From assembly GCF_001049895.1 (NCBI RefSeq), contig NZ_CVPE01000003.1, positions 248,001-312,000 on the forward strand: a stretch of 64,000 bases of DNA, read 5' to 3'. Shown in pieces: positions 1-64,000 of the stretch. Made by a program: the position numbers and the translations under genes. This DNA comes from Rubeoparvulum massiliense (GTDB lineage Bacteria; Bacillota; Bacilli; Rubeoparvulales; Rubeoparvulaceae). The notes beneath the pieces were generated by a model. It saw nothing but the letters and a program-made list of their open reading frames with translations. It did no database searches and was not told where the DNA came from. Positions within the stretch are counted from its first letter, which is position 1; the number at the start of each line of letters is the position of its first letter.

Positions 1-278
1 CGTACCAATGTACCATCCTTGATATGTGCTTTAATTAGGCAGCGTCCTCCGCAGTTATTCGTACCACAAGTAGGAATCACCATATCCTCATCGATAGCAG
101 GAACACCCTTGGCAATCTCGTTCTGACCTGTTGCTGGCTCTAAGGAATTACACCCTGTCAAGGTTCCTGTTAATGTTGCTGTTCCTGCTACGGCACCTGT
201 CCATTTCAGAAATGTCCGCCGACTCATATTGGTATCCAGTGTATGGAGCTTTGAGGTTTGATTTTGTTTATCCTCCAT
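1..278 (-). CDS. dmsA: DMSO reductase family catalytic subunit (DmsA/YnfE-like), N-terminal part only
   Basis: The gene starts at an ATG at 278 with a strong ribosome site (AAGGAGGAG) and runs out of the window at base 1, so only about 92 residues are visible. They hold a twin-arginine signal (SRRTFLKWTG, then a hydrophobic stretch ending in a Cys of lipobox-like context, LTGC) followed by TCGTNNCGGRC, the Cys-x3-Cys-x3-type start of the N-terminal [4Fe-4S] site of molybdopterin oxidoreductases of the DmsA/YnfE group. Such enzymes are exported folded by Tat and reduce DMSO or related S/N-oxides in anaerobic respiration. The start lies 4 nt after the stop of the upstream TorD-family chaperone gene, which supports the assignment and an operon. 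The exact substrate cannot be read from this fragment; another Tat-exported molybdoenzyme of the same family is possible. Confidence 0.82.
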   Translation of the reverse strand, partial: MEDKQNQTSKLHTLDTNMSRRTFLKWTGAVAGTATLTGTLTGCNSLEPATGQNEIAKGVPAIDEDMVIPTCGTNNCGGRCLIKAHIKDGTLV

Positions 279-282
279 TGCG

Positions 283-942
283 CTACTCCTCCTTTTCCCG
301 TTGTAATAGCTCAAGATCTATGATTAAAAATTGCTGTAACAGATGGGCAAAGCCTTGATAGAACTGAGATTTGCTTAGCTTCTCAATTCGTTGGGCAAAC
401 TGCGGTACCCAGTTGATTAAGTGCTGCTTCAAAAAGTCCCGCTGTACATGCAGTGAAATACTACGTTCTACTTCATCCTCTAGCTGTAGCCACTGCTCAA
501 TCATTTTTGCCATAAACTCTAATTCCAAGGCTAGATGATCATCGGGCTCATGCTGATAGCGAGTAAATTGATAGCCCTGCTCTAGATAGATTGCCCGCAC
601 TTCCAGTGTTGCACGATCAAAGAGATTACCTTCTTTACTGGTGTAGACCGATTCCCAAGGTGGGGCTTGTAATGGTCCTGGTCCAATAAAAAGACGTTGG
701 AATTCCTCCTGTTCCTTGGTAACCAGCGTTGGTAGCTCTTCTTCATTCGCGTTCAACAGATCCTTCCAAGCCTCCGCAAGGGTTAAATCCATGTTCACTA
801 GTTGCTGACAAGCCTCCTCTTGATGAATGACCTTAAAAAGCGCTTCATCTGGCTCTCTAGCAAAGCCCCGCTGTAATAGCTGGTACATATAGAGACGTGC
901 CTGTTCAATCTGCTCTCTATCTTCATTTGAACGTTCATCCAT
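283..942 (-). CDS. TorD/DmsD family molybdoenzyme maturation chaperone
   Basis: A 219-residue all-helical acidic protein. It carries the family signatures of the TorD/DmsD/NarJ chaperones: a GPGPLQAPPWESVY segment near residue 90 and EPDDHLALELEFM near residue 132. These cytoplasmic chaperones bind the Tat signal of their partner molybdoenzyme and hold it until cofactor insertion. The partner is clearly the DmsA-like gene that begins 4 nt downstream. The order chaperone-first is less common than dmsABC-D but occurs in Bacillota. The start ATG at 942 has a GGAGG about 13 nt upstream, somewhat far, but no better in-frame start was found. Confidence 0.88.
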   Translation of the reverse strand: MDERSNEDREQIEQARLYMYQLLQRGFAREPDEALFKVIHQEEACQQLVNMDLTLAEAWKDLLNANEEELPTLVTKEQEEFQRLFIGPGPLQAPPWESVYTSKEGNLFDRATLEVRAIYLEQGYQFTRYQHEPDDHLALELEFMAKMIEQWLQLEDEVERSISLHVQRDFLKQHLINWVPQFAQRIEKLSKSQFYQGFAHLLQQFLIIDLELLQREKEE

Positions 943-1142
943 CTCGGTTTGCTCACCTCCACCTTACTTTTCTAACCTTCCCTACCCCCACTAGAACCAT
1001 CGTTCCAACATCTTGTGAGATGTTGATACATCTATTTTAGGATTTTCTCTGTGTTAAGCCCTTGGGCAACTTGTACGAATAACAGCAATCATTTTTGTGC
1101 AACTTGTACAAATGATCTGTAATGGCTGAGATTCTGATAAAT
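943..1142 (-). promoter_or_regulatory. Upstream region of the dms operon with repeated palindromic operator-like motifs
   Basis: Untranslated region between the dtd terminator and the TorD-family gene. It holds two near-identical 19-bp units, TTGGGCAACTTGTACGAAT at 1062-1080 and TTGTGCAACTTGTACAAAT at 1095-1113 (17 of 19 bases equal, start-to-start spacing 33 bp, about three helical turns). The second unit is itself palindromic (TTGTGCAA-C-TTGTACAA, 7 of 8 pairs). A separate perfect 8-bp inverted repeat, CAACATCT-TGTG-AGATGTTG, lies at 1006-1025. This looks like binding sites for a dimeric regulator of the operon plus a 5'-UTR hairpin or second operator. They do not match the FNR box (TGTGA-N6-TCACA). 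No convincing -35/-10 pair was identified. Confidence 0.5.
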
Positions 1143-1184
1143 AAAAAAAGCCTGAACTACTCCATTACAGAGCAATCCAGACTT
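1143..1184 (-). terminator. Rho-independent terminator of dtd
   Basis: On the minus strand, AAGTCTGGATTGCTC pairs with GAGTAGTTCAGGCTT over 15 bp (with G-U pairs), followed by seven T. It lies just after the dtd stop codon and separates the rel-dtd unit from the dms operon. Confidence 0.85.
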
Positions 1185-1195
1185 CTCGCTTATCT

Positions 1196-1639
1196 TTAGT
1201 TCTTTGATTCCACAATAAAGGTTACTGGCCCCACATTGGTAAAGGTAACATCCATCATGGCACCAAAACGACCGACTTCCACGTGGACTCCCTCAGCCTC
1301 TACTGCTTGATTGAAGGCTTCCCAGATTGGTTCTGCTACCGCTTGAGGGGCTGCTTGCATCATATTAGGACGACGACCCTTGCGGCAATCTCCATACAAG
1401 GTAAACTGAGAGACCGATAGGAGGGCACCCCCTTGATCAAGGAGAGAACGATTCATCTTCCCTTCCTCATCCTCAAAGATTCGGAGATGAACCACCTTCT
1501 GTGCTAAATACTTGGCATCCTCTTCCGTATCCTCATGGGTGACGCCTACCAAGCAGAGTAGACCATCCCGTATAGTGCCAGTTACATCATCCTCTACTGT
1601 TACCTGACCATTACGAATTCTTTGGACAACAATCCTCAT
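1196..1639 (-). CDS. dtd: D-aminoacyl-tRNA deacylase
   Basis: A 147-residue protein of normal DTD length. It hydrolyses D-amino acids (and glycine mischarged on tRNA-Ala) from tRNA, a chirality proofreading step in the cytoplasm. The conserved catalytic segment [15 protein letters not shown] and the C-terminal NVGPVTF segment (the Gly-cisPro motif that is inserted into the partner subunit's active site) are both intact. It follows rel with a 38-nt gap, the same order as in B. subtilis (relA then dtd/yrvI), and the pair ends at the terminator just downstream. Confidence 0.96.
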
Positions 1640-1677
1640 GTCCGTCTCTCACCTCTCTAGACCAATCACCGACATAT

Positions 1678-3834
1678 CTAACTCATCACCCGTCTTACAG
1701 CATAGATATCCTTCGTTCGCTTAATTTTATCCACTACCTTCTGGAGATGATCCTTATTGTAAATGGCCACGGTCATCTCGATCACAGCCGTTCCATTCTT
1801 ATCAGCACGACCACTTACAGCCTGAATATTGGTCTTACTATCGGTTACGATGGTTAGGATTTCATTGAGTAGGCCCTTGCGATCCGAGCCACGGATCTCC
1901 AAGTCCACATGATAGGTTTGATTGCTCTCCTCGCTCTCCCACTCAACAGCAATGAGACGTTCCTTATCCTGTTCATCTTGAATATTGGGACAGTCGACTT
2001 GATGGATGGAAACACCACGACCACGCGTGATATAGCCGATAATCTCATCTCCAGGCACTGGGTTGCAGCAGCGAGAAAAACGGACAAGTAGATTATCGAT
2101 CCCCTTGACCCGAACACCTTGATCAAAATGCTTCTTCACAGGTGGCTTCGTCTCAGGTAATGCTTTCTCCTCTATTGCTTGCTCCTTACGAAATTTCTCA
2201 GTGAGACGGTTGACGATTTGTAAGGCAGAGATCCCACTATAGCCAACAGCAGCGATCATATCATCCACCTGGTTAAAGTGATACTTGGTGGAAACTTCTA
2301 AGAGCGCTTCATCCGTCATAAAACGATGAGGATCTAGATTCAGTTTCCGTAGCTCATTTTCAATCTCTTCACGGCCACGGCGAATGTTTTCTTCACGCTT
2401 CTCCCGCTTGAACCACTGCCGGATCTTATTTCGAGCATGACTGGACTTGGCAATTTTGAGCCAGTCCTTGCTAGGACCATAGCTATGCTTCGAGGTAAGC
2501 ACCTCTACGATGTCCCCCGTCTTCAACTCTGTATCCAAGGGCTCAATTTTCCCATTAATTTTGGCACCGATACAGCGGTTACCTACCTCTGAGTGAATCC
2601 GATAGGCAAAATCTAAGGGAACAGAGTGAGCTGGAAGCTCGACCACATCACCTTTGGGTGTAAAGACAAAGACTACATCACTAAAGAGGTCCGTTTTTAA
2701 ATTTTCCATAAATTCTTGCGCATCACCATAGTCCTGCTGCCAGTCTAAGATTTCTCGGAACCAGCTCAGCTTATCGGAGAGGCTCTCTTTACTGACCACT
2801 TTTCCTTCTTTATAGGCCCAGTGTGCGGCGATCCCATACTCTGCCGTCTTATGCATCTCTTTGGTACGGATCTGTACTTCCAACGGTTCACCATTGGGAC
2901 CGATGACGGTGGTATGCAGGGATTGATACATATTGGACTTGGGCATGGCAATATAATCTTTAAAACGACCTGGCATGGGCTTCCAATGGGTATGAACCAA
3001 GCCAAGGGCTGCATAGCATTCCCGCACATCATTTACAATAATCCGTATTGCTAGCAAATCATAAATCTCATTGAATTCCTTATGCTGTGATTTCATCTTC
3101 TTATAGATGCTGTAAATATGCTTGGGACGTCCAGATACATCTGCATTCTCAATGTTGATCTCTTTCAACTGCGTCTTCAATGTGGCGATTACTTCTTGAA
3201 TATACGCTTCCCGCTCTGTCCGCTTTTTGTTCATTAAATGGACGATGCGATAATACTGCTGAGGATTAAGGTAGCGCAATGCCGTATCTTCTAACTCCCA
3301 TTTGATCGTGGAAATCCCCAAGCGATGGGCAAGGGGAGCAAAGATTTCCAACGTCTCCTCTGCCTTCTGACGTTGCTTCTCTGGTGGATGATACTTCAGC
3401 GTTCGCATATTGTGCAAGCGGTCGGCTAACTTGATCAGAATAACGCGAATATCCTTCGCCATGGCCACAAACATCTTCCGATGATTCTCCGCCTGCTGCT
3501 CCTCTTTGGACTTATATTTAATCCTGCGTAACTTCGTCACGCCATCCACTAACATGGCTACCTCAGGGCCAAACTTGGTCTGAACCTGCTCCAAGGTAAT
3601 GGGAGTATCCTCTACCACATCATGAAGTAAGGAGGCTGCAACAGTATACCCATCCATCTGGAGGTCTAGTAAGATATCGGCAACTGCCACAGGATGAGTA
3701 ATATAGGGATCCCCTGATTTGCGAAGTTGACCGCGATGAGCTTCTTCAGCCATAAAGTAGGCTTGCTCGATCATCTCAACCTGCTCTGGAGGAAGGTAAC
3801 TGGCTGCTTTTTCTTTCAATTTGTTAACGTCCAT
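1678..3834 (-). CDS. relA: Bifunctional (p)ppGpp synthetase/hydrolase
   Basis: A 718-residue long RSH enzyme controlling the stringent response. Domain order: HD hydrolase with H71-D72 (LLHDVVEDT), synthetase domain with the R290-F-K-D293 motif, TGS (about 390-450), helical/CC domain with conserved CCNPVPGD segment, and C-terminal ACT domain (about 645-718). RFKD rather than ExDD and an intact HD motif indicate a bifunctional Rel enzyme rather than a synthase-only RelA; the Bacillus gene is conventionally called relA. It follows apt and precedes dtd as in B. subtilis. A good sigma-A promoter sits directly upstream, after a stem-loop that partly insulates it from apt. Confidence 0.97.
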   Translation of the reverse strand: MDVNKLKEKAASYLPPEQVEMIEQAYFMAEEAHRGQLRKSGDPYITHPVAVADILLDLQMDGYTVAASLLHDVVEDTPITLEQVQTKFGPEVAMLVDGVTKLRRIKYKSKEEQQAENHRKMFVAMAKDIRVILIKLADRLHNMRTLKYHPPEKQRQKAEETLEIFAPLAHRLGISTIKWELEDTALRYLNPQQYYRIVHLMNKKRTEREAYIQEVIATLKTQLKEINIENADVSGRPKHIYSIYKKMKSQHKEFNEIYDLLAIRIIVNDVRECYAALGLVHTHWKPMPGRFKDYIAMPKSNMYQSLHTTVIGPNGEPLEVQIRTKEMHKTAEYGIAAHWAYKEGKVVSKESLSDKLSWFREILDWQQDYGDAQEFMENLKTDLFSDVVFVFTPKGDVVELPAHSVPLDFAYRIHSEVGNRCIGAKINGKIEPLDTELKTGDIVEVLTSKHSYGPSKDWLKIAKSSHARNKIRQWFKREKREENIRRGREEIENELRKLNLDPHRFMTDEALLEVSTKYHFNQVDDMIAAVGYSGISALQIVNRLTEKFRKEQAIEEKALPETKPPVKKHFDQGVRVKGIDNLLVRFSRCCNPVPGDEIIGYITRGRGVSIHQVDCPNIQDEQDKERLIAVEWESEESNQTYHVDLEIRGSDRKGLLNEILTIVTDSKTNIQAVSGRADKNGTAVIEMTVAIYNKDHLQKVVDKIKRTKDIYAVRRVMS

Positions 3835-3869
3835 GTATTTTCACCTGAATCATTGGTCTATTATTCTCC

Positions 3870-3898
3870 ATTATCCTCATTTTCGCACAATATGTAAA
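3870..3898 (-). promoter_or_regulatory. Candidate sigma-A promoter of rel
   Basis: TTTACA (3898-3893), a 17-bp spacer and GATAAT (3875-3870) on the minus strand, 36 nt before the rel start codon. The -35 box abuts the base of the upstream stem-loop. Confidence 0.6.
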
Positions 3899-3948
3899 GA
3901 GATGAGTTAGGGGATTCCTTGTTATTCAAGGAATGCTCACTCATCTCT
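3898..3948 (-). terminator. Stem-loop after apt, probably a weak terminator
   Basis: A long interrupted inverted repeat: outer arm AGAGATGAGT/ACTCATCTCT and inner arm ATTCCTTG/CAAGGAAT. On the minus strand it is followed only by TTTACATATT, a poor T-run, so read-through from apt into rel is likely. Confidence 0.55.
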
Positions 3949-3971
3949 TCCATCATCCTAGTAATATTGTC

Positions 3972-4490
3972 TTATTTTTCATACTGGATTAGTGAGTAAA
4001 CATCATATTCATGCAAACGCTTACGTCCTTCCAATTCTGTTAATTCAATAAGGAACGCTACCCCCACCACTTCACCGCCTAATTGCTTCACCAGATTGAT
4101 GGTGGTAGAGATTGTTCCACCTGTAGCTAATAGGTCATCAGCCACCAATACTTTTTGTCCTGGTTGAATGGCATCCTTATGCATGGCTAAGGCATCAGAA
4201 CCATACTCCAATGTATAGGAAGCAGAGATCGTCTCTGCAGGTAATTTTCCTTGCTTACGAACTGGCACAAAACCAACACCTAGTTCAAACGCCAATGGAC
4301 ATCCTACCACAAAGCCACGCGCTTCTGGACCAACGATCACTTCGGCACCCTGTTTCTTAGCGAATTGAGCCAAGTCGTGGATCGCTGCCTTAAAAACAGG
4401 TCCATTTTTTAATAAGGTAGTAATATCCTTAAAACTGATTCCTTCTGTAGGAAAATCTTCAATAACTCGAATCGATGATTGATAATCCAT
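3972..4490 (-). CDS. apt: Adenine phosphoribosyltransferase
   Basis: A 172-residue APRT of normal length that converts adenine and PRPP to AMP in purine salvage. The PRPP-binding motif VLVADDLLATGGT (about residues 114-126) and the N-terminal YQSSIRVIEDFPTEGISFKDIT segment typical of APRT are present. It lies 21 nt after recJ and precedes rel, the same gene order as in B. subtilis, and is probably cotranscribed with recJ. Confidence 0.97.
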   Translation of the reverse strand: MDYQSSIRVIEDFPTEGISFKDITTLLKNGPVFKAAIHDLAQFAKKQGAEVIVGPEARGFVVGCPLAFELGVGFVPVRKQGKLPAETISASYTLEYGSDALAMHKDAIQPGQKVLVADDLLATGGTISTTINLVKQLGGEVVGVAFLIELTELEGRKRLHEYDVYSLIQYEK

Positions 4491-4511
4491 TTTTGTCTTC
4501 CCCCTTATCTA

Positions 4512-6917
4512 CTAACATTGCCCAGTTTCAGCTCTTACATTCCTAATCCAGTCTGCGAGCTGGCTAAATGGGGAGTATATTATCTCCCTTTCTACTTCGG
4601 TCTGCTCATACATTCGGCGGTAGGATGGAGAACTCTCTAATTCCTGTTTTTTAGGATGAGCTACAATGGACACACGGTTCGCTTGAACTGTAATGAAATC
4701 TAGCTCCACGAAAACCTGAATCATCCAAGTCGCTTGCTCCCCTGTCCAACCCCGTCTTTCTAACATTTGTTGGACTTGAGTATAAGGTAGTTCACCATAT
4801 TGACGAAGCAATGCATATAGCCACTTAAAATCCTCCCGCTGTGGCAAGCGTGAAAAGAAGGTTGATTTCCCGGGTAATGTAAATAGACAATAAATGCGTT
4901 TAACGCTTGAAAAGGATTGGAGGCTACGGTGTAATGTCACTAAGCTAGGCGGACAATCATAGAGAACCAATTGGTCAATTGATGTTCCACCGTTTTCTTC
5001 TCCAAACCCTAATCTTCCCTCTTTCACTTTAATAGATCTAGCCGATTTGTCAATGTATATTGGTGAACAATTCATCACTTGCTTAGATAGCTGCTCTACT
5101 TCAGCAAGACGATCATCCTGAAAATAAAGAAGTCCTGTCCTCCACGCTGTAGCAAGATTCAGTTGATCCACGATCTCTTCAGGCTTTTGGGCAAGATGGC
5201 GGCAATCGAAGATTTGGCAATGTGGAACCTGAAGATCTCGAATTAAAATCTGTGGCTTACGCGTCCCGTTCCATTCATTAATCTGTAGCTCTCCAAGGGT
5301 GTTCACCTCGGCGCCTGGACTAATCTGACTTCCTACCTTGGCTCCCTGAAAATAGATCAAATCTAAGGCGTCATCGCCAGCGACAATTTGACCCTTTAAA
5401 TGCTCTTGATTTCGTCCAATTGCCCGTAAGTTTTGCAAGGAAACCTCCTTCAGCAAGAACGCTGGAGTAGGATGCCCTACACCATAGGGAGCTAAGTGTG
5501 CTAACGCTTCAACGCTCTCCACATTTACCTCAGCTAAGGAGATACTAGCATCCACCCTGGTTTGTGGCGTATAATCCTCCGCTTGTAAATGCTCACAGGC
5601 ATATTGATGTAGCACCTCATGCAACGCTTCTAGCTGCTCAACCTCCACCGTCATCCCTGCTGCCATGGGATGCCCACCAAATTGGACTAAGTACTCCCGT
5701 GCTGTCTGTAAGGCTGCATACATATCATAGCCAGCGATACTACGTGCTGACCCCTTTGCTAAGCCCGTCTCAGCGTCAATGCTAAAAACGATGGTAGGCA
5801 GGTAATAGGCCTCCACTAGTCGAGAAGCAACGATACCAATCACCCCTTGATTCCAGCCCTCTCCTGCCACCATGAGGAAATTTCGCGGGCGGATGGCTTG
5901 CTGCTCCTCCACCATCATTACCGCCTCTTGGGCGATGGCGTCCACCATCTCCTGGCGCTCACGATTGAGACGATCTAATTGTTGCGCAAGGAGAACCGCT
6001 TCATCACGCTGTTGACTGATGAGTAAGCGAACTGCCATGGATGCATCCTCTAATCGACCACTGGCATTGATGCGAGGTCCCAGCTGAAAGCCAATATGCC
6101 CAGCGCTAATCTCTCCTTCACGTAAATCGGCCACACGGATCAGCTCCGTCATCCCAATGGTAGGGGCAAGATTAAGCTGCTGCAGACCGAGGGCTGCCAA
6201 CACATGATTCTCACCCACCAATGGTACAAGGTCGGCAATGGTACCTAGTGCCACCCACTGTAGCCATTGCTCAGGTGGATTGCCAAGTAATGCTTGGGCG
6301 AGCTTATAGGCTACACCGACGCCAGCTAAGTAAGGAAATGGGTACTGATTATCTGATAGCTTAGGATTGATTAGAGCAAAGGCAGGTGGCAATTGGGGTG
6401 GTGGTTCATGATGATCCGTCACGATTACATCGATGCCCAATTGATTGGCATAAGCCACTTCATCAACACCGCTGATCCCTGTATCTACGGTAATGATTAG
6501 TGCTACACCATCCTCCTTCGCCTTGGCAATGGCTTCTTTATTGAGACCATATCCCTCGCTGAATCGATTAGGGATATGATAGGAAAAATTGGCCTTTAGC
6601 TGCTGAAAAACATGAATGAGTAAAGTGGTACTGCTGACACCATCTACGTCATAATCACCATAGATGAGAATCTTCTCCCCACTGGCCACCGCTTCTTTAA
6701 TTCGTTCGACCCCTTTGCCCATCCCCGGCAATAAAAAGGGATCATAGAGAAGCTGAGGGGTGGGATGTAGAATGGCAGCAACCTCATCTGGATCGGTGAT
6801 GCCACGTGCTTGTAGCACCTTGGCAACAACAGAAGGAATCTGGTACGTTGCCATCATTCTCTCAATCTCTTCATCGGTGTAGTCAGGTAAGACCCAGCGT
6901 GTCTTTGCTTCGAGCAT
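4512..6917 (-). CDS. recJ: Single-stranded-DNA-specific 5'-3' exonuclease RecJ
   Basis: An 801-residue DHH-family nuclease. Motif I DYDVDG at residues 88-93 and the DHH motif at 168-170 bind the catalytic Mn ions; the DHHA1 part follows (GSARS and GGHPMAAG segments near 390-420) and an OB-fold. Beyond about residue 580 is the extra C-terminal domain found in Bacillota RecJ, making it longer than the roughly 570-residue E. coli enzyme. It acts in recombinational and mismatch repair. The start has a very purine-rich ribosome site (GGAGAGGAGGAG). It lies between secDF and apt as in B. subtilis. Confidence 0.96.
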   Translation of the reverse strand: MLEAKTRWVLPDYTDEEIERMMATYQIPSVVAKVLQARGITDPDEVAAILHPTPQLLYDPFLLPGMGKGVERIKEAVASGEKILIYGDYDVDGVSSTTLLIHVFQQLKANFSYHIPNRFSEGYGLNKEAIAKAKEDGVALIITVDTGISGVDEVAYANQLGIDVIVTDHHEPPPQLPPAFALINPKLSDNQYPFPYLAGVGVAYKLAQALLGNPPEQWLQWVALGTIADLVPLVGENHVLAALGLQQLNLAPTIGMTELIRVADLREGEISAGHIGFQLGPRINASGRLEDASMAVRLLISQQRDEAVLLAQQLDRLNRERQEMVDAIAQEAVMMVEEQQAIRPRNFLMVAGEGWNQGVIGIVASRLVEAYYLPTIVFSIDAETGLAKGSARSIAGYDMYAALQTAREYLVQFGGHPMAAGMTVEVEQLEALHEVLHQYACEHLQAEDYTPQTRVDASISLAEVNVESVEALAHLAPYGVGHPTPAFLLKEVSLQNLRAIGRNQEHLKGQIVAGDDALDLIYFQGAKVGSQISPGAEVNTLGELQINEWNGTRKPQILIRDLQVPHCQIFDCRHLAQKPEEIVDQLNLATAWRTGLLYFQDDRLAEVEQLSKQVMNCSPIYIDKSARSIKVKEGRLGFGEENGGTSIDQLVLYDCPPSLVTLHRSLQSFSSVKRIYCLFTLPGKSTFFSRLPQREDFKWLYALLRQYGELPYTQVQQMLERRGWTGEQATWMIQVFVELDFITVQANRVSIVAHPKKQELESSPSYRRMYEQTEVEREIIYSPFSQLADWIRNVRAETGQC

Positions 6918-6961
6918 TTTTCTCCTCCTCTCCTTTCTCCAGCTTAACTTGAATGACGTGG

Positions 6962-6990
6962 AAAAACCGCGGAAGTGGATCCGCGGTTTT
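6962..6990 (-). terminator. Rho-independent terminator of secDF
   Basis: Perfect inverted repeat AAAACCGCGGA-(7 nt)-TCCGCGGTTTT followed by TTTTT on the minus strand, immediately after the secF stop. Confidence 0.88.
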
Positions 6991-7003
6991 GGTTTGCCTG
7001 CTC

Positions 7004-7924
7004 TTAGTTGGTTTGGGCAGCCTTTCCTTTTTTCAATTCATTGCCTCTCCAATCCAACCACAACTGACTGGCGAGAAAGATGGAAGAGTATGCACCACTA
7101 AAAAGACCAAAGAGGAGGGCAAGGGAGAAATTACGAATCCCTTCACCACCGAAGATAAAGAGCGCAAACGCTGCAAACATCACTGTTAATACGGTGTTAA
7201 TGGAACGGGCAAGCGTTTGATTAATACTATGATTGACCACTTCTTCGAGATCCTCGAAGCGTTTCACCTTCGCAGTCTTCATATTCTCACGGATCCGGTC
7301 AAAGATAACGATTTTATCATTGATGGAGTAACCGATAATGGTCAAGATCGCCGCGATGAAGGGAAGGTTTACCTCCACTTGGAAGACGGAGAAGAGTGCA
7401 ATGATGAAGAATGCATCATAGAGTAACGCCAGTACCGCAGAGATGGCAAAACGATACTCAAAACGAATGGTTACGTAGAGAATGATTCCCAAAGAGGCTA
7501 ACAGTACAGCATAGATCGCTTTACGTACAAGTTCTTGCCCCACCATGGGATTGACGGTGTTTTCACTAATGGTAACCTGATCTCCATATGTTTGCTTCAC
7601 GGTGTTCTCAATCTTCACTACATCTTCATGGGTGATATTCACCTTGTACCGAACAACCGCAATCTCATTCTGATCACCAGCAGTTCGGATGGAATCAGCT
7701 GGGAATCCTGTCGTCTCTACAAGGTCAGCCACCTGCTTCTCATCAAAGGATTGCCCAATATAGACATCAAGACTTGTCCCACTGACGAAGTCAACGCCAG
7801 GATTTAAGCCCACGAGGAGCATTGAAACGACACCAATCGCCAAAATTGCTAGTGAGATCAAATAGTAGACTTTACGATGGGAAGTAAAATTAAAGTGTAT
7901 CTTACTAAAGTTCACCGATCTCAC
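7004..7924 (-). CDS. secF: Protein-export membrane protein SecF
   Basis: A 306-residue membrane protein with six predicted helices: one at residues 22-42, a periplasm-facing P4-type domain, then a cluster of five from about 138. It carries the conserved GLNPGVDFVSG start and the GYSINDKIVIFDRIREN segment of SecF. With SecD it uses the proton gradient to pull secreted proteins across the membrane after SecA. Its start overlaps the end of secD by 20 nt, so translation is coupled; in B. subtilis the two are fused into one SecDF polypeptide, here they are separate. Confidence 0.95.
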   Translation of the reverse strand: MRSVNFSKIHFNFTSHRKVYYLISLAILAIGVVSMLLVGLNPGVDFVSGTSLDVYIGQSFDEKQVADLVETTGFPADSIRTAGDQNEIAVVRYKVNITHEDVVKIENTVKQTYGDQVTISENTVNPMVGQELVRKAIYAVLLASLGIILYVTIRFEYRFAISAVLALLYDAFFIIALFSVFQVEVNLPFIAAILTIIGYSINDKIVIFDRIRENMKTAKVKRFEDLEEVVNHSINQTLARSINTVLTVMFAAFALFIFGGEGIRNFSLALLFGLFSGAYSSIFLASQLWLDWRGNELKKGKAAQTN

Positions 7925-9134
7925 TCTCCTTTACACCAAAACGGGATGGCTTATTGGCCACACCAGCTTGGATAAGTAGATTTAGTAGAATACGGGATAG
8001 CCATACATTGGTCGCCAAGCTCAGGATAATACTGGTGATCAAGGTAACAGCAAAACCTTGAATGGAGCTGGACCCAAAGTAGAAAATAATCACAGCTGCA
8101 AGGATGGTTGTAAGATTCGCATCCATAATGGTGGCTAAGGAACGACGTGAACCTGCACGGAATGCAGAGCGAATGGTTTTACCCGTACGGATCTCCTCAC
8201 GGATCCGTTCATAGGTAAGAATATTAGCATCTACTGCCATCCCAACCCCCAAGATAATCCCGGCAATCCCCGGTAACGTCAAGGTTGCTTTCATTAGCAT
8301 CAGGATGAGGAGAATCAAGTAGATATAAACGATCAAGGTGATGGTTGCCACCACGCCTGGTAAGCGATAGTAGGCCATCATATATAAGAAGATGAAGATA
8401 GCACCGATAATCCCGGCAAAAACTGTGGCATCCAATGCCATTTTCCCTAGAGCAGCGCCGACACTACGTGCTTCAATCTCTTCCATCTGCAAGGGCAGAG
8501 CTCCTGCATTGAGAAGACCTACATACTCTTTAATCTCATCCATGGAGTAATTCCCTGTAATACTTGCAATCCCGTTGGGGATTACGCTTTGGACTGTCGG
8601 TGAAGTGAGTTCGTCCTCGTCCAAATAGATGGATAATGGTTGACCCAATAAATCTGTGGTGATTTGGCGGAACTGATCAGCATCCTTCAATTTCATTTGG
8701 ATGTATGGTCGTTTCGCTTCATCGAACTGTACGCTGGCACCATTTTGTGCAAGGTCGGTACCTGTTAATAGGATGTTCCCTCGTGAATCTCGGAAGGTTA
8801 ACTTCGCTGTAGTTGACAGCATTCTCCGAGCTTCATCTGGATCCGTAACACCGGCTAATTTTACACGAATACGATCATTTCCTTCTGGTGTAATATCCGG
8901 CTCAGCCACACCAATTACACTAACCCGCTTTTCTAGCTGGGTAACCGTATTGGTAATCGCTTCTTTCGTAACGGGGGTTCCATCCTCTGTTGACGCTTGG
9001 TACAAGATTTCAAAACCACCTTGAATATCTAGACCTAAGGTGATCTTCTGAAGCATATCATTGGTTGTAAATCCGATCACGCCAAACATGATCACAACGA
9101 TCAAAATGAACGTGATCAACTTACTTGACTTCAT
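7905..9134 (-). CDS. secD: Protein-export membrane protein SecD
   Basis: A 409-residue SecD with an N-terminal membrane helix (7-27), the LGLDIQGGFEILYQ motif, P1-type extracytoplasmic domain, then five helices from about 235 with the family motif VGMAVDANILTYERIREE. The extracytoplasmic part is short, as in other Bacillota. It forms the SecDF complex with the overlapping downstream secF. The upstream neighbour is comN, as in the B. subtilis order. Confidence 0.95.
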   Translation of the reverse strand: MKSSKLITFILIVVIMFGVIGFTTNDMLQKITLGLDIQGGFEILYQASTEDGTPVTKEAITNTVTQLEKRVSVIGVAEPDITPEGNDRIRVKLAGVTDPDEARRMLSTTAKLTFRDSRGNILLTGTDLAQNGASVQFDEAKRPYIQMKLKDADQFRQITTDLLGQPLSIYLDEDELTSPTVQSVIPNGIASITGNYSMDEIKEYVGLLNAGALPLQMEEIEARSVGAALGKMALDATVFAGIIGAIFIFLYMMAYYRLPGVVATITLIVYIYLILLILMLMKATLTLPGIAGIILGVGMAVDANILTYERIREEIRTGKTIRSAFRAGSRRSLATIMDANLTTILAAVIIFYFGSSSIQGFAVTLITSIILSLATNVWLSRILLNLLIQAGVANKPSRFGVKESEIGEL

Positions 9135-9184
9135 TCCGGTCTTCCCCCTTTGTGATAAAAAACAACGATACTATTATGACACTT

Positions 9185-9511
9185 TCATGATTCCACTGTC
9201 AATTTACTTCGGTTGGTAGTATAGAGCGCCTGTAGCATCATCCAATCCATATACGTAGTAACACGCAAGGATAGAATCTCCTGTGTCCAAGCATGTAAGG
9301 GGAGATGGATGTTACGGTATTTTTTTGTGAAATATTCCACTAAGTCACTCCGCGTCACATAATAGCCTAATAATTGAAATTCTTCTGCTTTGCTCTGACA
9401 AAGATAATGAAGGAGCTCATCTTGCTTACCATCGTGGGGATCCACTTCTATGGTAGTTACTTGCTCATGGGACGCCCCTTCAGTAGACCGCATCACCTTT
9501 GTTCCCACCAT
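9185..9511 (-). CDS. comN: ComN-like post-transcriptional regulator
   Basis: A 108-residue soluble protein of the small family to which B. subtilis ComN (YrzD) belongs. ComN is reported to control comE mRNA post-transcriptionally and localises to division sites. The assignment rests on size, overall sequence character (LLHYLCQSKAEEFQLLGY...T.YIDWM-type segments) and on its position between spoVB and secDF, identical to B. subtilis. The ATG at 9511 has AAGGAGAGG 4 nt upstream. The C-terminus (LQALYTTNRS) is helical. Function in this organism is inferred by context only. Confidence 0.72.
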   Translation of the reverse strand: MVGTKVMRSTEGASHEQVTTIEVDPHDGKQDELLHYLCQSKAEEFQLLGYYVTRSDLVEYFTKKYRNIHLPLHAWTQEILSLRVTTYMDWMMLQALYTTNRSKLTVES

Positions 9512-9539
9512 TACCTCTCCTTCCTCATTGAACTTCTAG

Positions 9540-9568
9540 TCATGATTGGACGAACTACTACATAAATT
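9540..9568 (+). promoter_or_regulatory. Candidate sigma-E promoter of spoVB
   Basis: TCATGAT (9540-9546), 14-bp spacer, CATAAATT (9561-9568). These match the mother-cell sigma-E consensus KMATATT-N14-CATACAHT at 6 of 7 and 7 of 8 positions, 35 nt before the spoVB start. B. subtilis spoVB is also sigma-E controlled. Confidence 0.6.
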
Positions 9569-9603
9569 GAACGTAGAACGAACCATTAAGCGAGGGACAT
9601 GGA

Positions 9604-11178
9604 ATGACTCGACAATCTTTTATGAAGGGTACCTTTATCCTCGTGGTGTCAGGGCTTATTGCCAAGATACTAGGAATGGTACCACAGATTATCCTACCAC
9701 GTATGATTGGAGCAGAAGGATGGGGCCTGTTTCGCATGTCATTCCCGCTTCTACTCTTTGCCATCAGTCTTTCAATCTTTGGGTTGAATATTACCTTGTC
9801 CAAATTGGTGGCAGAAGCCCAGGCAAAACGGGACTTCACCGGTGTCGCCAGCTTAGTACAGCTCTCCACCCGCTTTGTCTTCTTCCTAAGCTGTACTGTG
9901 ACACTCTGCTTGTTCCTAGCAACACCTTGGATCTCCACCTACTTACTTACTGATCAACGTGCATTATATCCCATGTTAGCGATGCTACCCATCATCCCCA
10001 TTATTGCCATCTCTAATGTATATCGCGGTTACTTTCAAGGTCTTCACAATATGATCCCAACAGCCATCTCACAAATGGTAGAAGCTTTCATTCGCATCTT
10101 TACCGTCATTGGATTGGCACTCTATGCCCTTCCCTATGGCATAGAAAAAGCGGCAGCTGCCGCTATGCTAGGCATGATCATCGGTGAAATAACGAGTTAT
10201 CTTGTATTGCGTGGCTATATGAAACGGAGTGGAATCTTTCAAAAAGAATTATATGCGAAGACCATCTGGAATGGCGATAGTAAAAAAATGTTACTCCGGC
10301 GCATGGCTCGCATCTCTATTCCTGTTACCTCCAGCTCGTTGATCGCCCGTTTTTTAATGGCTGCCGAGCCGATTCTTGTAGCACAGAGTCTAGCCATGGC
10401 TGGAATCGCTGTCTCTTCAGCGACTACCTACTATGGTCAACTAGCCATGGCCATCACCATTCTCTATATTCCATCCTTCCTTACTTATTCCTTATCCACA
10501 TCCATGATTCCTGCCATCTCAGCTGCAGATGCGAAAAAAAATAGGCGACTGATCCAACGTCGCCTGCACCAAGGGATCCGTATCTGCCTTGTCATTGTCG
10601 CACCTGCCTCCGTCATTTTCTACGTTCTCTCTGAACCGTTGGCACTGCTCATCTATAATGACCAAGCAGTAGGGGTACTGCTCCGTCAAATGTCGCTCTT
10701 CTTTATCCTGCTCTACTTGCAATATCCGTTGCAGGCTACATTACAAGGATTAGATTTGGCTAAAAATGCGATGATTAATTCCATCGTAGGTGCCGTGGTC
10801 CGCAGCCTCTTAATCTTTCTCCTTGCTTCTCAACCACATCTAGGGATTGATGGTGTAACCTATGCCTATAACATCAGCATTGCCCTTATCACGGTTCTTC
10901 ATTTCATCTCACTGATGCAGGCCATTGAGTACCGTATTGAGTGGGTACTCTTTAGTAAAGTCGCCCTTAATCTTAGCTTACTTGCACTCTTTATGCAGCT
11001 TTTCATGCGAATAGGGAAAATCGATGATTTTAGTCCACTTCGTCTCCTACTGTTCATCACGATCGCATCGATTTTTTATCTCTTTATTTCCATTCTGTTT
11101 AAGATGATTGGAGCTCAGGATATTCGCCGTATTCCACGAATTGGACCACGCTTAGCTGCCTTCTTCCCACGACGTTAA
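9604..11178 (+). CDS. spoVB: Stage V sporulation protein B, lipid-linked precursor flippase family
   Basis: A 524-residue polytopic membrane protein of the MOP/polysaccharide-export superfamily (MurJ/SpoVB/Wzx), with about 14 hydrophobic segments and the conserved N-terminus in which KILGMVPQIILPRMIGAEGWGLF-like residues follow helix 1. It is needed for spore cortex peptidoglycan and is thought to move lipid-linked precursors across the forespore outer membrane. It is divergent from comN and convergent with the DUF421 gene. The promoter upstream looks sigma-E dependent. The ribosome site (GAGGG) is modest. It is the first of only a few plus-strand genes. Confidence 0.93.
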   Translation: MTRQSFMKGTFILVVSGLIAKILGMVPQIILPRMIGAEGWGLFRMSFPLLLFAISLSIFGLNITLSKLVAEAQAKRDFTGVASLVQLSTRFVFFLSCTVTLCLFLATPWISTYLLTDQRALYPMLAMLPIIPIIAISNVYRGYFQGLHNMIPTAISQMVEAFIRIFTVIGLALYALPYGIEKAAAAAMLGMIIGEITSYLVLRGYMKRSGIFQKELYAKTIWNGDSKKMLLRRMARISIPVTSSSLIARFLMAAEPILVAQSLAMAGIAVSSATTYYGQLAMAITILYIPSFLTYSLSTSMIPAISAADAKKNRRLIQRRLHQGIRICLVIVAPASVIFYVLSEPLALLIYNDQAVGVLLRQMSLFFILLYLQYPLQATLQGLDLAKNAMINSIVGAVVRSLLIFLLASQPHLGIDGVTYAYNISIALITVLHFISLMQAIEYRIEWVLFSKVALNLSLLALFMQLFMRIGKIDDFSPLRLLLFITIASIFYLFISILFKMIGAQDIRRIPRIGPRLAAFFPRR

Positions 11179-11203
11179 GCTTGCAACTCTGCTTCTAAAA
11201 AGA

Positions 11204-11899
11204 TTATGACTGATCCTTTTTATCGACATAGATAATCCCATCCCTACTAATGGTTGCAAACATCACGTCCTTGAACTCCTGAACTCCATGTTCCTGAATC
11301 TGCCCCTTTAGCCAGAAACGTGTCTTCTGAATCTTATTGAGACTATCATCCTGTACTTTCCCATCAATGATTAATGGAAGGGGAAGGAAAAAGGAATAAG
11401 GAAGCGATATCTCATCCCTTTTCTCATCCTGCTGATCTGCATGATCTAATGCTCCTTTTGGAAAAACACTCAATTTCCCCGATGTCTCTAAGATGGCAAA
11501 CTCCACATCACCAATATTGGCAATTTGATTGGAACGAAGCTGTGTCATCAAATCATCCATGTTATAACGCATCTTTTTCATATTTGCATCACAAATCGCA
11601 CCATTTTCAATTAAGACAACAGGAGTTCCATCCATCATCTCCCGTACTTTAATACTGCGCATTGAGATATATGAGATGATAATTTGCAGCAACACCATGG
11701 TTAGAATGGGGACAATTCCCATCCAGATAGACTGTTTTGGTTCTTCAATAATGATGGCAGCTAATTCTGCGATCATCAAAGTAACCACCACATCAAAGAC
11801 CGAAAGCTTTCCAATCTCCCGCTTTCCCATCAAACGTAAACACAAGAGGACAAAGAAGAAGATTAAGAAAGAGCGAAAAAAGATGGTAAGTAATTCCAC
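11204..11899 (-). CDS. DUF421 family membrane protein (YrbG/YetF-like)
   Basis: A 231-residue protein with three N-terminal membrane helices (about 4-24, 38-52, 58-80) followed by two soluble alpha/beta DUF421 repeats, the second starting near LPLPLIIDGKVQ. Homologues in Bacillus (YetF, YrbG, YdfR) are linked to the spore envelope or general stress, and some form the SpoVA-linked germination accessory YetF; the precise role of this copy is unknown. The start is a GTG at 11899 with GGAGG 8 nt upstream. The location next to spoVB matches B. subtilis yrbG. Confidence 0.85.
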   Translation of the reverse strand: MELLTIFFRSFLIFFFVLLCLRLMGKREIGKLSVFDVVVTLMIAELAAIIIEEPKQSIWMGIVPILTMVLLQIIISYISMRSIKVREMMDGTPVVLIENGAICDANMKKMRYNMDDLMTQLRSNQIANIGDVEFAILETSGKLSVFPKGALDHADQQDEKRDEISLPYSFFLPLPLIIDGKVQDDSLNKIQKTRFWLKGQIQEHGVQEFKDVMFATISRDGIIYVDKKDQS

Positions 11900-12017
11900 T
11901 TTATTCCCTCCATCTTTATTAGTTTCTAAGATGTAATACCAACTTCACTATTCCATATCATTTGAACAAGAAAAAAAGATTATGCTTACCATATTTAAGA
12001 AACCTTTGGTCTAATCA

Positions 12018-12046
12018 TTGACAAGCCTACATATTTTTAGATAAAA
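12018..12046 (+). promoter_or_regulatory. Candidate promoter of the YrzE-like gene
   Basis: Perfect -35 TTGACA (12018-12023), 17-bp spacer, and a weak -10 ATAAAA (12041-12046), 13 nt before the start codon. The -10 is close to the ribosome site, so a transcript from it would have a very short leader. Confidence 0.35.
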
Positions 12047-12059
12047 AGGGGGTGGCACC

Positions 12060-12413
12060 ATGACAAGGATGCCCTGGGTCATCGGTACTGGTTTCATGCT
12101 GGGCATTGCTTTCGTTGGAATTATCTTGATTGCAACCATTCTCTCCCTTACTTCCATGAGCGAAGCAAACTTGCCCTATGTTATTTATACCGTTCATCTT
12201 TTAGCGTTATGGATCGGTGGCTTTATCAGTGGAAAGCGCGCACAAGAAAAGGGATGGTATCACGGAGGTATGGCTGGTCTACTCTATGCAATTCTTCTAA
12301 CCATCATCGGATTTCTTGCTTTTAGTCTGCCTTTTTCCTTACAACATCTTCTTCTATGGCTAGGCGCTTTTTTAGTCAGCGCAGTGGGAGGGATTGTTGG
12401 GGTGAATCGATAG
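12060..12413 (+). CDS. TIGR04086 family small membrane protein (YrzE-like)
   Basis: A 117-residue protein that is almost entirely four hydrophobic helices (about 6-30, 40-57, 70-88, 92-112) separated by short loops, with a conserved-looking FISGKRAQEKGWYHGG loop between helices 2 and 3. This topology and the position beside yajC match the YrzE/TIGR04086 family of Bacillota, whose function is unknown. It is preceded by AAGGGGGTGG and followed by a shared terminator with the convergent yajC unit. Confidence 0.8.
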   Translation: MTRMPWVIGTGFMLGIAFVGIILIATILSLTSMSEANLPYVIYTVHLLALWIGGFISGKRAQEKGWYHGGMAGLLYAILLTIIGFLAFSLPFSLQHLLLWLGAFLVSAVGGIVGVNR

Positions 12414-12461
12414 TCAGATAAGCTACAATCAATTTGGTTATCTTGATCATGAACTGTGATC

Positions 12462-12510
12462 AAAAAAGCTGCCAACTCGTCTGTTTATTGACGAATCGAG
12501 CAGCTTTTTT
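12462..12510. terminator. Bidirectional terminator between the YrzE-like gene and yajC
   Basis: AAAAAAGCTGC and GCAGCTTTTTT pair across an inner TCGTC/GACGA hairpin. A-run on one side and T-run on the other give terminators for both converging transcripts. Confidence 0.85.
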
Positions 12511-12515
12511 ATTAA

Positions 12516-12854
12516 TTATTCTTTGTCCTTTGGTTCATTGCTGTTATTGTTGGCGCTGTTGCTATTAATCACAGCGTTAATCGCTTGACGGTCAAAGGTT
12601 AATTTAACACCATCAGCAACCTTAAGCTTCACAATATCATCGGTTAGCTCCACAATGGTTCCACGAAGTCCTCCAATGGTCGCTACTTCATCTCCACGCC
12701 CTAAGGCATCTAGCATGGACATCCGTTGTTTTTGACGCTTCTGTTGTGGACGAATTAACAAGAAGTAGAAGATCACTAACATGATGATAAATGGAAATAA
12801 AGTACCTAGTAGGCTTGGGCCTTGTGCACCTGCTGCTGCAGCCACTTCCATCAT
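12516..12854 (-). CDS. yajC: Preprotein translocase subunit YajC
   Basis: A 112-residue single-span membrane protein: helix at about residues 15-36 ending in the family motif LLIRPQQKRQKQR, then a small soluble domain (DALGRGDEVATIGGLRG). It associates with SecDF-YidC at the Sec translocon. The C-terminus is an Asn/Ser-rich acidic tail. It lies 15 nt after tgt, as in most bacteria (queA-tgt-yajC), and closes that transcript at the bidirectional terminator. Confidence 0.95.
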   Translation of the reverse strand: MMEVAAAAGAQGPSLLGTLFPFIIMLVIFYFLLIRPQQKRQKQRMSMLDALGRGDEVATIGGLRGTIVELTDDIVKLKVADGVKLTFDRQAINAVINSNSANNNSNEPKDKE

Positions 12855-12869
12855 TCTATTCCCCCCTTT

Positions 12870-14024
<1,155 letters not shown>

Positions 14025-14030
14025 TTAGCA

Positions 14031-14059
14031 ATTATACTATATCTACCCGCCTGTGAAAA
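14031..14059 (-). promoter_or_regulatory. Candidate sigma-A promoter of tgt-yajC
   Basis: TTTTCA (14059-14054), 17-bp spacer, perfect TATAAT (14036-14031) on the minus strand. The -35 box coincides with the T-run of the preceding terminator. Confidence 0.6.
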
Positions 14060-14086
14060 CCTTTTCCAATAGATATTTGGAAAAGG
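14055..14086 (-). terminator. Probable terminator of queA
   Basis: CCTTTTCCAA pairs with TTGGAAAAGG across a 7-nt loop, followed by TTTTC on the minus strand, within 5 nt of the queA stop codon. The T-run is short. Confidence 0.65.
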
Positions 14087-14090
14087 CTGA

Positions 14091-15119
14091 TTAATAAATA
14101 AACATGGCATCGCCAAAGCTAAAGAAGCGGTAACGCTCAGCGATGGCTTCATGATAGGCTTTCGTAATTAAATCTTGTCCGGCAAGAGCGGAGACAAGCA
14201 TAATCAAAGTGGATTTGGGTAAATGGAAATTGGTAATCATCCCATCGATAAAGAATGGTGAATAACCAGGGTAGATAAAGATATCAGTCCAGCCTTGGTC
14301 AGCCTTTACTTCTCCGCCAAATTTACGCGCGATGCTTTCTAAGGTACGTGTTGATGTTGTCCCTACCGCAATAATACGACCGCCACGCTGTTTGGTTTCC
14401 ATAATTATACGAGCATTGGCTTCATTTAATTCATAGTACTCCGAATGCATCTCATGCTCTTCCACATTATCTACACTGACTGGTCGGAATGTTCCTAACC
14501 CTACATGTAAGGTTAATTCGGCGATCTGCACACCCTTCACCCTCAACCGTTCTAGCAGCTCTGGAGTAAAGTGTAGTCCAGCCGTAGGCGCAGCAGCAGA
14601 GCCTTCAAATTTCGCATAGACGGTTTGGTAGCGATCACGATCCTCTAACTTCGCTTTAATATAGGGAGGAAGTGGCATCTCACCGAGCTTATCAAGGATT
14701 TCATTAAAGATCCCCTCATACTGAAAGCGAATGATGCGACCACCCGCCGTAGTATGGGACAGTACCTCGCCCATCAGTTCCCCATTGCCAAACTGGATCA
14801 AGGCTCCTTCTCTGAGACGTTTCCCTGGCTTCACCAAGGTCTCCCATTGATTGTCGCCGATGGATTTAAGTAATAATACTTCAACATGGGCACCTGTATC
14901 TGGCTTCACCCCGAATAAGCGGGCTGGAATCACCTTGCTATTATTAATCACCAACGTATCCTGTGGTTTTAAGTACTCCACAAGATCGTAGAAATGTCGA
15001 TGTTCTAAGGATTGATTCTGACGGTTCACACAGAGAAGACGCGACGCACTCCGCTCACGCAAAGGTGTCTGTGCGATAAGCTCTTCAGGTAAGTCAAAAT
15101 CAAAATCTTCTACCTTCAT
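14091..15119 (-). CDS. queA: S-adenosylmethionine:tRNA ribosyltransferase-isomerase
   Basis: QueA transfers and isomerises the ribose of SAM onto preQ1-modified tRNA to give epoxyqueuosine. The start is set at the ATG at 15119 ([17 protein letters not shown]), which has AAGGGG 6 nt upstream and gives 342 residues, the usual length; an upstream in-frame ATG would add 21 residues lying in a region with a palindrome and no ribosome site. Conserved RxSRLL start region, [18 protein letters not shown] and [19 protein letters not shown] segments are intact. It partners with the downstream tgt. Confidence 0.96.
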
Positions 15120-15147
15120 GCTTTGACCCCTTCTTAATTTGTAATCT

Positions 15148-15163
15148 CCACCTATTAAGGTGG
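15148..15163. repeat. 16-bp perfect inverted repeat upstream of queA
   Basis: CCACCT-ATTA-AGGTGG, an exact 6-bp dyad located between the spoIID-type terminator and the queA ribosome site. It could be an operator or a small 5'-UTR hairpin; no regulator can be named. Confidence 0.4.
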
Positions 15164-15164
15164 G

Positions 15165-15195
15165 TAAAAAATGCGATAGCATTCACTATCGCATT
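15165..15195 (-). terminator. Rho-independent terminator after the SpoIID-type gene
   Basis: AATGCGATAG pairs with CTATCGCATT over 10 bp with a 6-nt loop, followed by TTTTTTA on the minus strand. It closes the ruvC-ruvA-ruvB-spoIID transcript. Confidence 0.85.
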
Positions 15196-15219
15196 GTTGT
15201 ACCTATGCATTTATCCATT

Positions 15220-17340
15220 TTACTGTATAACCGAACGGATTTCCACCTGTGTGGTGAAGTAATGATGCAGGATGCTGAGATAATCATAACCTTGTTCAGC
15301 CATCGCCTTCGCTCCGTATTGAGAGAGACCTAGTCCATGGCCGAAGCCTTTACCATTGATCAGGAACATAGGCTGGCTACTTAACTGATGTAGATTCCCT
15401 TGATGATCATAGACGAGAAACTGCTCTCGTTCCTGCGTCAATGGTCGCACTTGCTGATCCGCTGCGATGGTATAAAGAGGGAGAGTGGAATCTGGCTTCG
15501 GTAGCTGAACTCCATTTGCTCCTAATACCTGATAATTCCCTGTCTCTTCAATGGTAAAACGATTACTACGTAGACTCTGATTGTTATAACGGAAGATGGA
15601 ACGATAGCTATCTGGCGAAGAAAGCTGGATCACTTGACTATCTGCCTTCACCTGTAAAACCCGCCCCGATGGACCTGTTTGACTCACCTCTAAATGTTGT
15701 ACAGGCTGCGGGATGCTCACCTTTACAAGAGAGCTGGATTGGAGCATCTTCTGAATCTCATCACCTGTAAATGGTCCAACCACCCATTCGTAGGAATTGT
15801 TCTCCACTCTTTGTCCGAGAATGGTTACCTTGACGCCTCGTTCTACCTTGGCGATGATGGGGTGATCACTAGTGCTGGGACCTGAGCGAACATTCACCAT
15901 ATCTCCATTAATATAGCCCTTCTGAAGGTTAATGGTGTTCGTCTCCGGTAGAATACTAATTAGATCCTGACGAATATAGCCGATAACTCCATTGGGAAGC
16001 TCCACTTGATACCAGATCGGCTTATCCTGGGAAGCGATAGCATCATTACTGATCACGGATTGGAGATAGGGTACGCTATTTCCCCATACCTCTTGACCTT
16101 CTGCAGTTTGACCCCCGGCATTGGAGTAATAGAAAGCTTGGGCCAGCTTATTCCCGTAGTAGAGAACCATTCCCTGCGTTCCATCCACAGCTTGGCGGAT
16201 CCGGTCATTCTCTACAAGATATCCCTTATAGGCTTGCTCAAAGGTGGAGTCGGAAGCCACAGCAACACCGTATTTATTGCCTAAGCCAGAGTAATAGGTC
16301 CGTGCTAGCACACTTTGTGCTTTCAATGCTTCCAATGGCCAGCTTCCTGCCATCTCAGTGCCTATGACCCCATATAAGTATTCTTCCACAGGTAGCTGAT
16401 TAATCAAGGCAAGAGCACCACGAATCGGCTGAAGCTCCATGGTACCACGGTATTGTCGCTGGTATTTTTCATCCACCTGAATGAGTGGTGGAAGATGACC
16501 ATCTCCTGTACTACTAGCATAAAGCTTGGTTACTCCACTCATCACATAATGTGAATAGGGTGTAGGTGAAAGGGTTGCATCCTGCCGTGTCCACCTCCAG
16601 AGAATTGCTTGCGTTAATTGAGTGGAATCGGTCCAAGTAACTGCTGGAGTTGCTTGAATTAGCTGTTGCCGTATTTGATTTAAGCCATCACTGCTGGTAG
16701 CTGCTCCTACACCAACACGGTAGATGATCCCTTGTGGAGTAAGCTCTTCACCAATATACGCTTCAAGACCACTTTGCAAAACCAATTGTTGTAGCTGCTT
16801 AGCTCCATCATATTGAGCAAACGCTTGACTTACTAATTGATAAGGACCAAGAATATGCACTTCTCGGTGTACGATGTTCTGAATCGTTGCCAATCCTTGC
16901 TTTGCAGCATCCAATGTAGGATAAGCTCCCACAGTTACTCGATACATGGATTGTCCATAAAGATTGAGCTCTTGAAGAATGGGATGCTGATTGGCATTGG
17001 TTAAGGATTGGACGAGAAGTAGTGCTTCCTGCCGCTGTGAGGTGGTGACCACATGGATGGTATGCTGATTGAGCGAGAAGCTAACCTTTCCATGGGCACC
17101 GAGCTGTAGCCAGGGCTGACGGGTACCATTACTCTCGATCTCCAGCGACAACGAGCTGGGAGAGGAAAGTGTAATCACTGGTGTAACCTGGCGAAATCCA
17201 TCCCCTTCTGGATTGAGAAATAGGGCGATTCGCGCCATAGGTGAGAGGGTACTTCCATGGACTGAATACCAAGGAATAAACGTTCCCCCTAGTAAAACAA
17301 TGAGCAAAAAGGTTATTACTGTACGCCTTAATTTCATCAT
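15220..17340 (-). CDS. SpoIID/LytB domain protein with SPOR-like repeats and an inserted SH3 domain
   Basis: A 706-residue secreted protein, about twice the length of B. subtilis SpoIID. Order: signal peptide (1-30); two SPOR-like repeats with [18 protein letters not shown] near 133 and [17 protein letters not shown] near 207; SpoIID/LytB core beginning about 285 ([23 protein letters not shown] then [11 protein letters not shown] and VWG); a bacterial SH3 domain ([11 protein letters not shown], about 480-530) inserted into the core; and the core's end with [13 protein letters not shown] and YLSILHHYF. SpoIID proteins are lytic transglycosylases acting on denuded glycans during engulfment; SPOR and SH3b parts bind peptidoglycan. 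It overlaps ruvB by 4 nt. Whether it is the engulfment enzyme or a LytB-type modulator of vegetative autolysins cannot be decided here. Confidence 0.86.
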
Positions 17341-18362
17341 TCCGTATCCTCCCTCGCCAAATCCTCCAAACCCAAATGCTGATAAGCATTCGCGGTTACC
17401 ATCCGACCACGGGGGGTTCGTTGGAGAAAACCAATTTGCATCAAATAAGGTTCATAAACATCTTCAATGGTGGTTGATTCCTCACCAATGGAGGCAGCGA
17501 TAGTATCTAACCCCACTGGTCCCCCACCATACTTATCAATGATGGAAGCTAATAATTTATGATCGATATGATCCAAGCCTAATTGATCTACCTGTAATAG
17601 CTGTAAAGCTTCACGAGCAATCTCCTCCGTGATGATCCCATCGCCACGGACCTGCGCATAATCACGGACCCGTCGTAGTAAACGATTCGCAATTCGGGGC
17701 GTTCCCCGAGAGCGACGGGCAATCTCTAGCGCTCCTTCGCCCATCATGGTTACATTTAAAATATCGGCAGCTCTTGAAACGATCTCCACTAAATCTTCGA
17801 TCTGATAATATTCCAAGCGACTCACCACACCGAAGCGATCACGGAGCGGAGCGGAGAGATTGCCTGCTCTCGTTGTTGCACCAATTAAGGTGAATGGAGG
17901 CAGATCGAGGCGTACCGATCTGGCACTGGGTCCTTTACCGATGATAATATCAAGAGCAAAATCCTCCATGGCGGGATAGAGAACTTCCTCCACAGAGCGA
18001 TTGAGCCGATGAATCTCATCAATAAAGAGAACATCACCCTCTTGTAGATTGGTGAGAATGGCTGCTAAATCTCCAGCTCGCTCAATGGCAGGGCCAGAGG
18101 TTGTACGGATATTCACGCCAAGCTCATTGGCGATGATCTGTGACAGCGTGGTCTTCCCTAGCCCAGGCGGTCCATAGAGTAACACATGATCCAATGCTTC
18201 ATTACGCATCTTGGCAGCATCGATAAAAATCTGGAGAGTTTCTTTCACCTGATGCTGTCCAATATATTCACGAAGATAACGGGGACGTAAGGAGAGCTCC
18301 TCCCCTTGATCAGCCAATTGGAGCTGAGCAGAAATTATACGGTCTTCCATCTCATTCATCAT
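17337..18362 (-). CDS. ruvB: Holliday junction branch migration helicase RuvB
   Basis: A 341-residue AAA+ motor of normal length. Walker A GPPGLGKT at residues 64-71, Walker B with DEIHRL, sensor 1 GATTRAG, and the C-terminal winged-helix ending [15 protein letters not shown] are intact. It drives branch migration of Holliday junctions with RuvA and RuvC, encoded directly upstream. Its start is 3 nt after ruvA and its stop overlaps the next gene (ATGA), indicating one tightly coupled transcript. Confidence 0.98.
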
Positions 18363-18365
18363 CTC

Positions 18366-18980
18366 CTACCTCCCTGAACGCTTACCTAGCTGTTGGAGAA
18401 TACTGCGGATGACCTGATCCACCGTTACATCATCGGGCCACTTGGTTCCTTGTAGCCACGGAAGAATCTCCTGTTCTCCATAGCCTAAGGCAAGTAGCGC
18501 TTCCTTGGCCTCTCGGATTGGATTGGTCATCACAGGATTGGTCGGCATCTTAGCCGGCTGTAGTAGCTCTCCATATTGAGCGATCCAGTCCTTTACCTTA
18601 TCCTTTAAGTCCAGGAGAATTCGTTGGGCTGTCTTCTTCCCAACGCCTGGAAATTGGGTGAGATAAGCAAGATTCTCCTGCTGAATCGCCGCCACTAATT
18701 GAAGAGGATTGGCCTGGCCAACAATGGCGAGGGCACTCTTCGGGCCGATACCGGTTACCTGAATGAGGAGGCGGAAAAGATCCCGCCCTTCTTCAGTGGT
18801 AAATCCATAGAGCTGAATGGCATCCTCTCGTACATGCTGATGGGTAAAGAAGCGGCAATGCTCTCCCACTACTAGCTGTATCGGTTCAGCACAGAAGAGA
18901 CGATAACCGATGCCCTGTACGTTGATCGTGACACTCTCCTCCGTAATATAACATAGCTCTCCTTCAACAAAGTCGATCAT
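18366..18980 (-). CDS. ruvA: Holliday junction-binding protein RuvA
   Basis: A 204-residue RuvA: N-terminal OB-fold (MIDFVEGELCYI...), two helix-hairpin-helix motifs (QVTGIGPKSALAI near 74 and TQFPGVGKKTAQRI near 108), a Pro-containing linker and C-terminal RuvB-binding domain (EAKEALLALGYGEQEI). It binds four-way junctions and recruits RuvB. It lies 12 nt after ruvC. Confidence 0.98.
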   Translation of the reverse strand: MIDFVEGELCYITEESVTINVQGIGYRLFCAEPIQLVVGEHCRFFTHQHVREDAIQLYGFTTEEGRDLFRLLIQVTGIGPKSALAIVGQANPLQLVAAIQQENLAYLTQFPGVGKKTAQRILLDLKDKVKDWIAQYGELLQPAKMPTNPVMTNPIREAKEALLALGYGEQEILPWLQGTKWPDDVTVDQVIRSILQQLGKRSGR

Positions 18981-18992
18981 CTTCTTCCTCCT

Positions 18993-19493
18993 CTATTTGG
19001 AACCCTGATTCATCATGTGCTGCCATTGATAGGCATGAGCGTGTGTAATGGCGATCCCCAATGCGTCTGCCACATCATCTGGTTTTGGAATCTCTTGTAA
19101 ATGGAGAAGCATCTTCACCATTTCCTGTACCTGATGCTTCTCTGCATTCCCGTAACCAACCACCGCCTGTTTCACCTGCAAGGGTGTATATTCGAATACA
19201 GGCAAACCATGCTCCTCAGCAGCCAGAATCATTACACCGCGGGCTTGACCAACGGTAAATGCTGTGGTCACATTTCGATTAAAGAATAGCTTTTCGATGG
19301 AAACATGATCAGGTTGGTAGGTGGAGAAGAGTTGATGAAAAGCATCATAGATTAGTTTTAGACGACGGGGGGTAGGAATTCCTGCTTTGGTTTCCACTGC
19401 ACCATATTGAATCGGACGAAGCTGGCTCCCCTTCTTTTCAATCACGCCATAGCCTGTAATGGCGATCCCTGGGTCAATCCCCAATATAATCAC
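18993..19493 (-). CDS. ruvC: Holliday junction resolvase RuvC
   Basis: A 166-residue RNase H-fold endonuclease that cuts Holliday junctions. Acidic metal ligands are visible in LGIDPGIAITG (D7), the VSIEKLFF segment and the C-terminal KPDDVADALGIA. B. subtilis uses RecU and lacks ruvC, so its presence shows that this is not a close Bacillus relative. The start is a GTG with GGAGG 8 nt upstream. Confidence 0.97.
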   Translation of the reverse strand: MIILGIDPGIAITGYGVIEKKGSQLRPIQYGAVETKAGIPTPRRLKLIYDAFHQLFSTYQPDHVSIEKLFFNRNVTTAFTVGQARGVMILAAEEHGLPVFEYTPLQVKQAVVGYGNAEKHQVQEMVKMLLHLQEIPKPDDVADALGIAITHAHAYQWQHMMNQGSK

Positions 19494-19649
19494 AATTTTT
19501 CCTCCCCCACACTATGCAGAATCTATTACTACCACTTATTGTACTACAAACATGTGATCGTTTCTTCTCCAATAATAAAGACCCCTCCAAGTCCTGCAAG
19601 TTGCGCTGGTCTCGAAAGGATCTTCAATATAAACATTAAGAATAATGAT

Positions 19650-20402
19650 TTACTCCATGGATGCTAGCTCATCATCATCGATGTCAAAGTTGGCGTAGAC
19701 GTTTTGCACGTCATCATTATCTTCTAAGGCATCCATTAGTTTAATCATCTTCTCTGCATCTCCACCTGCTAGTGCAACGGTGGTAGACGGCACCATACTC
19801 TCTTCCGCTGAGCTAAACTGATAGCCTTGCTGTTCCATGACTTCTTTCACCTTGAGGTAATCTCCTGGTGCAGTAATGATCTCGATCTCATCATCCTCGC
19901 TGGATATATCCTCAGCTCCAGCCTCCAGTGCAGCCATCATCACCTCTTCTTCGTCCAATTCCTGTTCTTCATTGTCCAAGGTTAGAACACCCTTGCGTTG
20001 GAAGAGGAAAGAGACACAGCCGCTCTCACCGAGATTCCCACCATGCTTCGAAAAAGCATGCCGTACATCTGCAGCAGTACGATTCCGATTCTCTGTGAGA
20101 CATTCTACCATGACGGCCACACCACCAGGACCATAACCTTCATAGAGAATCTCTTCATAAACAACGCCTTCTAAGTCCCCTGAAGCCTTTTTGATCGTAC
20201 GCTCAATATTATCATTAGGTAGGTTATTATCGCGGGCTTTTTGCAATGCCATTTTGAGGCGCAAGTTATTTTGCGGGTCTGCACCACCATTCTTAACAGC
20301 GACAAAGATCTCTTTTGTCACCTTCGTGAAGATTTTCCCACGAAGTGCATCCTGTCTGCCCTTACGGTGTTGAATGTTTTTCCACTTTGAATGTCCTGAC
20401 AT
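19650..20402 (-). CDS. yebC: YebC/PmpR family regulator or ribosome-rescue factor
   Basis: A 250-residue protein with the exact family N-terminus (MSGHSKWKNIQHRKG..D), the DNNLPNDNIERTIKKA segment near 54 and the GGNLGESGCVSFLFQRKG segment near 115. YebC proteins were first described as transcription regulators; recent work on YebC/TACO1 relatives links them to relief of ribosome stalling at proline stretches. It precedes ruvC with a 156-nt gap; the yebC-ruvCAB linkage is very common. Ribosome site GGGAGGAG. Confidence 0.95.
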   Translation of the reverse strand: MSGHSKWKNIQHRKGRQDALRGKIFTKVTKEIFVAVKNGGADPQNNLRLKMALQKARDNNLPNDNIERTIKKASGDLEGVVYEEILYEGYGPGGVAVMVECLTENRNRTAADVRHAFSKHGGNLGESGCVSFLFQRKGVLTLDNEEQELDEEEVMMAALEAGAEDISSEDDEIEIITAPGDYLKVKEVMEQQGYQFSSAEESMVPSTTVALAGGDAEKMIKLMDALEDNDDVQNVYANFDIDDDELASME

Positions 20403-20493
20403 GGTAAGACTCCTCCCAGAAAAAAATACGTCTTTATACTAGCATAACTTCAAAGAGGACGCAATTTTTTGACCAATTGATGGCAAGGAGAAC

Positions 20494-21255
20494 TCACCTT
20501 GTCGTTCGATTGTGAAAGCGGGGAGGAGATGGTGGCACCTGCCGTTTATGCTGTGTTCGCCGATGCCAGGCTTGGATTCGTTCTCGGGCAGCTTCATCCA
20601 CCTGCTCCCCCTTCAAATAGGCATCTACTACATCGTAGGAAACACCTAGCTCTGCCTCATCGGTCTGTCCTTCCCATAGCCCAGCACTCGGGGGACGTTG
20701 AATGATGGAGGAAGGAACGCCTAAGTATTGAGCCCATGTACGAACATCCCCTTTGGTGATCCGTTTTAACGGTTGACAATCCACGGCGCCATCACCATAT
20801 TTCGTAAAGTAACCAAGATGCCATTCTGCTGCATTATCTGTTCCAACAACAAGATAGTGATACTGTTGTGCCAATGCATAAAGGGTGGACATCCGTAGGC
20901 GAGCACGAAGGTTGGCATCACTTAGCCGTTCCTGCGTTTGATCCCAGTTCTGATCCTTCCCTGCTTCCTGGATGTTCTGCCACAATTCTTGGTGCATCGG
21001 CGACAAGTCAAGCTTTTTGTGCGAAAGATGCGCTGCATCCACAACAAGCTGGGCTGCTTCTAGATCACTTTCACTACTATGGCATGGTAGGATTACCCCA
21101 AGGGAGGAATCAGGAAAAGCCCGTTTGATCAAAAAGGCGACCACTGCAGAATCAATCCCGCCACTGACACCTACCAAGAGTCCTCTTGCTTTTGCTTCCT
21201 TTGCATAGGAGCGGAGCCAATTCACTGTAAAATCAATTTCCCGTTCCAGATTCAT
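20494..21255 (-). CDS. nadE: NH3-dependent NAD+ synthetase
   Basis: NadE adenylates nicotinate adenine dinucleotide and amidates it with ammonia to NAD. The ATP PP-loop SGGIDS (residues 31-36 from the chosen start), VVGTDNAAEWHLGYFTKYGDGAVDCQPL-like region and RPPSAGLWEGQTDEAELG segment are present. The start is set at the ATG at 21255 (MNLEREIDF), because AAGGTGAGG stands 6 nt upstream; a GTG start at 21282 would add nine residues that contain the ribosome site. No glutaminase domain is present, so ammonia is the N donor. Confidence 0.94.
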   Translation of the reverse strand: MNLEREIDFTVNWLRSYAKEAKARGLLVGVSGGIDSAVVAFLIKRAFPDSSLGVILPCHSSESDLEAAQLVVDAAHLSHKKLDLSPMHQELWQNIQEAGKDQNWDQTQERLSDANLRARLRMSTLYALAQQYHYLVVGTDNAAEWHLGYFTKYGDGAVDCQPLKRITKGDVRTWAQYLGVPSSIIQRPPSAGLWEGQTDEAELGVSYDVVDAYLKGEQVDEAARERIQAWHRRTQHKRQVPPSPPRFHNRTTR

Positions 21256-21312
21256 TCCCATCCTCACCTTCCATTTTTCCACTTTTTCTTTATCATAAGC
21301 GAAGGTGGCGGA

Positions 21313-22341
21313 CTATGCAAAGGCATTCAGCTCCTTCTCCAACAATTGCAGGGTTTGGTGCCGCAATTGCCAATGGCGATAGCCTGATTGTGTAACGAAG
21401 AGAAGCTGATGCTCATCATACCCTTTACGCTGTTGAATAAAGCCAGCCCATGTACGGAGTAAAAAGTTAGGATAATATAAGGAGTAAAGTAAGAGTTGGA
21501 GCTGCTGCGGTCGTAATGACCAATTTTGCATGATGGTATGGAGCAGGCGGATGGCAGGACGTAGTTGCCAGCGCTGAGCGAAGAGAAAGCGTTCCGCAAG
21601 CTGATTCAGATCGGTAAGAATTAGATCATGCTGAATTTGGTCAAAATCGATGAGATACACATGACCATCCTGCCCTTCCATGAAGTTATGGGAGGCAAGA
21701 TCATGATGTACCACCTGCTTTTTCTCCAGTGCTTTCATCTTCTCCTGCTGAAACAACGCATGAGGAAATTTTTGAAAGAATCGTACCCCCTCACCTAACA
21801 CCTCCTTGATGAATGGTTGATAGCGTAGGGATAGAGGAGGAAAAAGGAATTGGTACAATTGCCCCAATTCCTCTTGTTGAATCAAGCTGTTTAAACGATC
21901 TCTCCATTGTCCTTCCATGGTAAATGAATGGAGAGGTGGCTGATAGGGAAGCGTAATCTCCCGCGCGGCATGATGAAAGCCATGTAGTGTTTGCAATGCC
22001 TTAAGTGTCTGCTCCCAGGAGCGGTACTGTACTTCACGACCGGAAATCCAAGGCATCAGCACTGCATAGCCTTGTTGATAAGGTGCATAGCTCTTTCCAT
22101 CTCTTGTGCGGACAAAGGGCACAAATTGCTGGAAGCCCCGTTTTTGGAGGTGCAGAAAAACTGCCTCTTGATCAGCTAAGAGCTCCCACCGCTTATAGCG
22201 CTTCCACACCCATATCTTGTGATCCCAATCGGTAATGCGATACACCTGCTGACGTATATGACTCATCTGCTTCAGCTTCAGATCATAATGTTGAAGTAGC
22301 CATTCTGCAAGGGTTGGCTCTGGCTTACGATTCCGTCTCAT
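21313..22341 (-). CDS. Spore coat kinase-fold protein (YsxE/CotS-like)
   Basis: A 342-residue protein with an aminoglycoside-phosphotransferase/choline-kinase fold: an N-lobe lysine region (HKIWVWKRYKRWELLADQEAVF), a Brenner-type HHDLASHNFM catalytic loop near residue 212 and IDFDQ metal site near 230. This is the CotS/YsxE/YutH group of spore coat proteins, whose substrates are mostly unknown. Its start overlaps the end of the SafA-like gene by 17 nt, so both are likely made together in the mother cell. Unlike many CotS proteins the HxDxxxxN and DFD residues are intact, so catalytic activity is possible. Confidence 0.78.
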   Translation of the reverse strand: MRRNRKPEPTLAEWLLQHYDLKLKQMSHIRQQVYRITDWDHKIWVWKRYKRWELLADQEAVFLHLQKRGFQQFVPFVRTRDGKSYAPYQQGYAVLMPWISGREVQYRSWEQTLKALQTLHGFHHAAREITLPYQPPLHSFTMEGQWRDRLNSLIQQEELGQLYQFLFPPLSLRYQPFIKEVLGEGVRFFQKFPHALFQQEKMKALEKKQVVHHDLASHNFMEGQDGHVYLIDFDQIQHDLILTDLNQLAERFLFAQRWQLRPAIRLLHTIMQNWSLRPQQLQLLLYSLYYPNFLLRTWAGFIQQRKGYDEHQLLFVTQSGYRHWQLRHQTLQLLEKELNAFA

Positions 22342-23092
22342 TACAGCAATGCCCCATTCTTTCCCGACGATGATGATGCATTGGAGATTCCATCATCGGT
22401 GACATCGGAGGGCAATGAAATGGGAGCCCCATATGCATGGGCTGTTCATAGATGGGCATTCCCTGCCCATACATAGGGAATTGGCCACAATGGGGATAGA
22501 CATAGGGCTGATAAGGCTGCCAGCATTGTTCAAAGGGCATCATCGGTGCCATGGCATAGGGCGACTCCCGCTTTTCTAGTTGTGGGCAGATCGGCTGTGG
22601 CGCCTCTGGCATGGGTACTGGCATGGGCATTGGGACTGGCATCGGAACCGGATATGGGGTAGGTACTTGCACCTCTTGCTGATACGGGTATGGTACCATA
22701 TAGGGGACCTGGGGTGTCTGATACTGATATTGGTACATATTGAAGTCTAGTTGCAAGGGATTTTGCGGGATGATCGGCATAATAAATTGAGGTGGCATCT
22801 CTGGTTGCGCCGGTGGTGGCAGCGGTGCCTCCATAATGGGTGATTCCACCATGGGCGGTTGGGGTGGCATGGGAACATGCTTTGGCATCTCTGGCATGGG
22901 CTCCATGCGAGGCTCCTTCGGTTGAGGTTTTACAGGTACACTATCTGTTGGTACGCGAATCTTCATGCCAATCCGAAGCTGATCAGGATCTTTTAACTGT
23001 GGGTTGGCTTGCTTTAGTAATTCAAAATCCACATGATACCTTTTGGCAATATTCCACAGCGTGTCTCCTTTTTGTACAACGTGAATTTTCAA
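22325..23092 (-). CDS. safA: SafA-like spore coat assembly protein with N-terminal LysM
   Basis: A 255-residue protein. Residues 1-47 form a LysM domain (IHVVQKGDTLWNIAKRYHVDF...GMKIRVP) that binds the cortex/outer forespore membrane interface in SafA. The rest is low-complexity and Pro/Met/Gln/Tyr-rich, including an alternating PMPVP run around 22610-22665 and a His-rich end (HHHRRERMGHCC). B. subtilis SafA has the same architecture and directs inner coat assembly. The gene starts with TTG at 23092, with GGAGG 7 nt upstream. It lies between obg and the YsxE-like gene. The C-terminal half evolves fast, so the name rests on domain order and context. Confidence 0.78.
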   Translation of the reverse strand: MKIHVVQKGDTLWNIAKRYHVDFELLKQANPQLKDPDQLRIGMKIRVPTDSVPVKPQPKEPRMEPMPEMPKHVPMPPQPPMVESPIMEAPLPPPAQPEMPPQFIMPIIPQNPLQLDFNMYQYQYQTPQVPYMVPYPYQQEVQVPTPYPVPMPVPMPMPVPMPEAPQPICPQLEKRESPYAMAPMMPFEQCWQPYQPYVYPHCGQFPMYGQGMPIYEQPMHMGLPFHCPPMSPMMESPMHHHRRERMGHCCNETES

Positions 23093-23167
23093 TGGTAGGC
23101 CTCCTCCTTCATCTATTTCCCTACCATACTATGTTAGGCATAGGCTCCTTGCTACACATCTGCTGAA

Positions 23168-23202
23168 ATAAAAAAAATGACTAGAGGGACTCCCTCTAGT
23201 CA
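23168..23202 (-). terminator. Rho-independent terminator of obg
   Basis: Nearly perfect stem TGACTAGAGGGA-TCCCTCTAGTCA followed by a long T-run on the minus strand. The obg stop codon (TAG at 23198-23196) lies inside the stem. Confidence 0.9.
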
Positions 23203-24473
23203 ATAAATTCAAATTCTAAGCCACAAATTTCCACCGTGTCGCCATGGCTTGCACCCTTGGCTCTAAGTTGATCATCTACACCCATTCTCCGCATCTGCTG
23301 CGCGAATCGTTCAATGGAATCACGATGATCAAAATCAGTCATCTTGATAAGGCGTTCCAATTCTTCCCCTTCCACGATGAAGCGTTCATTCTCGCGACGG
23401 ACTGTAAACTTAATCTCCTTCGGTGTAGGACGATAGACAACCTCTTGTGCTACCTCCTCTACTACTGGTTCCACATCTGGAATCTGATCCAATTGGTCAG
23501 CAATGGCCAGTAGTAATGGACGGAGCCCTTCCCTCGTCACTGCAGAGATGGGGATAATGGGAAGATCACGGTCTAGCTGCTCCTTAAAGCGTTGAAGATT
23601 CTCCTCTGCTTCAGGAATATCCATTTTATTCGCTACGATGATCTGTGGTCGATCAGCGAGCCCTTGATGATATTGATAAAGCTCCTCCTCGATTTTGACA
23701 AAATCCTCATAGGGATCCCGTCCTTCTACCGCTGCCATATCGATGACATGGACGAGAAGACGCGTCCGTTCCACATGACGGAGAAATTGATGACCAAGGC
23801 CTGCACCCTGATGGGCACCCTCAATCAAGCCAGGTAGATCTGCTAAGACAAAGCTCCGTCCATCACCTACATCGACGACACCAAGATTGGGTGTAAGGGT
23901 TGTAAAGGGATAGTCAGCGATCTTCGGCTTCGCTGAGGTGACCACGGAGAGGAGGGTCGACTTCCCCACACTGGGGAATCCTACTAAACCCACATCGGCG
24001 ATCAACTTCATCTCCAACTGAATGTTACGTTCCTGACCAGGCTCACCTTTTTCCGCAATCTCAGGCGCTGGATGACGCGAAGTGGCAAACCGGCTATTAC
24101 CGCGGCCTCCTCTTCCACCTTTCGCAATCAAGGCACGCTGACCGTGTTCTGTTAGATCAGCAATCAATTCACCAGAATCCAGATCAGTGACAATGGTACC
24201 TGATGGTACCTTGACGATCATATCTTCAGCATTCCTACCAAACTGATTCTTACTCCGTCCATGCTCCCCACGTTCCGCTTTAAAATGTCGTTGATAGCGA
24301 AAATCCATGAGGGTATGCATACCTTCATCTACCTCAAAGATGACGTCTCCGCCCTTACCTCCATCGCCACCAGCAGGTCCCCCCATGGGTACAAATTTTT
24401 CTCGACGAAAGGCGACCATTCCATTGCCACCATCTCCGCCTTTCACATAAATTTTTACGATATCTACAAACAT
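23196..24473 (-). CDS. obgE: Essential GTPase Obg
   Basis: A 425-residue GTPase with the glycine-rich Obg fold at 1-158 ([17 protein letters not shown]), the G domain with G1 GFPSVGKS at 165-172, DLPGLIEGA (G3) near 212, NKMD (G4) near 282, and the C-terminal OCT domain ([15 protein letters not shown] onward) found in Bacillota Obg. It acts in 50S assembly, binds ppGpp and in B. subtilis is needed for Spo0A activation. It lies 30 nt after spo0B, the same pair as in B. subtilis (spo0B-obg), and is probably translated from that transcript. Confidence 0.97.
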
Positions 24474-24503
24474 ACTGGTTGCACCTCCTATATGGAATCC
24501 CCA

Positions 24504-25096
24504 TTAACATGTGCAAGTAAAGCGTAGTGTACCATGATCACTCAAAAAATGATAGGCGGTCTCTATTCCCAATGCCTGCAACTCTTCCTGCCATTCCTGA
24601 AGCCAATGAGAAGGCTCATTCATCCACTTCGCATGCAGTAATAATTGGAGGCGAAGCTGTTCGTCGGATCGAAGCAAGGAGAATTGGAGCTGAGGTAGGC
24701 TATCCTCTGCTTCCAAAGCTTGCTTCCATGCTCCAATCCGTGGAGAAATGCTGCACTCCATTTCTTCTCACTGAGACGGATACCATCTAGACGTTCAGGC
24801 ACTTGCAATTGCAATTGAATGCGTGGATAACGTAATGGATATGTAATGAAATATTCTACAATCTGTGCATTCGGGAAGAGGATCAGATGACTCCAATGCT
24901 GCTCTTGGTCCGTCTGTTTCGTCAAGTACTGCTTCGCATCCTCAACACGATTCATGGCAAGATAGCCCATTAGTACTTGAATGTGATTTAACCATTCGTG
25001 ACGAAGGGAACGGTATAGTTCCAATAGAGATATTGTCGTCCATTGTTTCTCTTTCCATTCTTCCATACCCAATCCATCTCCTAACACCAAGTTCAT
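24504..25096 (-). pseudogene. spo0B: spo0B, sporulation phosphotransferase, interrupted by a frameshift
   Basis: Spo0B passes phosphate from Spo0F to Spo0A in the phosphorelay. The coding information is in two overlapping frames. The first (25096 down to 24620) has the helical hairpin with the active histidine at residue 33 (LRHEWLNHIQVLMGYL) and enters the C-terminal domain (RLSEKKWSAAFLHGLE). It then degenerates, while the -1 frame (stop at 24504) continues sensibly (WKQALEAEDSLPQLQFSLLRS...LQEWQEELQALG). Joined near 24715-24735 the two give about 195 residues, close to the 192 of B. subtilis Spo0B. One missing base explains it. No slippery heptamer was found in the overlap. It may be a real loss, a strain polymorphism or a sequencing error; obg follows directly. 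Confidence 0.8.
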
Positions 25097-25141
25097 GTCC
25101 TCTTGTCCTATATTCTACGAGATGGATTAAGAAAAAGCCAC

Positions 25142-25172
25142 AAAAAAGCCCGACACAAATGGTCGGGCTTTT
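25142..25172 (-). terminator. Rho-independent terminator of the rplU-prp-rpmA operon
   Basis: AAAGCCCGAC pairs with GTCGGGCTTT with a 7-nt loop, followed by TTTTTTG on the minus strand, 48 nt after the rpmA stop. It separates the ribosomal operon from spo0B-obg. Confidence 0.9.
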
Positions 25173-25219
25173 GAAAAAGGCTACCAAAGTTCCGAAGTAT
25201 TTGGTAACGAAGATTGTAC

Positions 25220-25510
25220 TTACGCTTCAACAGCAGCTGGATAAACACTTACTTTCTTACGGTCTTTCCCGAAGCGTTCAAATTTTACAACGCCATCAAC
25301 CGTAGCAAATAAAGTATCATCGCCACCACGCATTACGTTGTTACCAGGGTGAATTTTAGTACCACGTTGGCGAACCAAAATGTTACCAGCTGTAACAAAT
25401 TGACCATCGCCTCGCTTGACACCTAGACGTTTTGCAATACTGTCACGGCCGTTCTTTGTACTACCTACCCCTTTTTTCGAAGCGAAAAACTGTAGATCTA
25501 AACGTAGCAT
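25220..25510 (-). CDS. rpmA: 50S ribosomal protein L27
   Basis: L27 lines the peptidyl transferase centre with its N-terminus. The protein starts with the Bacillota-type extension [10 protein letters not shown] before SKKGVGST; the extension is removed by the Prp protease at FFA|SKK in relatives, and the protease gene is directly upstream. The ATG at 25510 is chosen because AGGAGG stands 8 nt before it; a GTG three codons earlier is part of that ribosome site. The length is 96 residues, as usual. Confidence 0.97.
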
Positions 25511-25511
25511 C

Positions 25512-25865
25512 TTACTCACCTCCTGTATTAGAATTGGTCTGTTTTACACGAACATGCTTTGGGTATTGAGCTTCCACTTGCTGTACAGCAATGATCATTG
25601 CATTCAGCAGAAATTGTAACTTTTCTTCTACCTCTTTGTTCTCTATGGAAGAGACCGTACATCGAAGAAATCCGCTCTCGCCTTGTTCACACTCGATGTA
25701 TGGCTGTTGTAACAAGAGTTCTGCTGCATTGATAAGCGTAATCACAATGCCTGAGACAGCTGCACAGACGATGTCGCTGCCAGCAGTGCTGAAGTCCGCA
25801 TGACCCTGCATGGTTATTTGTCGAACCTGTTGTTGGTGATCGCGCACCACATCAACTCGGATCAT
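25512..25865 (-). CDS. prp: Prp, cysteine protease for L27 N-terminal processing (YsxB)
   Basis: A 117-residue protein with the catalytic pair of the family: His in QGHADFS (residue 22) and Cys in [11 protein letters not shown] (residue 34). Prp cleaves the N-terminal extension of L27, and an extension with the matching site (LQFFA) is present on rpmA here. It sits between rplU and rpmA, overlapping rplU by one base (TAATG) and ending one base before the rpmA start, so the three genes are translationally linked. Confidence 0.94.
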
Positions 25866-26176
25866 TAGCCTTCAATCTTTTCGATGATCACTTTAGTGAA
25901 TGGTTGACGATGACCTTGTTTACGGCGATAGTTTTTCTTTGATTTGTACTTAAACACGATGATTTTACGACCTTTACCGTGTTTGTCAACTTTACCAGTT
26001 ACTTTAGCTCCGGCAACAGTTGGCGCTCCAACAGTTAAACCTTCACCATTGCCCACTGCAAGTACTTGATCAAATGTTACCTTCTCACCAACGTTGGCTT
26101 GCAATAATTCTACGTAAATTGCATCGCCTTCTTGAACGCGGTATTGTTTACCACCAGTCTCAATAATTGCGTACAT
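25865..26176 (-). CDS. rplU: 50S ribosomal protein L21
   Basis: A 103-residue L21 with the typical start [14 protein letters not shown] and the C-terminal [17 protein letters not shown] motif that contacts 23S rRNA. The ATG at 26176 follows AGGAGG at 8 nt; an in-frame TTG-type start further upstream would extend into the leader and is rejected. It is first in the rplU-prp-rpmA operon. Confidence 0.97.
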
Positions 26177-26282
26177 TTCTGCACCTCCTATACTCAGACT
26201 CGCCATTTGAGGTCTCTGCCCTTCCGACAGATGTTATCTACCCTTACTGTGCGGTTACAGTATGCCCAGGAGCACACTAACG
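26177..26282 (-). ncRNA. Ribosomal protein L21 leader
   Basis: A 5' leader of about 106 nt between the promoter and rplU. It contains the stretches ACTGTAACCGCACAGTAAGG, GGCAGAGACCTCAAATGGCG and AGTCTGAGTATAGGAGGTGC, which agree with my recollection of the conserved L21 leader found upstream of rplU in Bacillota and thought to mediate autoregulation. The call rests on position and these stretches; the fold was not computed. Confidence 0.62.
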
Positions 26283-26288
26283 TTGATT

Positions 26289-26317
26289 ACTTTAACATAC
26301 GGTTTACAGAATGTCAA
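26289..26317 (-). promoter_or_regulatory. Sigma-A promoter of rplU-prp-rpmA
   Basis: TTGACA (26317-26312), 17-bp spacer, TAAAGT (26294-26289) on the minus strand. The -35 box overlaps the last codons of the RNase E/G gene. Confidence 0.72.
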
Positions 26318-27795
26318 CGGATGGTTTTTGCCAGTTCCTCATCATCGCCTGTATAGAGAATCTTATATGTTCCATCTGGAAGTAACGCATCCTCTCGCCA
26401 AAATAGCTGCATGGGGAAATGATCTTCCCAATAGGACCACCCCAGCTGTGATTCGATATGGTGAAAAAGCGTGGGATGAAGAGCGATGCTAATGATCTCA
26501 CAATGCTTGCCTCGTTCATACTCCTTCAATTGACGATGAAGCTTATCCACCATAATATGATGCTGCAAAACTCTCCCGCTTCCCTTACAGCATGAACAAT
26601 CTTGTAGATACTCCTCCTGCATGGAGCGGATCGTCTTCTTCCTTGTCATCTCCACCAGGCCTAAGCGCGTAAGACCCATGATCTCTGTTCGTGTGCGATC
26701 CTGACGCAATGCACGCTCCAAAACTTGGAGAAGCTCCGTTTGATGCTGTTGGTTCTGCATATCAATAAAGTCGATGAGAATGATTCCGCTGATCTCACGA
26801 AGTCGTAGCTGTCGTGCAATCTCCTGGGCTGCCTCCAGATTGGTGCGATAGATCGTCTCCTCCAGCGTACTTTTCCCTGTATACTTACCAGTATTTACAT
26901 CCACCACGGTAAGGGCCTCAGTCTGATCAATCATCAAGAAGCCACCTGACCTCAACCAGACAAGATGATCGAGGAGACGGCTGATTTCTCGCTCTACTCC
27001 ATATGTGCTAAACAGATCCTCTACGCCTTGATACAACTGAAGGCTGCCTTGCCAATGGACATGTTCTAGCTTAAGGGTCTGTTCAATCTGCTTCCAAATC
27101 CCCCGTTGATCCACAATGATCTCTGCCAAGTCCAATGCCGATAAATCACGTAAAATCCGTTGAATAAGCGCTTGATCCTGATAGAGACAAACAGGGGCTT
27201 TCTTGCCTGTGCCCTCTGCTTGAACTTCCTTCCAGAGCGTCCGGAGTTGCTCCAACTCGTCGAGTAATTCTGCTTCTGTGGCCTGGATAGCCGCTGTTCG
27301 CACAATGACACCTTCCCGTTCTGTGAGATGTTTCGCCAATAAATCCTTGTAATAGCCACGCTGCTCGCCATCCTCAATTTTACGGGAGATAGCCACATAA
27401 CCGCCTTGCGGTAGATAGACGAAGGCTTTCCCTGGTAGGGCTAGCTCTGTCGTTATTTTGGGACCTTTATATTCTGTCCCCTCTTTTTTAACCTGAACAA
27501 GCACTTCCTCACCTTGACGAACTAGCTGAGAGATGGTGGGTAGAGGTCCTTCCTGAAAATGGGTACCTAAGCCTTGGATGGCATCCTTCACATGTAAATA
27601 GGCATGCTTAGGCAGACCGATATCAACAAAGGCTGCCTCCATCCCGGGGAGGACATCGGTGACCTTCCCCAAATAAATGTTGCCAATAATCTGTTCATCT
27701 TCGCTTCGTTCATACCATAGTTCAACCAATTTATGCTGATCCAGCAGTGCAGCCTGCAACTTGGTCCCGCTCGCATTAATCAATAATCGCTTCAT
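26314..27795 (-). CDS. rng: Ribonuclease E/G family endoribonuclease
   Basis: About 493 residues. Order: S1-like domain (EQIIGNIYLGKVTDVLPGMEAAFVDIG), 5'-sensor/RNase H region, then the DNase I-like catalytic part with its metal-binding acids in VVDVNTGKYTG and GIILIDFIDM, and a zinc-link-like CSCCKGSGRV. It cleaves single-stranded RNA for rRNA and mRNA processing. B. subtilis lacks this family and relies on RNase Y/J, but other Bacillales carry it in this very position between spoIVFB and rplU. The ATG at 27795 has GAGAGGTG 6 nt upstream; a TTG three codons earlier is less likely. Confidence 0.93.
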   Translation of the reverse strand: MKRLLINASGTKLQAALLDQHKLVELWYERSEDEQIIGNIYLGKVTDVLPGMEAAFVDIGLPKHAYLHVKDAIQGLGTHFQEGPLPTISQLVRQGEEVLVQVKKEGTEYKGPKITTELALPGKAFVYLPQGGYVAISRKIEDGEQRGYYKDLLAKHLTEREGVIVRTAAIQATEAELLDELEQLRTLWKEVQAEGTGKKAPVCLYQDQALIQRILRDLSALDLAEIIVDQRGIWKQIEQTLKLEHVHWQGSLQLYQGVEDLFSTYGVEREISRLLDHLVWLRSGGFLMIDQTEALTVVDVNTGKYTGKSTLEETIYRTNLEAAQEIARQLRLREISGIILIDFIDMQNQQHQTELLQVLERALRQDRTRTEIMGLTRLGLVEMTRKKTIRSMQEEYLQDCSCCKGSGRVLQHHIMVDKLHRQLKEYERGKHCEIISIALHPTLFHHIESQLGWSYWEDHFPMQLFWREDALLPDGTYKILYTGDDEELAKTIR

Positions 27796-27807
27796 ACGCA
27801 ACACCTC

Positions 27808-28653
27808 TCATCTATTGTAACGGAAGAAGTGGATGGCTGCACGTTGAGGTTGACGTTTTATAACAAATCCATGAAGAAAGCGGGATTCTGTTACGAACTC
27901 TCCTGGATGCTTGGCCATGTGATAGAGGTGATAGCGATAGAGGCAGAGCCTCTGTAACGCCAGCCAGACCGTCTCATCCTCTGCCAACAACTCTAAACGA
28001 ATGGGATATTCTCGAGCATTCGCCACATAGCGATGAAAGAGAAATCGAAGAAAATCATAGGGACGCTGTCGCCACTTCCACCAGTTCTGCTGAAGTAAGA
28101 AACCGAGAACCAGTAGCCAACCAAAAGAGGGTGGGAGGATGAAAAGCATCAGTGCGATGCCGCTAAGGGTTAAGATAACACTGATTATGATACGTTCTTT
28201 AAGGATGGACCAGTACGGGAAATAGTAAGAACGGATGCAGAGATAGATGCGACTACCATCCAGAGGATAGATGGGAAGAAGATTGAAGGTGGCAATGATC
28301 AGATTACTTAGCATAAAGAATTGAGCCCACTCCAGATTCCACCATTGAAGCCATCCCATGAGTCCAGCAAAGATGGCAAGAACTCCATTCATTAATGGGC
28401 CAGCCAGTGCTACAAGTAAGCCCTCATGCATCGGTTTGATCTCTGCATCCTCTACATGCATGACCGCGCCAAAGGGGAGTAGGGTGATGGCTTCAATCTT
28501 CCATTGAAAGAAACGAGCAACAGCCCAATGCCCCAATTCATGAATGATGACAACCACGAATACAGTGACCATCTCCACAACTTGATCCACCATGACAGCG
28601 AATACGAGTAATACAGCGAATAAGGGATGAATTCGTATATTAAGGTGTGGCAA
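27808..28653 (-). CDS. spoIVFB: Stage IV sporulation protein FB, intramembrane metalloprotease for pro-sigma-K
   Basis: A 281-residue site-2-protease (M50) with about six membrane helices. The zinc ligands H38-E39-x2-H42 (IIHELGHW) lie in helix 2, and the third ligand in NLLPIYPLDGSR. A cytoplasmic CBS-like domain follows from about residue 220. SpoIVFB cleaves pro-sigma-K in the mother cell membrane under control of SpoIVFA and BofA. Its start overlaps the end of spoIVFA by 14 nt. The downstream rng begins 12 nt after it. Confidence 0.93.
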   Translation of the reverse strand: MPHLNIRIHPLFAVLLVFAVMVDQVVEMVTVFVVVIIHELGHWAVARFFQWKIEAITLLPFGAVMHVEDAEIKPMHEGLLVALAGPLMNGVLAIFAGLMGWLQWWNLEWAQFFMLSNLIIATFNLLPIYPLDGSRIYLCIRSYYFPYWSILKERIIISVILTLSGIALMLFILPPSFGWLLVLGFLLQQNWWKWRQRPYDFLRFLFHRYVANAREYPIRLELLAEDETVWLALQRLCLYRYHLYHMAKHPGEFVTESRFLHGFVIKRQPQRAAIHFFRYNR

Positions 28654-29224
28654 AGGGAATCACATCCTCTGGATTGATAAATACCCCATCCTTTTTCCAA
28701 GCGAAATAGTAGCGTCCTCGTCCTGTATTGGTTGTATAGACATCGGCAAGGCGGGTTCCCTGAACAATCCAATCATTCTCCTTAACATAGATGGTACCTA
28801 AGTTGGCATACCACACCTGCTGCTGTCCAGGCAATTGGAGAATAATTGTATTGCCTAGCTGTTCCATCATTCCTGCATAACGTACCCAGCCTGTGTCTAC
28901 CGCCACCACATAATCATCTTGGCTTGTCTCAATCCAGATTCCTTGTCCTACAGAGTAGCGGGTTCTTTTCATTACCGTCTGTGAAGGTAATTGATATTCC
29001 ACCGGTGTGGAGGAACCTGGTGTATAGGCGGGCAAGAATAATGCTCCTTCTGCAAAATACGCCTCATACCAGGCTTTAAGTTGAGGAAACTGTTGAGAAT
29101 CGAGCAGGGCTTCATAAATCCAACGCTTCCCCTGACCATAGCGCTCCCCTTCCCCATTTAGAATAATGAGGGCAATGATGAACAGGATCATTGCAGTCTG
29201 CCACCGCCACCATTTCGTTCGCAT
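28640..29224 (-). CDS. spoIVFA: Stage IV sporulation protein FA
   Basis: A 194-residue protein with one N-terminal membrane helix (about 8-24) and a C-terminal degenerate M23/LytM-type domain (VDTGWVRYAGMMEQLGNTIILQ..., VWYANLGTIYVKENDWIVQG). SpoIVFA scaffolds and inhibits SpoIVFB until the forespore protease SpoIVB cuts it. It is shorter than the about 264-residue B. subtilis protein, mostly at the cytoplasmic N-terminus. The catalytic His residues of active LytM enzymes are not evident. A sigma-E-like promoter lies upstream. Confidence 0.87.
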   Translation of the reverse strand: MRTKWWRWQTAMILFIIALIILNGEGERYGQGKRWIYEALLDSQQFPQLKAWYEAYFAEGALFLPAYTPGSSTPVEYQLPSQTVMKRTRYSVGQGIWIETSQDDYVVAVDTGWVRYAGMMEQLGNTIILQLPGQQQVWYANLGTIYVKENDWIVQGTRLADVYTTNTGRGRYYFAWKKDGVFINPEDVIPFATP

Positions 29225-29283
29225 CCCCTACTTCTCCTCCTTCATCATGCATGCTGGTCATCCACGCGGACAATCCTTGGTAC

Positions 29284-29312
29284 ACTTTATGAGAAGGAGA
29301 AGAGCTCTATGC
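29284..29312 (-). promoter_or_regulatory. Candidate sigma-E promoter of spoIVFA-spoIVFB
   Basis: GCATAGA (29312-29306), 14-bp spacer, CATAAAGT (29291-29284) on the minus strand; sigma-E consensus KMATATT-N14-CATACAHT, with 5 of 7 and 6 of 8 matches. It lies directly after the rodA terminator. The B. subtilis spoIVF operon is sigma-E dependent. Confidence 0.5.
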
Positions 29313-29324
29313 AGTACCACGATC

Positions 29325-29355
29325 AAAAAAGCTGTCGACATGGTGGTCAACAGCT
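29325..29355 (-). terminator. Rho-independent terminator of the mre-min-rodA operon
   Basis: AGCTGTTGAC pairs with GTCGACAGCT, 6-nt loop, followed by TTTTTT on the minus strand, just after rodA. Confidence 0.88.
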
Positions 29356-29367
29356 CGATAAAAGAGG

Positions 29368-30513
29368 CTAATCAAAGAATGAAAGCTTCTGTTTTCTCAT
29401 TCCTACATTAAGAACAACACTCATCATAATAAAATTAGTGAGCAATGAAGTACCGCCATAGCTTAAAAATGGTAAGGTGATCCCAGTGATGGGCATCAGT
29501 TGAATGGTCATCCCGATGTTCTCAAAGATCTGGAAAACGAACATTCCCACAGCACCGATGACGATGTAGGTTCCCATGGTATCCTTGGCCATCAAGGCGA
29601 TCCGAATCATCCGATAGAGCAGCAAGAAATAGAGCATTACTAAAAGGCTGGCACCAAGAAACCCATGTTCCTCAGCGATCACCGCAAAGATAAAGTCTGT
29701 CTGCCCTTCAGGGATCCAGCCATTCTGGGCTTGCGTCCCCATATATAAGCCCTTCCCTGTTAAACGTCCACTTCCCACCGTGATTAGAGATTGGATCAGA
29801 TGAAATCCATCACCTGTAGGGTCATACTCAGGATGGAGCCAGTAATCAATCCGCTTTAACTGATAATCCTTAAGGTGAAAGATCTGCATTGCCAAATCTC
29901 GATCAAATAGATAGATGGCAATAAAAATCGCGATAACACCAATAATAATTCCAAAAAACGTAAGCAAAGGACGTAGCGGCATATTGACCATTAAAAGAAC
30001 CGCCACAAGGATGCCCGCAAAGACCAGCGAAGTCCCTAAGTCCGGCTGGATCACGATAAGTCCCACCGGTATCATCACCAGTAAAAATAGGGGCCATAGC
30101 TCATACAGATGATAAAAGGGTAGCTCTTTTTCGTCACGACGTGAGAGATAGCGGGCGATGGCTAAAATGGTAAAGACCTTCATGATTTCCGATGGTTGAA
30201 AGAGCGAGAAGCCTAAGTCATACCAGCTCTGCGCATTATTTCTTACTACCCCAAAGAAGAACAGCCCGATGAGTAAGAGAATTCCAAATCCATATAGAAT
30301 ATAGGAGTACTGAACGATCACGTGGTAATCAATAAATAGAAGAAGGATAAGTACTGCAAAGCCAAGGATATACCAAATCAATTGCTTGGTCTCTTCATTA
30401 TACTTAGGATTGGCCCCTGAAATTCCTAAATAGCTAAAGACAGCTAAGCCCATGAGAACCAAAATAAGAACCCAATCCAATTCACGCAAATACCTTCGTT
30501 GAATATTCATCAA
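29368..30513 (-). CDS. rodA: Rod-shape SEDS glycosyltransferase RodA
   Basis: A 381-residue SEDS protein with ten hydrophobic segments. It carries the SEDS signatures GFSLFQPSEIMKV and PEGQTDFIFAVIAEEHG, and PITGITLPFLSYGGTS near the C-terminus. RodA polymerises lipid II for the lateral wall together with a class B PBP; such a PBP gene (mrdA-type) is in the same transcript, five genes of mre/min type upstream. Length is typical. It is the last gene before a strong terminator. Confidence 0.94.
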   Translation of the reverse strand: MMNIQRRYLRELDWVLILVLMGLAVFSYLGISGANPKYNEETKQLIWYILGFAVLILLLFIDYHVIVQYSYILYGFGILLLIGLFFFGVVRNNAQSWYDLGFSLFQPSEIMKVFTILAIARYLSRRDEKELPFYHLYELWPLFLLVMIPVGLIVIQPDLGTSLVFAGILVAVLLMVNMPLRPLLTFFGIIIGVIAIFIAIYLFDRDLAMQIFHLKDYQLKRIDYWLHPEYDPTGDGFHLIQSLITVGSGRLTGKGLYMGTQAQNGWIPEGQTDFIFAVIAEEHGFLGASLLVMLYFLLLYRMIRIALMAKDTMGTYIVIGAVGMFVFQIFENIGMTIQLMPITGITLPFLSYGGTSLLTNFIMMSVVLNVGMRKQKLSFFD

Positions 30514-30591
30514 GCTACCAACCGCCTCTTTCTCCTATTGCTTAACCACAAACAAGGCTAGAAAGGAAAAAGCAGGAATCGGCTCCTGCTC

Positions 30592-31389
30592 CTATGCCTT
30601 CATACCAAACCATTTTTTAAATCGTGCTAATGCCCCTTCCTCTTCCTCTAAACTCATGAGAGGAACTTGATCCCCTAAAATTCGCCGAGCGATATTACGA
30701 TAAGCGATGGCTGTCTTCGTCTTGGGATTGAGGACGATGGGCTCTCCATGATTATGGGCGCGAATCACATTATCATCATCAGGCACAATCCCCAATAAAT
30801 CAATGGCCAAAACTTGGACAATTTCATCAACATTCAGCATTTCACCATGCTTAACCATCTTGGGACGAATCCGATTGACCACCAATTTAGGGTCCGTAAT
30901 GTGACTTGCTTCAAGCAGACCGATGACGCGATCTGCATCTCGAACAGCCGACACATCCGGTGTGGTTACAATAACAGCATGATCTGCTCCAGCGATGGCA
31001 TTACGGAAGCCTTGTTCAATCCCTGCAGGGCAATCGATCAAAATATAGTCAAAGTCCTCTTTGAGTTCTTGAACAATCTTCTTCATCTCTTCTGGTTTAA
31101 CCGCATCCTTATCCTTCGTCTGTGCTGCTGCGATCATGGACAGACCTTCAAACCGCTTATCGGTAACCATTGCTTGCTTTAGTCGGCATTCACCTTGAAT
31201 CACATCGATTAAATCATAGATGATACGGTTCTCCAAGCCAAGCACCACATCAAGATTACGTAATCCAATATCTGTATCAACAAGGCAGACCTTCTTACCG
31301 GCTAATGCCAGTGCAGTTCCAATATTGGCGGTGGTGGTTGTCTTTCCCACGCCACCTTTACCTGAAGTAATTACAATTGCTTCCCCCAT
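30592..31389 (-). CDS. minD: Septum site-determining ATPase MinD
   Basis: A 265-residue deviant-Walker ATPase: GKGGVGKT at residues 10-17 with signature Lys11, switch I and DCPAGIEQG (Walker B), and a C-terminal amphipathic membrane-targeting helix (ARFKKWFGMK). With MinC it blocks division near poles. It is 49 nt after minC. Confidence 0.97.
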   Translation of the reverse strand: MGEAIVITSGKGGVGKTTTTANIGTALALAGKKVCLVDTDIGLRNLDVVLGLENRIIYDLIDVIQGECRLKQAMVTDKRFEGLSMIAAAQTKDKDAVKPEEMKKIVQELKEDFDYILIDCPAGIEQGFRNAIAGADHAVIVTTPDVSAVRDADRVIGLLEASHITDPKLVVNRIRPKMVKHGEMLNVDEIVQVLAIDLLGIVPDDDNVIRAHNHGEPIVLNPKTKTAIAYRNIARRILGDQVPLMSLEEEEGALARFKKWFGMKA

Positions 31390-31438
31390 GCTATTTCCCC
31401 CTTCACCCCATCTTGCCTCTCATCTATTTCAAATATGG

Positions 31439-32113
31439 TTATTTCAAGTCTGATATAGATAAGGAATGGAGTTCCATTGCATGATGTAATTTATGAAGAT
31501 GGTCAAAATGGATCTCTTCTCCTTCTAAATAGGCAAATAACATCTCTTGATTACCCTGCTGTTTCATTTCCTGGGCAATGACGCTAGCAATGCGTAATTG
31601 CGCTGGCTCCATGATACTAGCAGTGATCATTGTATCACGTCGGCCACCATACCCTGCATGGGCAATTCCACGCAAATGTCCCATCACATAAATATTTCCA
31701 TGGCTGGTTACCTGACCTCCGCTATTCACATCACCAAGGATCAAAAGGCTCTTTTCATGAAACACCTCTTGACCAGAGCGGATCGTACGTGGAATCACTT
31801 GGATCGCTTGCTCCCGTTGCATCTGTTCAGCATCGTCCTGACAAACTACTTTGCTCCGAATCTGACGGAGAAATAAGGCGCCATGCTGGTGTAGTAATTG
31901 CTCTAATTGCAACTCCTGCTCAGGTGTAATATAACGATAGCCTACGTCTAGGATCACATGGGTGAGTGGTCCCTGAAAAAACTGCTGATGATCAAGATCC
32001 AATTTCATCTCTAATTCTTGAATTAATTCTGCATATCCACACTGATCGTCTAAGAAAAAGACGAGGCCATCCCGAGTACCTTTTATGACCACATGATGAA
32101 TTGTCTGCTTCAT
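31439..32113 (-). CDS. minC: Septum site-determining protein MinC
   Basis: A 224-residue MinC: N-terminal FtsZ-antagonising domain (VVIKGTRDGLVFFLDD) and C-terminal right-handed beta-helix that binds MinD and MinC (SGQEVFHEKSLLILGDVNSGGQVTSHGNIYVMG, GIAHAGYGG). It lies directly upstream of minD as in other Bacillales. Confidence 0.94.
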   Translation of the reverse strand: MKQTIHHVVIKGTRDGLVFFLDDQCGYAELIQELEMKLDLDHQQFFQGPLTHVILDVGYRYITPEQELQLEQLLHQHGALFLRQIRSKVVCQDDAEQMQREQAIQVIPRTIRSGQEVFHEKSLLILGDVNSGGQVTSHGNIYVMGHLRGIAHAGYGGRRDTMITASIMEPAQLRIASVIAQEMKQQGNQEMLFAYLEGEEIHFDHLHKLHHAMELHSLSISDLK

Positions 32114-32148
32114 GGCCTATTTTCACCTCGTGATACCTATTCGAGTCA

Positions 32149-34317
32149 TTACTGAGAAATTCCTGCCTGTTGTCCACCATCTTTTAAGCTCTTTACATAA
32201 GCTCGATATTGGTCACCATATTCCCCTATACCAAAGTAAGCTTCCACAATCCGTCTTGCAATCACGCTACTAACTGGAGAGACCGAACCTCCTTTTGGTA
32301 CCACAACAGCAAAAGCCATCTCTGGCTTATTGTAAGGCGCATAGCCCACAATCAAGGAGTTATCTGAGCCCTCTACCCCAGTTTGTGCTGTCCCTGTTTT
32401 CGCAGCAACCTGAACGGGCAGATCGGAAAAATAGTGGTAGGCAGTACCCCCCTCCTGACTGGTTACCCAAAGCATGCCTTCTTGAATATATTTAATATAT
32501 TGGTCATCAATATCTACTCGATTTAGTACTTTCGGTTCCATGGTGGTTAAAATTCGGGCTGGTGCATGGTCATCCAATGTCCCTTCACGAATCTCCTTTA
32601 CCACATGAGGCTGAACGCGATACCCATCATTGGCAATGGTAGATACATACTGGGCAAGCTGTAATGGTGTGTAAGAATTATACTGGCCGATGAGATAGTA
32701 TGCAAGAGAACCTAATTGTGGATTATTGGAATCCAAGCGTCCTAGCTCATTGGGTAGATCGATGCCCGTAGGATCACCTAAGCCAAACTGCTGAAAATAG
32801 CGATCGAATACAGCGAATTCATCCATCCATTTATAGCGCTGAGCAGGATAGTTGGCCATCCGTAGAGCCATCTCATACATATACACGTTATTCGAAACCT
32901 TTAGCGCATCCTTCCCCGTAACCCAGCCATGTCCTCCACGTTTCCAACTCTTCAGGTCACGATCACCCACTCGTAAATAGCCCGGATCAAAGATTTGTTC
33001 ATTCATGCTTACTACCTTTTCTTGAAGCGCCATCATCACCGAGAGAGGTTTGACCGTTGAACCTGCTGGATACCTACCTGAAGTAGCGATATTGGCCTCA
33101 TTACCAGCGATATACTTGAGGTACTCCTCCTGTGTCAGGCTACGATAGCGGAGATTTAGATCATAGTCTGGATAGTTGACCATGGCCAATACTTCCCCAG
33201 TCATCGGTTGGAGGATCACCACAGAAGCCTGATCCAATTGAATGAGTGGATCCTTCTCACGGGTACGGAATTCCTCGATGGTATCCGCTACGATCTTCTC
33301 TACAAAATCTTGAAACTGCCAATCAAATGTTAGAACAAGATCATTCCCTGGTTTTGGTGGAGAGATTACTTCACTCCCCATGGTGTCATAATTTTTATTC
33401 ACATAGACCTTCGTTTTCCCATCTACACCACGCAATTGTTCCTCATAGGATTTCTCCAAGCCTTGAACCCCAATCTGTTGATTACGACGATACCCCTTGG
33501 CGAGGTAGTAGGATTCCATATCCGCTTGGATGGAGTTGGTGTAACCGAGAATATGGGTTGCTAAAGGACCACTATCACTCTTAATCTTCCGGATGGGCTC
33601 AACGATAATATCCACACCTGGAAGATGGTCCAAATGCTCAGAAACGACGAAAAGCTCCTCTTTATCAATGTTGGTTTTAATCGGATGAGGAACATACTTG
33701 TATCCTGTATTCATCGCTTCTTTGATCCGTTCTACTTCAAGGGCAAAGAGCAGATCATCTTCCTTGATTGGCAAGGGTTTGCTTCCTTTTTCATTCTTTC
33801 CATATCCATAGCGCTCCTGCAATGTTTGACGAGCACGCTCTGCTTGCAAGCTTTTCGCCAATTGAAGGAGTTCTGTATCACCCATCATCGCTTTTTCCGC
33901 CATAAAAGCATCAAGAGCTTCTTGCTTCCCATCATAGAGATATTGAATGCGCCGAACCATGCCTAAACGGTCGAGGTGATCTACTTCGATGCTATTATCT
34001 ACAAGATAGACTGCCAAATCCCGAGCGATCTGGTCATAATCCTGATCTACCTGGTCAATATGGTTAAACACTACACTGTATTGCGATTCATTGCTAACAA
34101 GAACTTCACCATTACGATCTAAGATCTTCCCGCGTGGTGCAGGTATGGAGATGATTCTTGTAATATTTCTGATGGAAAGCTTCTCATAATCCTCACCATG
34201 AACCAATTGCACAACTGCAAGTCGTAAAATAATGAGCGCAAATAGGATAAATACCAAAAAAAACAGCAGATTGATTCTGCGAACAATATACGACTCTCGC
34301 TTCTTCTCTTCCGTCAA
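32149..34317 (-). CDS. mrdA: Class B penicillin-binding protein of the elongasome (PBP2/MrdA type)
   Basis: A 722-residue transpeptidase anchored by one helix at about 15-38. The active-site triad is S420-T-V-K423, S475-N-N477 and K640-T-G642. The PBP-dimer domain precedes it (DRNGEVLVSN near 67). It cross-links the lateral wall with RodA, encoded in the same transcript, and with MreBCD encoded immediately upstream. Genes of this type sit at mre loci in many Bacillota (PBP2 alongside mreBCD), while B. subtilis has its pbpA and pbpH elsewhere. Confidence 0.94.
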   Translation of the reverse strand: MTEEKKRESYIVRRINLLFFLVFILFALIILRLAVVQLVHGEDYEKLSIRNITRIISIPAPRGKILDRNGEVLVSNESQYSVVFNHIDQVDQDYDQIARDLAVYLVDNSIEVDHLDRLGMVRRIQYLYDGKQEALDAFMAEKAMMGDTELLQLAKSLQAERARQTLQERYGYGKNEKGSKPLPIKEDDLLFALEVERIKEAMNTGYKYVPHPIKTNIDKEELFVVSEHLDHLPGVDIIVEPIRKIKSDSGPLATHILGYTNSIQADMESYYLAKGYRRNQQIGVQGLEKSYEEQLRGVDGKTKVYVNKNYDTMGSEVISPPKPGNDLVLTFDWQFQDFVEKIVADTIEEFRTREKDPLIQLDQASVVILQPMTGEVLAMVNYPDYDLNLRYRSLTQEEYLKYIAGNEANIATSGRYPAGSTVKPLSVMMALQEKVVSMNEQIFDPGYLRVGDRDLKSWKRGGHGWVTGKDALKVSNNVYMYEMALRMANYPAQRYKWMDEFAVFDRYFQQFGLGDPTGIDLPNELGRLDSNNPQLGSLAYYLIGQYNSYTPLQLAQYVSTIANDGYRVQPHVVKEIREGTLDDHAPARILTTMEPKVLNRVDIDDQYIKYIQEGMLWVTSQEGGTAYHYFSDLPVQVAAKTGTAQTGVEGSDNSLIVGYAPYNKPEMAFAVVVPKGGSVSPVSSVIARRIVEAYFGIGEYGDQYRAYVKSLKDGGQQAGISQ

Positions 34318-34366
34318 TCCTGGTTTCCCCTTTCGCGATTCTCTGCCAGGAATCCCTCAACTTGTA

Positions 34367-34903
34367 TCATGATTGCCTTTGCCTTTCTTTTCTCTCTGTA
34401 TCATCTAGAAATTGTTTCATCAAACGATCCATGGGAATAAATACTGCCATGACAAAAAGACTGTTGAATAAAGCAGAAGGGAGCATCACATTACGCAGAT
34501 AAGCACCATATTCCATGGGAGAAAAGCGTAATATTTCCACTATCAAAAGTAGTAGATGCTCATGTGTGAGGTAGACAATGATCGCTGCAGTCCCTAATAA
34601 GAAGATATTGTGATGAAAATAGCGATGAAATAGTCCGATCAGATATCCGATTAGGCCAAAAGTTAAGGTGAATATACCCAGGGTTCCACCATAGACAAAG
34701 TCCGTTAGAAAACCAGTAAATAGGCCAAAAAGTAGACCCTCATGTCTACCTGCATATAAAGAAATATAAAGAATGACCGCCAATGTAAGGCGAGGGATTA
34801 GCTCAATGCTCGTGCCTAATTGCGGAAGGGAAAGAAGCTGAAAGAAGGTCCCCTCTAACATAACAAGGAGAAAGATGACGGTAGAAAGAATCCAACGCAT
34901 CAT
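34367..34903 (-). CDS. mreD: Rod shape-determining protein MreD
   Basis: A 178-residue membrane protein with five to six helices and a short basic C-terminus (DTERKERQRQS). The family is weakly conserved, but GLFTGFLTDFVYGGTLGIFTL matches MreD and its ATG overlaps the end of mreC by 4 nt. Part of the elongasome with MreB and MreC. Confidence 0.92.
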   Translation of the reverse strand: MMRWILSTVIFLLVMLEGTFFQLLSLPQLGTSIELIPRLTLAVILYISLYAGRHEGLLFGLFTGFLTDFVYGGTLGIFTLTFGLIGYLIGLFHRYFHHNIFLLGTAAIIVYLTHEHLLLLIVEILRFSPMEYGAYLRNVMLPSALFNSLFVMAVFIPMDRLMKQFLDDTERKERQRQS

Positions 34904-35829
34904 TGCTTCCTCCCATTCTGCTCTTCTGAAGTTGGGGCTGGATCAGGCGTGAGTGCTGTTGCTGGATCCACCACTTGATCCCGCTTCACCACCGCCACAT
35001 AGTCAATTCGGTAAAAATCAGCGGCTGGCTCCACCTTTGCTTCCTGCGTTAAGCCATTATCCCCCTTCATTACTTCTGTCACAGTTCCAATAAAGAGTCC
35101 AGCTGGAAAGACACCACCTAAGCCTGAGGTAATGATAGTATCTCCCTTTACAATGGAAGCACCGAGAGGAATCTTACGCATGATTAACTGACCTGATGCA
35201 TATTCATATCCTTCAAGGAGTCCGAAAACCTCATCCTCTTTGCCCTGAGCGATTGCGCTAATATGGTTACCTAGATCGATATTGGTCAGTAATTGTACTG
35301 TCGCCGAGAATTTAGAGACTCGATCGACACGACCAATCAAGCCCTGATCGGTGATCACAGCCATATTATTTTCAATACCATCAACGCTTCCCTTGTTAAT
35401 CGTAAGATGATCACTCCAACGATCTGGATTGCGATAAACCACTTCAGCTTGAATCAGATCATATTGTGTGAGTGAATCTTTAAGTTTTAAGAGTTTCTCC
35501 AACTCATCGACACGACGCTCCATCAATTGGAGTCGGGCAGCTGTCTGTGCATATTGATCTAAATTGGCCTTTAAGAGTTGATTCTCTTCTCGTAAATTTT
35601 GCATACTACTCCAATTGTCAAAAAAACTAGCAAGCCCATGGGCAGGCTTATTAAACAAACCTTCCACCAACGCGATGGAATCCTTAAAGAACCTTTCAGG
35701 CCATGTCAAACTATCCCGATCGCGAGAAGTAAAACCGATCAAGGCAAAGAGAAAGATGATCCCCGTTAATAAAATGAGCAGTTTTTTACTATTAAAAAAA
35801 TTATGCACAACAAACGCACCTACTCCCAC
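34900..35829 (-). CDS. mreC: Rod shape-determining protein MreC
   Basis: A 309-residue bitopic protein: membrane helix at about 15-32, coiled coil at about 68-115 (LREENQLLKANLDQ...LEKLLKLKD), then the beta-rich MreC domain (VVYRNPDRWSDHLTINKGS, GLGGVFPAGLFIGTV). It links MreB filaments to the extracytoplasmic synthases. The C-terminus is Pro/Thr-rich. Confidence 0.96.
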   Translation of the reverse strand: MGVGAFVVHNFFNSKKLLILLTGIIFLFALIGFTSRDRDSLTWPERFFKDSIALVEGLFNKPAHGLASFFDNWSSMQNLREENQLLKANLDQYAQTAARLQLMERRVDELEKLLKLKDSLTQYDLIQAEVVYRNPDRWSDHLTINKGSVDGIENNMAVITDQGLIGRVDRVSKFSATVQLLTNIDLGNHISAIAQGKEDEVFGLLEGYEYASGQLIMRKIPLGASIVKGDTIITSGLGGVFPAGLFIGTVTEVMKGDNGLTQEAKVEPAADFYRIDYVAVVKRDQVVDPATALTPDPAPTSEEQNGRKQ

Positions 35830-35843
35830 TTCTTCCTTTCATA

Positions 35844-36875
35844 TTACCTACGAGATGAGCGGCTAGTAATTCCTCGTTTTGATTTAAAGAGATGTAGGTT
35901 CTCTAAAGAGCGACCTGTGCCAATTGCTACACAGTCTAATGGATTCTCTGCAATTAATACAGGCATCCCAGTCTCCTCACTGAGTAAGCGATCAAGATTG
36001 CGTAATAAAGCGCCACCACCAGTTAGGACAATCCCACGATCCATAATATCTGCAGCTAGTTCAGGGGGACTCTTTTCTAGGGTTACCTTCACTGCATCTA
36101 CAATGGAGTAGACCGTATCTGCAAGGGCTTCTTGGACTTCTTGCGCTGTCATGGTCAAGGTCTTAGGTAAGCCTGTCACCAGATCACGACCTCTTACATC
36201 CATGGTCTCTTTGTCTGAGGCACCCGTTGCACAGCCAATCTCCATCTTAAGATCCTCTGCTGTGCGTACACCAATCATTAAGCTATATTTCTTTTTAATA
36301 TACTGGATGACCGCTTCATCCATTTCATCACCTGCGATACGAGCGGAGCGACTGGTTACAATTCCCCCCAAGGAGATGATTGCTACCTCCGTGGTTCCTC
36401 CACCAATATCTACAACCATGCTACCCGTTGGTTCCCATACAGGTAGATCAGCACCAATGGCTGCAGCAAATGGTTCTTCAATAGTAAAGGCTTCTTTCGC
36501 TCCTGCTTGTTTGGTCGCATCCTCTACTGCACGTTTCTCTACTGCAGTAACCCCTGATGGTACGCAGACCATTACATTGGGACGACGGCTAAAGATCGAA
36601 TTGTTCTTAATAGCTTTACGAATAAAATACTTGAGCATGGTGGAGGTTGTTTCAAAATCAGCGATGACTCCATCCTTCATTGGACGGATGGCCACAATAT
36701 TCCCCGGTGTACGACCGATCATCTGCTTCGCAGAGTTTCCTACTGCTTCAATGGAGCCATCCTCTTTATTGATGGCAACCACCGAAGGTTCACGTAAGAC
36801 GATCCCCTTCCCCTTCGCATAAACTAGTGTATTGGCTGTACCTAGGTCGATACCCATATCACGAGAACCTAACAT
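35844..36875 (-). CDS. mreB: Actin-like rod shape protein MreB
   Basis: A 343-residue MreB of standard length. Phosphate-1 motif [10 protein letters not shown], phosphate-2 [11 protein letters not shown] and adenosine motif [13 protein letters not shown] are intact. It forms membrane filaments that guide lateral wall synthesis. It heads the mreB-C-D-mrdA-minC-D-rodA series; a 105-nt gap separates it from radC. Confidence 0.97.
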
Positions 36876-36980
36876 TCGAATATACTCCTTCCTACATTAC
36901 TACGCTTGAGCTGATACTTTTGGAGAGAGATCTGCAATTGATCGGAACATTCTCCTTCTCGTTAGTTTACTTAATAAGGA

Positions 36981-37673
36981 TTAAATGTATCCCTTTTCTT
37001 TTAGGCTTATATATTTTCCATCGCCAATGATGATATGATCGAGACATTCGATACCCATTAGGTGTCCTGCCTCGACCAAACGACGAGTTACAGCAATATC
37101 CTCACGACTTGGTGTAGGATCACCTGAAGGATGATTATGAGCACAAGCGAAAGAAGCGGCATGTCGCTTGACGGCCTCTCGAAATATTTCACGTGGATGG
37201 ACAATGGATGCATTTAAACTGCCGATGAAAATCGTGGACTCGGCGAGTACTTGATTCTTGGAATTGAGAAAGAGACAGACAAAATGTTCTTGTTGTTGAT
37301 AACGTAGCTTCTCCATTAAAAAGTCAGCAATATCTTGTGGTTGACGGATTACGTAGCGTTCTTCCGGTTGTAATTGTGCTAAGCGGCGTCCTAATTCAAC
37401 TCCTGCCTTTATTTGAACTGCCTTGGCAGGACCAACGCCCTTCAACTCCATTAACTCCTCTATACTTACATGAATTAATCCACGCAAGCCTTCTACCTTT
37501 TGAAGGATTCGATGAGCTAATGATAGCGCGGATTCATCGCGGGAGCCTGTTCGTAACAAAATGGCTAATAGTTCCGCCACATTGAGGTATGCTTCACCCT
37601 CCTGCATCATCCGTTCACGTGGTCGTTCACTGCTAGGGACATCACGAATTAACAATGGACGATAGCCTTCCAT
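36981..37673 (-). CDS. radC: RadC family JAB-domain protein
   Basis: About 230 residues from the chosen start. N-terminal UPF0758 part with a helix-hairpin-helix (ELMELKGVGPAKAVQIKAG) and C-terminal JAB1/MPN-like domain with the metalloprotease-type motif AHNHPSGDPTPSRED. Despite the name, a repair role is not established. The ATG at 37673 (MEGYRPLLIRDVP) is used because it matches the family N-terminus and has AGGGAAG 5 nt before it; an ATG at 37778 would add 35 residues. It precedes mreB as in B. subtilis, but maf, normally upstream, is absent here. Confidence 0.93.
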   Translation of the reverse strand: MEGYRPLLIRDVPSSERPRERMMQEGEAYLNVAELLAILLRTGSRDESALSLAHRILQKVEGLRGLIHVSIEELMELKGVGPAKAVQIKAGVELGRRLAQLQPEERYVIRQPQDIADFLMEKLRYQQQEHFVCLFLNSKNQVLAESTIFIGSLNASIVHPREIFREAVKRHAASFACAHNHPSGDPTPSREDIAVTRRLVEAGHLMGIECLDHIIIGDGKYISLKEKGYI

Positions 37674-37778
37674 ACACTTCCCTACCTTTCCGAAAAAGTG
37701 ATGTGGAAGTTGGGGCATGATGCAATTACAAACTTGATTCCCTCCTTCATTTCTCCATCTTATCATGTTTAGAGTCAA

Positions 37779-37825
37779 AGTAAAAGCACCTGGATGGGCA
37801 AGTTTCTTGCCCGTTCAGGTGCTTA
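37779..37825 (-). terminator. Rho-independent terminator of aspA
   Basis: A long two-part stem (AAGCACCTG/CAGGTGCTT with inner GGGCAAG/CTTGCCC) followed by TTTTACTTT on the minus strand, 51 nt after the aspA stop. Confidence 0.87.
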
Positions 37826-37875
37826 ATTACTAGAAGGAATGATCGCATATTTTATGCGTTTCTAACTCGCAAGCC

Positions 37876-39306
37876 TTATTTATTCTTCTTTTCGAAGATC
37901 AAGTGAGCTGCTGCGATACCAGGTTGTGTCATTTCCATTGGATCAAGAATTTCGTTCAATTCTGCTTCAGTTAATACGCCACGTTCTAGAATGATTTCAC
38001 GAACTGGACGGCCGGAGAGAATTGCTTCTTTTGCTGTAGCAGCTGCTGTTTCGTAACCAACGTGTGGGTTGATAGCTGTAATAACACCAACACTGTTTTC
38101 TACATAGTTACGGCAACGTTCTACGTTCGCTGTAACACCTTCGATTAAGTGTGTGCGGAATACAGTTAAGGCATTGCCCATGATGTCAAGGGATTGAAGT
38201 AAGTTGAATGCCATTACTGGTTCCATTACGTTCAATTCAAATTGACCTGCTTCAGAAGCAAGTGCGATTGTTAAGTCATTACCAATTACTTGGAATGCAG
38301 TTTGGTTAACTACTTCGGCCATAACTGGGTTTACTTTACCTGGCATGATGGAGGAGCCTGGTTGACGAGCTGGTAAGTGAAGTTCGCCGAGACCGCAACG
38401 AGGACCAGATGCCATCATTCGAAGGTCATTACAGATTTTGGAGATGTTCACAGCTAGAATCTTCAATGCGCCAGAAACAGATGTATAAGCATCGGTGTTT
38501 TGTGTACCATCGATAAGGTCTTCAGCGCTCTTTAGTTCATAGCCTGTGATTTCACAAAGGTGTTTAACCACTTTTTCAATATACTCTGGTAGTGCATTCA
38601 AGCCAGTACCAACAGCAGTTGCACCCATGTTTACTTCATATAGGAATTCCATGGATTGGTTTAGACGTGTACGATCACGTTCTAACACATGAGCCCATGC
38701 GCGGAATTCTTGACCGAGACGAACAGGAACAGCGTCTTGTAAGTGGGTACGACCCATTTTGATAACGCCGTCGAACTCTTCACCTTTTTTGTAAAGAGCG
38801 TCAATTAATTCACCGATTACAACGTCCAGGCGTTTTGCCAAGGTGATGGCAGAAATATGTATGCCTGTTGGGAAGGAGTCATTGGTAGATTGAGCCATGT
38901 TTACATGAGAGTTTGGGCTGATTAGTTTGTAATCACCCTTTGTGCCACCTAGGATTTCGATAGCACGGTTAGCGATGATTTCATTCACGTTCATGTTGAT
39001 GGAAGTACCAGCTCCACCTTGGATGGAGTCAACGATGAAGTGATCATCATAGTATTTCAATTCCATTAATTCTTCTGCAGCTGCAACGATTGCTTTGCAT
39101 TTATCATCTGGTAGAAGTCCTACTTCATTATTGGAAAGAGCGGCAGCTTTCTTTACGATTGCCATTGCGCGGTATAATTCTGGGTGTGGTTTAATTCCTG
39201 TGATTGGGAAGTTTTCCCGTGCGCGAGAAGCTTGTACACCATAATATGCGTCTAATGGTATCTCTTTGTCTCCTAGAAAATCGTGTTCAATACGTGCCAT
39301 TTTCAT
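37876..39306 (-). CDS. aspA: Aspartate ammonia-lyase
   Basis: A 476-residue member of the fumarase/aspartase superfamily that interconverts L-aspartate with fumarate and ammonia. The [12 protein letters not shown] signature loop is present, and the aspartase-type N-terminus (DFLGDKEIPLDAYYGVQ...GIKPHPEL) separates it from the class II fumarase encoded upstream. Its codons look strongly biased (frequent GGT, CGT, GTT, AAC), like the ribosomal genes here, suggesting high expression. It has its own promoter and terminator. Together with fumC it could feed aspartate into fumarate respiration or the TCA cycle. Confidence 0.93.
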   Translation of the reverse strand: MKMARIEHDFLGDKEIPLDAYYGVQASRARENFPITGIKPHPELYRAMAIVKKAAALSNNEVGLLPDDKCKAIVAAAEELMELKYYDDHFIVDSIQGGAGTSINMNVNEIIANRAIEILGGTKGDYKLISPNSHVNMAQSTNDSFPTGIHISAITLAKRLDVVIGELIDALYKKGEEFDGVIKMGRTHLQDAVPVRLGQEFRAWAHVLERDRTRLNQSMEFLYEVNMGATAVGTGLNALPEYIEKVVKHLCEITGYELKSAEDLIDGTQNTDAYTSVSGALKILAVNISKICNDLRMMASGPRCGLGELHLPARQPGSSIMPGKVNPVMAEVVNQTAFQVIGNDLTIALASEAGQFELNVMEPVMAFNLLQSLDIMGNALTVFRTHLIEGVTANVERCRNYVENSVGVITAINPHVGYETAAATAKEAILSGRPVREIILERGVLTEAELNEILDPMEMTQPGIAAAHLIFEKKNK

Positions 39307-39611
39307 TCGCCTCCAAAAAGATTTTTGTACTCCCCTACTTCATCACTGACTGCTGTACTTTAAATATCCTAAATCCCTAACACCCGTCTCATATAGTACT
39401 CCATTTAGCCTTGTGGGACAAGTGAATTTGGGTGGTTTGTGAAATCTTTAACTTTCTCTTCACAAGTTAGACTTATTATGTCCATTTTCAAAAATGTATA
39501 CAGGGAATTTGCCTGTTATAATTTTCTTCTTTTCACTTCAAAAACAGCCAAGCATGTGACCTTAATGTACTTTCTAGGATTTTCTCTATCACTCTAATAA
39601 TCTGTATATGC
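39307..39611 (-). promoter_or_regulatory. Gene-free region upstream of aspA with a TTGTGAA...TTCACAA inverted repeat
   Basis: AT-rich, no gene. A candidate promoter lies at 39393-39421. Upstream of it, TTGTGAA (39437-39443) and TTCACAA (39459-39465) form a 7-bp inverted repeat with a 15-nt gap; its centre would be about 65 bp before the expected transcription start, a position used by activators. The half-sites resemble those of Rex or FNR/CRP proteins, but the spacing fits neither consensus. Nothing else recognisable was seen between 39466 and 39611. Confidence 0.4.
39393..39421 (-). promoter_or_regulatory. Candidate sigma-A promoter of aspA
   Basis: TTGTCC (39421-39416), 17-bp spacer, TACTAT (39398-39393) on the minus strand; each box matches the consensus at 4 of 6 bases. 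Confidence 0.4.
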
Positions 39612-39642
39612 AAAAAGTAAGAGCTGTGATACAACTCTTACC
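39612..39642 (-). terminator. Rho-independent terminator of fumC
   Basis: GTAAGAG pairs with CTCTTAC and an inner TGT/ACA extends the hairpin; TTTTTG follows on the minus strand, 52 nt after the fumC stop. Confidence 0.8.
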
Positions 39643-39693
39643 TTTGGTTGATTATGGTATTCATTTTGTGATCGATGATATTCCTCTTACCAA

Positions 39694-41085
39694 TTATTTT
39701 ACATTTGGGTGAACCATTTTTTCGGGACGGACAATCTGATCAAACTCTTCTTTAGTGAGAAGCCCTGATTGGAGGGTTGCCTCTTTTAGTGTTAAATTCT
39801 CAGCAAAGGCCTTCTTCGCAATGACTGCAGCATTTTCATAGCCAATATAGGGATTTAATGCTGTGACCAGCATCAAGGATTGATGGAGATTCTGATTGAT
39901 TCTCTCCCGGTTTGGCTCAATACCTACAGCACAGCGGGTATTAAAGGATTGAATACTATCTGCTAATAAACGAACCGATTGAAGGAAATTATAGATGATC
40001 ACTGGTTTAAATACATTTAATTCAAAATTGCCTTGGCTTGCAGCAAAGCCAATAGCCGCATCATTACCCATCACCTGTACAGCTACCATGGTGACTGCTT
40101 CTGCTTGGGTGGGATTCACCTTTCCCGGCATGATGGAGCTACCAGGCTCATTGGCAGGAATGGTTAACTCACCTAAGCCACAGCGTGGGCCACTAGCAAG
40201 CCAGCGCACATCATTGGCGATCTTCATCATATCAGCCGCCAACGCCTTGAGAGCTCCATGGGCGTGAACCATTTCGTCATGACTGGTTAGTGCATGAAAT
40301 TTATTAGGCGATGAATGAAACTGCTTTCCTGTGAGCTTACTAATCTCCAGTGCTGTTTGCTCCCCAAATTGTGGATGCGCATTGATTCCTGTGCCCACGG
40401 CGGTTCCGCCAATGGCTAATGATTTGAGATGCTCGACACTCTGTTGAATCAGTTCGCGATCCTTCTCTAGCATATAGGCCCAACCGCTGATCTCCTGTCC
40501 TAGCGTCAATGGTGTTGCATCCTGAAGATGGGTTCGACCAATTTTTATAATCTCATCAAATTCCTCTGATTTCCCTTGTAGGGTATGATATAACTGCTGA
40601 ATGGCTGGTAGAAGTGTCTCCTCTACTGCAAGGACTGCTGCGATATGCATCGCTGTTGGGAAAGTATCATTAGAACTTTGAGAGTGATTCACATCATCAT
40701 TCGGATGAATGCGAAGCTCACTGCCTGTCTCTTCAAGATACTGGTTGGCGCGGTGAGCGATCACTTCGTTCACGTTCATATTACTTTGGGTACCACTGCC
40801 TGTCTGCCATACTACCAGTGGAAAGTTATCATCTAATTTTCCTGCAAGAATTTCGTCTGCTACGAAAGCGATGGCCTCTGCTTTCTCGGCTGAAAGCTGC
40901 CCAATTGCAGCATTGGCCAAGGCTGCACCTTTCTTTAAGATAGCAAATGCCCGAATCACCTCTGCTGGCATCTTCTCTGTACCAATTGGAAAATTTTCAA
41001 AGCTTCGTTGTGTTTGTGCTCCCCATAGCTTATCCGCTGGAACATGCATTTCTCCTAGCGTATCTTTTTCAATACGATATTGCAT
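39694..41085 (-). CDS. fumC: Class II fumarate hydratase
   Basis: Fumarase C interconverts fumarate and malate without an iron-sulfur cluster. From the ATG at 41085 ([16 protein letters not shown]) it is 463 residues, the usual length; AAGGAG stands 10 nt upstream, and an ATG seven codons earlier has no ribosome site. The SSNDTFPTA and [15 protein letters not shown] signatures and the [13 protein letters not shown] segment are intact. The [12 protein letters not shown]-terminus is fumarase-type, not aspartase-type. Its paralogue aspA lies 390 nt downstream. Confidence 0.96.
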
Positions 41086-41139
41086 AGGTATGTGCTCCTT
41101 CCACATTTATATTTACTACGGCTAACACTGATCATCTCT

Positions 41140-41168
41140 ATTATAGAACAGGGTGGTGATAATTGGTA
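41140..41168 (-). promoter_or_regulatory. Candidate promoter of fumC
   Basis: Perfect -10 TATAAT (41145-41140) with a poor -35 (TACCAA, 41168-41163) at 17-bp spacing on the minus strand. The -10 is convincing, the -35 is not. Confidence 0.4.
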
Positions 41169-41202
41169 CAACGAAGCACCTCGGAAGACTTCAACCCCGA
41201 TG

Positions 41203-42633
41203 CTATGACGTACTCTGAATGGCAGCTACCTGATGAAGAGCTTTAATCCATTGCTCATATGCTAAACCATACCGTACTAACTCTCGCTGAATCGCCCAGA
41301 TATCCTCTACTTGCTTGGTTGCTAGATATTGCTCATAGCTTGTATTGGCCGCTACCATGGCTTCCTTCATCTCTTCCATATGAGGAGTGACAGGTGCTGG
41401 AAGCATTCCGAGGACAATCTCATGATGCTGCAAATAGCTTGAATAATGCTGCATGATTTCAGGATCAGCCTGCCCAACCGGCTCTTGACCGCTAGGCTCT
41501 ATTAGTTGACGAATGGAGTATACGGATAATCGCTCTAATAATCCTCTACTTTCCTCTAGCATCTCTGCCATTACCGTCAGATCCTCTTGCTCTGTGGTAG
41601 ACAAGGTCTCAATCCCGGCAATGCTATATTCCTTCACATAGATTTCAATCCCTTGGTTCTGAATCCACCGTCCTAACTGCAACCCCATCTCCTGATCCAC
41701 TGCCACGCCTACAAATAAACGATAGGGCATACCGTCAGAAATAACACCTTGGAAGCCCTTTGCCATCAATTGATCAACGATGGCTTGAGCGCTTGATTCC
41801 TCAGCAAAGGCTCCTGCCTGTACCATATGCAGACTCAAAGGTGCAATCTGGATCGCTGTAAGTGGCTCTGTCATCTGTTGTTGTACCTGTTGCTGTTCCT
41901 CTGGAACTTGACTAGACAGAGCAGTGAGCCCATTTGCATTCACCGGTACAGTGTGATCATTATGTGGTATCGCTGCAGGTTGAAGAAACAGTTGAAGAAG
42001 AAGATAGCCAAAAGTGCTCCCTAAGCCCAGCGCCAAGATGCTGACCAGAAGGATTTTTACCCACCCCCTACGCGAGGTTCGATATTCCCTGCTTGTGGAG
42101 AATCCCTGTAGATCTTCAAGGATGGAAGAAGGCTCTGCTTGTGACTCCGCAGGAAAGTGAAGAGAATAATCATCCCAACCGTTGATTGTTGCTCTCGCCT
42201 CTCCTAGCATAGCCTGGGGAGCTTCAGCTTCGACTTCTGCTTCTGCTCCTGTGTTTCCTGAGACCTCCTCTTGTGGGTTCTGATTTTGCCATCGCTCATT
42301 GCGATATTCTGTTACCTCCGTAGCCTCTACGTTTTTTGGGATAGCGTTCTGCTTCTCTACTTCCAGTTCCTTGCTGCTGGCAGCCTGTTGAATTCTTTCT
42401 TGTTGTTCTTTCCATACACGATATTTCTCCACCTCACGTTGAATCTCTGCATCATCAAAGAGGTGGTATACCTTCGGTTCTCCCCTTGTCCCCTCACTGG
42501 TCTTCTCTTGATTCGTTCGATAGGTGTAGAGACGGCCAGTACCTTGGGGAAGGTGATGTAGAATGGAACGCTTTGATTGACTTCGCTTAATAGGATGATC
42601 CTCCGATAAAGGCGTTGGATTTGTTGGTTCCAT
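41203..42633 (-). CDS. SPOR-domain membrane protein, SpoIIB-like
   Basis: A 476-residue protein with a long charged N-terminal cytoplasmic part (1-195), one membrane helix (about 195-220, VKILLVSILALGLGSTFGYLL), a Gln-rich linker and a SPOR domain at about 268-340 (LHMVQAGAFAEESSAQAIVDQLMAKGF...YRLFVGVA), then a helical C-terminus. SPOR domains bind denuded septal glycan. B. subtilis SpoIIB has this layout, and lies between comC and maf-radC; here it lies between the pilus genes and fumC/aspA-radC. It probably marks the sporulation septum for engulfment. The start is the ATG at 42633 with AGGGAG 8 nt upstream. Confidence 0.78.
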   Translation of the reverse strand: MEPTNPTPLSEDHPIKRSQSKRSILHHLPQGTGRLYTYRTNQEKTSEGTRGEPKVYHLFDDAEIQREVEKYRVWKEQQERIQQAASSKELEVEKQNAIPKNVEATEVTEYRNERWQNQNPQEEVSGNTGAEAEVEAEAPQAMLGEARATINGWDDYSLHFPAESQAEPSSILEDLQGFSTSREYRTSRRGWVKILLVSILALGLGSTFGYLLLQLFLQPAAIPHNDHTVPVNANGLTALSSQVPEEQQQVQQQMTEPLTAIQIAPLSLHMVQAGAFAEESSAQAIVDQLMAKGFQGVISDGMPYRLFVGVAVDQEMGLQLGRWIQNQGIEIYVKEYSIAGIETLSTTEQEDLTVMAEMLEESRGLLERLSVYSIRQLIEPSGQEPVGQADPEIMQHYSSYLQHHEIVLGMLPAPVTPHMEEMKEAMVAANTSYEQYLATKQVEDIWAIQRELVRYGLAYEQWIKALHQVAAIQSTS

Positions 42634-42775
42634 GTTCAACGCTCCCTTTCATCAATCATTCTCCTCTAACAAAACGAGGAGTCTTACCATGCTCCATCTA
42701 TATGTATTAGAAACTAGTAGTAGAACTTTTTTATAGTAGACTTGGTTGAAGGGACTCTTCGGAGATACATGAACA

Positions 42776-42811
42776 CAAAAGAAGAGATACCCATCATTTA
42801 GGTATCTCTTC
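42776..42811 (-). terminator. Rho-independent terminator of the pil operon
   Basis: AAGAGATACC pairs with GGTATCTCTT, 9-nt loop, followed by CTTTTG on the minus strand, after pilO. It isolates the spoIIB-like gene, which must have its own promoter in 42634-42775; none was clearly recognised there, though a CTCCTC/GAGGAG hairpin lies near 42659-42680. Confidence 0.75.
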
Positions 42812-42878
42812 ATCATTATCATCATTTTACTAGTAACCATCATATGACTATCTAATCTCACCATCAATGATCTATCAC

Positions 42879-43538
42879 TTACTTAAAGGGATCACTCTTT
42901 CCTGCTGGCTGTGGATGCTCTACCTTTGGTAGCCTATCATCAAATTGATCCATTTGATCCACGTAATAGATTGCGAGGGTGATAGAGTAGAGGTAGGCAT
43001 CATCGCCTAATATTTCATTCATCGCTTGCTGATCACTCAGTTGTATACCCTGAATCCAGGTGATACGTTCTTGATTTTCTAAGGCTTCCATAAACTTTTC
43101 CATGGCGGGATAATCGGGGGCTGCAATCTGTAATTGAAGGGTCAGCTGATGAATTTGCTGCTTCATCTCTTCTATTAATGGGTCGCCATTCCCCATAGTT
43201 TCTCCTAATGTATCTTCATCAACAGTTAGATTTGTAATTCGGCAACCACTTTCCCCTTCGATCTTCTCGATGTAGAGAAGATATTGATCGATGATGGGAT
43301 CACTCGGAAGTTTTTTGGCAATCTCCTGGAGATCAGGAGCCTTTTCATCCTGCTTTTTTAGCAATTCCTCAGACAAGACTTCAACTGCACGCTCTTTTTG
43401 CAGAATGGAGGCATCCACCTGCTGAATCTCCGAATAAAGAGGTTGAAAGATCAGGAGATATATACTAATACCGATGACCAGCAGAAAAGCTAGAAGGAGT
43501 GCACTTTGGAGCAAGAATTTCCGTGCCCAATCACTCAT
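42879..43538 (-). CDS. pilO: Type IV pilus inner-membrane assembly protein PilO-like
   Basis: A 219-residue bitopic protein: membrane helix at about 10-32, coiled coil (about 35-65), and a ferredoxin-like soluble domain (PSDPIIDQYLLYIEKIEGESGCRI, LTLQLQIAAPDYPAMEKFMEALE). PilO pairs with PilN to form the periplasm-side alignment complex; in Gram-positives it lies between membrane and wall. It overlaps pilN by 8 nt and is the last gene of the pil transcript. Named by order M-N-O and topology, since sequence conservation is low. Confidence 0.82.
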   Translation of the reverse strand: MSDWARKFLLQSALLLAFLLVIGISIYLLIFQPLYSEIQQVDASILQKERAVEVLSEELLKKQDEKAPDLQEIAKKLPSDPIIDQYLLYIEKIEGESGCRITNLTVDEDTLGETMGNGDPLIEEMKQQIHQLTLQLQIAAPDYPAMEKFMEALENQERITWIQGIQLSDQQAMNEILGDDAYLYSITLAIYYVDQMDQFDDRLPKVEHPQPAGKSDPFK

Positions 43539-44106
43539 GCGTCTCTCCCCCTTTGCTGGCTACACTTGATTTCACCATCATTAGCTTGAACTCTGCTTCA
43601 TACCATACGGTAGCAGAATGATTTTCATCCACTTCGGTGCTCACCTGTTGGAGCTTGAACCGCTCAACCCCTAATGCATGCTCTACATGATAGTTAAATG
43701 CAGCGATTTGCTGCAGCGAGTTCGTCTTGATTGAAAGAGCAAATTGGCCATCCCCTTCATACCATAGGCTAACAATGGTTCCATCTGAGGGTAAGAGACC
43801 GATTATTTTTTGAATAAGTGGTACCACGGGCTGAGAGGCTGCTTCTAGCATGGCTACAGCTTTTCCATATGTAAGCAGGGCTTCCTCGCCGCGATACTCC
43901 GCCAATTGGTTTTCTAACATAGTGATCTCTGCTTCTAGATAGCTTTCATACTGACTCTTAACCTCTAGCTTACTCTGAGCCGCTTGAAACTGGACACGAG
44001 ACCAAATGAGTACAACTGCCACAATGGCAAGGATGGTGATCCAGAAAATCCTTTCCACCACTTTCTTATTCTCACGCTTTGGGAGGAGATTAATATCCAC
44101 AGACAT
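43531..44106 (-). CDS. pilN: Type IV pilus assembly protein PilN-like
   Basis: A 191-residue protein beginning MSVDINLLP, the conserved N-terminal motif by which PilN docks in a groove of cytoplasmic PilM, followed by a membrane helix (about 20-38), coiled coil and a fimbrial-assembly domain (LLPSDGTIVSLWYEGDGQFALSIKTNSLQQIAAFNYHVE). It follows pilM with no gap and overlaps pilO. Confidence 0.88.
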   Translation of the reverse strand: MSVDINLLPKRENKKVVERIFWITILAIVAVVLIWSRVQFQAAQSKLEVKSQYESYLEAEITMLENQLAEYRGEEALLTYGKAVAMLEAASQPVVPLIQKIIGLLPSDGTIVSLWYEGDGQFALSIKTNSLQQIAAFNYHVEHALGVERFKLQQVSTEVDENHSATVWYEAEFKLMMVKSSVASKGGETHE

Positions 44107-45105
44107 TTAATTTCCTCCTCTCAGGGCTAACCCTATTGCTAGCTCGTAGTGTCCCCATGAAGAATCTAGGTGTAAAGCTTGACGGATTACACCATGAATG
44201 CTACAAACTGCGATCCCAAGCTCTGCTTGAAGCTGCTCGTGCATCTTGTCTAAAAGAGGATGCTCTCCACATAAGATGGCTCGGTCAATCTGTGCCATTC
44301 CCCCTTGTAAGGAGAACTGGTAATAGTTAATCATCCGTAGTATCTCAGTGATCGTCTCCCGGATATGACCCTCACCGATGGTCTCTACTTGGAGATATTG
44401 AATATTTGTCTTTCCGTTCTCCTCTTCAGCCACTTCCCAGCCATTCTCCGGAAGTAATAGATTCATGGTTCGCATAAAGAGGGGCTTATCACCATCGAAG
44501 ATACTGACGGTCACTTTTTCATAATCAAATTGGATGAGGAGCAGATGCCCCTCCCCAGCTCCTTGGATGGCTTCCTCGTACAGTCGGTACAAGGCAAGAG
44601 GGCTAATATCTGCTGTGACCGGATCCATTTTCAGCTTGGAAAACAGATGAGTATAGGTATTGACGATTTCAGCTGGGGCTGCAATAAGCAAAATCTCCTG
44701 TCCATCCTCCGTTTCCTTGTGGAGGGGAATCACATCCATATAAGGATCCTTAAAAGGTAGATGAACTGTTGTATCCAATTCCATATAGAGATAGCCCTTT
44801 AATTCCTTCTCTGGTATGGAAGGAGGAACCTTCATCTTGCGAACCACCACATAGGGATCAGGAACAATGAATTGAACTGCTCGATTTTTCCATTTCCGTT
44901 CTTTCACAAGGGGTGCCAAGCGGCGATAAAGTTCATCTTCATCCTTAATGGTACCATTGACGATTAAGCCCGGTGGCAAATAGAGCTCTCCCTGCGTACC
45001 GATACCATCGAGGTGAGACTGCTTGGATTCTACATAGCGGATGACATGATCTTTGATAACGATATTGATACGACGACGGCGACCAATTCCTAGATAGAAT
45101 GCCAA
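44107..45105 (-). CDS. pilM: Type IV pilus assembly actin-like ATPase PilM
   Basis: A 332-residue cytoplasmic protein with the FtsA/actin-like fold of PilM: SHS2-like insert (GYLYMELDTTVHLPFKDPYMDVIPL), the LLLIQFDYEKVTVSIFDG phosphate-type strand pair, and ILCGEHPLLDKM near the C-terminus. The typical phosphate-1 motif is degenerate (KDHVIRYVES), which is seen in other Gram-positive PilM. It binds the PilN N-terminus and PilB. Confidence 0.88.
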   Translation of the reverse strand: MAFYLGIGRRRRINIVIKDHVIRYVESKQSHLDGIGTQGELYLPPGLIVNGTIKDEDELYRRLAPLVKERKWKNRAVQFIVPDPYVVVRKMKVPPSIPEKELKGYLYMELDTTVHLPFKDPYMDVIPLHKETEDGQEILLIAAPAEIVNTYTHLFSKLKMDPVTADISPLALYRLYEEAIQGAGEGHLLLIQFDYEKVTVSIFDGDKPLFMRTMNLLLPENGWEVAEEENGKTNIQYLQVETIGEGHIRETITEILRMINYYQFSLQGGMAQIDRAILCGEHPLLDKMHEQLQAELGIAVCSIHGVIRQALHLDSSWGHYELAIGLALRGGN

Positions 45106-45120
45106 GCCGTATCCCCCCTT

Positions 45121-45879
45121 TCAGTCTTGTAACCATGAAAGATATAGTGCATATAAATCCTCGCTAAAAAAGAGGAGAGTCAGCATCCCTAGGGCAATGG
45201 AGGGGCCAAAGGGGAAGGGTTTTCCTCTTTGCACATTACCTCGTAGCATGCCAAATAAGCCAATGATGGTCCCATAAAGGGAGGAGAGGAAGAGGGTGGC
45301 AAGGACTCCCTTCCAGCCGAGGAGATAACCAATTAAAGCGAAGAGCTTAATATCTCCACCCCCCATTCCACCACGGCTGATCATGGCGATAATGAGAAGT
45401 AGCAGAAAACCGACAATGGCTCCGATGATCATCTGCTTCCATGGAGCAAATGGATAGAAGAATCGTACCAATGTAAACCAGCCTGCAAAGAAGAGGAGAA
45501 TTTTATTGGGAATCAGCATATAGAGCAGGTCAGAGACCGTAATCATCACCAGTAAGGCAATGATGGAGCCTGCCATGAGGAATTGACCTGACCAGCCAAA
45601 GCGATAGAAGGCGTAGGCATAAAGCACCCCGGTGAGCAGTTCCATGATCGGGTAGAGTGGTGAAATGCGACTTTCACAATGACGACAGCGCCCACGCTGC
45701 CACAGATAGGAGAGAATAGGAATCAGCTCCCGCCATCCCAAGCGGTGCTTACATTCCGCACAATGGGAAGGGGGAGCAATCATCGAGCCTTTCTCTGGAA
45801 TCCTCGTACCAACCACCTGGTAAAAGGAGCCGAGACAGGTTCCTAGTATGAACCAATAGATTGTGAAAAAGAGGTTCAT
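45121..45879 (-). CDS. pilD: Type IV prepilin peptidase/N-methyltransferase
   Basis: A 252-residue A24-family aspartyl peptidase with about eight helices. Two CxxC pairs (CAECKHRLGWRELIP and CRHCESRI) form the zinc-binding N-methylase domain; the catalytic aspartates lie in SDLLYMLIPN (near 118) and GGGDIKL (near 176). It cleaves the class III signals of the pilins encoded around it and methylates the new N-terminus. It holds the chromosome position of comC in B. subtilis, so it may also process competence pseudopilins if those exist elsewhere. Confidence 0.95.
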   Translation of the reverse strand: MNLFFTIYWFILGTCLGSFYQVVGTRIPEKGSMIAPPSHCAECKHRLGWRELIPILSYLWQRGRCRHCESRISPLYPIMELLTGVLYAYAFYRFGWSGQFLMAGSIIALLVMITVSDLLYMLIPNKILLFFAGWFTLVRFFYPFAPWKQMIIGAIVGFLLLLIIAMISRGGMGGGDIKLFALIGYLLGWKGVLATLFLSSLYGTIIGLFGMLRGNVQRGKPFPFGPSIALGMLTLLFFSEDLYALYLSWLQD

Positions 45880-45918
45880 AGGATCAGTCCTTAACAGTCT
45901 TTAATTAACCAACAGAAT

Positions 45919-46347
45919 TTATTTTACTGTATCATCTTTAGGATTGTTTATTTCGTCTAGAGTAATGCCTTCCGTTTCATAGTTCGTATAGGGCTTTATT
46001 TCAAGTAGCCTATGACCTATTAATTTGTATTTATACTTATTAGTAGCAGAATCTGATTCAACTAATACACTAAACGAATCACTAGATAAATTATCTAAAT
46101 AAGGGTCCAATTCTTCCTTACTGATCGTTTTTGTCTCTCCACCTTCAAGTGGTGGATATGTAGCCATAAACAACTTCGATGCTTCTAAAATTTGAATTGC
46201 TTCTGCCTTAACAGCGTCATCCTTCGTCTTGTTAATAATCCCACCAATGTTCGGAACAGCAATCGCTGCAATAATCCCTAAAATAACAATAACAGCCAAT
46301 AACTCGATCAAGGTTAAACCCTTTTCATTACGCATTAGACGTTTCAT
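45919..46347 (-). CDS. pilA: Major type IV pilin, class III signal
   Basis: A 142-residue prepilin: ten-residue basic leader MKRLMRNEKG, then LTLIELLAVIVILGIIAAIAVPN with Glu at mature position 5, and a C-terminal globular part of about 100 residues without cysteines, so no disulfide loop. It sits centrally in the pil operon between pilC and pilD and is the best candidate for the main fibre subunit. The 3' part of the gene is visibly more AT-rich than its neighbours, consistent with rapid surface diversification. A ComGC-type pseudopilin is the alternative, but the flanking pilT, pilM, pilN and pilO argue for a true pilus. Confidence 0.9.
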   Translation of the reverse strand: MKRLMRNEKGLTLIELLAVIVILGIIAAIAVPNIGGIINKTKDDAVKAEAIQILEASKLFMATYPPLEGGETKTISKEELDPYLDNLSSDSFSVLVESDSATNKYKYKLIGHRLLEIKPYTNYETEGITLDEINNPKDDTVK

Positions 46348-46368
46348 CTTGTTTTCCTCCTTTGATAT

Positions 46369-47574
46369 TTAATTGATTTGATTAAAGAGTTCGAACATCG
46401 GTACCATAATGGATAGAACGATGGTTCCTACAATCACAGCAAGGAAGATGATCATGGTGGGTTCAATCAAGGATTGAAGCCGTTCAGTGGCTTGTTCCAC
46501 TTCCGTCTCATAGAATTGCGCCACCTTATCTAGCATTTGATCCAGTGTCCCAGTCTGTTCTCCAATGGCAATCATCTGTGTCACCATAGGTGGAAAAACC
46601 CAATGACTTTTTAAGGGAACTGTGATCGATTCGCCACTACCTAAAGAGTGGCGCGACTTATGGATGAGCTGAACCATCACCTCATTATCCAATACCTCTT
46701 CCACAATGGCGAAGGCTTGCAAGATAGGAACGGAGCTGACGAATAACGAACTTAAGGTGCTGCTCATACGAGAAATCTGTGACTTTTGAATAATTTTTCC
46801 AACGATAGGCAACTTTAATTTAGCATAATCTAGGTAGTATTTACTAGTTTTATTCCGTTTTAAAAGGCACAAAACTGTGTACAAAGTCGCAATAACGATA
46901 GCGATGATCCACCAATACATTTGGATCCAGGCACTACTATCTAGCACAAACTGCGTAATGGCTGGAAGCTCACTACCAAATTGCAGAAACATATCAGCGA
47001 ACATGGGAACTACGGTGGCCAGTAAAAAGATGATCACGGCAATGGCAAAAATCCCTACAGCTACTGGATAGGTGAGAGCGGAGATCACCTTTTGCCGCAA
47101 GCGATGCTGCTTCTCATAGTAGGTAGCCATTCGATCTAGGGTATCATCTAATGTTCCGCTTGCCTCTCCTGCCTTCACCATGTTGATAATGAGTGGTGTG
47201 AAGATCCGTGGGTGCTGTGCCATCGCCTTGGATAAAGGATGACCCTGCCGCAGTTCCTCTTCAATTTTCTCCAGTGCATGTTGCAGTGTTCTACTCTCTG
47301 TCTGATCGATCAGAATCCTAATCGCTTCCACAATAGTGACACCTGCTCGTATCAATGTGGCTAACTGGCGTAAGAAAAGCACAAACTGTGTTGGTTTGAC
47401 TGCCCTACCTACTTGGATCTCTCGATAAAACAGACTCTTACTCTCCTGCAATTGCATGACCTTGATTCCCCGCTTACGCAAACGCTGCGTAGCCTCTTTG
47501 GTTGAATCTGCCTTCACCTTCCCCTCGCACAGCTCACCACGGGAGTTTCGTCCCTCATAGAGATAGAGAGGCAT
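46369..47574 (-). CDS. pilC: Type IV pilus inner-membrane platform protein PilC
   Basis: A 401-residue protein of the GspF/PilC family with two repeats of the T2SSF domain (FLRQLATLIRAGVTIVEAIRIL near 68 and RMSSTLSSLFVSSVPILQAFAI near 270) and three helices (about 170-192, 217-236, 375-396). It turns under the action of PilB and PilT to add or remove pilins. It begins 3 nt after pilT. Confidence 0.95.
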   Translation of the reverse strand: MPLYLYEGRNSRGELCEGKVKADSTKEATQRLRKRGIKVMQLQESKSLFYREIQVGRAVKPTQFVLFLRQLATLIRAGVTIVEAIRILIDQTESRTLQHALEKIEEELRQGHPLSKAMAQHPRIFTPLIINMVKAGEASGTLDDTLDRMATYYEKQHRLRQKVISALTYPVAVGIFAIAVIIFLLATVVPMFADMFLQFGSELPAITQFVLDSSAWIQMYWWIIAIVIATLYTVLCLLKRNKTSKYYLDYAKLKLPIVGKIIQKSQISRMSSTLSSLFVSSVPILQAFAIVEEVLDNEVMVQLIHKSRHSLGSGESITVPLKSHWVFPPMVTQMIAIGEQTGTLDQMLDKVAQFYETEVEQATERLQSLIEPTMIIFLAVIVGTIVLSIMVPMFELFNQIN

Positions 47575-47577
47575 GGA

Positions 47578-48615
47578 TTACATCCCTCCTTCTCCGAGAA
47601 TAGGCGATGCGCTATCAAAGCAGACCAGTCCCTGATTAAGCAATGTCCGCACTGCAGACTCCATGGTTTGCATCCCCTGAGACCGACTGGTCTGCATCAC
47701 CGTTAGAATTTGGTGTGTCTTTTCATTACGAATCAGATTGGCTACTGCTGGATTATTAATGAGGATTTCTAAAGCTGCTCGTCGCCCTCCCTGCTTCAAG
47801 GGCAAGAGACGCTGTGAAATAATCGCTTGTAAAACATTGGAGAGCTGCAAACGAATCTGACCTTGCTGACTGGATGGAAAGACATCGATAATCCGATCGA
47901 TGGTGGCGAGAGCCGAACTGGTATGTAATGTTGCTAATACAAGGTGACCGGTCTCTGCTGCAGTAATGGCAGTAGCAATGGTTTCCAGATCTCGCATCTC
48001 CCCGACCATAATTACATCTGGATCCTGCCGTAATGCTGCCCGTAAGCCATTGGAAAAACTACTGGTATCATTTCCTACTTCCCTTTGCTCAATGATGGAC
48101 TGTTCGTGATGATGTAAATACTCAATAGGGTCCTCCAAGGTGATGATGTGGCGATGCATATGTTGATTCATGTACTGAATCATCGCAGCTAGGGTGGTAG
48201 ATTTACCACTACCAGTAGGACCGGTAACAAGTACTAGCCCATGTACTTTTCCTGCTAGCTCGCGGATGGTATTCGGTAGATTCAACACCTCCAGTGTGGG
48301 TACCATCGTTGGTATCAAGCGAAGGGCTAGGCTTACCTGACCTCGTTGAAAAAATGCATTGACACGAAACCGTACCTTCCCTTCATATTCAAAGGAAAAG
48401 TCAAGCTCCCCCAACTGATTGAACTCCTCCCAACGCTGAGACGGGACTAGCTCCTCTGCAATCTTCGCTGTCTCCTCAGCACTAAGCACCGCTTGTTGAC
48501 TGGGATGGAGCGCACCATCAATGCGTAGAATAGGAGGGAGCCCAGATGAGATATGGATATCTGAAGCTCGATCCTGGATGGCTTGATTAATGGCTAATTG
48601 TAAGTGTTCATTCAT
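47578..48615 (-). CDS. pilT: Type IV pilus retraction ATPase PilT
   Basis: A 345-residue hexameric ATPase: N-terminal PAS-like region (DIHISSGLPPILRIDG), Walker A GPTGSGKST, Asp box, Walker B region with VGEMRD, His box (LVLATLHTSSALATIDRIIDVFP) and the C-terminal AVANLIRNEK, which corresponds to the AIRNLIRE motif needed for retraction. Presence of PilT implies retractile pili able to drive twitching. The ATG at 48615 follows AGGTGATA; a GTG three codons earlier is less likely. Confidence 0.95.
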   Translation of the reverse strand: MNEHLQLAINQAIQDRASDIHISSGLPPILRIDGALHPSQQAVLSAEETAKIAEELVPSQRWEEFNQLGELDFSFEYEGKVRFRVNAFFQRGQVSLALRLIPTMVPTLEVLNLPNTIRELAGKVHGLVLVTGPTGSGKSTTLAAMIQYMNQHMHRHIITLEDPIEYLHHHEQSIIEQREVGNDTSSFSNGLRAALRQDPDVIMVGEMRDLETIATAITAAETGHLVLATLHTSSALATIDRIIDVFPSSQQGQIRLQLSNVLQAIISQRLLPLKQGGRRAALEILINNPAVANLIRNEKTHQILTVMQTSRSQGMQTMESAVRTLLNQGLVCFDSASPILGEGGM

Positions 48616-48624
48616 CCTTATCAC

Positions 48625-50286
48625 CTACTCATCTATAGTTACGCGAAGCACTTCATCGAGAGTGGTCAACCCTTCGCTCACTTTGCGTAGACCATCTTCT
48701 AGTAAAAAGATTGTTCCTTGATCCTTCGCATACTGACGGATTTCAAAAAGTGAGGCTTTTTCCATGATCATCTGCTTCATTTGATCATCTAGAATCAGGA
48801 TTTCCTGCAAGGCGATTCTCCCTTTATAGCCTGTCATATTACAGGTACCACAGCCCTTGCCATAGATCACCTCGTCTAGCTCCAGGCCATGCTTGGTAAA
48901 AAGCTCTTTTTCCCATTGTTCAGGTGGACGTTTCGTTTTGCAGTCACGGCAGACACGACGTACTAGTCTTTGTGACATTACACCACTGACCGATGCTGCC
49001 ACCAGAAAGGGTTCAATTCCCATATCCACAAGACGAATGATGGTGCTTACAGAATCATTGGTATGAAGGGTACTTAATACCAAGTGACCTGTCAGCGAAG
49101 CGCGGATGGCGATCTCCGCTGTTTCGAGGTCACGAATTTCTCCTACCATCACAATATTAGGATCCTGTCGTAGGATGGAGCGCAATCCACGGGCAAAGGT
49201 AAGACCCACCTTACCATTCACCTGAACTTGATTAATCCCTTCAATCTGATACTCCACCGGATCCTCCACGGTGATAATATTAACCGCCTCATCATTCAAG
49301 TAGTTTAAGGTGGCATAGAGCGTAGAAGTCTTACCACTCCCCGTAGGTCCAGTGATTAAGATGATACCAGTAGGTCGCTGGATCAAGTTCATATAGCGCT
49401 TGAGATTCAGCTTGTTCAATTCCAACTTGCTAAGCTCGTTCAGGGCATTTCCCAAATCTAATACACGTAGAACCACCTTTTCACCATAAACGGTGGGCAA
49501 TGTCGAGATACGGAGGTCAATGGGATGAAAATCAAGATCTACCTTAATCCGACCATCCTGGGGAAGACGCGATTCTGTAATATCCATTTCCCCCATCACC
49601 TTAATTCGGGCAATCAGGACATTCTGCATATGTTTCGGAAGGGTTCGTTCCGTCCGTAGCACGCCATCTACGCGATAACGAACCAGAACCTGTGACTCTT
49701 GCGGATCAATATGGATATCACTAGCCTGAAGCTCAACAGCATGTTGGAGCAGCTGATTAACGAGACGAATAACAGGTGTCTCTTCTTCTTCCGTATTGAA
49801 TGCTTCTGTCTCCTCTGGCGCCTGCGAATAGCTCAGCCATTCTTCTACTGTTTGATCGGATCCATAGTAGCTATTGATGGCTCGTAATATATCATACTTG
49901 GTAGCGATGACTGGATCGATTTCAAATCCTGTAGCCATTCTCAAATCATCCATCGCAATATAATCGAGAGGATCGGCCATTGCAACGATTAATTTATTCC
50001 CATTGCGCTTTAATGGAATCAAGAGATTACGCTTCGCTTCTTCCTTTGAAATTAACGTAAATAGATTGGTATCAAAAGGATAGCGGTACAGACTTACATG
50101 GGGGATGCCTAACTGAAATTCTAACGCTTCAATTAATTGAAGCTCTGTAATGAAGCCCTGTTCAAGTAAGGCATCACCCAATCTTTGATTCGGTTTCTTA
50201 CTGGCCAACGTTTGCTGCAATTGCTCTTCAGAAATTAATCCTGTTTCAACAAGTAAATCGCCCAAACGTTTCCGCTCCGTAATCAC
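48625..50286 (-). CDS. pilB: Type IV pilus extension ATPase PilB with MshEN-type c-di-GMP-binding N-terminus
   Basis: About 553 residues. The N-terminus has two 28-residue-spaced copies of the MshEN motif, RLGDLLVETGLISEEQLQQTL (7-27) and RLGDALLEQGFITELQLIEAL (35-55), which bind c-di-GMP in MshE and related ATPases. The ATPase core has Walker A GPTGSGKT, VGEIRD, LVLSTLHTNDS, and a four-cysteine zinc site (CRDC and CGTC). It powers pilus extension. The GTG at 50286 is preferred, with AAAGGGGAG 9 nt upstream; an ATG at 50307 would add seven residues. It heads the eight-gene minus-strand pil operon. Confidence 0.93.
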   Translation of the reverse strand: MITERKRLGDLLVETGLISEEQLQQTLASKKPNQRLGDALLEQGFITELQLIEALEFQLGIPHVSLYRYPFDTNLFTLISKEEAKRNLLIPLKRNGNKLIVAMADPLDYIAMDDLRMATGFEIDPVIATKYDILRAINSYYGSDQTVEEWLSYSQAPEETEAFNTEEEETPVIRLVNQLLQHAVELQASDIHIDPQESQVLVRYRVDGVLRTERTLPKHMQNVLIARIKVMGEMDITESRLPQDGRIKVDLDFHPIDLRISTLPTVYGEKVVLRVLDLGNALNELSKLELNKLNLKRYMNLIQRPTGIILITGPTGSGKTSTLYATLNYLNDEAVNIITVEDPVEYQIEGINQVQVNGKVGLTFARGLRSILRQDPNIVMVGEIRDLETAEIAIRASLTGHLVLSTLHTNDSVSTIIRLVDMGIEPFLVAASVSGVMSQRLVRRVCRDCKTKRPPEQWEKELFTKHGLELDEVIYGKGCGTCNMTGYKGRIALQEILILDDQMKQMIMEKASLFEIRQYAKDQGTIFLLEDGLRKVSEGLTTLDEVLRVTIDE

Positions 50287-50607
50287 GCCATCCATCTCCC
50301 CTTTCATAACTCCGATTACTTAAATAGTACTCTCTACCTATATACTACTTGTGTTTAAGCCTCTTCGCTAGTAAAAATAGGGTGGTAATCGTGTATAAAA
50401 ATGATATTTTAGAACGATATGAAGGTGAATTTTTGATATTTTACCATAAATAATCTCGTATCATGATCCCGATTCCTTGTTAACATTGTATAATATAAGT
50501 GATTTCATGGGTAATTTTTAGAAGAATTGTAACAATTATTTCATTTATTGGCTGATTGATACTTTTGTACTAGCTTCTGTCGCTACTTTCATTTTTATAA
50601 AGGAGGG
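50287..50607. promoter_or_regulatory. Divergent promoter region of the two pil transcripts
   Basis: An AT-rich gene-free stretch between pilB (-) and the first minor-pilin gene (+). For the plus strand a perfect TATAAT is at 50489-50494 but without a good -35. For the minus strand TAGTATAT near 50340-50350 is a possible -10. No c-di-GMP riboswitch core was recognised. An activator may be needed at both promoters. Confidence 0.4.
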
Positions 50608-51105
50608 ATGATGCAAACAATGAAGGATGACCAAGGCAAGCAAAAAGAGAATGGATTTACCCTATTGGAAGTGGTCTTAAGCATTACCCTCCTTACCATC
50701 ATTACTGTAAGTATGTTTGGCTTTTTTCAACAAGCCTATCTCTTTAATCAATTGAATCAGAGTAAAACCGTGGCAGTGAGCCTTGGACACAATGCGTTAG
50801 TCTATTTAGAGAAACAAGACACCCTTTATTCCGCCTTACTAGAGCATGAGGATATTCGTATCAGCCCTACGCTACTTGAACTGGATGAAATGAACTGCAA
50901 AAAATACGGATTGAATCCAAGTGTTTTTTTGCCCATTGTCAATAATGTTGTATATCATATGACCGCAGAAATACAGCTCCATCAAGATCCCAAATTACAA
51001 GATTATCTCCTGCCAGTACGTTTAACCGTTCATTGGCAAGTAAAGGAGGCGACCTATGAAACAACGGTGGAAGGATACATCTATAATAACCAGCCCACGA
51101 TGTAA
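50608..51105 (+). CDS. Minor prepilin, PilV/PilI type
   Basis: A 165-residue protein with a class III signal: charged leader ending KENG, then FTLLEVVLSITLLTIITVSMFGFF with Glu at mature position 5. The soluble part has no recognised fold. It is the first of three plus-strand pilin-like genes that probably form the priming tip complex. Three in-frame ATGs (50608, 50611, 50620) follow AAGGAGGG; which one is used does not affect the mature protein. It overlaps the next gene by 50 nt. Confidence 0.8.
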   Translation: MMQTMKDDQGKQKENGFTLLEVVLSITLLTIITVSMFGFFQQAYLFNQLNQSKTVAVSLGHNALVYLEKQDTLYSALLEHEDIRISPTLLELDEMNCKKYGLNPSVFLPIVNNVVYHMTAEIQLHQDPKLQDYLLPVRLTVHWQVKEATYETTVEGYIYNNQPTM

Positions 51106-51676
51106 AGTGAGCTACGATCAGAATGAGCTAAGTCCTCAGGGAGAAGAAGGCTTCACCTTAATCGAATTGTTAGCGGGCTTAGCCCTCTCTAGTCTGGTCA
51201 TTATCCTGATCACTTCTGTACTTGTTTCAGGTATCCACCTTTTCAATAACATCGGTACAGAAGCCATCTTACGTGATGAAGCGGATGCGATGATGAGTAC
51301 CATTATTGAACGCCTCTATAATTACCATCCTGATGAGCTAATGGATGGAGCATTTAATCTGCCAGGAGAGATCCAATTTCGCGTTAAAAATCTTGATGAT
51401 GGCAGAGGGATTCAGCTCTATTATGTGATGAGGACAGATCCTGATCAACGCCTCTTTCCACAAGATATTCTCTTGCAGGATGGTGTGCTTCGTATCGGTG
51501 AAGAGACGGTTAGCCATCCCACAGTGAATGTGATGGGTACCATTCGGTTGCTTGAAACGGATGATATTGAAGCAGAAGCCTATGGCTATCGAGAAGGGAC
51601 AATTGAGGTTGACCTTACATTAACCCATCAGGAAGATGGAAAAACATTAGATGTAAAAAGTAGCTTTGGCTTCTAG
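51056..51676 (+). CDS. Minor prepilin, PilW/PilJ type
   Basis: A 206-residue protein with an unusually long leader (31 residues) before the class III site EEG|FTLIELLAGLALSSLVIILI, Glu at mature position 5. The chosen ATG has GGAGG 6 nt upstream, inside the preceding gene, so translation is coupled by a 50-nt overlap. The remainder (DEADAMMSTIIERLYNYHPDEL, VDLTLTHQEDGKTL) resembles the general PilW layout. Likely a tip-complex pseudopilin. Confidence 0.78.
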   Translation: MKQRWKDTSIITSPRCKVSYDQNELSPQGEEGFTLIELLAGLALSSLVIILITSVLVSGIHLFNNIGTEAILRDEADAMMSTIIERLYNYHPDELMDGAFNLPGEIQFRVKNLDDGRGIQLYYVMRTDPDQRLFPQDILLQDGVLRIGEETVSHPTVNVMGTIRLLETDDIEAEAYGYREGTIEVDLTLTHQEDGKTLDVKSSFGF

Positions 51677-51703
51677 CCAAGGGGTATAGGAGGTGGTAAA
51701 TCG

Positions 51704-53335
51704 ATGCAAAATGAGCGGGGATCGGCCTTAATTCTTGTTCTCCTTGTCAGTATGATTTTTACCATTCTTGGTGTAGCCATTCTAAAAACTAGCCTACATG
51801 GAACAGTGAGAACAGAGTATCGTGAGAGCGATGTACAAGCTATGCAAATCGCTGAGAAGGTATTGGATTTGGCTACCACAGAGGTACAGGTTTTGATGAA
51901 GGATTATGATGGTACATTGAATGTGGATACCTTTCTCACACAATATATCTCCAATCTCGATCAGAATGAACAGCTTCTCAATTCCATGAGTAAATTATCT
52001 GATGAAATGGGACTTCCCGGGGATCGTATCGACTTTGAGATCACTAGCATCGACCGCCTCAGCAAGGATGCCCCTGATCAGAATAGAAAACTATATGCAA
52101 GCTTGCAGGAAGCTAGTAAAGAGGAATATCTCGCTACCTTCCAACTCCGAGCAACCATCGAGATGGAGGATGGCGTAAAGCGTACACTGGTACAGGAATT
52201 ATTAGTCAGTGCCTACCCGAGCTTTTTACGCTATGCCTTAGGGACAGAAGGAATACTGACCATCAATGGTGGAGCCTTCATCCAAGGGGATGTCTATGCT
52301 GGTAAGGGAACGCTTCCTAGTACCACGGCAAATTATTATTTTCGTGGAGTGAACGATGCATTTCAAACGTGTAAACCAACGATCAATGGAAGATTTTATC
52401 TCCCTCCATCTACAGAAAGTCTGCACGATTATGATAGTAACTTAACAAAATGGGGAACGACACAGTTTGATGGTGCAGTCAAATTCTTTTTCCATAATAA
52501 TCAATTTCTCAGCGTAGACGTAGAATCCTCCTTCCAAGATCAATTACGCAATATTGGTTCCATCCCGAATTTAGGAGGTGTAGAGCAATTTAACACCTCC
52601 TTTTATCCGAAACCCTCTGAACCGTGGAAATGGAATGGAATTCAGATCACGAAATCCACCAAATTCTCCGATCGCCAGTCACCATTCTATCTCTATGACA
52701 ACCTGGAAATTAATAATGGAGAATGGTTGGTCATCGAAGGCGATGTAGTGATTGAGCCCTTATCTCTCGGAGAAGAGGAACGACAGATTGCCCTTGAGCA
52801 GGGAATATTATTGCCACCAGATCCGCTCAGCATCACTGGGAATTTGTTAATAGAAGGAGAGCTCATCATCCGTGGGAATGTAGACTTCAATCATTCTACC
52901 ATCTACGTAAAGGGAAATACCACCATCGATGAAGCCAATATTGCTGGCAAAGATCCCGTTGTGCTATTAACCAGTGGTGAGCTATTGATCAATCGAATCA
53001 ATGAGTTTAATAATAAGTTCCAACCTGAGAAGAAGTTAAAAGCCTACCTCTATACTGATCGTAAAGCGATTCTTTATGGGGTCGGCTCTTACCTCAATAT
53101 TGAGGGTGGCGTTTTTGCCAAGGAGAGCCTTGAGATCAATGCCGTTCGAGGAGAAACCAAGACCAATGGTGCTAAAACCAGGATCGGGTATAACCCTCTC
53201 CATGATGACCTGGAAAAATCACGGCTGAAAGTAACCTACGATCCTAGCTTCTATATTACGCAAGCAGATAGCTTGCCTCGCGTTGACCAAATCGAAGTGA
53301 TTCGAGGAAAACGATACGTAGAATATGAGAAATAG
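51704..53335 (+). CDS. PilX-like large pilus-tip protein with beta-helix C-terminus
   Basis: A 543-residue protein with a PilX/GspK-type N-terminus: MQNERG|SALILVLLVSMIFTILGVAIL, without the Glu at position 5, as expected for the terminal member of a tip complex. After about 150 helical residues the protein becomes beta-rich with spaced repeats (GDVVIEPLSLG, SITGNLLIEGELIIRGNVDF, STIYVKGNTTIDEANIAG, YLNIEGGVFAKESLEINA) like bactofilin or pectate-lyase-type helices. This could be an adhesive tip domain. The ribosome site is AGGAGG. A convergent terminator follows at once. Confidence 0.75.
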   Translation: MQNERGSALILVLLVSMIFTILGVAILKTSLHGTVRTEYRESDVQAMQIAEKVLDLATTEVQVLMKDYDGTLNVDTFLTQYISNLDQNEQLLNSMSKLSDEMGLPGDRIDFEITSIDRLSKDAPDQNRKLYASLQEASKEEYLATFQLRATIEMEDGVKRTLVQELLVSAYPSFLRYALGTEGILTINGGAFIQGDVYAGKGTLPSTTANYYFRGVNDAFQTCKPTINGRFYLPPSTESLHDYDSNLTKWGTTQFDGAVKFFFHNNQFLSVDVESSFQDQLRNIGSIPNLGGVEQFNTSFYPKPSEPWKWNGIQITKSTKFSDRQSPFYLYDNLEINNGEWLVIEGDVVIEPLSLGEEERQIALEQGILLPPDPLSITGNLLIEGELIIRGNVDFNHSTIYVKGNTTIDEANIAGKDPVVLLTSGELLINRINEFNNKFQPEKKLKAYLYTDRKAILYGVGSYLNIEGGVFAKESLEINAVRGETKTNGAKTRIGYNPLHDDLEKSRLKVTYDPSFYITQADSLPRVDQIEVIRGKRYVEYEK

Positions 53336-53379
53336 AGAAGAAGCACCTAAGCGAAATATTGCTTAGATGCTTCTTCTCT
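53334..53379. terminator. Strong hairpin between convergent pilX-like and DUF5057-like genes
   Basis: AGAGAAGAAGCACCTAAGC pairs with GCTTAGATGCTTCTTCTCT (18 of 19) around an 8-nt loop. T-runs are poor in both directions, but the convergent position suggests termination or transcript protection on both sides. Confidence 0.65.
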
Positions 53380-53399
53380 CAATCTCTTCCATGAATCCT

Positions 53400-56300
53400 T
53401 TAATAGCGCCAATCATCATGCTTCTTCGGTACTACTGTTACCCTAATTTTCTTCTCATATTCGTAGACCTGTAGATTATCAGGATCCTGCAGCATCACAC
53501 GGAGTGTAACATCTGCTAGACCCTCTCGTAGTGCAATGGCATATCCTTTATTATTAACCAGTAAAATGTCCGGTTTCGATGAGGACCACTCCTCACCGAT
53601 CACAAGCTGATTCTGATCATAGTCTCTGATGTTTGTTAACTGATAGTTGATGCTCCTACCTGTTCCTCGTTCCAACTCAAGATCTGCACTATTTAGTCCT
53701 ACAACATGTACTTCTCCTGATTGGAGTGGGATGCCATCTGTTGTTTTGGCAATCAACCTGGTAGTTCCTGGACTCTTCCCGATGAGATAGTTACCATGAA
53801 TGGACGCCACGGGAGGACCAGTAATCTCAAAACTTAGCCCTGGTCGACAGCCTTTGGGTTGAATTTCATAGGAAATCGATTTACTTTGCCCCTGAAATAG
53901 GGTAATCGGACCAATCTGCTTTAGCCGATATGGGATTAAGCTTATCTCTGGAAATGGCTGTGAAAAGTTTGATTCTCCTTCTTGCTTTAAATAAGCATGT
54001 AAGGGATAAGCTGGCTGACTTAAGATCATCTCACGATTAACAGCTTTCAATTTGAACTGGAATGTATAGGGATTCGGCATCAACGTGTTTGGATCAATGC
54101 TAAACTGATCCTTAGGTAAGGATCCTTCTAATAGATCGCCTTGATCATTCTTCTGTACATTGATCCAGTCAGGCCTCTCGAAAGCTTCAAATCCCTCGGG
54201 AAGCTGTAATGAAAAGCTCCAATCTCCATAGGGGAATAGAGTATAATTTTGAACCTTGAAATTCTTATTTCCATCCTTTGCAGCTTCAGCCTCACCTAAT
54301 TGAGCAAAGCCACGTAGTTGAAGCTTGCGCTCATTACTGCCATTATTATTGAGGTCGAAGTCATCTACCACAAAAACAATCAGCTTTGCATTTGGGTCCA
54401 TATTGGATGGGAAGTTAATAAACACATCGTTCTTTCCACTTGGATCGGCGCCAGGATTATTCTTACTTGGATCAAGCTCTACCTTCCCATTTTTAAGTGC
54501 TTCGAGAAAGTCGATACTAGCAAAGTTGTACGTTGAATTATTTCCCTTCTGCTCAGTCTTTACCCAAAACCAGCTTGCTCCCCCCTCAGCTGATTGGGGA
54601 GAATTTTTTTTCTCATTTACTTTGAAGGCGATCTTTTCATTGACACCATATTGTTGAAGCTCATTACTCTTAATCACCATGGGAAGGAAGGTAGCATTCT
54701 TGAGATCAAATGGTTGATTCACTAAACGGTTGGCACCGATCGTATAGGATAACTCTACTTGATTGGATTTATCCGTATTTAGTGGAAGATAGGCCTGCTT
54801 TGGTGAGCTTAGTAAATTGAAGGGTTCTGTCACCAAAACAAACTCAACTTGATCCTTAGCACCTGATTGATCCCATGCCTCAATACGAATCGGTACAATG
54901 GGGGGGAACTCAGTCAATTGAAGATCCTTTGGTGAGACATCTAATGAGATGGTACTTCCCTTTGTCACCTTCTGATACTTATGTTGCAAACTGTGTCCTA
55001 CTGTCTGGGAGGTATGATTAATATTCACCTCCACCTTGTTAATCCAGTGGTCTTTAAAATCATAATCATCCACACGAAACTTGAGATGAATGGTCTTCTC
55101 TGGACTGTGTGATACCTCATTTCCATCATTAAGCTGTGGTGAGAGCACACTAATAATCGGTGCATGGTTGGAGCCCATGAATGCACGATAGATCGTATTC
55201 ACAAGCAGCTTCTGTTCATCCTCAGTCGGTGGATCTAATACATTTCGATAGATATCCCACCTTAATAAATGTCCGCTTCCTGAGAATGTAATATTCCCTT
55301 TGGAATAGGTGTAATAGTGATGCCAGGTGTCATACACATTATCACGCCACTTAAAGATGCTGTCATTATCAATATTGAACCAAGGAATAATTGAAGGGTC
55401 CTCTAAATCTAGCTGAAAATATTGATTATGTGTATTAGATACAGTTATTTGCTCAGGTAATAGGAAAGGGTATTGGGTAATTAATCCTTGATTAACACGG
55501 ATCGCTTTTGTTGATGGAAAAAAAGCATTTAACCCCATACTATCCCATGTGTCTGTCTGACCAATAATAGAGCGAAAATTTTTCGTCCAATCATTCTCAA
55601 TCGGGTTCCATAACCAATTCTCTGCATAGATGGAATCATGGGTAAACATAACTGATTGACCGCTAGCAATATATTGATTTATAGAGTTGAGCACCTCTGA
55701 TGGAATCCGCTCTGGCTTCTTATTCTCCTTGGAATTATACAGATCCTTAAAGCCGAAGATCACCATATTATAGTTACCATTGAGCTGTTCATGTGTTGAT
55801 TCGCAAAATTCTGCATAGGTCACGGCATCGGTTTCAATCTGATAATCCTCCGACTCTAATAGATTCTGTGCCATCAGCTCATCAGCCTTAAGATCAAGGT
55901 CATCCAAATTTTTCTTCACCTGTAATACCTTAATCTTTGTTAGATGATCTCGAAAGCGGAAGGAATTCTCAACATAATCCTGTCTCTGACTAGATTCATC
56001 GATAATGTTCAGTTTCCAATAGTAGAGACCTGAATAGCCATGAGGCAATTGATAGCTAAGGGTATAGGTACCATCTTTATTCCTTACCAACTCCTCAAGG
56101 TTCGAAGAAACAATCACTTCATCCATTGCTTCAGTTTCTTCATACTGATGATTATAGTTAAAGTCGATGAAGAGCTTAACCTTCAGCTGTTGAGGTTGGA
56201 ACTTGCCTTCATTGGGAATGGAAAAGTTAAACTTGATTTCGTTTTCAGGCGAATAATAATGAGCTGTGGAGTCCTTATATGAGATTGGATTATCTAGCAA

Positions 56301-56978
56301 TTGAATATATGGGCGTGGATTCGCATCCATGTAGGTTCGAAGATCTCCGATAAAACGGTCACGATCTTTCACAGAGGTAATGACGCCAAAAATATTCTTC
56401 TCCCCATACACTTCCTCATCTCGATAGAAAAGCACTCGCTCTGGATGCTCCTCCCAGTACGGACCAAGCACCTTCTTGATATTTCCTTCTCGATGGACTC
56501 CTACTAAATAATTATCTGAAGTAAATGCTCTAGGAAGGAGAACTGGAATCCCTTTATCAAGATAGAATTGGATAATTTGTTCTGCCTTATATTGAGTGAT
56601 ATCATTACTACCGAAATATGTATTTAGACCGATATTAACCTTTAGTGGATAATAGTTGCCTTTTCCAAACATGATTAAGTCATACTTGCCATTCAATTCT
56701 TCCCGTAAGGCAACAAATTGCTTCATGGAGATAAAGGTGGCTTCTACCTCCTGCTCTCGAAATAGATCCTGATAAAATTGGGTAAGCTGCTCTTCAAGCT
56801 TATTCTGAATGAAATCGATTTGGTCTTTATCATAAATATAGAGCACCTTCGCCGCTGGCAGCCCCGCTCTTGGATCTGACGCATCGGATGCACCATCTGC
56901 AGCCAATGATGGCAAAGCACTAGTACAAACCAAGACTACTGCGATGAAGAGTGAGACGATTTGCCGATAGAATTTCAC
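53400..56978 (-). CDS. Large secreted DUF5057-like protein with Ig-like C-terminus
   Basis: About 1193 residues. Signal peptide at the start (KFYRQIVSLFIAVVLVCTSALPSLAA), then two related alpha/beta modules, each with a LNGKYDLIMFG / LNGNYNMVIFG core followed by a helix and a GIPVLLPRAFTSDNYL / GQSVMFTHDSIYAENW strand; this pattern is what I know as DUF5057. Middle parts are beta-rich. The last 200 residues look like two BIG2-type Ig domains (ITLFQGQSKSISYEI..., LELERGTGRSINYQL...). No catalytic motif was recognised. The GTG at 56978 is preferred: GGAGG lies 9 nt upstream, whereas the ATG at 56987 touches it. It follows a GGDEF gene and converges on the minor pilins, so a role as surface adhesin or pilus partner is inferred. 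Confidence 0.72.
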   Translation of the reverse strand: MKFYRQIVSLFIAVVLVCTSALPSLAADGASDASDPRAGLPAAKVLYIYDKDQIDFIQNKLEEQLTQFYQDLFREQEVEATFISMKQFVALREELNGKYDLIMFGKGNYYPLKVNIGLNTYFGSNDITQYKAEQIIQFYLDKGIPVLLPRAFTSDNYLVGVHREGNIKKVLGPYWEEHPERVLFYRDEEVYGEKNIFGVITSVKDRDRFIGDLRTYMDANPRPYIQLLDNPISYKDSTAHYYSPENEIKFNFSIPNEGKFQPQQLKVKLFIDFNYNHQYEETEAMDEVIVSSNLEELVRNKDGTYTLSYQLPHGYSGLYYWKLNIIDESSQRQDYVENSFRFRDHLTKIKVLQVKKNLDDLDLKADELMAQNLLESEDYQIETDAVTYAEFCESTHEQLNGNYNMVIFGFKDLYNSKENKKPERIPSEVLNSINQYIASGQSVMFTHDSIYAENWLWNPIENDWTKNFRSIIGQTDTWDSMGLNAFFPSTKAIRVNQGLITQYPFLLPEQITVSNTHNQYFQLDLEDPSIIPWFNIDNDSIFKWRDNVYDTWHHYYTYSKGNITFSGSGHLLRWDIYRNVLDPPTEDEQKLLVNTIYRAFMGSNHAPIISVLSPQLNDGNEVSHSPEKTIHLKFRVDDYDFKDHWINKVEVNINHTSQTVGHSLQHKYQKVTKGSTISLDVSPKDLQLTEFPPIVPIRIEAWDQSGAKDQVEFVLVTEPFNLLSSPKQAYLPLNTDKSNQVELSYTIGANRLVNQPFDLKNATFLPMVIKSNELQQYGVNEKIAFKVNEKKNSPQSAEGGASWFWVKTEQKGNNSTYNFASIDFLEALKNGKVELDPSKNNPGADPSGKNDVFINFPSNMDPNAKLIVFVVDDFDLNNNGSNERKLQLRGFAQLGEAEAAKDGNKNFKVQNYTLFPYGDWSFSLQLPEGFEAFERPDWINVQKNDQGDLLEGSLPKDQFSIDPNTLMPNPYTFQFKLKAVNREMILSQPAYPLHAYLKQEGESNFSQPFPEISLIPYRLKQIGPITLFQGQSKSISYEIQPKGCRPGLSFEITGPPVASIHGNYLIGKSPGTTRLIAKTTDGIPLQSGEVHVVGLNSADLELERGTGRSINYQLTNIRDYDQNQLVIGEEWSSSKPDILLVNNKGYAIALREGLADVTLRVMLQDPDNLQVYEYEKKIRVTVVPKKHDDWRY

Positions 56979-57015
56979 TTGAATCATCCTCCCCCAGCCC
57001 CATATTCCTCTTTCA

Positions 57016-57044
57016 ATTATACCAAAATTCCTATTATTCACGAA
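57016..57044 (-). promoter_or_regulatory. Candidate promoter of the DUF5057-like gene
   Basis: Extended -10 TGGTATAAT (TATAAT at 57021-57016) with a weak -35 TTCGTG at 17-bp spacing on the minus strand. Confidence 0.5.
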
Positions 57045-57072
57045 TTTACCACCCCAAAAATGGAGTGGTAAA
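57045..57072 (-). other. Hairpin between the GGDEF gene and the DUF5057-like gene
   Basis: TTTACCACTCC pairs with GGGGTGGTAAA (one G-U) around ATTTTT on the minus strand. It has no T-run, and lies directly before the downstream promoter; attenuator, processing site or operator are all possible. Confidence 0.45.
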
Positions 57073-57130
57073 TAGAGATGATTTCGATTTTTCGCCATAA
57101 TTATCAGGGCCTTTTCTGTAATCAGCGTCC

Positions 57131-58876
57131 TTATCCCTGCTCATACACCGCTACCTTGTTCCGTCCTGCTTGCTTCGCTCCAATATACATAGCACGGTCA
57201 GCATGACGAATGAGACTAAGGGGATCCTCAGCGTGCTGCGGATAGTTAGCAAGTCCCATGCTGACGGTGATCTCTACTTCTTCCATGTTCTCCTCTGATG
57301 TCCCCTCGCATTCTAAGTCATTACAAACCTGAATGTGGCTCTGTTCGATCTTCTCCCGTATGCAGTCAGCAAATTCATATGCCTGATCCACATTATACTC
57401 TGGTAGCACTACCACGAACTCTTCCCCACCATAACGGGCAACAAAGGCATCCTGAAGTTGAAGTGCCTCCACCTCACCTTGCATCAGCTGAGCGATATGT
57501 TGGAGGATTTGATTCCCTGCATAGTGACCATAACGATCATTCACCTGCTTAAAGTGATCGATATCTAACAGAATGAGAGACATAGTGGAATTGGGTGTTA
57601 ATTCTTGGAATAGTAAATATAATTGACGTTCAAAGTAACGATAATTATAAAGACCCGTCATCTCATCCACTTCTGCCCTCTTTCTCGTCTCTTCAAAATG
57701 CTCCGCATTTTTCAAGGCAATGGCTGCTTCAGAAGCTAGGATACCTAAAAGCATCTCATCTCGCTTCGAGTAGACCCCTGCCTCCTGAGTGCTCAGCGTA
57801 AGCACGCCAAATAAATTACGATTAATCAGAAGGGGAAAGGCTACAATTGAAGACTGTGGTTGAAAAAGTAGCGGTTCATGCTCCCAATGAGCCTCCCTTC
57901 TGCTTTTGGTGGTACGGATGATCTCTTGGCGCTCTGCTGCTAACCCACTCAAGCCTTTTCCAATGGGAACAGGTGTCTGCAGGAAGACAGCTTCAACCTC
58001 TGGAGTTACAGCAGGTCCATCGATGGCAACAGGTGCTAAGTGATGCCTCTTCTCATCAACAAGAAAGAGATAGGCAAAATCATATTGAGCCAAACCCTGT
58101 AATGATTGAATCAGTTCCTTTACCACCTCATTTACCTGCAGCTTGGACGTCAGAAATTGTGAGATCTCATTAAGTCTAGATAGACGGTGATTCAGCTCTT
58201 GAAGCTGGTGATAAAGGCGAAAAATATAGGAAAAGGCAAGGATGGGAAAGGCCATATAAAAGAGTGAACCAACACCCATCATTTGATACAATCCATAAAT
58301 GATAAAGCCGATGGGAAAGAGAATGACATAGGTGAGTAACTCCTGCCAAAAATCTTCAGCAAAAAAGTTCTCCATCTTCTCCTTGTTAAGCATGCTCCGT
58401 GCCGACTTCACCAACAAACGATTCAGCAACAGATATGCCAATACATAAAGAATTACGAGGAAAAGATCATGGCTGGTATACGCAATTAAGGGCTTCCCTA
58501 GCTCCCCACCAAGATAGTAATAGAAGAAGCCGGACCCCAGCGATGTATAGAGCAGGATAAGTAGATTGATAGCGATCCGTTCAATAGAAAAAATCCGCAA
58601 CGCAATAAATGCGGAAATATGAGCTAATTGGGTTAAAAATGCCTCTGCGAAAACTCCATATTCAAGGAAAAATGGGAGCGTGATGGCTAGCGACATGGTA
58701 AATGCTTCGCCATGAATGGTGAAAGGAAATAGATTTACCAGAAGATAGAGAAATAGAAAGGCAATAAAGATCAGAAAATGATCTTCCACTTCCATAAAAA
58801 AATGTTCAAGAGTAGCAAAGTTAAAAAACAATAGATATGACCCCAGTAAAGAGGTTATAATAAGCCACCGCTTCAT
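57131..58876 (-). CDS. Membrane-bound GAF-GGDEF diguanylate cyclase
   Basis: A 581-residue protein: about seven hydrophobic segments in residues 5-220 (a MASE-like sensor), a short coiled coil, GAF domain at about 245-390, and GGDEF domain at about 400-578. The catalytic loop is G483-G-E-E-F487 with metal ligand in LLDIDHFKQVND, so it should make c-di-GMP. The product-inhibition RxxD site is missing (LQDA at that position). It is separated from murC by a terminator and lies beside the DUF5057-like and pil genes; PilB there has a c-di-GMP-type N-terminus, suggesting a local signalling link. Confidence 0.9.
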   Translation of the reverse strand: MKRWLIITSLLGSYLLFFNFATLEHFFMEVEDHFLIFIAFLFLYLLVNLFPFTIHGEAFTMSLAITLPFFLEYGVFAEAFLTQLAHISAFIALRIFSIERIAINLLILLYTSLGSGFFYYYLGGELGKPLIAYTSHDLFLVILYVLAYLLLNRLLVKSARSMLNKEKMENFFAEDFWQELLTYVILFPIGFIIYGLYQMMGVGSLFYMAFPILAFSYIFRLYHQLQELNHRLSRLNEISQFLTSKLQVNEVVKELIQSLQGLAQYDFAYLFLVDEKRHHLAPVAIDGPAVTPEVEAVFLQTPVPIGKGLSGLAAERQEIIRTTKSRREAHWEHEPLLFQPQSSIVAFPLLINRNLFGVLTLSTQEAGVYSKRDEMLLGILASEAAIALKNAEHFEETRKRAEVDEMTGLYNYRYFERQLYLLFQELTPNSTMSLILLDIDHFKQVNDRYGHYAGNQILQHIAQLMQGEVEALQLQDAFVARYGGEEFVVVLPEYNVDQAYEFADCIREKIEQSHIQVCNDLECEGTSEENMEEVEITVSMGLANYPQHAEDPLSLIRHADRAMYIGAKQAGRNKVAVYEQG

Positions 58877-58956
58877 CTTATCTTCCCCCCCTCCCTATCG
58901 TGATTCTTATTGCCTATTTCAGTATTTAAAACATGATTCTTTATACCTATGGGACT

Positions 58957-58962
58957 ATTATA
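58957..58962 (-). promoter_or_regulatory. Candidate -10 box of the GGDEF gene promoter
   Basis: A perfect TATAAT preceded by TG on the minus strand, about 80 nt before the start codon and downstream of the murC terminator. No good -35 was found. Confidence 0.4.
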
Positions 58963-59003
58963 CATGGAAATGAGTTTGAATGGAATACATTTACTGGGAT
59001 GGA

Positions 59004-59040
59004 TAAAAAAACGCCCTCTCCCTTAAAGGGAGAAGGCGTT
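59004..59040 (-). terminator. Rho-independent terminator of valS-folC-murC
   Basis: AACGCC..CTCCCTT pairs with AAGGGAG..GGCGTT, followed by TTTTTTTA on the minus strand, 12 nt after the murC stop. Confidence 0.9.
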
Positions 59041-59052
59041 ACACATCTTTTG

Positions 59053-60438
59053 CTATGGTTTTGTATGAGTTACCTGCCGCTTTTCTAGAAGTTGGGTTCC
59101 CACCTTCCAGATATCTGTTGCCCCCATAGTGAGGACAAGATGATGCCCTAAATCCTTATTAAGGAGATATTGTAAAATCTCATCCTTACTTGCTACATAA
59201 TGAACATGCGAATTACTTTTCTCCTTGATTAATTCAGCAAGGCGCTTTGCACTTACACCCTCGATCTGTTTCTCACCTGCTGGTGAATAAATATCTGTGA
59301 TGATCACTTCATCTGCATCAGCAAAGGCCTGACCAAATTGCTCAAAAAGATAGTAAGTACGGGTATAGCGTTGTGGTTGAAAGATCGCTACAATTCGTCG
59401 ACCTGTTCCCTTGGCTGCTTCAAGTGTTGCACGAATCTCCGTTGGATGATGAGCATAATCATCCACAATGAGACAATCATCGATGTCACCGATGATTTGA
59501 AAACGCCGTTTCGCATTGGTAAAATGCTGCATCGCATCAGCAATACAAGAGAAACTCACACCCAGGAACCGTCCCACAGCAATGGCTGCTAGAGCATTGC
59601 TTACATTATGCTTTCCAGGCACCGGCAATGTAATCCGACCTAATGGTTTACCATACTCCAGTAAATCGAAGGAAATGGAGCAGTTCCCCTCTTCAATATT
59701 GATAGCTTGGTAATCCCCTGCACCTTGGCGACCATAAGTGATCACTTCACCGCGGAGTTTCGGGAGCATCTCACGGAGATGGAGATCATCCATGGAGATG
59801 ATGGCCATGCCCCCTTCCCGCACTTGAGAAAGATATTGCTCATAGGCTGCTAATAAATTGCTAAATTGTCCGCCATAATTCTCTAGATGGTCCGCTTCAA
59901 TATTGGTCACAACGGAGAGATAGGGATGATAATGCAAGAATGAACGATCACTTTCATCTGCTTCCGCCACCACATAAGGGCTTTTACCTGCTCGAGCATT
60001 CCCACCTAGTCCAACCACATTGCCGCCGATCAAGAAGGAAGGATCCAACTCAGCATGGGTTAATAAGAAGGCGATCATGGAGGAGGTGGTGGTCTTTCCA
60101 TGGGAGCCTGCTACGGTGATCCCTTTCTTCTCATTAACAAGACGGGCTAACATCTGTGAGCGATGAAAGAGAGGAATTCCTTGTTCCTTTGCTGTGATCA
60201 TTTCCACATTCTCAGAAGGAATACCTGATGAATAGACGACCCAGTCCGCACCATTCACATGCTCAGCTGCATGACCTTGATAGATGGTTACGCCTAATTC
60301 TTGTAATTGCTTGGTTAATTCATTCTGTTGCATATCAGAGCCAGAGACTGTATAGCCTGACTCCACCATGATGCGTGCAACGGCACTCATCCCATATCCT
60401 CCGACTCCAATAAAATGAACATGCTCTTTGACGGACAC
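59053..60438 (-). CDS. murC: UDP-N-acetylmuramate--L-alanine ligase
   Basis: MurC adds L-alanine to UDP-MurNAc, the first amino acid of the peptidoglycan stem. Visible motifs: HFIGVGGYGMS, ATP loop AGSHGKTTTSS, EADESDRSF and DDYAHHPTEI. The GTG at 60438 is used because AAGGAG stands 9 nt before it and the resulting N-terminus fits the family; ATGs at 60456 and 60477 would lie within or overlap the end of folC and lack ribosome sites. Length about 461. It is coupled to folC, which ends at 60456. Confidence 0.95.
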   Translation of the reverse strand: MSVKEHVHFIGVGGYGMSAVARIMVESGYTVSGSDMQQNELTKQLQELGVTIYQGHAAEHVNGADWVVYSSGIPSENVEMITAKEQGIPLFHRSQMLARLVNEKKGITVAGSHGKTTTSSMIAFLLTHAELDPSFLIGGNVVGLGGNARAGKSPYVVAEADESDRSFLHYHPYLSVVTNIEADHLENYGGQFSNLLAAYEQYLSQVREGGMAIISMDDLHLREMLPKLRGEVITYGRQGAGDYQAINIEEGNCSISFDLLEYGKPLGRITLPVPGKHNVSNALAAIAVGRFLGVSFSCIADAMQHFTNAKRRFQIIGDIDDCLIVDDYAHHPTEIRATLEAAKGTGRRIVAIFQPQRYTRTYYLFEQFGQAFADADEVIITDIYSPAGEKQIEGVSAKRLAELIKEKSNSHVHYVASKDEILQYLLNKDLGHHLVLTMGATDIWKVGTQLLEKRQVTHTKP

Positions 60439-60455
60439 GTCCCTCATCTCCTTCA

Positions 60456-61856
60456 TCAGACTTGCTTCTTCAACCATTGACGCACTTCAGAAATAAAATA
60501 AAGTGAGCCAGTAACAATACAGACATCCTCCTTGGACAAGGTAGGAAGCGTAGCTTTCCATGCCTCATGCCAATCAGCAAAGACTTGAATTCGTTCTGGT
60601 GATAAGTACTTCGCTGCATGTTGCCCCAATTCTTCGGCAGAATGTGCCCGCCGATCGGAGAAGCTGGTACAGATTAGTTGATCAGCCATCGGTGCAAGAT
60701 CCTGAAGCACCGCATCGATCTCCTTCCCTTCAATAGCACTATAGATGATAGTAAGTCGCTTATCCTTTAAAGGGATTTTTACTGCTCCTTCTAGCTCCAC
60801 CTCGACTTCTTGAATGGTCTTCGCCAGACTACGTGCTCCTGGTTCATTATGAGCACCATCGAGGATAATGAGTGGGTCCCGTTTCATCACTTCAAAGCGA
60901 CCTGCCCATTTGGTCTTTTTCATGCCCTGACGAATGGTCTTTTCCTCAAGGATGGTGGCATAGTAGCTCTCCAAAACCTCCAGTGCCTTCAGGGCAACTG
61001 CGGCATTCAACTTTTGATGCTCACCAAGTAAGGGTAACTCCACCTGATCCAATTGGTGAAATATAGATCGATATTGTATGGATTGATGAACGCCCATCTC
61101 ATCACCCGCCTGTTTCGGCATGGTGATCGTTGGAGCTTCCACCATCTCAGCAAAAAAATCCTGATTCCACTGATACACCTTCGCCTTTTTCGCTTGAGCC
61201 ACCCGTTCAATCACAGGCCATGCAGGGTCATCTGGAGCAACCCCTGTAATCACAGGAACCCCTGACTTAATAATTCCTGCTTTCTCCTCTGCGATTTTTT
61301 CAATGGTATCGCCCAATATATTTATATGATCCCGACCGATAGTTGTGATAATTGAAATGATGGGAAAAATCACATTGGTGGCATCGAGACGACCACCGAG
61401 TCCTGTTTCCCAAACGACGAAGTAGGGACAGCTAATCTCACGATAGTAGAGGAGTGCTGCTGCCGTAATCACCTCAAATTCAGTGGGGCTACCTAAAGGA
61501 CCTTCTGCACATTTGTCCACCAAAGGCTTGATTCGATTTAATACGGTAACGAGATCCTCATCAAGTATATCTTTACCATTAAATTGAATTCGATTCTGAA
61601 ATCGCTCGATATATGGCGATGTATAGAGACCCACGTCATAACCAGCTTCGTTAAGAACCGTAGCAAGGTATGAAGCAGTTGATCCCTTCCCATTGGTTCC
61701 AGCAATATGAATAAATTTTAGGTGTAATTCTGGATTATCCAGTTCCTTTAAGAGCCATTCCATCCGACGTAATCCTGGCTTAATTCCTAAAGAGACGAGA
61801 CCGTGTACCCAATCGATTGCTTCCTCAGCGGTTTGAAATGTAGCCACTTTAGACAC
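60456..61856 (-). CDS. folC: Folylpolyglutamate synthase / dihydrofolate synthase
   Basis: A 466-residue Mur-ligase-family enzyme that adds glutamate to folates (and often dihydropteroate). Motifs: P-loop HIAGTNGKGSTASYL near 50, TSPYIERFQNRIQ, GLGGRLDATN and ILDGAHNEPGARSL. It lies 32 nt after valS, the same order as in B. subtilis, with no terminator in between. Confidence 0.96.
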   Translation of the reverse strand: MSKVATFQTAEEAIDWVHGLVSLGIKPGLRRMEWLLKELDNPELHLKFIHIAGTNGKGSTASYLATVLNEAGYDVGLYTSPYIERFQNRIQFNGKDILDEDLVTVLNRIKPLVDKCAEGPLGSPTEFEVITAAALLYYREISCPYFVVWETGLGGRLDATNVIFPIISIITTIGRDHINILGDTIEKIAEEKAGIIKSGVPVITGVAPDDPAWPVIERVAQAKKAKVYQWNQDFFAEMVEAPTITMPKQAGDEMGVHQSIQYRSIFHQLDQVELPLLGEHQKLNAAVALKALEVLESYYATILEEKTIRQGMKKTKWAGRFEVMKRDPLIILDGAHNEPGARSLAKTIQEVEVELEGAVKIPLKDKRLTIIYSAIEGKEIDAVLQDLAPMADQLICTSFSDRRAHSAEELGQHAAKYLSPERIQVFADWHEAWKATLPTLSKEDVCIVTGSLYFISEVRQWLKKQV

Positions 61857-61888
61857 TTCCTTTATTTCACCATTTTTGTTTGTGCAAT

Positions 61889-64000
61889 TTACATTTGTAA
61901 TTCTTTAATACGTCCCTTTACTTTTTCACGCTTGATTCGATAATCATTGGCCTTTTCACGCTCTTGTGCGACCACTTGCTCTGGTGCCCGTTCAACGAAT
62001 TGTGGATTGGACAATTTCTTTTCAGCACGAGCCACCTCTTGATTCAAATCGGCCAGTTCCTTTTCTAATCGAGTAATTTCTTGCTCAATATCGATTAAAC
62101 CTGCCAGTGGTAAATAGATATCTGCTCCGGTTACCACAGCTGACATGGCCTTATCAGGTCGTTGAAGAGCAATGTCGATCTTCAGCTCCTCAGGATTGCA
62201 GAAGCGCACAAGATAATCATGATTCAATTCAATATCCTTGGCAAAATGCTCATCCTGTGGCTGTATCCAGAGCTGAATCTCCTTAGACATGGGCACATTC
62301 ACTTCCGCACGAATATTACGAACAGCACGGATGATGGACATGATCACTTCCATTTCCTCTTTCGCTTGAGGATCATTGAATTCAGGCCGTTGTTCTGGCC
62401 ATGACGCCACCGTAATACTCTCACCCTCATGAGGAAGATGCTGCCAAATCTCCTCGGTAATAAAAGGCATCATAGGATGCAAGAGCTTGAGGAGCTTATC
62501 CAGCACATAGACCAATACAGACTTGGTCTGCTGTTTAGCATCCTCCTGATCACCGTAGAGATAGAGCTTCGCTAATTCAATATACCAGTCGCAGAAATCA
62601 TCCCAAATAAAGTTATGAAGAACGCGGCCTACTTCACCAAATTCATACATCTTCATCAAACGATCTACATCCGCAATGGTCTCATTGAGACGGTGAAGAA
62701 TCCAACGATCTGCTGTACGTAATGAACCAGATAGATCCAGATCCTTAAGGGTAAAGCCATCCAAATTCATGAGGACAAAACGGGATGCGTTCCAGATCTT
62801 ATTGGCAAAGTTCCGAGCAGCCTCCACCCGCTCCCAATAGAAGCGTTGGTCATTCCCTGGAGTGCTTCCAGTAGCTAGCATATAGCGCAAGGCATCAGCA
62901 CCATACTGATCAATGACATCCATGGGGTCAATCCCATTACCTAGCGACTTGGACATTTTTCTTCCTTGCGCATCACGGATTAGTCCTGTAATAATCGTCT
63001 CCTTAAAGGGGATCTCCTCCATAAATTCTAGAGAGGTAAAGAGCATCCGCGCTACCCAGAAAAAGATAATATCATGACCTGTTACTAGCACATTGGTAGG
63101 GAAGTACCGTTCTAAATCAGCAGTTTTGTTAGGCCAGCCTAAGGTAGAGAAGGGCCATAGCGCTGAGCTAAACCAAGTATCAAGCACATCGGTATCCTGT
63201 TCGATGTTCGTGCTACCGCAATGAGCACAATGTGTAGCATCCTCACGAGATACAGTAATCTCACCACAATCTGCGCAATGCCAAGCAGGAATGCGGTGTC
63301 CCCACCATAGCTGCCGTGAGATACACCAATCTCGAACATTCTCAATCCAATGAAGATAAATCTTTTCGAAGCGTTCGGGAACAAACTGAACCTTACCTTC
63401 TGTCCGTTGCCGTTCAATGGCACGTTCTGCTAATGGCTGCATCTTCACAAACCACTGCGTAGAGAGATAGGGTTCAACAACTGCCCCACTTCGCTCAGAG
63501 TGACCAACACTATGGAGATGCTCTTCAATTTTAACAAGCAGACCCAGGGTTTGCAGATCCTCAACCACCCGTTTACGACATTCGAAGCGATCAAGGCCTT
63601 GATAGTTGAGCGCATGCTCATTCATAGTTCCTGTCTCATCCATAACCGTAATAGGCTCTAAGTGATGACGGAGACCGATCTCGAAGTCATTAGGGTCGTG
63701 AGCAGGTGTTATTTTCACAGCACCACTACCAAATTCACGATCTACATAATCATCTGCAATGATGGGGATAGCCCGACCTACTAAAGGTAGGATAGCCTTC
63801 TTTCCGATCAGAGCTTGATAGCGTTCATCATCAGGGTGAACAGCAATGGCAATATCACCAAGCATGGTTTCTGGACGGGTAGTGGCAATCTGAATATAGC
63901 CAGATCCATCCTCTAAGGGATACTTGATGTGATAGAGCGCGCCTTGCACCTCTTTATAAATAACCTCAATATCCGATAGGGCTGTACGTGCAGCAGGGTC
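61889..64000 (-). CDS. valS: Valyl-tRNA synthetase, C-terminal 704 residues
   Basis: The reading frame is open to the window edge (codon boundary at 64000; it reads [20 protein letters not shown]), so the N-terminus with the HIGH motif lies outside. Visible: the rest of the CP1 editing domain ([18 protein letters not shown]), zinc-like C-x2-C (CADC, CAHC), [15 protein letters not shown], the KMSKS loop ([14 protein letters not shown]), the anticodon-binding domain and the C-terminal tRNA-arm coiled coil (about the last 65 residues, [19 protein letters not shown]). It charges tRNA-Val with valine. Confidence 0.96.

Follow-up and report, generated by a model that had tools for sequence, protein, structure and literature searches.

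Type IV pilus loci that encode a GGDEF protein close to an ATPase with an MshEN domain raise the question of whether the enzyme serves the pilus, and, in the present case, of what the large secreted protein encoded between the two contributes. The locus considered here lies in the window, the whole stretch of 64,000 nucleotides that was analysed, which belongs to a 2.84 Mb Bacilli genome, the one representative of its order in our sample. An earlier note had described a self-contained module in which the cyclase signals locally to PilB, an interpretation that is partly supported by the present analysis. The account that we favour, and hold to be reasonably probable, is that a cyclase of the folC flank feeds c-di-GMP, that the MshEN domain of PilB is one of the outputs, and that the large secreted protein, referred to below as BIG, is a tip adhesin docked on the minor pilin PilX.

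The locus encodes a type IVa pilus and is of the sort seen in Bacilli; it occupies a site common in this class, between valS-folC-murC on one side and SPOR-fumC-aspA-radC-mreB on the other. By Pfam, PilB, PilT, PilC, PilD and PilM are encoded with pilins bearing type III signals in one cluster (Table 1), as in the monoderm type IVa pili of Clostridium and Streptococcus sanguinis, whose clustered pil genes also include PilM, PilT and PilD. Judging from their families, PilB would extend the pilus and PilT retract it. The open reading frames were called mechanically.

Table 1. Pilus genes, neighbouring genes and terminator-like elements in the window, with the evidence for each assignment
Feature	Position	Strand	Evidence and remarks
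PilO-like	42879-43538	-	position and phmmer similarity to syntenic loci; no Pfam match
PilN-like	43531-44106	-	position and phmmer similarity to syntenic loci; no Pfam match
PilM	44107-45105	-	PilM_2, 59 bits
Prepilin peptidase PilD	45121-45879	-	A24_N_bact and Peptidase_A24
Major pilin PilA	45919-46347	-	N_methyl, 33.6 bits; type III signal GLTLIELL
PilC platform protein	46369-47574	-	T2SSF, two copies
PilT retraction ATPase	47578-48624	-	T2SSE, 185 bits; PilT is the top match in synteny comparisons
PilB extension ATPase, derived MshEN	48625-50307	-	560 aa; Pfam T2SSE, 452 bits; MshEN, 74.9 bits (cut-off 23.1)
Minor pilin (N-methyl)	50608-51105	+	N_methyl; minor-pilin operon 50608-53335
Minor pilin (N-methyl)	51056-51676	+	N_methyl; minor-pilin operon
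PilX/GspK-like pilin	51704-53335	+	GspK, 25 bits (sub-threshold); syntenic PilX family
Terminator-like 19-bp inverted repeat	53334-53379	-	lies where BIG and PilX converge
BIG, secreted DUF5057 protein	53400-57098	-	1232 aa; DUF5057, 86.8 bits; proposed pilus-tip adhesin
Membrane GAF-GGDEF protein	57131-58876	-	581 aa; GAF, 56.5 bits; GGDEF, 134.5 bits
Strong terminator-like hairpin 3' of murC	59010-59040	-	14-bp stem and T run; parts valS-folC-murC from GGDEF-BIG
murC	59053-60477	-	Pfam Mur ligase domains; synteny
folC	60456-61856	-	Pfam Mur ligase domains; synteny
valS	61889 onwards (border block 59053-63949)	-	synteny; valS-folC-murC is the conserved left border

The stop of the GGDEF gene is 6.8 kb from the start of pilB, close to the 7 kb given earlier, and the interval holds three pilin-like genes on the plus strand and the gene for BIG. 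While pilB is divergent and lies behind these opposing pilin genes, the GGDEF and BIG genes are separated by a gap of 32 bp, and the simplest reading is that they form a predicted bicistron, distinct from valS-folC-murC and from the divergent pilB operon; both the terminators and the bicistron were called from consensus matches and gaps. No c-di-GMP riboswitch reached the Rfam gathering score in the window.

The GAF-GGDEF protein carries about seven to eight hydrophobic segments, an intact RYGGEEF and, within LLDIDHF, the first metal-binding aspartate, both motifs being conserved in its orthologues. It shares with other membrane GAF-GGDEF diguanylate cyclases the membrane domain, the GAF domain, RYGGEEF and the metal aspartate, and contains the combination of GG(D/E)EF and metal Asp expected of such enzymes, but it lacks the RxxD inhibitory site, which is optional for activity. 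The domains and residues thus bear out the earlier description of a membrane GAF-GGDEF protein with intact GGEEF and no RxxD, and these motifs point to an active-looking diguanylate cyclase that would be free of product inhibition. The loss is not confined to the window and sets the folC-linked clade apart from the other cyclases of this kind: RxxD is absent from 26 of the 27 folC-linked copies, all of which (27/27) have GGEEF. When 37 relatives were placed in a tree, the 27 folC-adjacent copies made up one side of a branch with 98% SH-aLRT, and the opposite side holds the copies from Tad loci, degSU-comF loci and other places; the Tad- and degSU-linked paralogues have mostly retained RxxD. 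Paralogue loci L061-L065 were at first mistaken for Tad pili, but those checked with Pfam are degSU-comF neighbourhoods; Tad is represented by L057, and L058 and L261 were assigned to it from gene order and the tree.

The distribution of this gene was followed in 201 Bacilli genomes, sampled by class; at the chosen threshold, 107 of them gave a match to PilB. In 19 of these 107 carriers, pilB and a GGDEF orthologue are no more than 20 kb apart, contig breaks concealing some neighbours in the surveyed genomes. The link between the two genes is therefore real and well beyond chance, and it is restricted to a minority, so that most Bacilli pili manage without the enzyme. The same survey shows that the gene tracks the valS-folC spot. 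It is retained at folC in three genomes that have no MshEN domain at all (G018, G055 and G070) and in a fourth, G128, whose pilB is 45 kb away, and among the 201 genomes no GGDEF orthologue was found beside a pilB that sits away from valS; two seeming exceptions result from contig breaks, and in both folC adjoins the GGDEF gene. Since the gene is kept at folC without an adjacent pilB and was not found with relocated pilB, we assign it to the chromosomal spot, where pil often, though not always, neighbours the folC-linked GGDEF gene.

These findings bear on two opposite explanations of the cyclase. In the first, it is a bystander with a global role, such as switching between motility and biofilm formation through PilZ proteins, and its proximity to pil follows solely from the shared valS-folC spot. 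Its presence at folC in the four genomes without adjacent pilB, its failure to accompany any pilB known to sit elsewhere and the occurrence of PilZ proteins in 7/7 genomes checked would all fit, and we nevertheless regard this explanation as unlikely: among valS loci the GGDEF gene is enriched where pilB is adjacent (17/64 genomes, against 4/86 where it is not; Fisher p 2e-4, with kinship ignored), it lies on the strand of pilB throughout in 10 of the 19 linked loci, which gives a contiguous same-strand arrangement, and in the window it is predicted to share a transcript with the pil-linked BIG.

The second explanation makes the enzyme a local source dedicated to the neighbouring PilB, which would receive its c-di-GMP and be triggered to extend the pilus. 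It would draw on the recurrent linkage, on the same-strand order in the same 10 of 19 loci, on the fact that PilB is the sole MshEN protein of this genome, and on the missing I-site, which would permit a high local output; in Clostridium perfringens, moreover, c-di-GMP increases surface PilA2 through PilB2 (PMC6958937). Even so, it is the more improbable of the two, as orthologues persist in genomes without MshEN and, in G128, at folC far from pilB, the predicted GGDEF transcript is separate from pilB in the window, a glutamine is missing from motif I of PilB (see below), and the genome encodes 13 other GGDEF domains (14 in total) and 8 EAL domains, together with two PilZ matches. The same observations count against the terms 'self-contained' and 'signals locally to PilB' used earlier.

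PilB does have an MshEN domain: residues 14-65 match the NCBIfam MshE-type c-di-GMP motif NF053729 with 62.4 bits (cut-off 38), and phmmer aligned residues 12-148 to the c-di-GMP-bound structure of the MshE N-domain, 5htl, at 1.8e-22. The published motif pair consists of two 24-residue motifs separated by a 5-residue spacer, with starts 29 apart and a Gln at each end (PMC5013675). PilB departs from this canonical pattern. Its motifs begin with R14 and R42, at a distance of 28 residues, and while motif II, RLGDALLEQGFITELQLIEALEFQ, is complete through Q65, motif I, RLGDLLVETGLISEEQLQQTLASK, has a lysine (Lys37) at position 24 in place of the c-di-GMP-contacting Gln. Related sequences suggest that this Gln was lost by deletion, so that the residue that opened the spacer now occupies its position. 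The two motifs and their spacing of 28 had been recognized earlier; what had escaped notice is that they represent a derived form.

This form is confined to one well-supported branch in the comparison. Among 68 PilBs, 37 combine Lys with a spacing of 28 and 28 combine Gln with a spacing of 29, and 37/37 of the former fall inside one branch of 39 rows (SH-aLRT 99). Compared with MshE of Vibrio cholerae, PilB2 of C. perfringens, which is subject to MshEN-type regulation (PMC11656802, PMC6958937), and PilF of Thermus thermophilus, the protein in the window is likewise a PilB-type ATPase with an N-terminal MshEN domain, a complete motif II and most contact positions of motif I; it differs in having Lys for Gln in motif I and one residue fewer ahead of motif II, a combination that marks a single branch of Bacilli PilBs. 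In MshE, Q32A reduced c-di-GMP binding by 61% (PMC4624772), and in PilF, Q190E weakened binding 158-fold and lowered twitching by about 40% (PMC11731258). By analogy with these Ala and Glu replacements, the Lys37 form is possibly a weaker c-di-GMP site; Lys37 may instead abolish binding rather than weaken it, which would break the PilB step. A correlation between GGDEF linkage and the Lys37 form was considered and dropped, as each of the two follows lineage and no association appeared among independent pairs.

The earlier label for BIG, an effector or partner, is of the right kind, and the proposal of a tip adhesin specifies it better. The protein has a hydrophobic peak at residue 47, a ThuA/GATase-like domain, an Ig-like C-terminal module and the tail DDWRY. 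DUF5057 is the sole domain that Pfam found, and a literature search on DUF5057 gave no paper. A whole-length fold search returned only Ig-chain matches for the DUF5057 part (TM about 0.1), and modelling of a single domain resolved the fold: one conserved alpha/beta domain models as ThuA/GATase-like (4pxy, E 5e-8; mean pLDDT 73). Proteins of this kind were detected by profile search in 21/201 genomes, in five families, and in 21/21 they are encoded within 20 kb of pilB, a linkage to pil that supports the earlier interpretation. The combination of this cyclase and a putative DUF5057 adhesin occurs in the window only among the sampled genomes, no BIG-type protein having been found in other GGDEF-linked loci, and the pair is thus not a conserved module.

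In many other loci, the slot between folC/murC and a convergent PilX is occupied by proteins with VWA and Big_2 domains, or alternatively by a headless Ig-like protein of 507 aa. Their C-terminal 220 residues are related across the different heads (DUF5057 against VWA, 9e-17 and 1e-9; DUF5057 against headless, 8e-16; BIG of the window against a VWA-type protein, 1e-6). The tails of the slot proteins are of two types, K-x-x-x-L-x and aromatic (DDRY, DVY, DFY, GKW), and the PilX tree divides along the same line at its deepest branch (100/99). When compared with that tree, heads changed 6 times and tails 3 times; the agreement of tail and PilX may stem from joint inheritance of neighbouring genes.

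The BIG family, secreted non-pilins encoded with minor pilins and composed of a variable head and a constant C-terminal part, invites comparison with PilY1 of diderms, in which the head varies and is often VWA, the C-terminal part is constant and strand complementation with PilX is predicted (PMC13190605). Like PilY1/PilC of diderm type IVa pili, BIG is a large secreted non-pilin next to minor pilins, belonging to a family with a variable N-terminal head that may be VWA, a constant C-terminal part and agreement with PilX. Unlike them, it shows no Pfam match to the beta-propeller PF05567 and has an Ig-like C-terminal module instead, and it combines a DUF5057/ThuA-like head with a monoderm host, while a recent review assigns PilY1 to diderms (PMC10191384). 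The related slot proteins likewise have VWA and Big domains and no PilY1 beta-propeller. Given this absence, BIG is not a member of the PilY1 family, and we infer by analogy that its own family does the job of PilY1 in Bacilli. In S. sanguinis, VWA and lectin domains are grafted on pilins (PMC6916266), whereas here the VWA or ThuA-like head sits on a separate, non-pilin protein; no non-pilin tip adhesin of a monoderm type IVa pilus was found in the literature searched.

BIG may have a different function, which we consider somewhat doubtful: as a cell-wall protein, or one that binds a substrate, it would anchor or gate the pilus, or else it would be cargo secreted through the pilus machine. ThuA/GATase-like and Ig-like modules are also present in carbohydrate-related surface proteins, which counts for a cell-wall or substrate-binding role. 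Against these functions stand the constant slot adjoining and convergent with PilX in many loci, and the exchange of VWA heads together with a tail type that matches the PilX clade, in parallel with PilY1 (PMC13190605).

Taken together, and returning to the account favoured at the outset, the GAF-GGDEF cyclase would be an old resident of the folC flank that most likely raises c-di-GMP upon a cytoplasmic GAF or membrane signal, and most likely supplies a shared pool and not a private channel to PilB. In pilus-bearing genomes, one output of this c-di-GMP would be the MshEN domain of PilB, favouring extension. The cyclase is probably not dedicated to PilB, because its orthologues survive without an MshEN protein and the site in PilB is derived and possibly weaker. 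BIG, predicted to be co-transcribed with the cyclase, would be a secreted modular adhesin at the pilus tip, whose C-terminal module and tail dock on PilX and whose ThuA-like or VWA head is exchangeable; synteny, modularity and the tail-PilX agreement suggest that it acts like PilY1 minus the beta-propeller. A bolder joint reading, which we put forward tentatively and think rather less probable than this account, is that the family is an independent monoderm counterpart of PilY1, with an Ig-like module, a lineage-specific PilX-docking tail and heads that are ThuA-like DUF5057, VWA or none, that in this genome an I-site-less cyclase is produced along with the adhesin, and that PilB carries a lower-affinity MshEN answering only to high c-di-GMP.

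Control of pili by c-di-GMP through MshEN has already been described in V. cholerae, Thermus, Myxococcus and C. perfringens, so that no novelty attaches to that part. What the survey contributes is a branch of Bacilli PilBs with an altered putative c-di-GMP site, which matters because MshEN is often equated with 'binds c-di-GMP', a cyclase lineage without product inhibition that is bound to the valS-folC-pil spot and persists where the pilus is gone, and a modular secreted family that occupies the place held by PilY1 in diderm pili.

Membrane GAF-GGDEF proteins paralogous to the clade encoded at the valS-folC spot are found at two further types of site, one being a Tad pilus locus (L057, with L058 and L261 also assigned to this type by gene order), and the other lying between degSU and degV-comFA (L061, L062, L063 and L065). 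In these paralogues, the RxxD product-inhibition site is mostly retained, whereas it is lost in the folC-linked clade. The folC-linked GGDEF gene itself is broken in G085 (L222), a genome with the pil locus present, so that it reads as two open reading frames. It forms a tandem pair in two genomes of one family (L225 and L227; G143 and G176).

In most of the Bacilli loci compared, pilB is directly preceded by a VanW-G5 protein gene, which is not present upstream of pilB in the window (near 50307-50608).

Additional features and their coordinates
Feature	Position	Strand	Remark
Ribosomal protein L21 leader	window 26186-26266	-	Rfam RF00559, 46.2 bits
Paralogous membrane GAF-GGDEF	own genome (R. 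massiliense) C5:262494-262994		L065, between degSU and degV-comFA
VanW-G5 protein gene	L083:8625-9965 and equivalents		directly upstream of pilB

The record JAGGQZ010000003.1 (L081) bears the title Chryseobacterium sp. ISL-80. Its valS-folC-GGDEF-pil-radC-mreB locus is typical of Bacilli, and the name therefore looks wrong.
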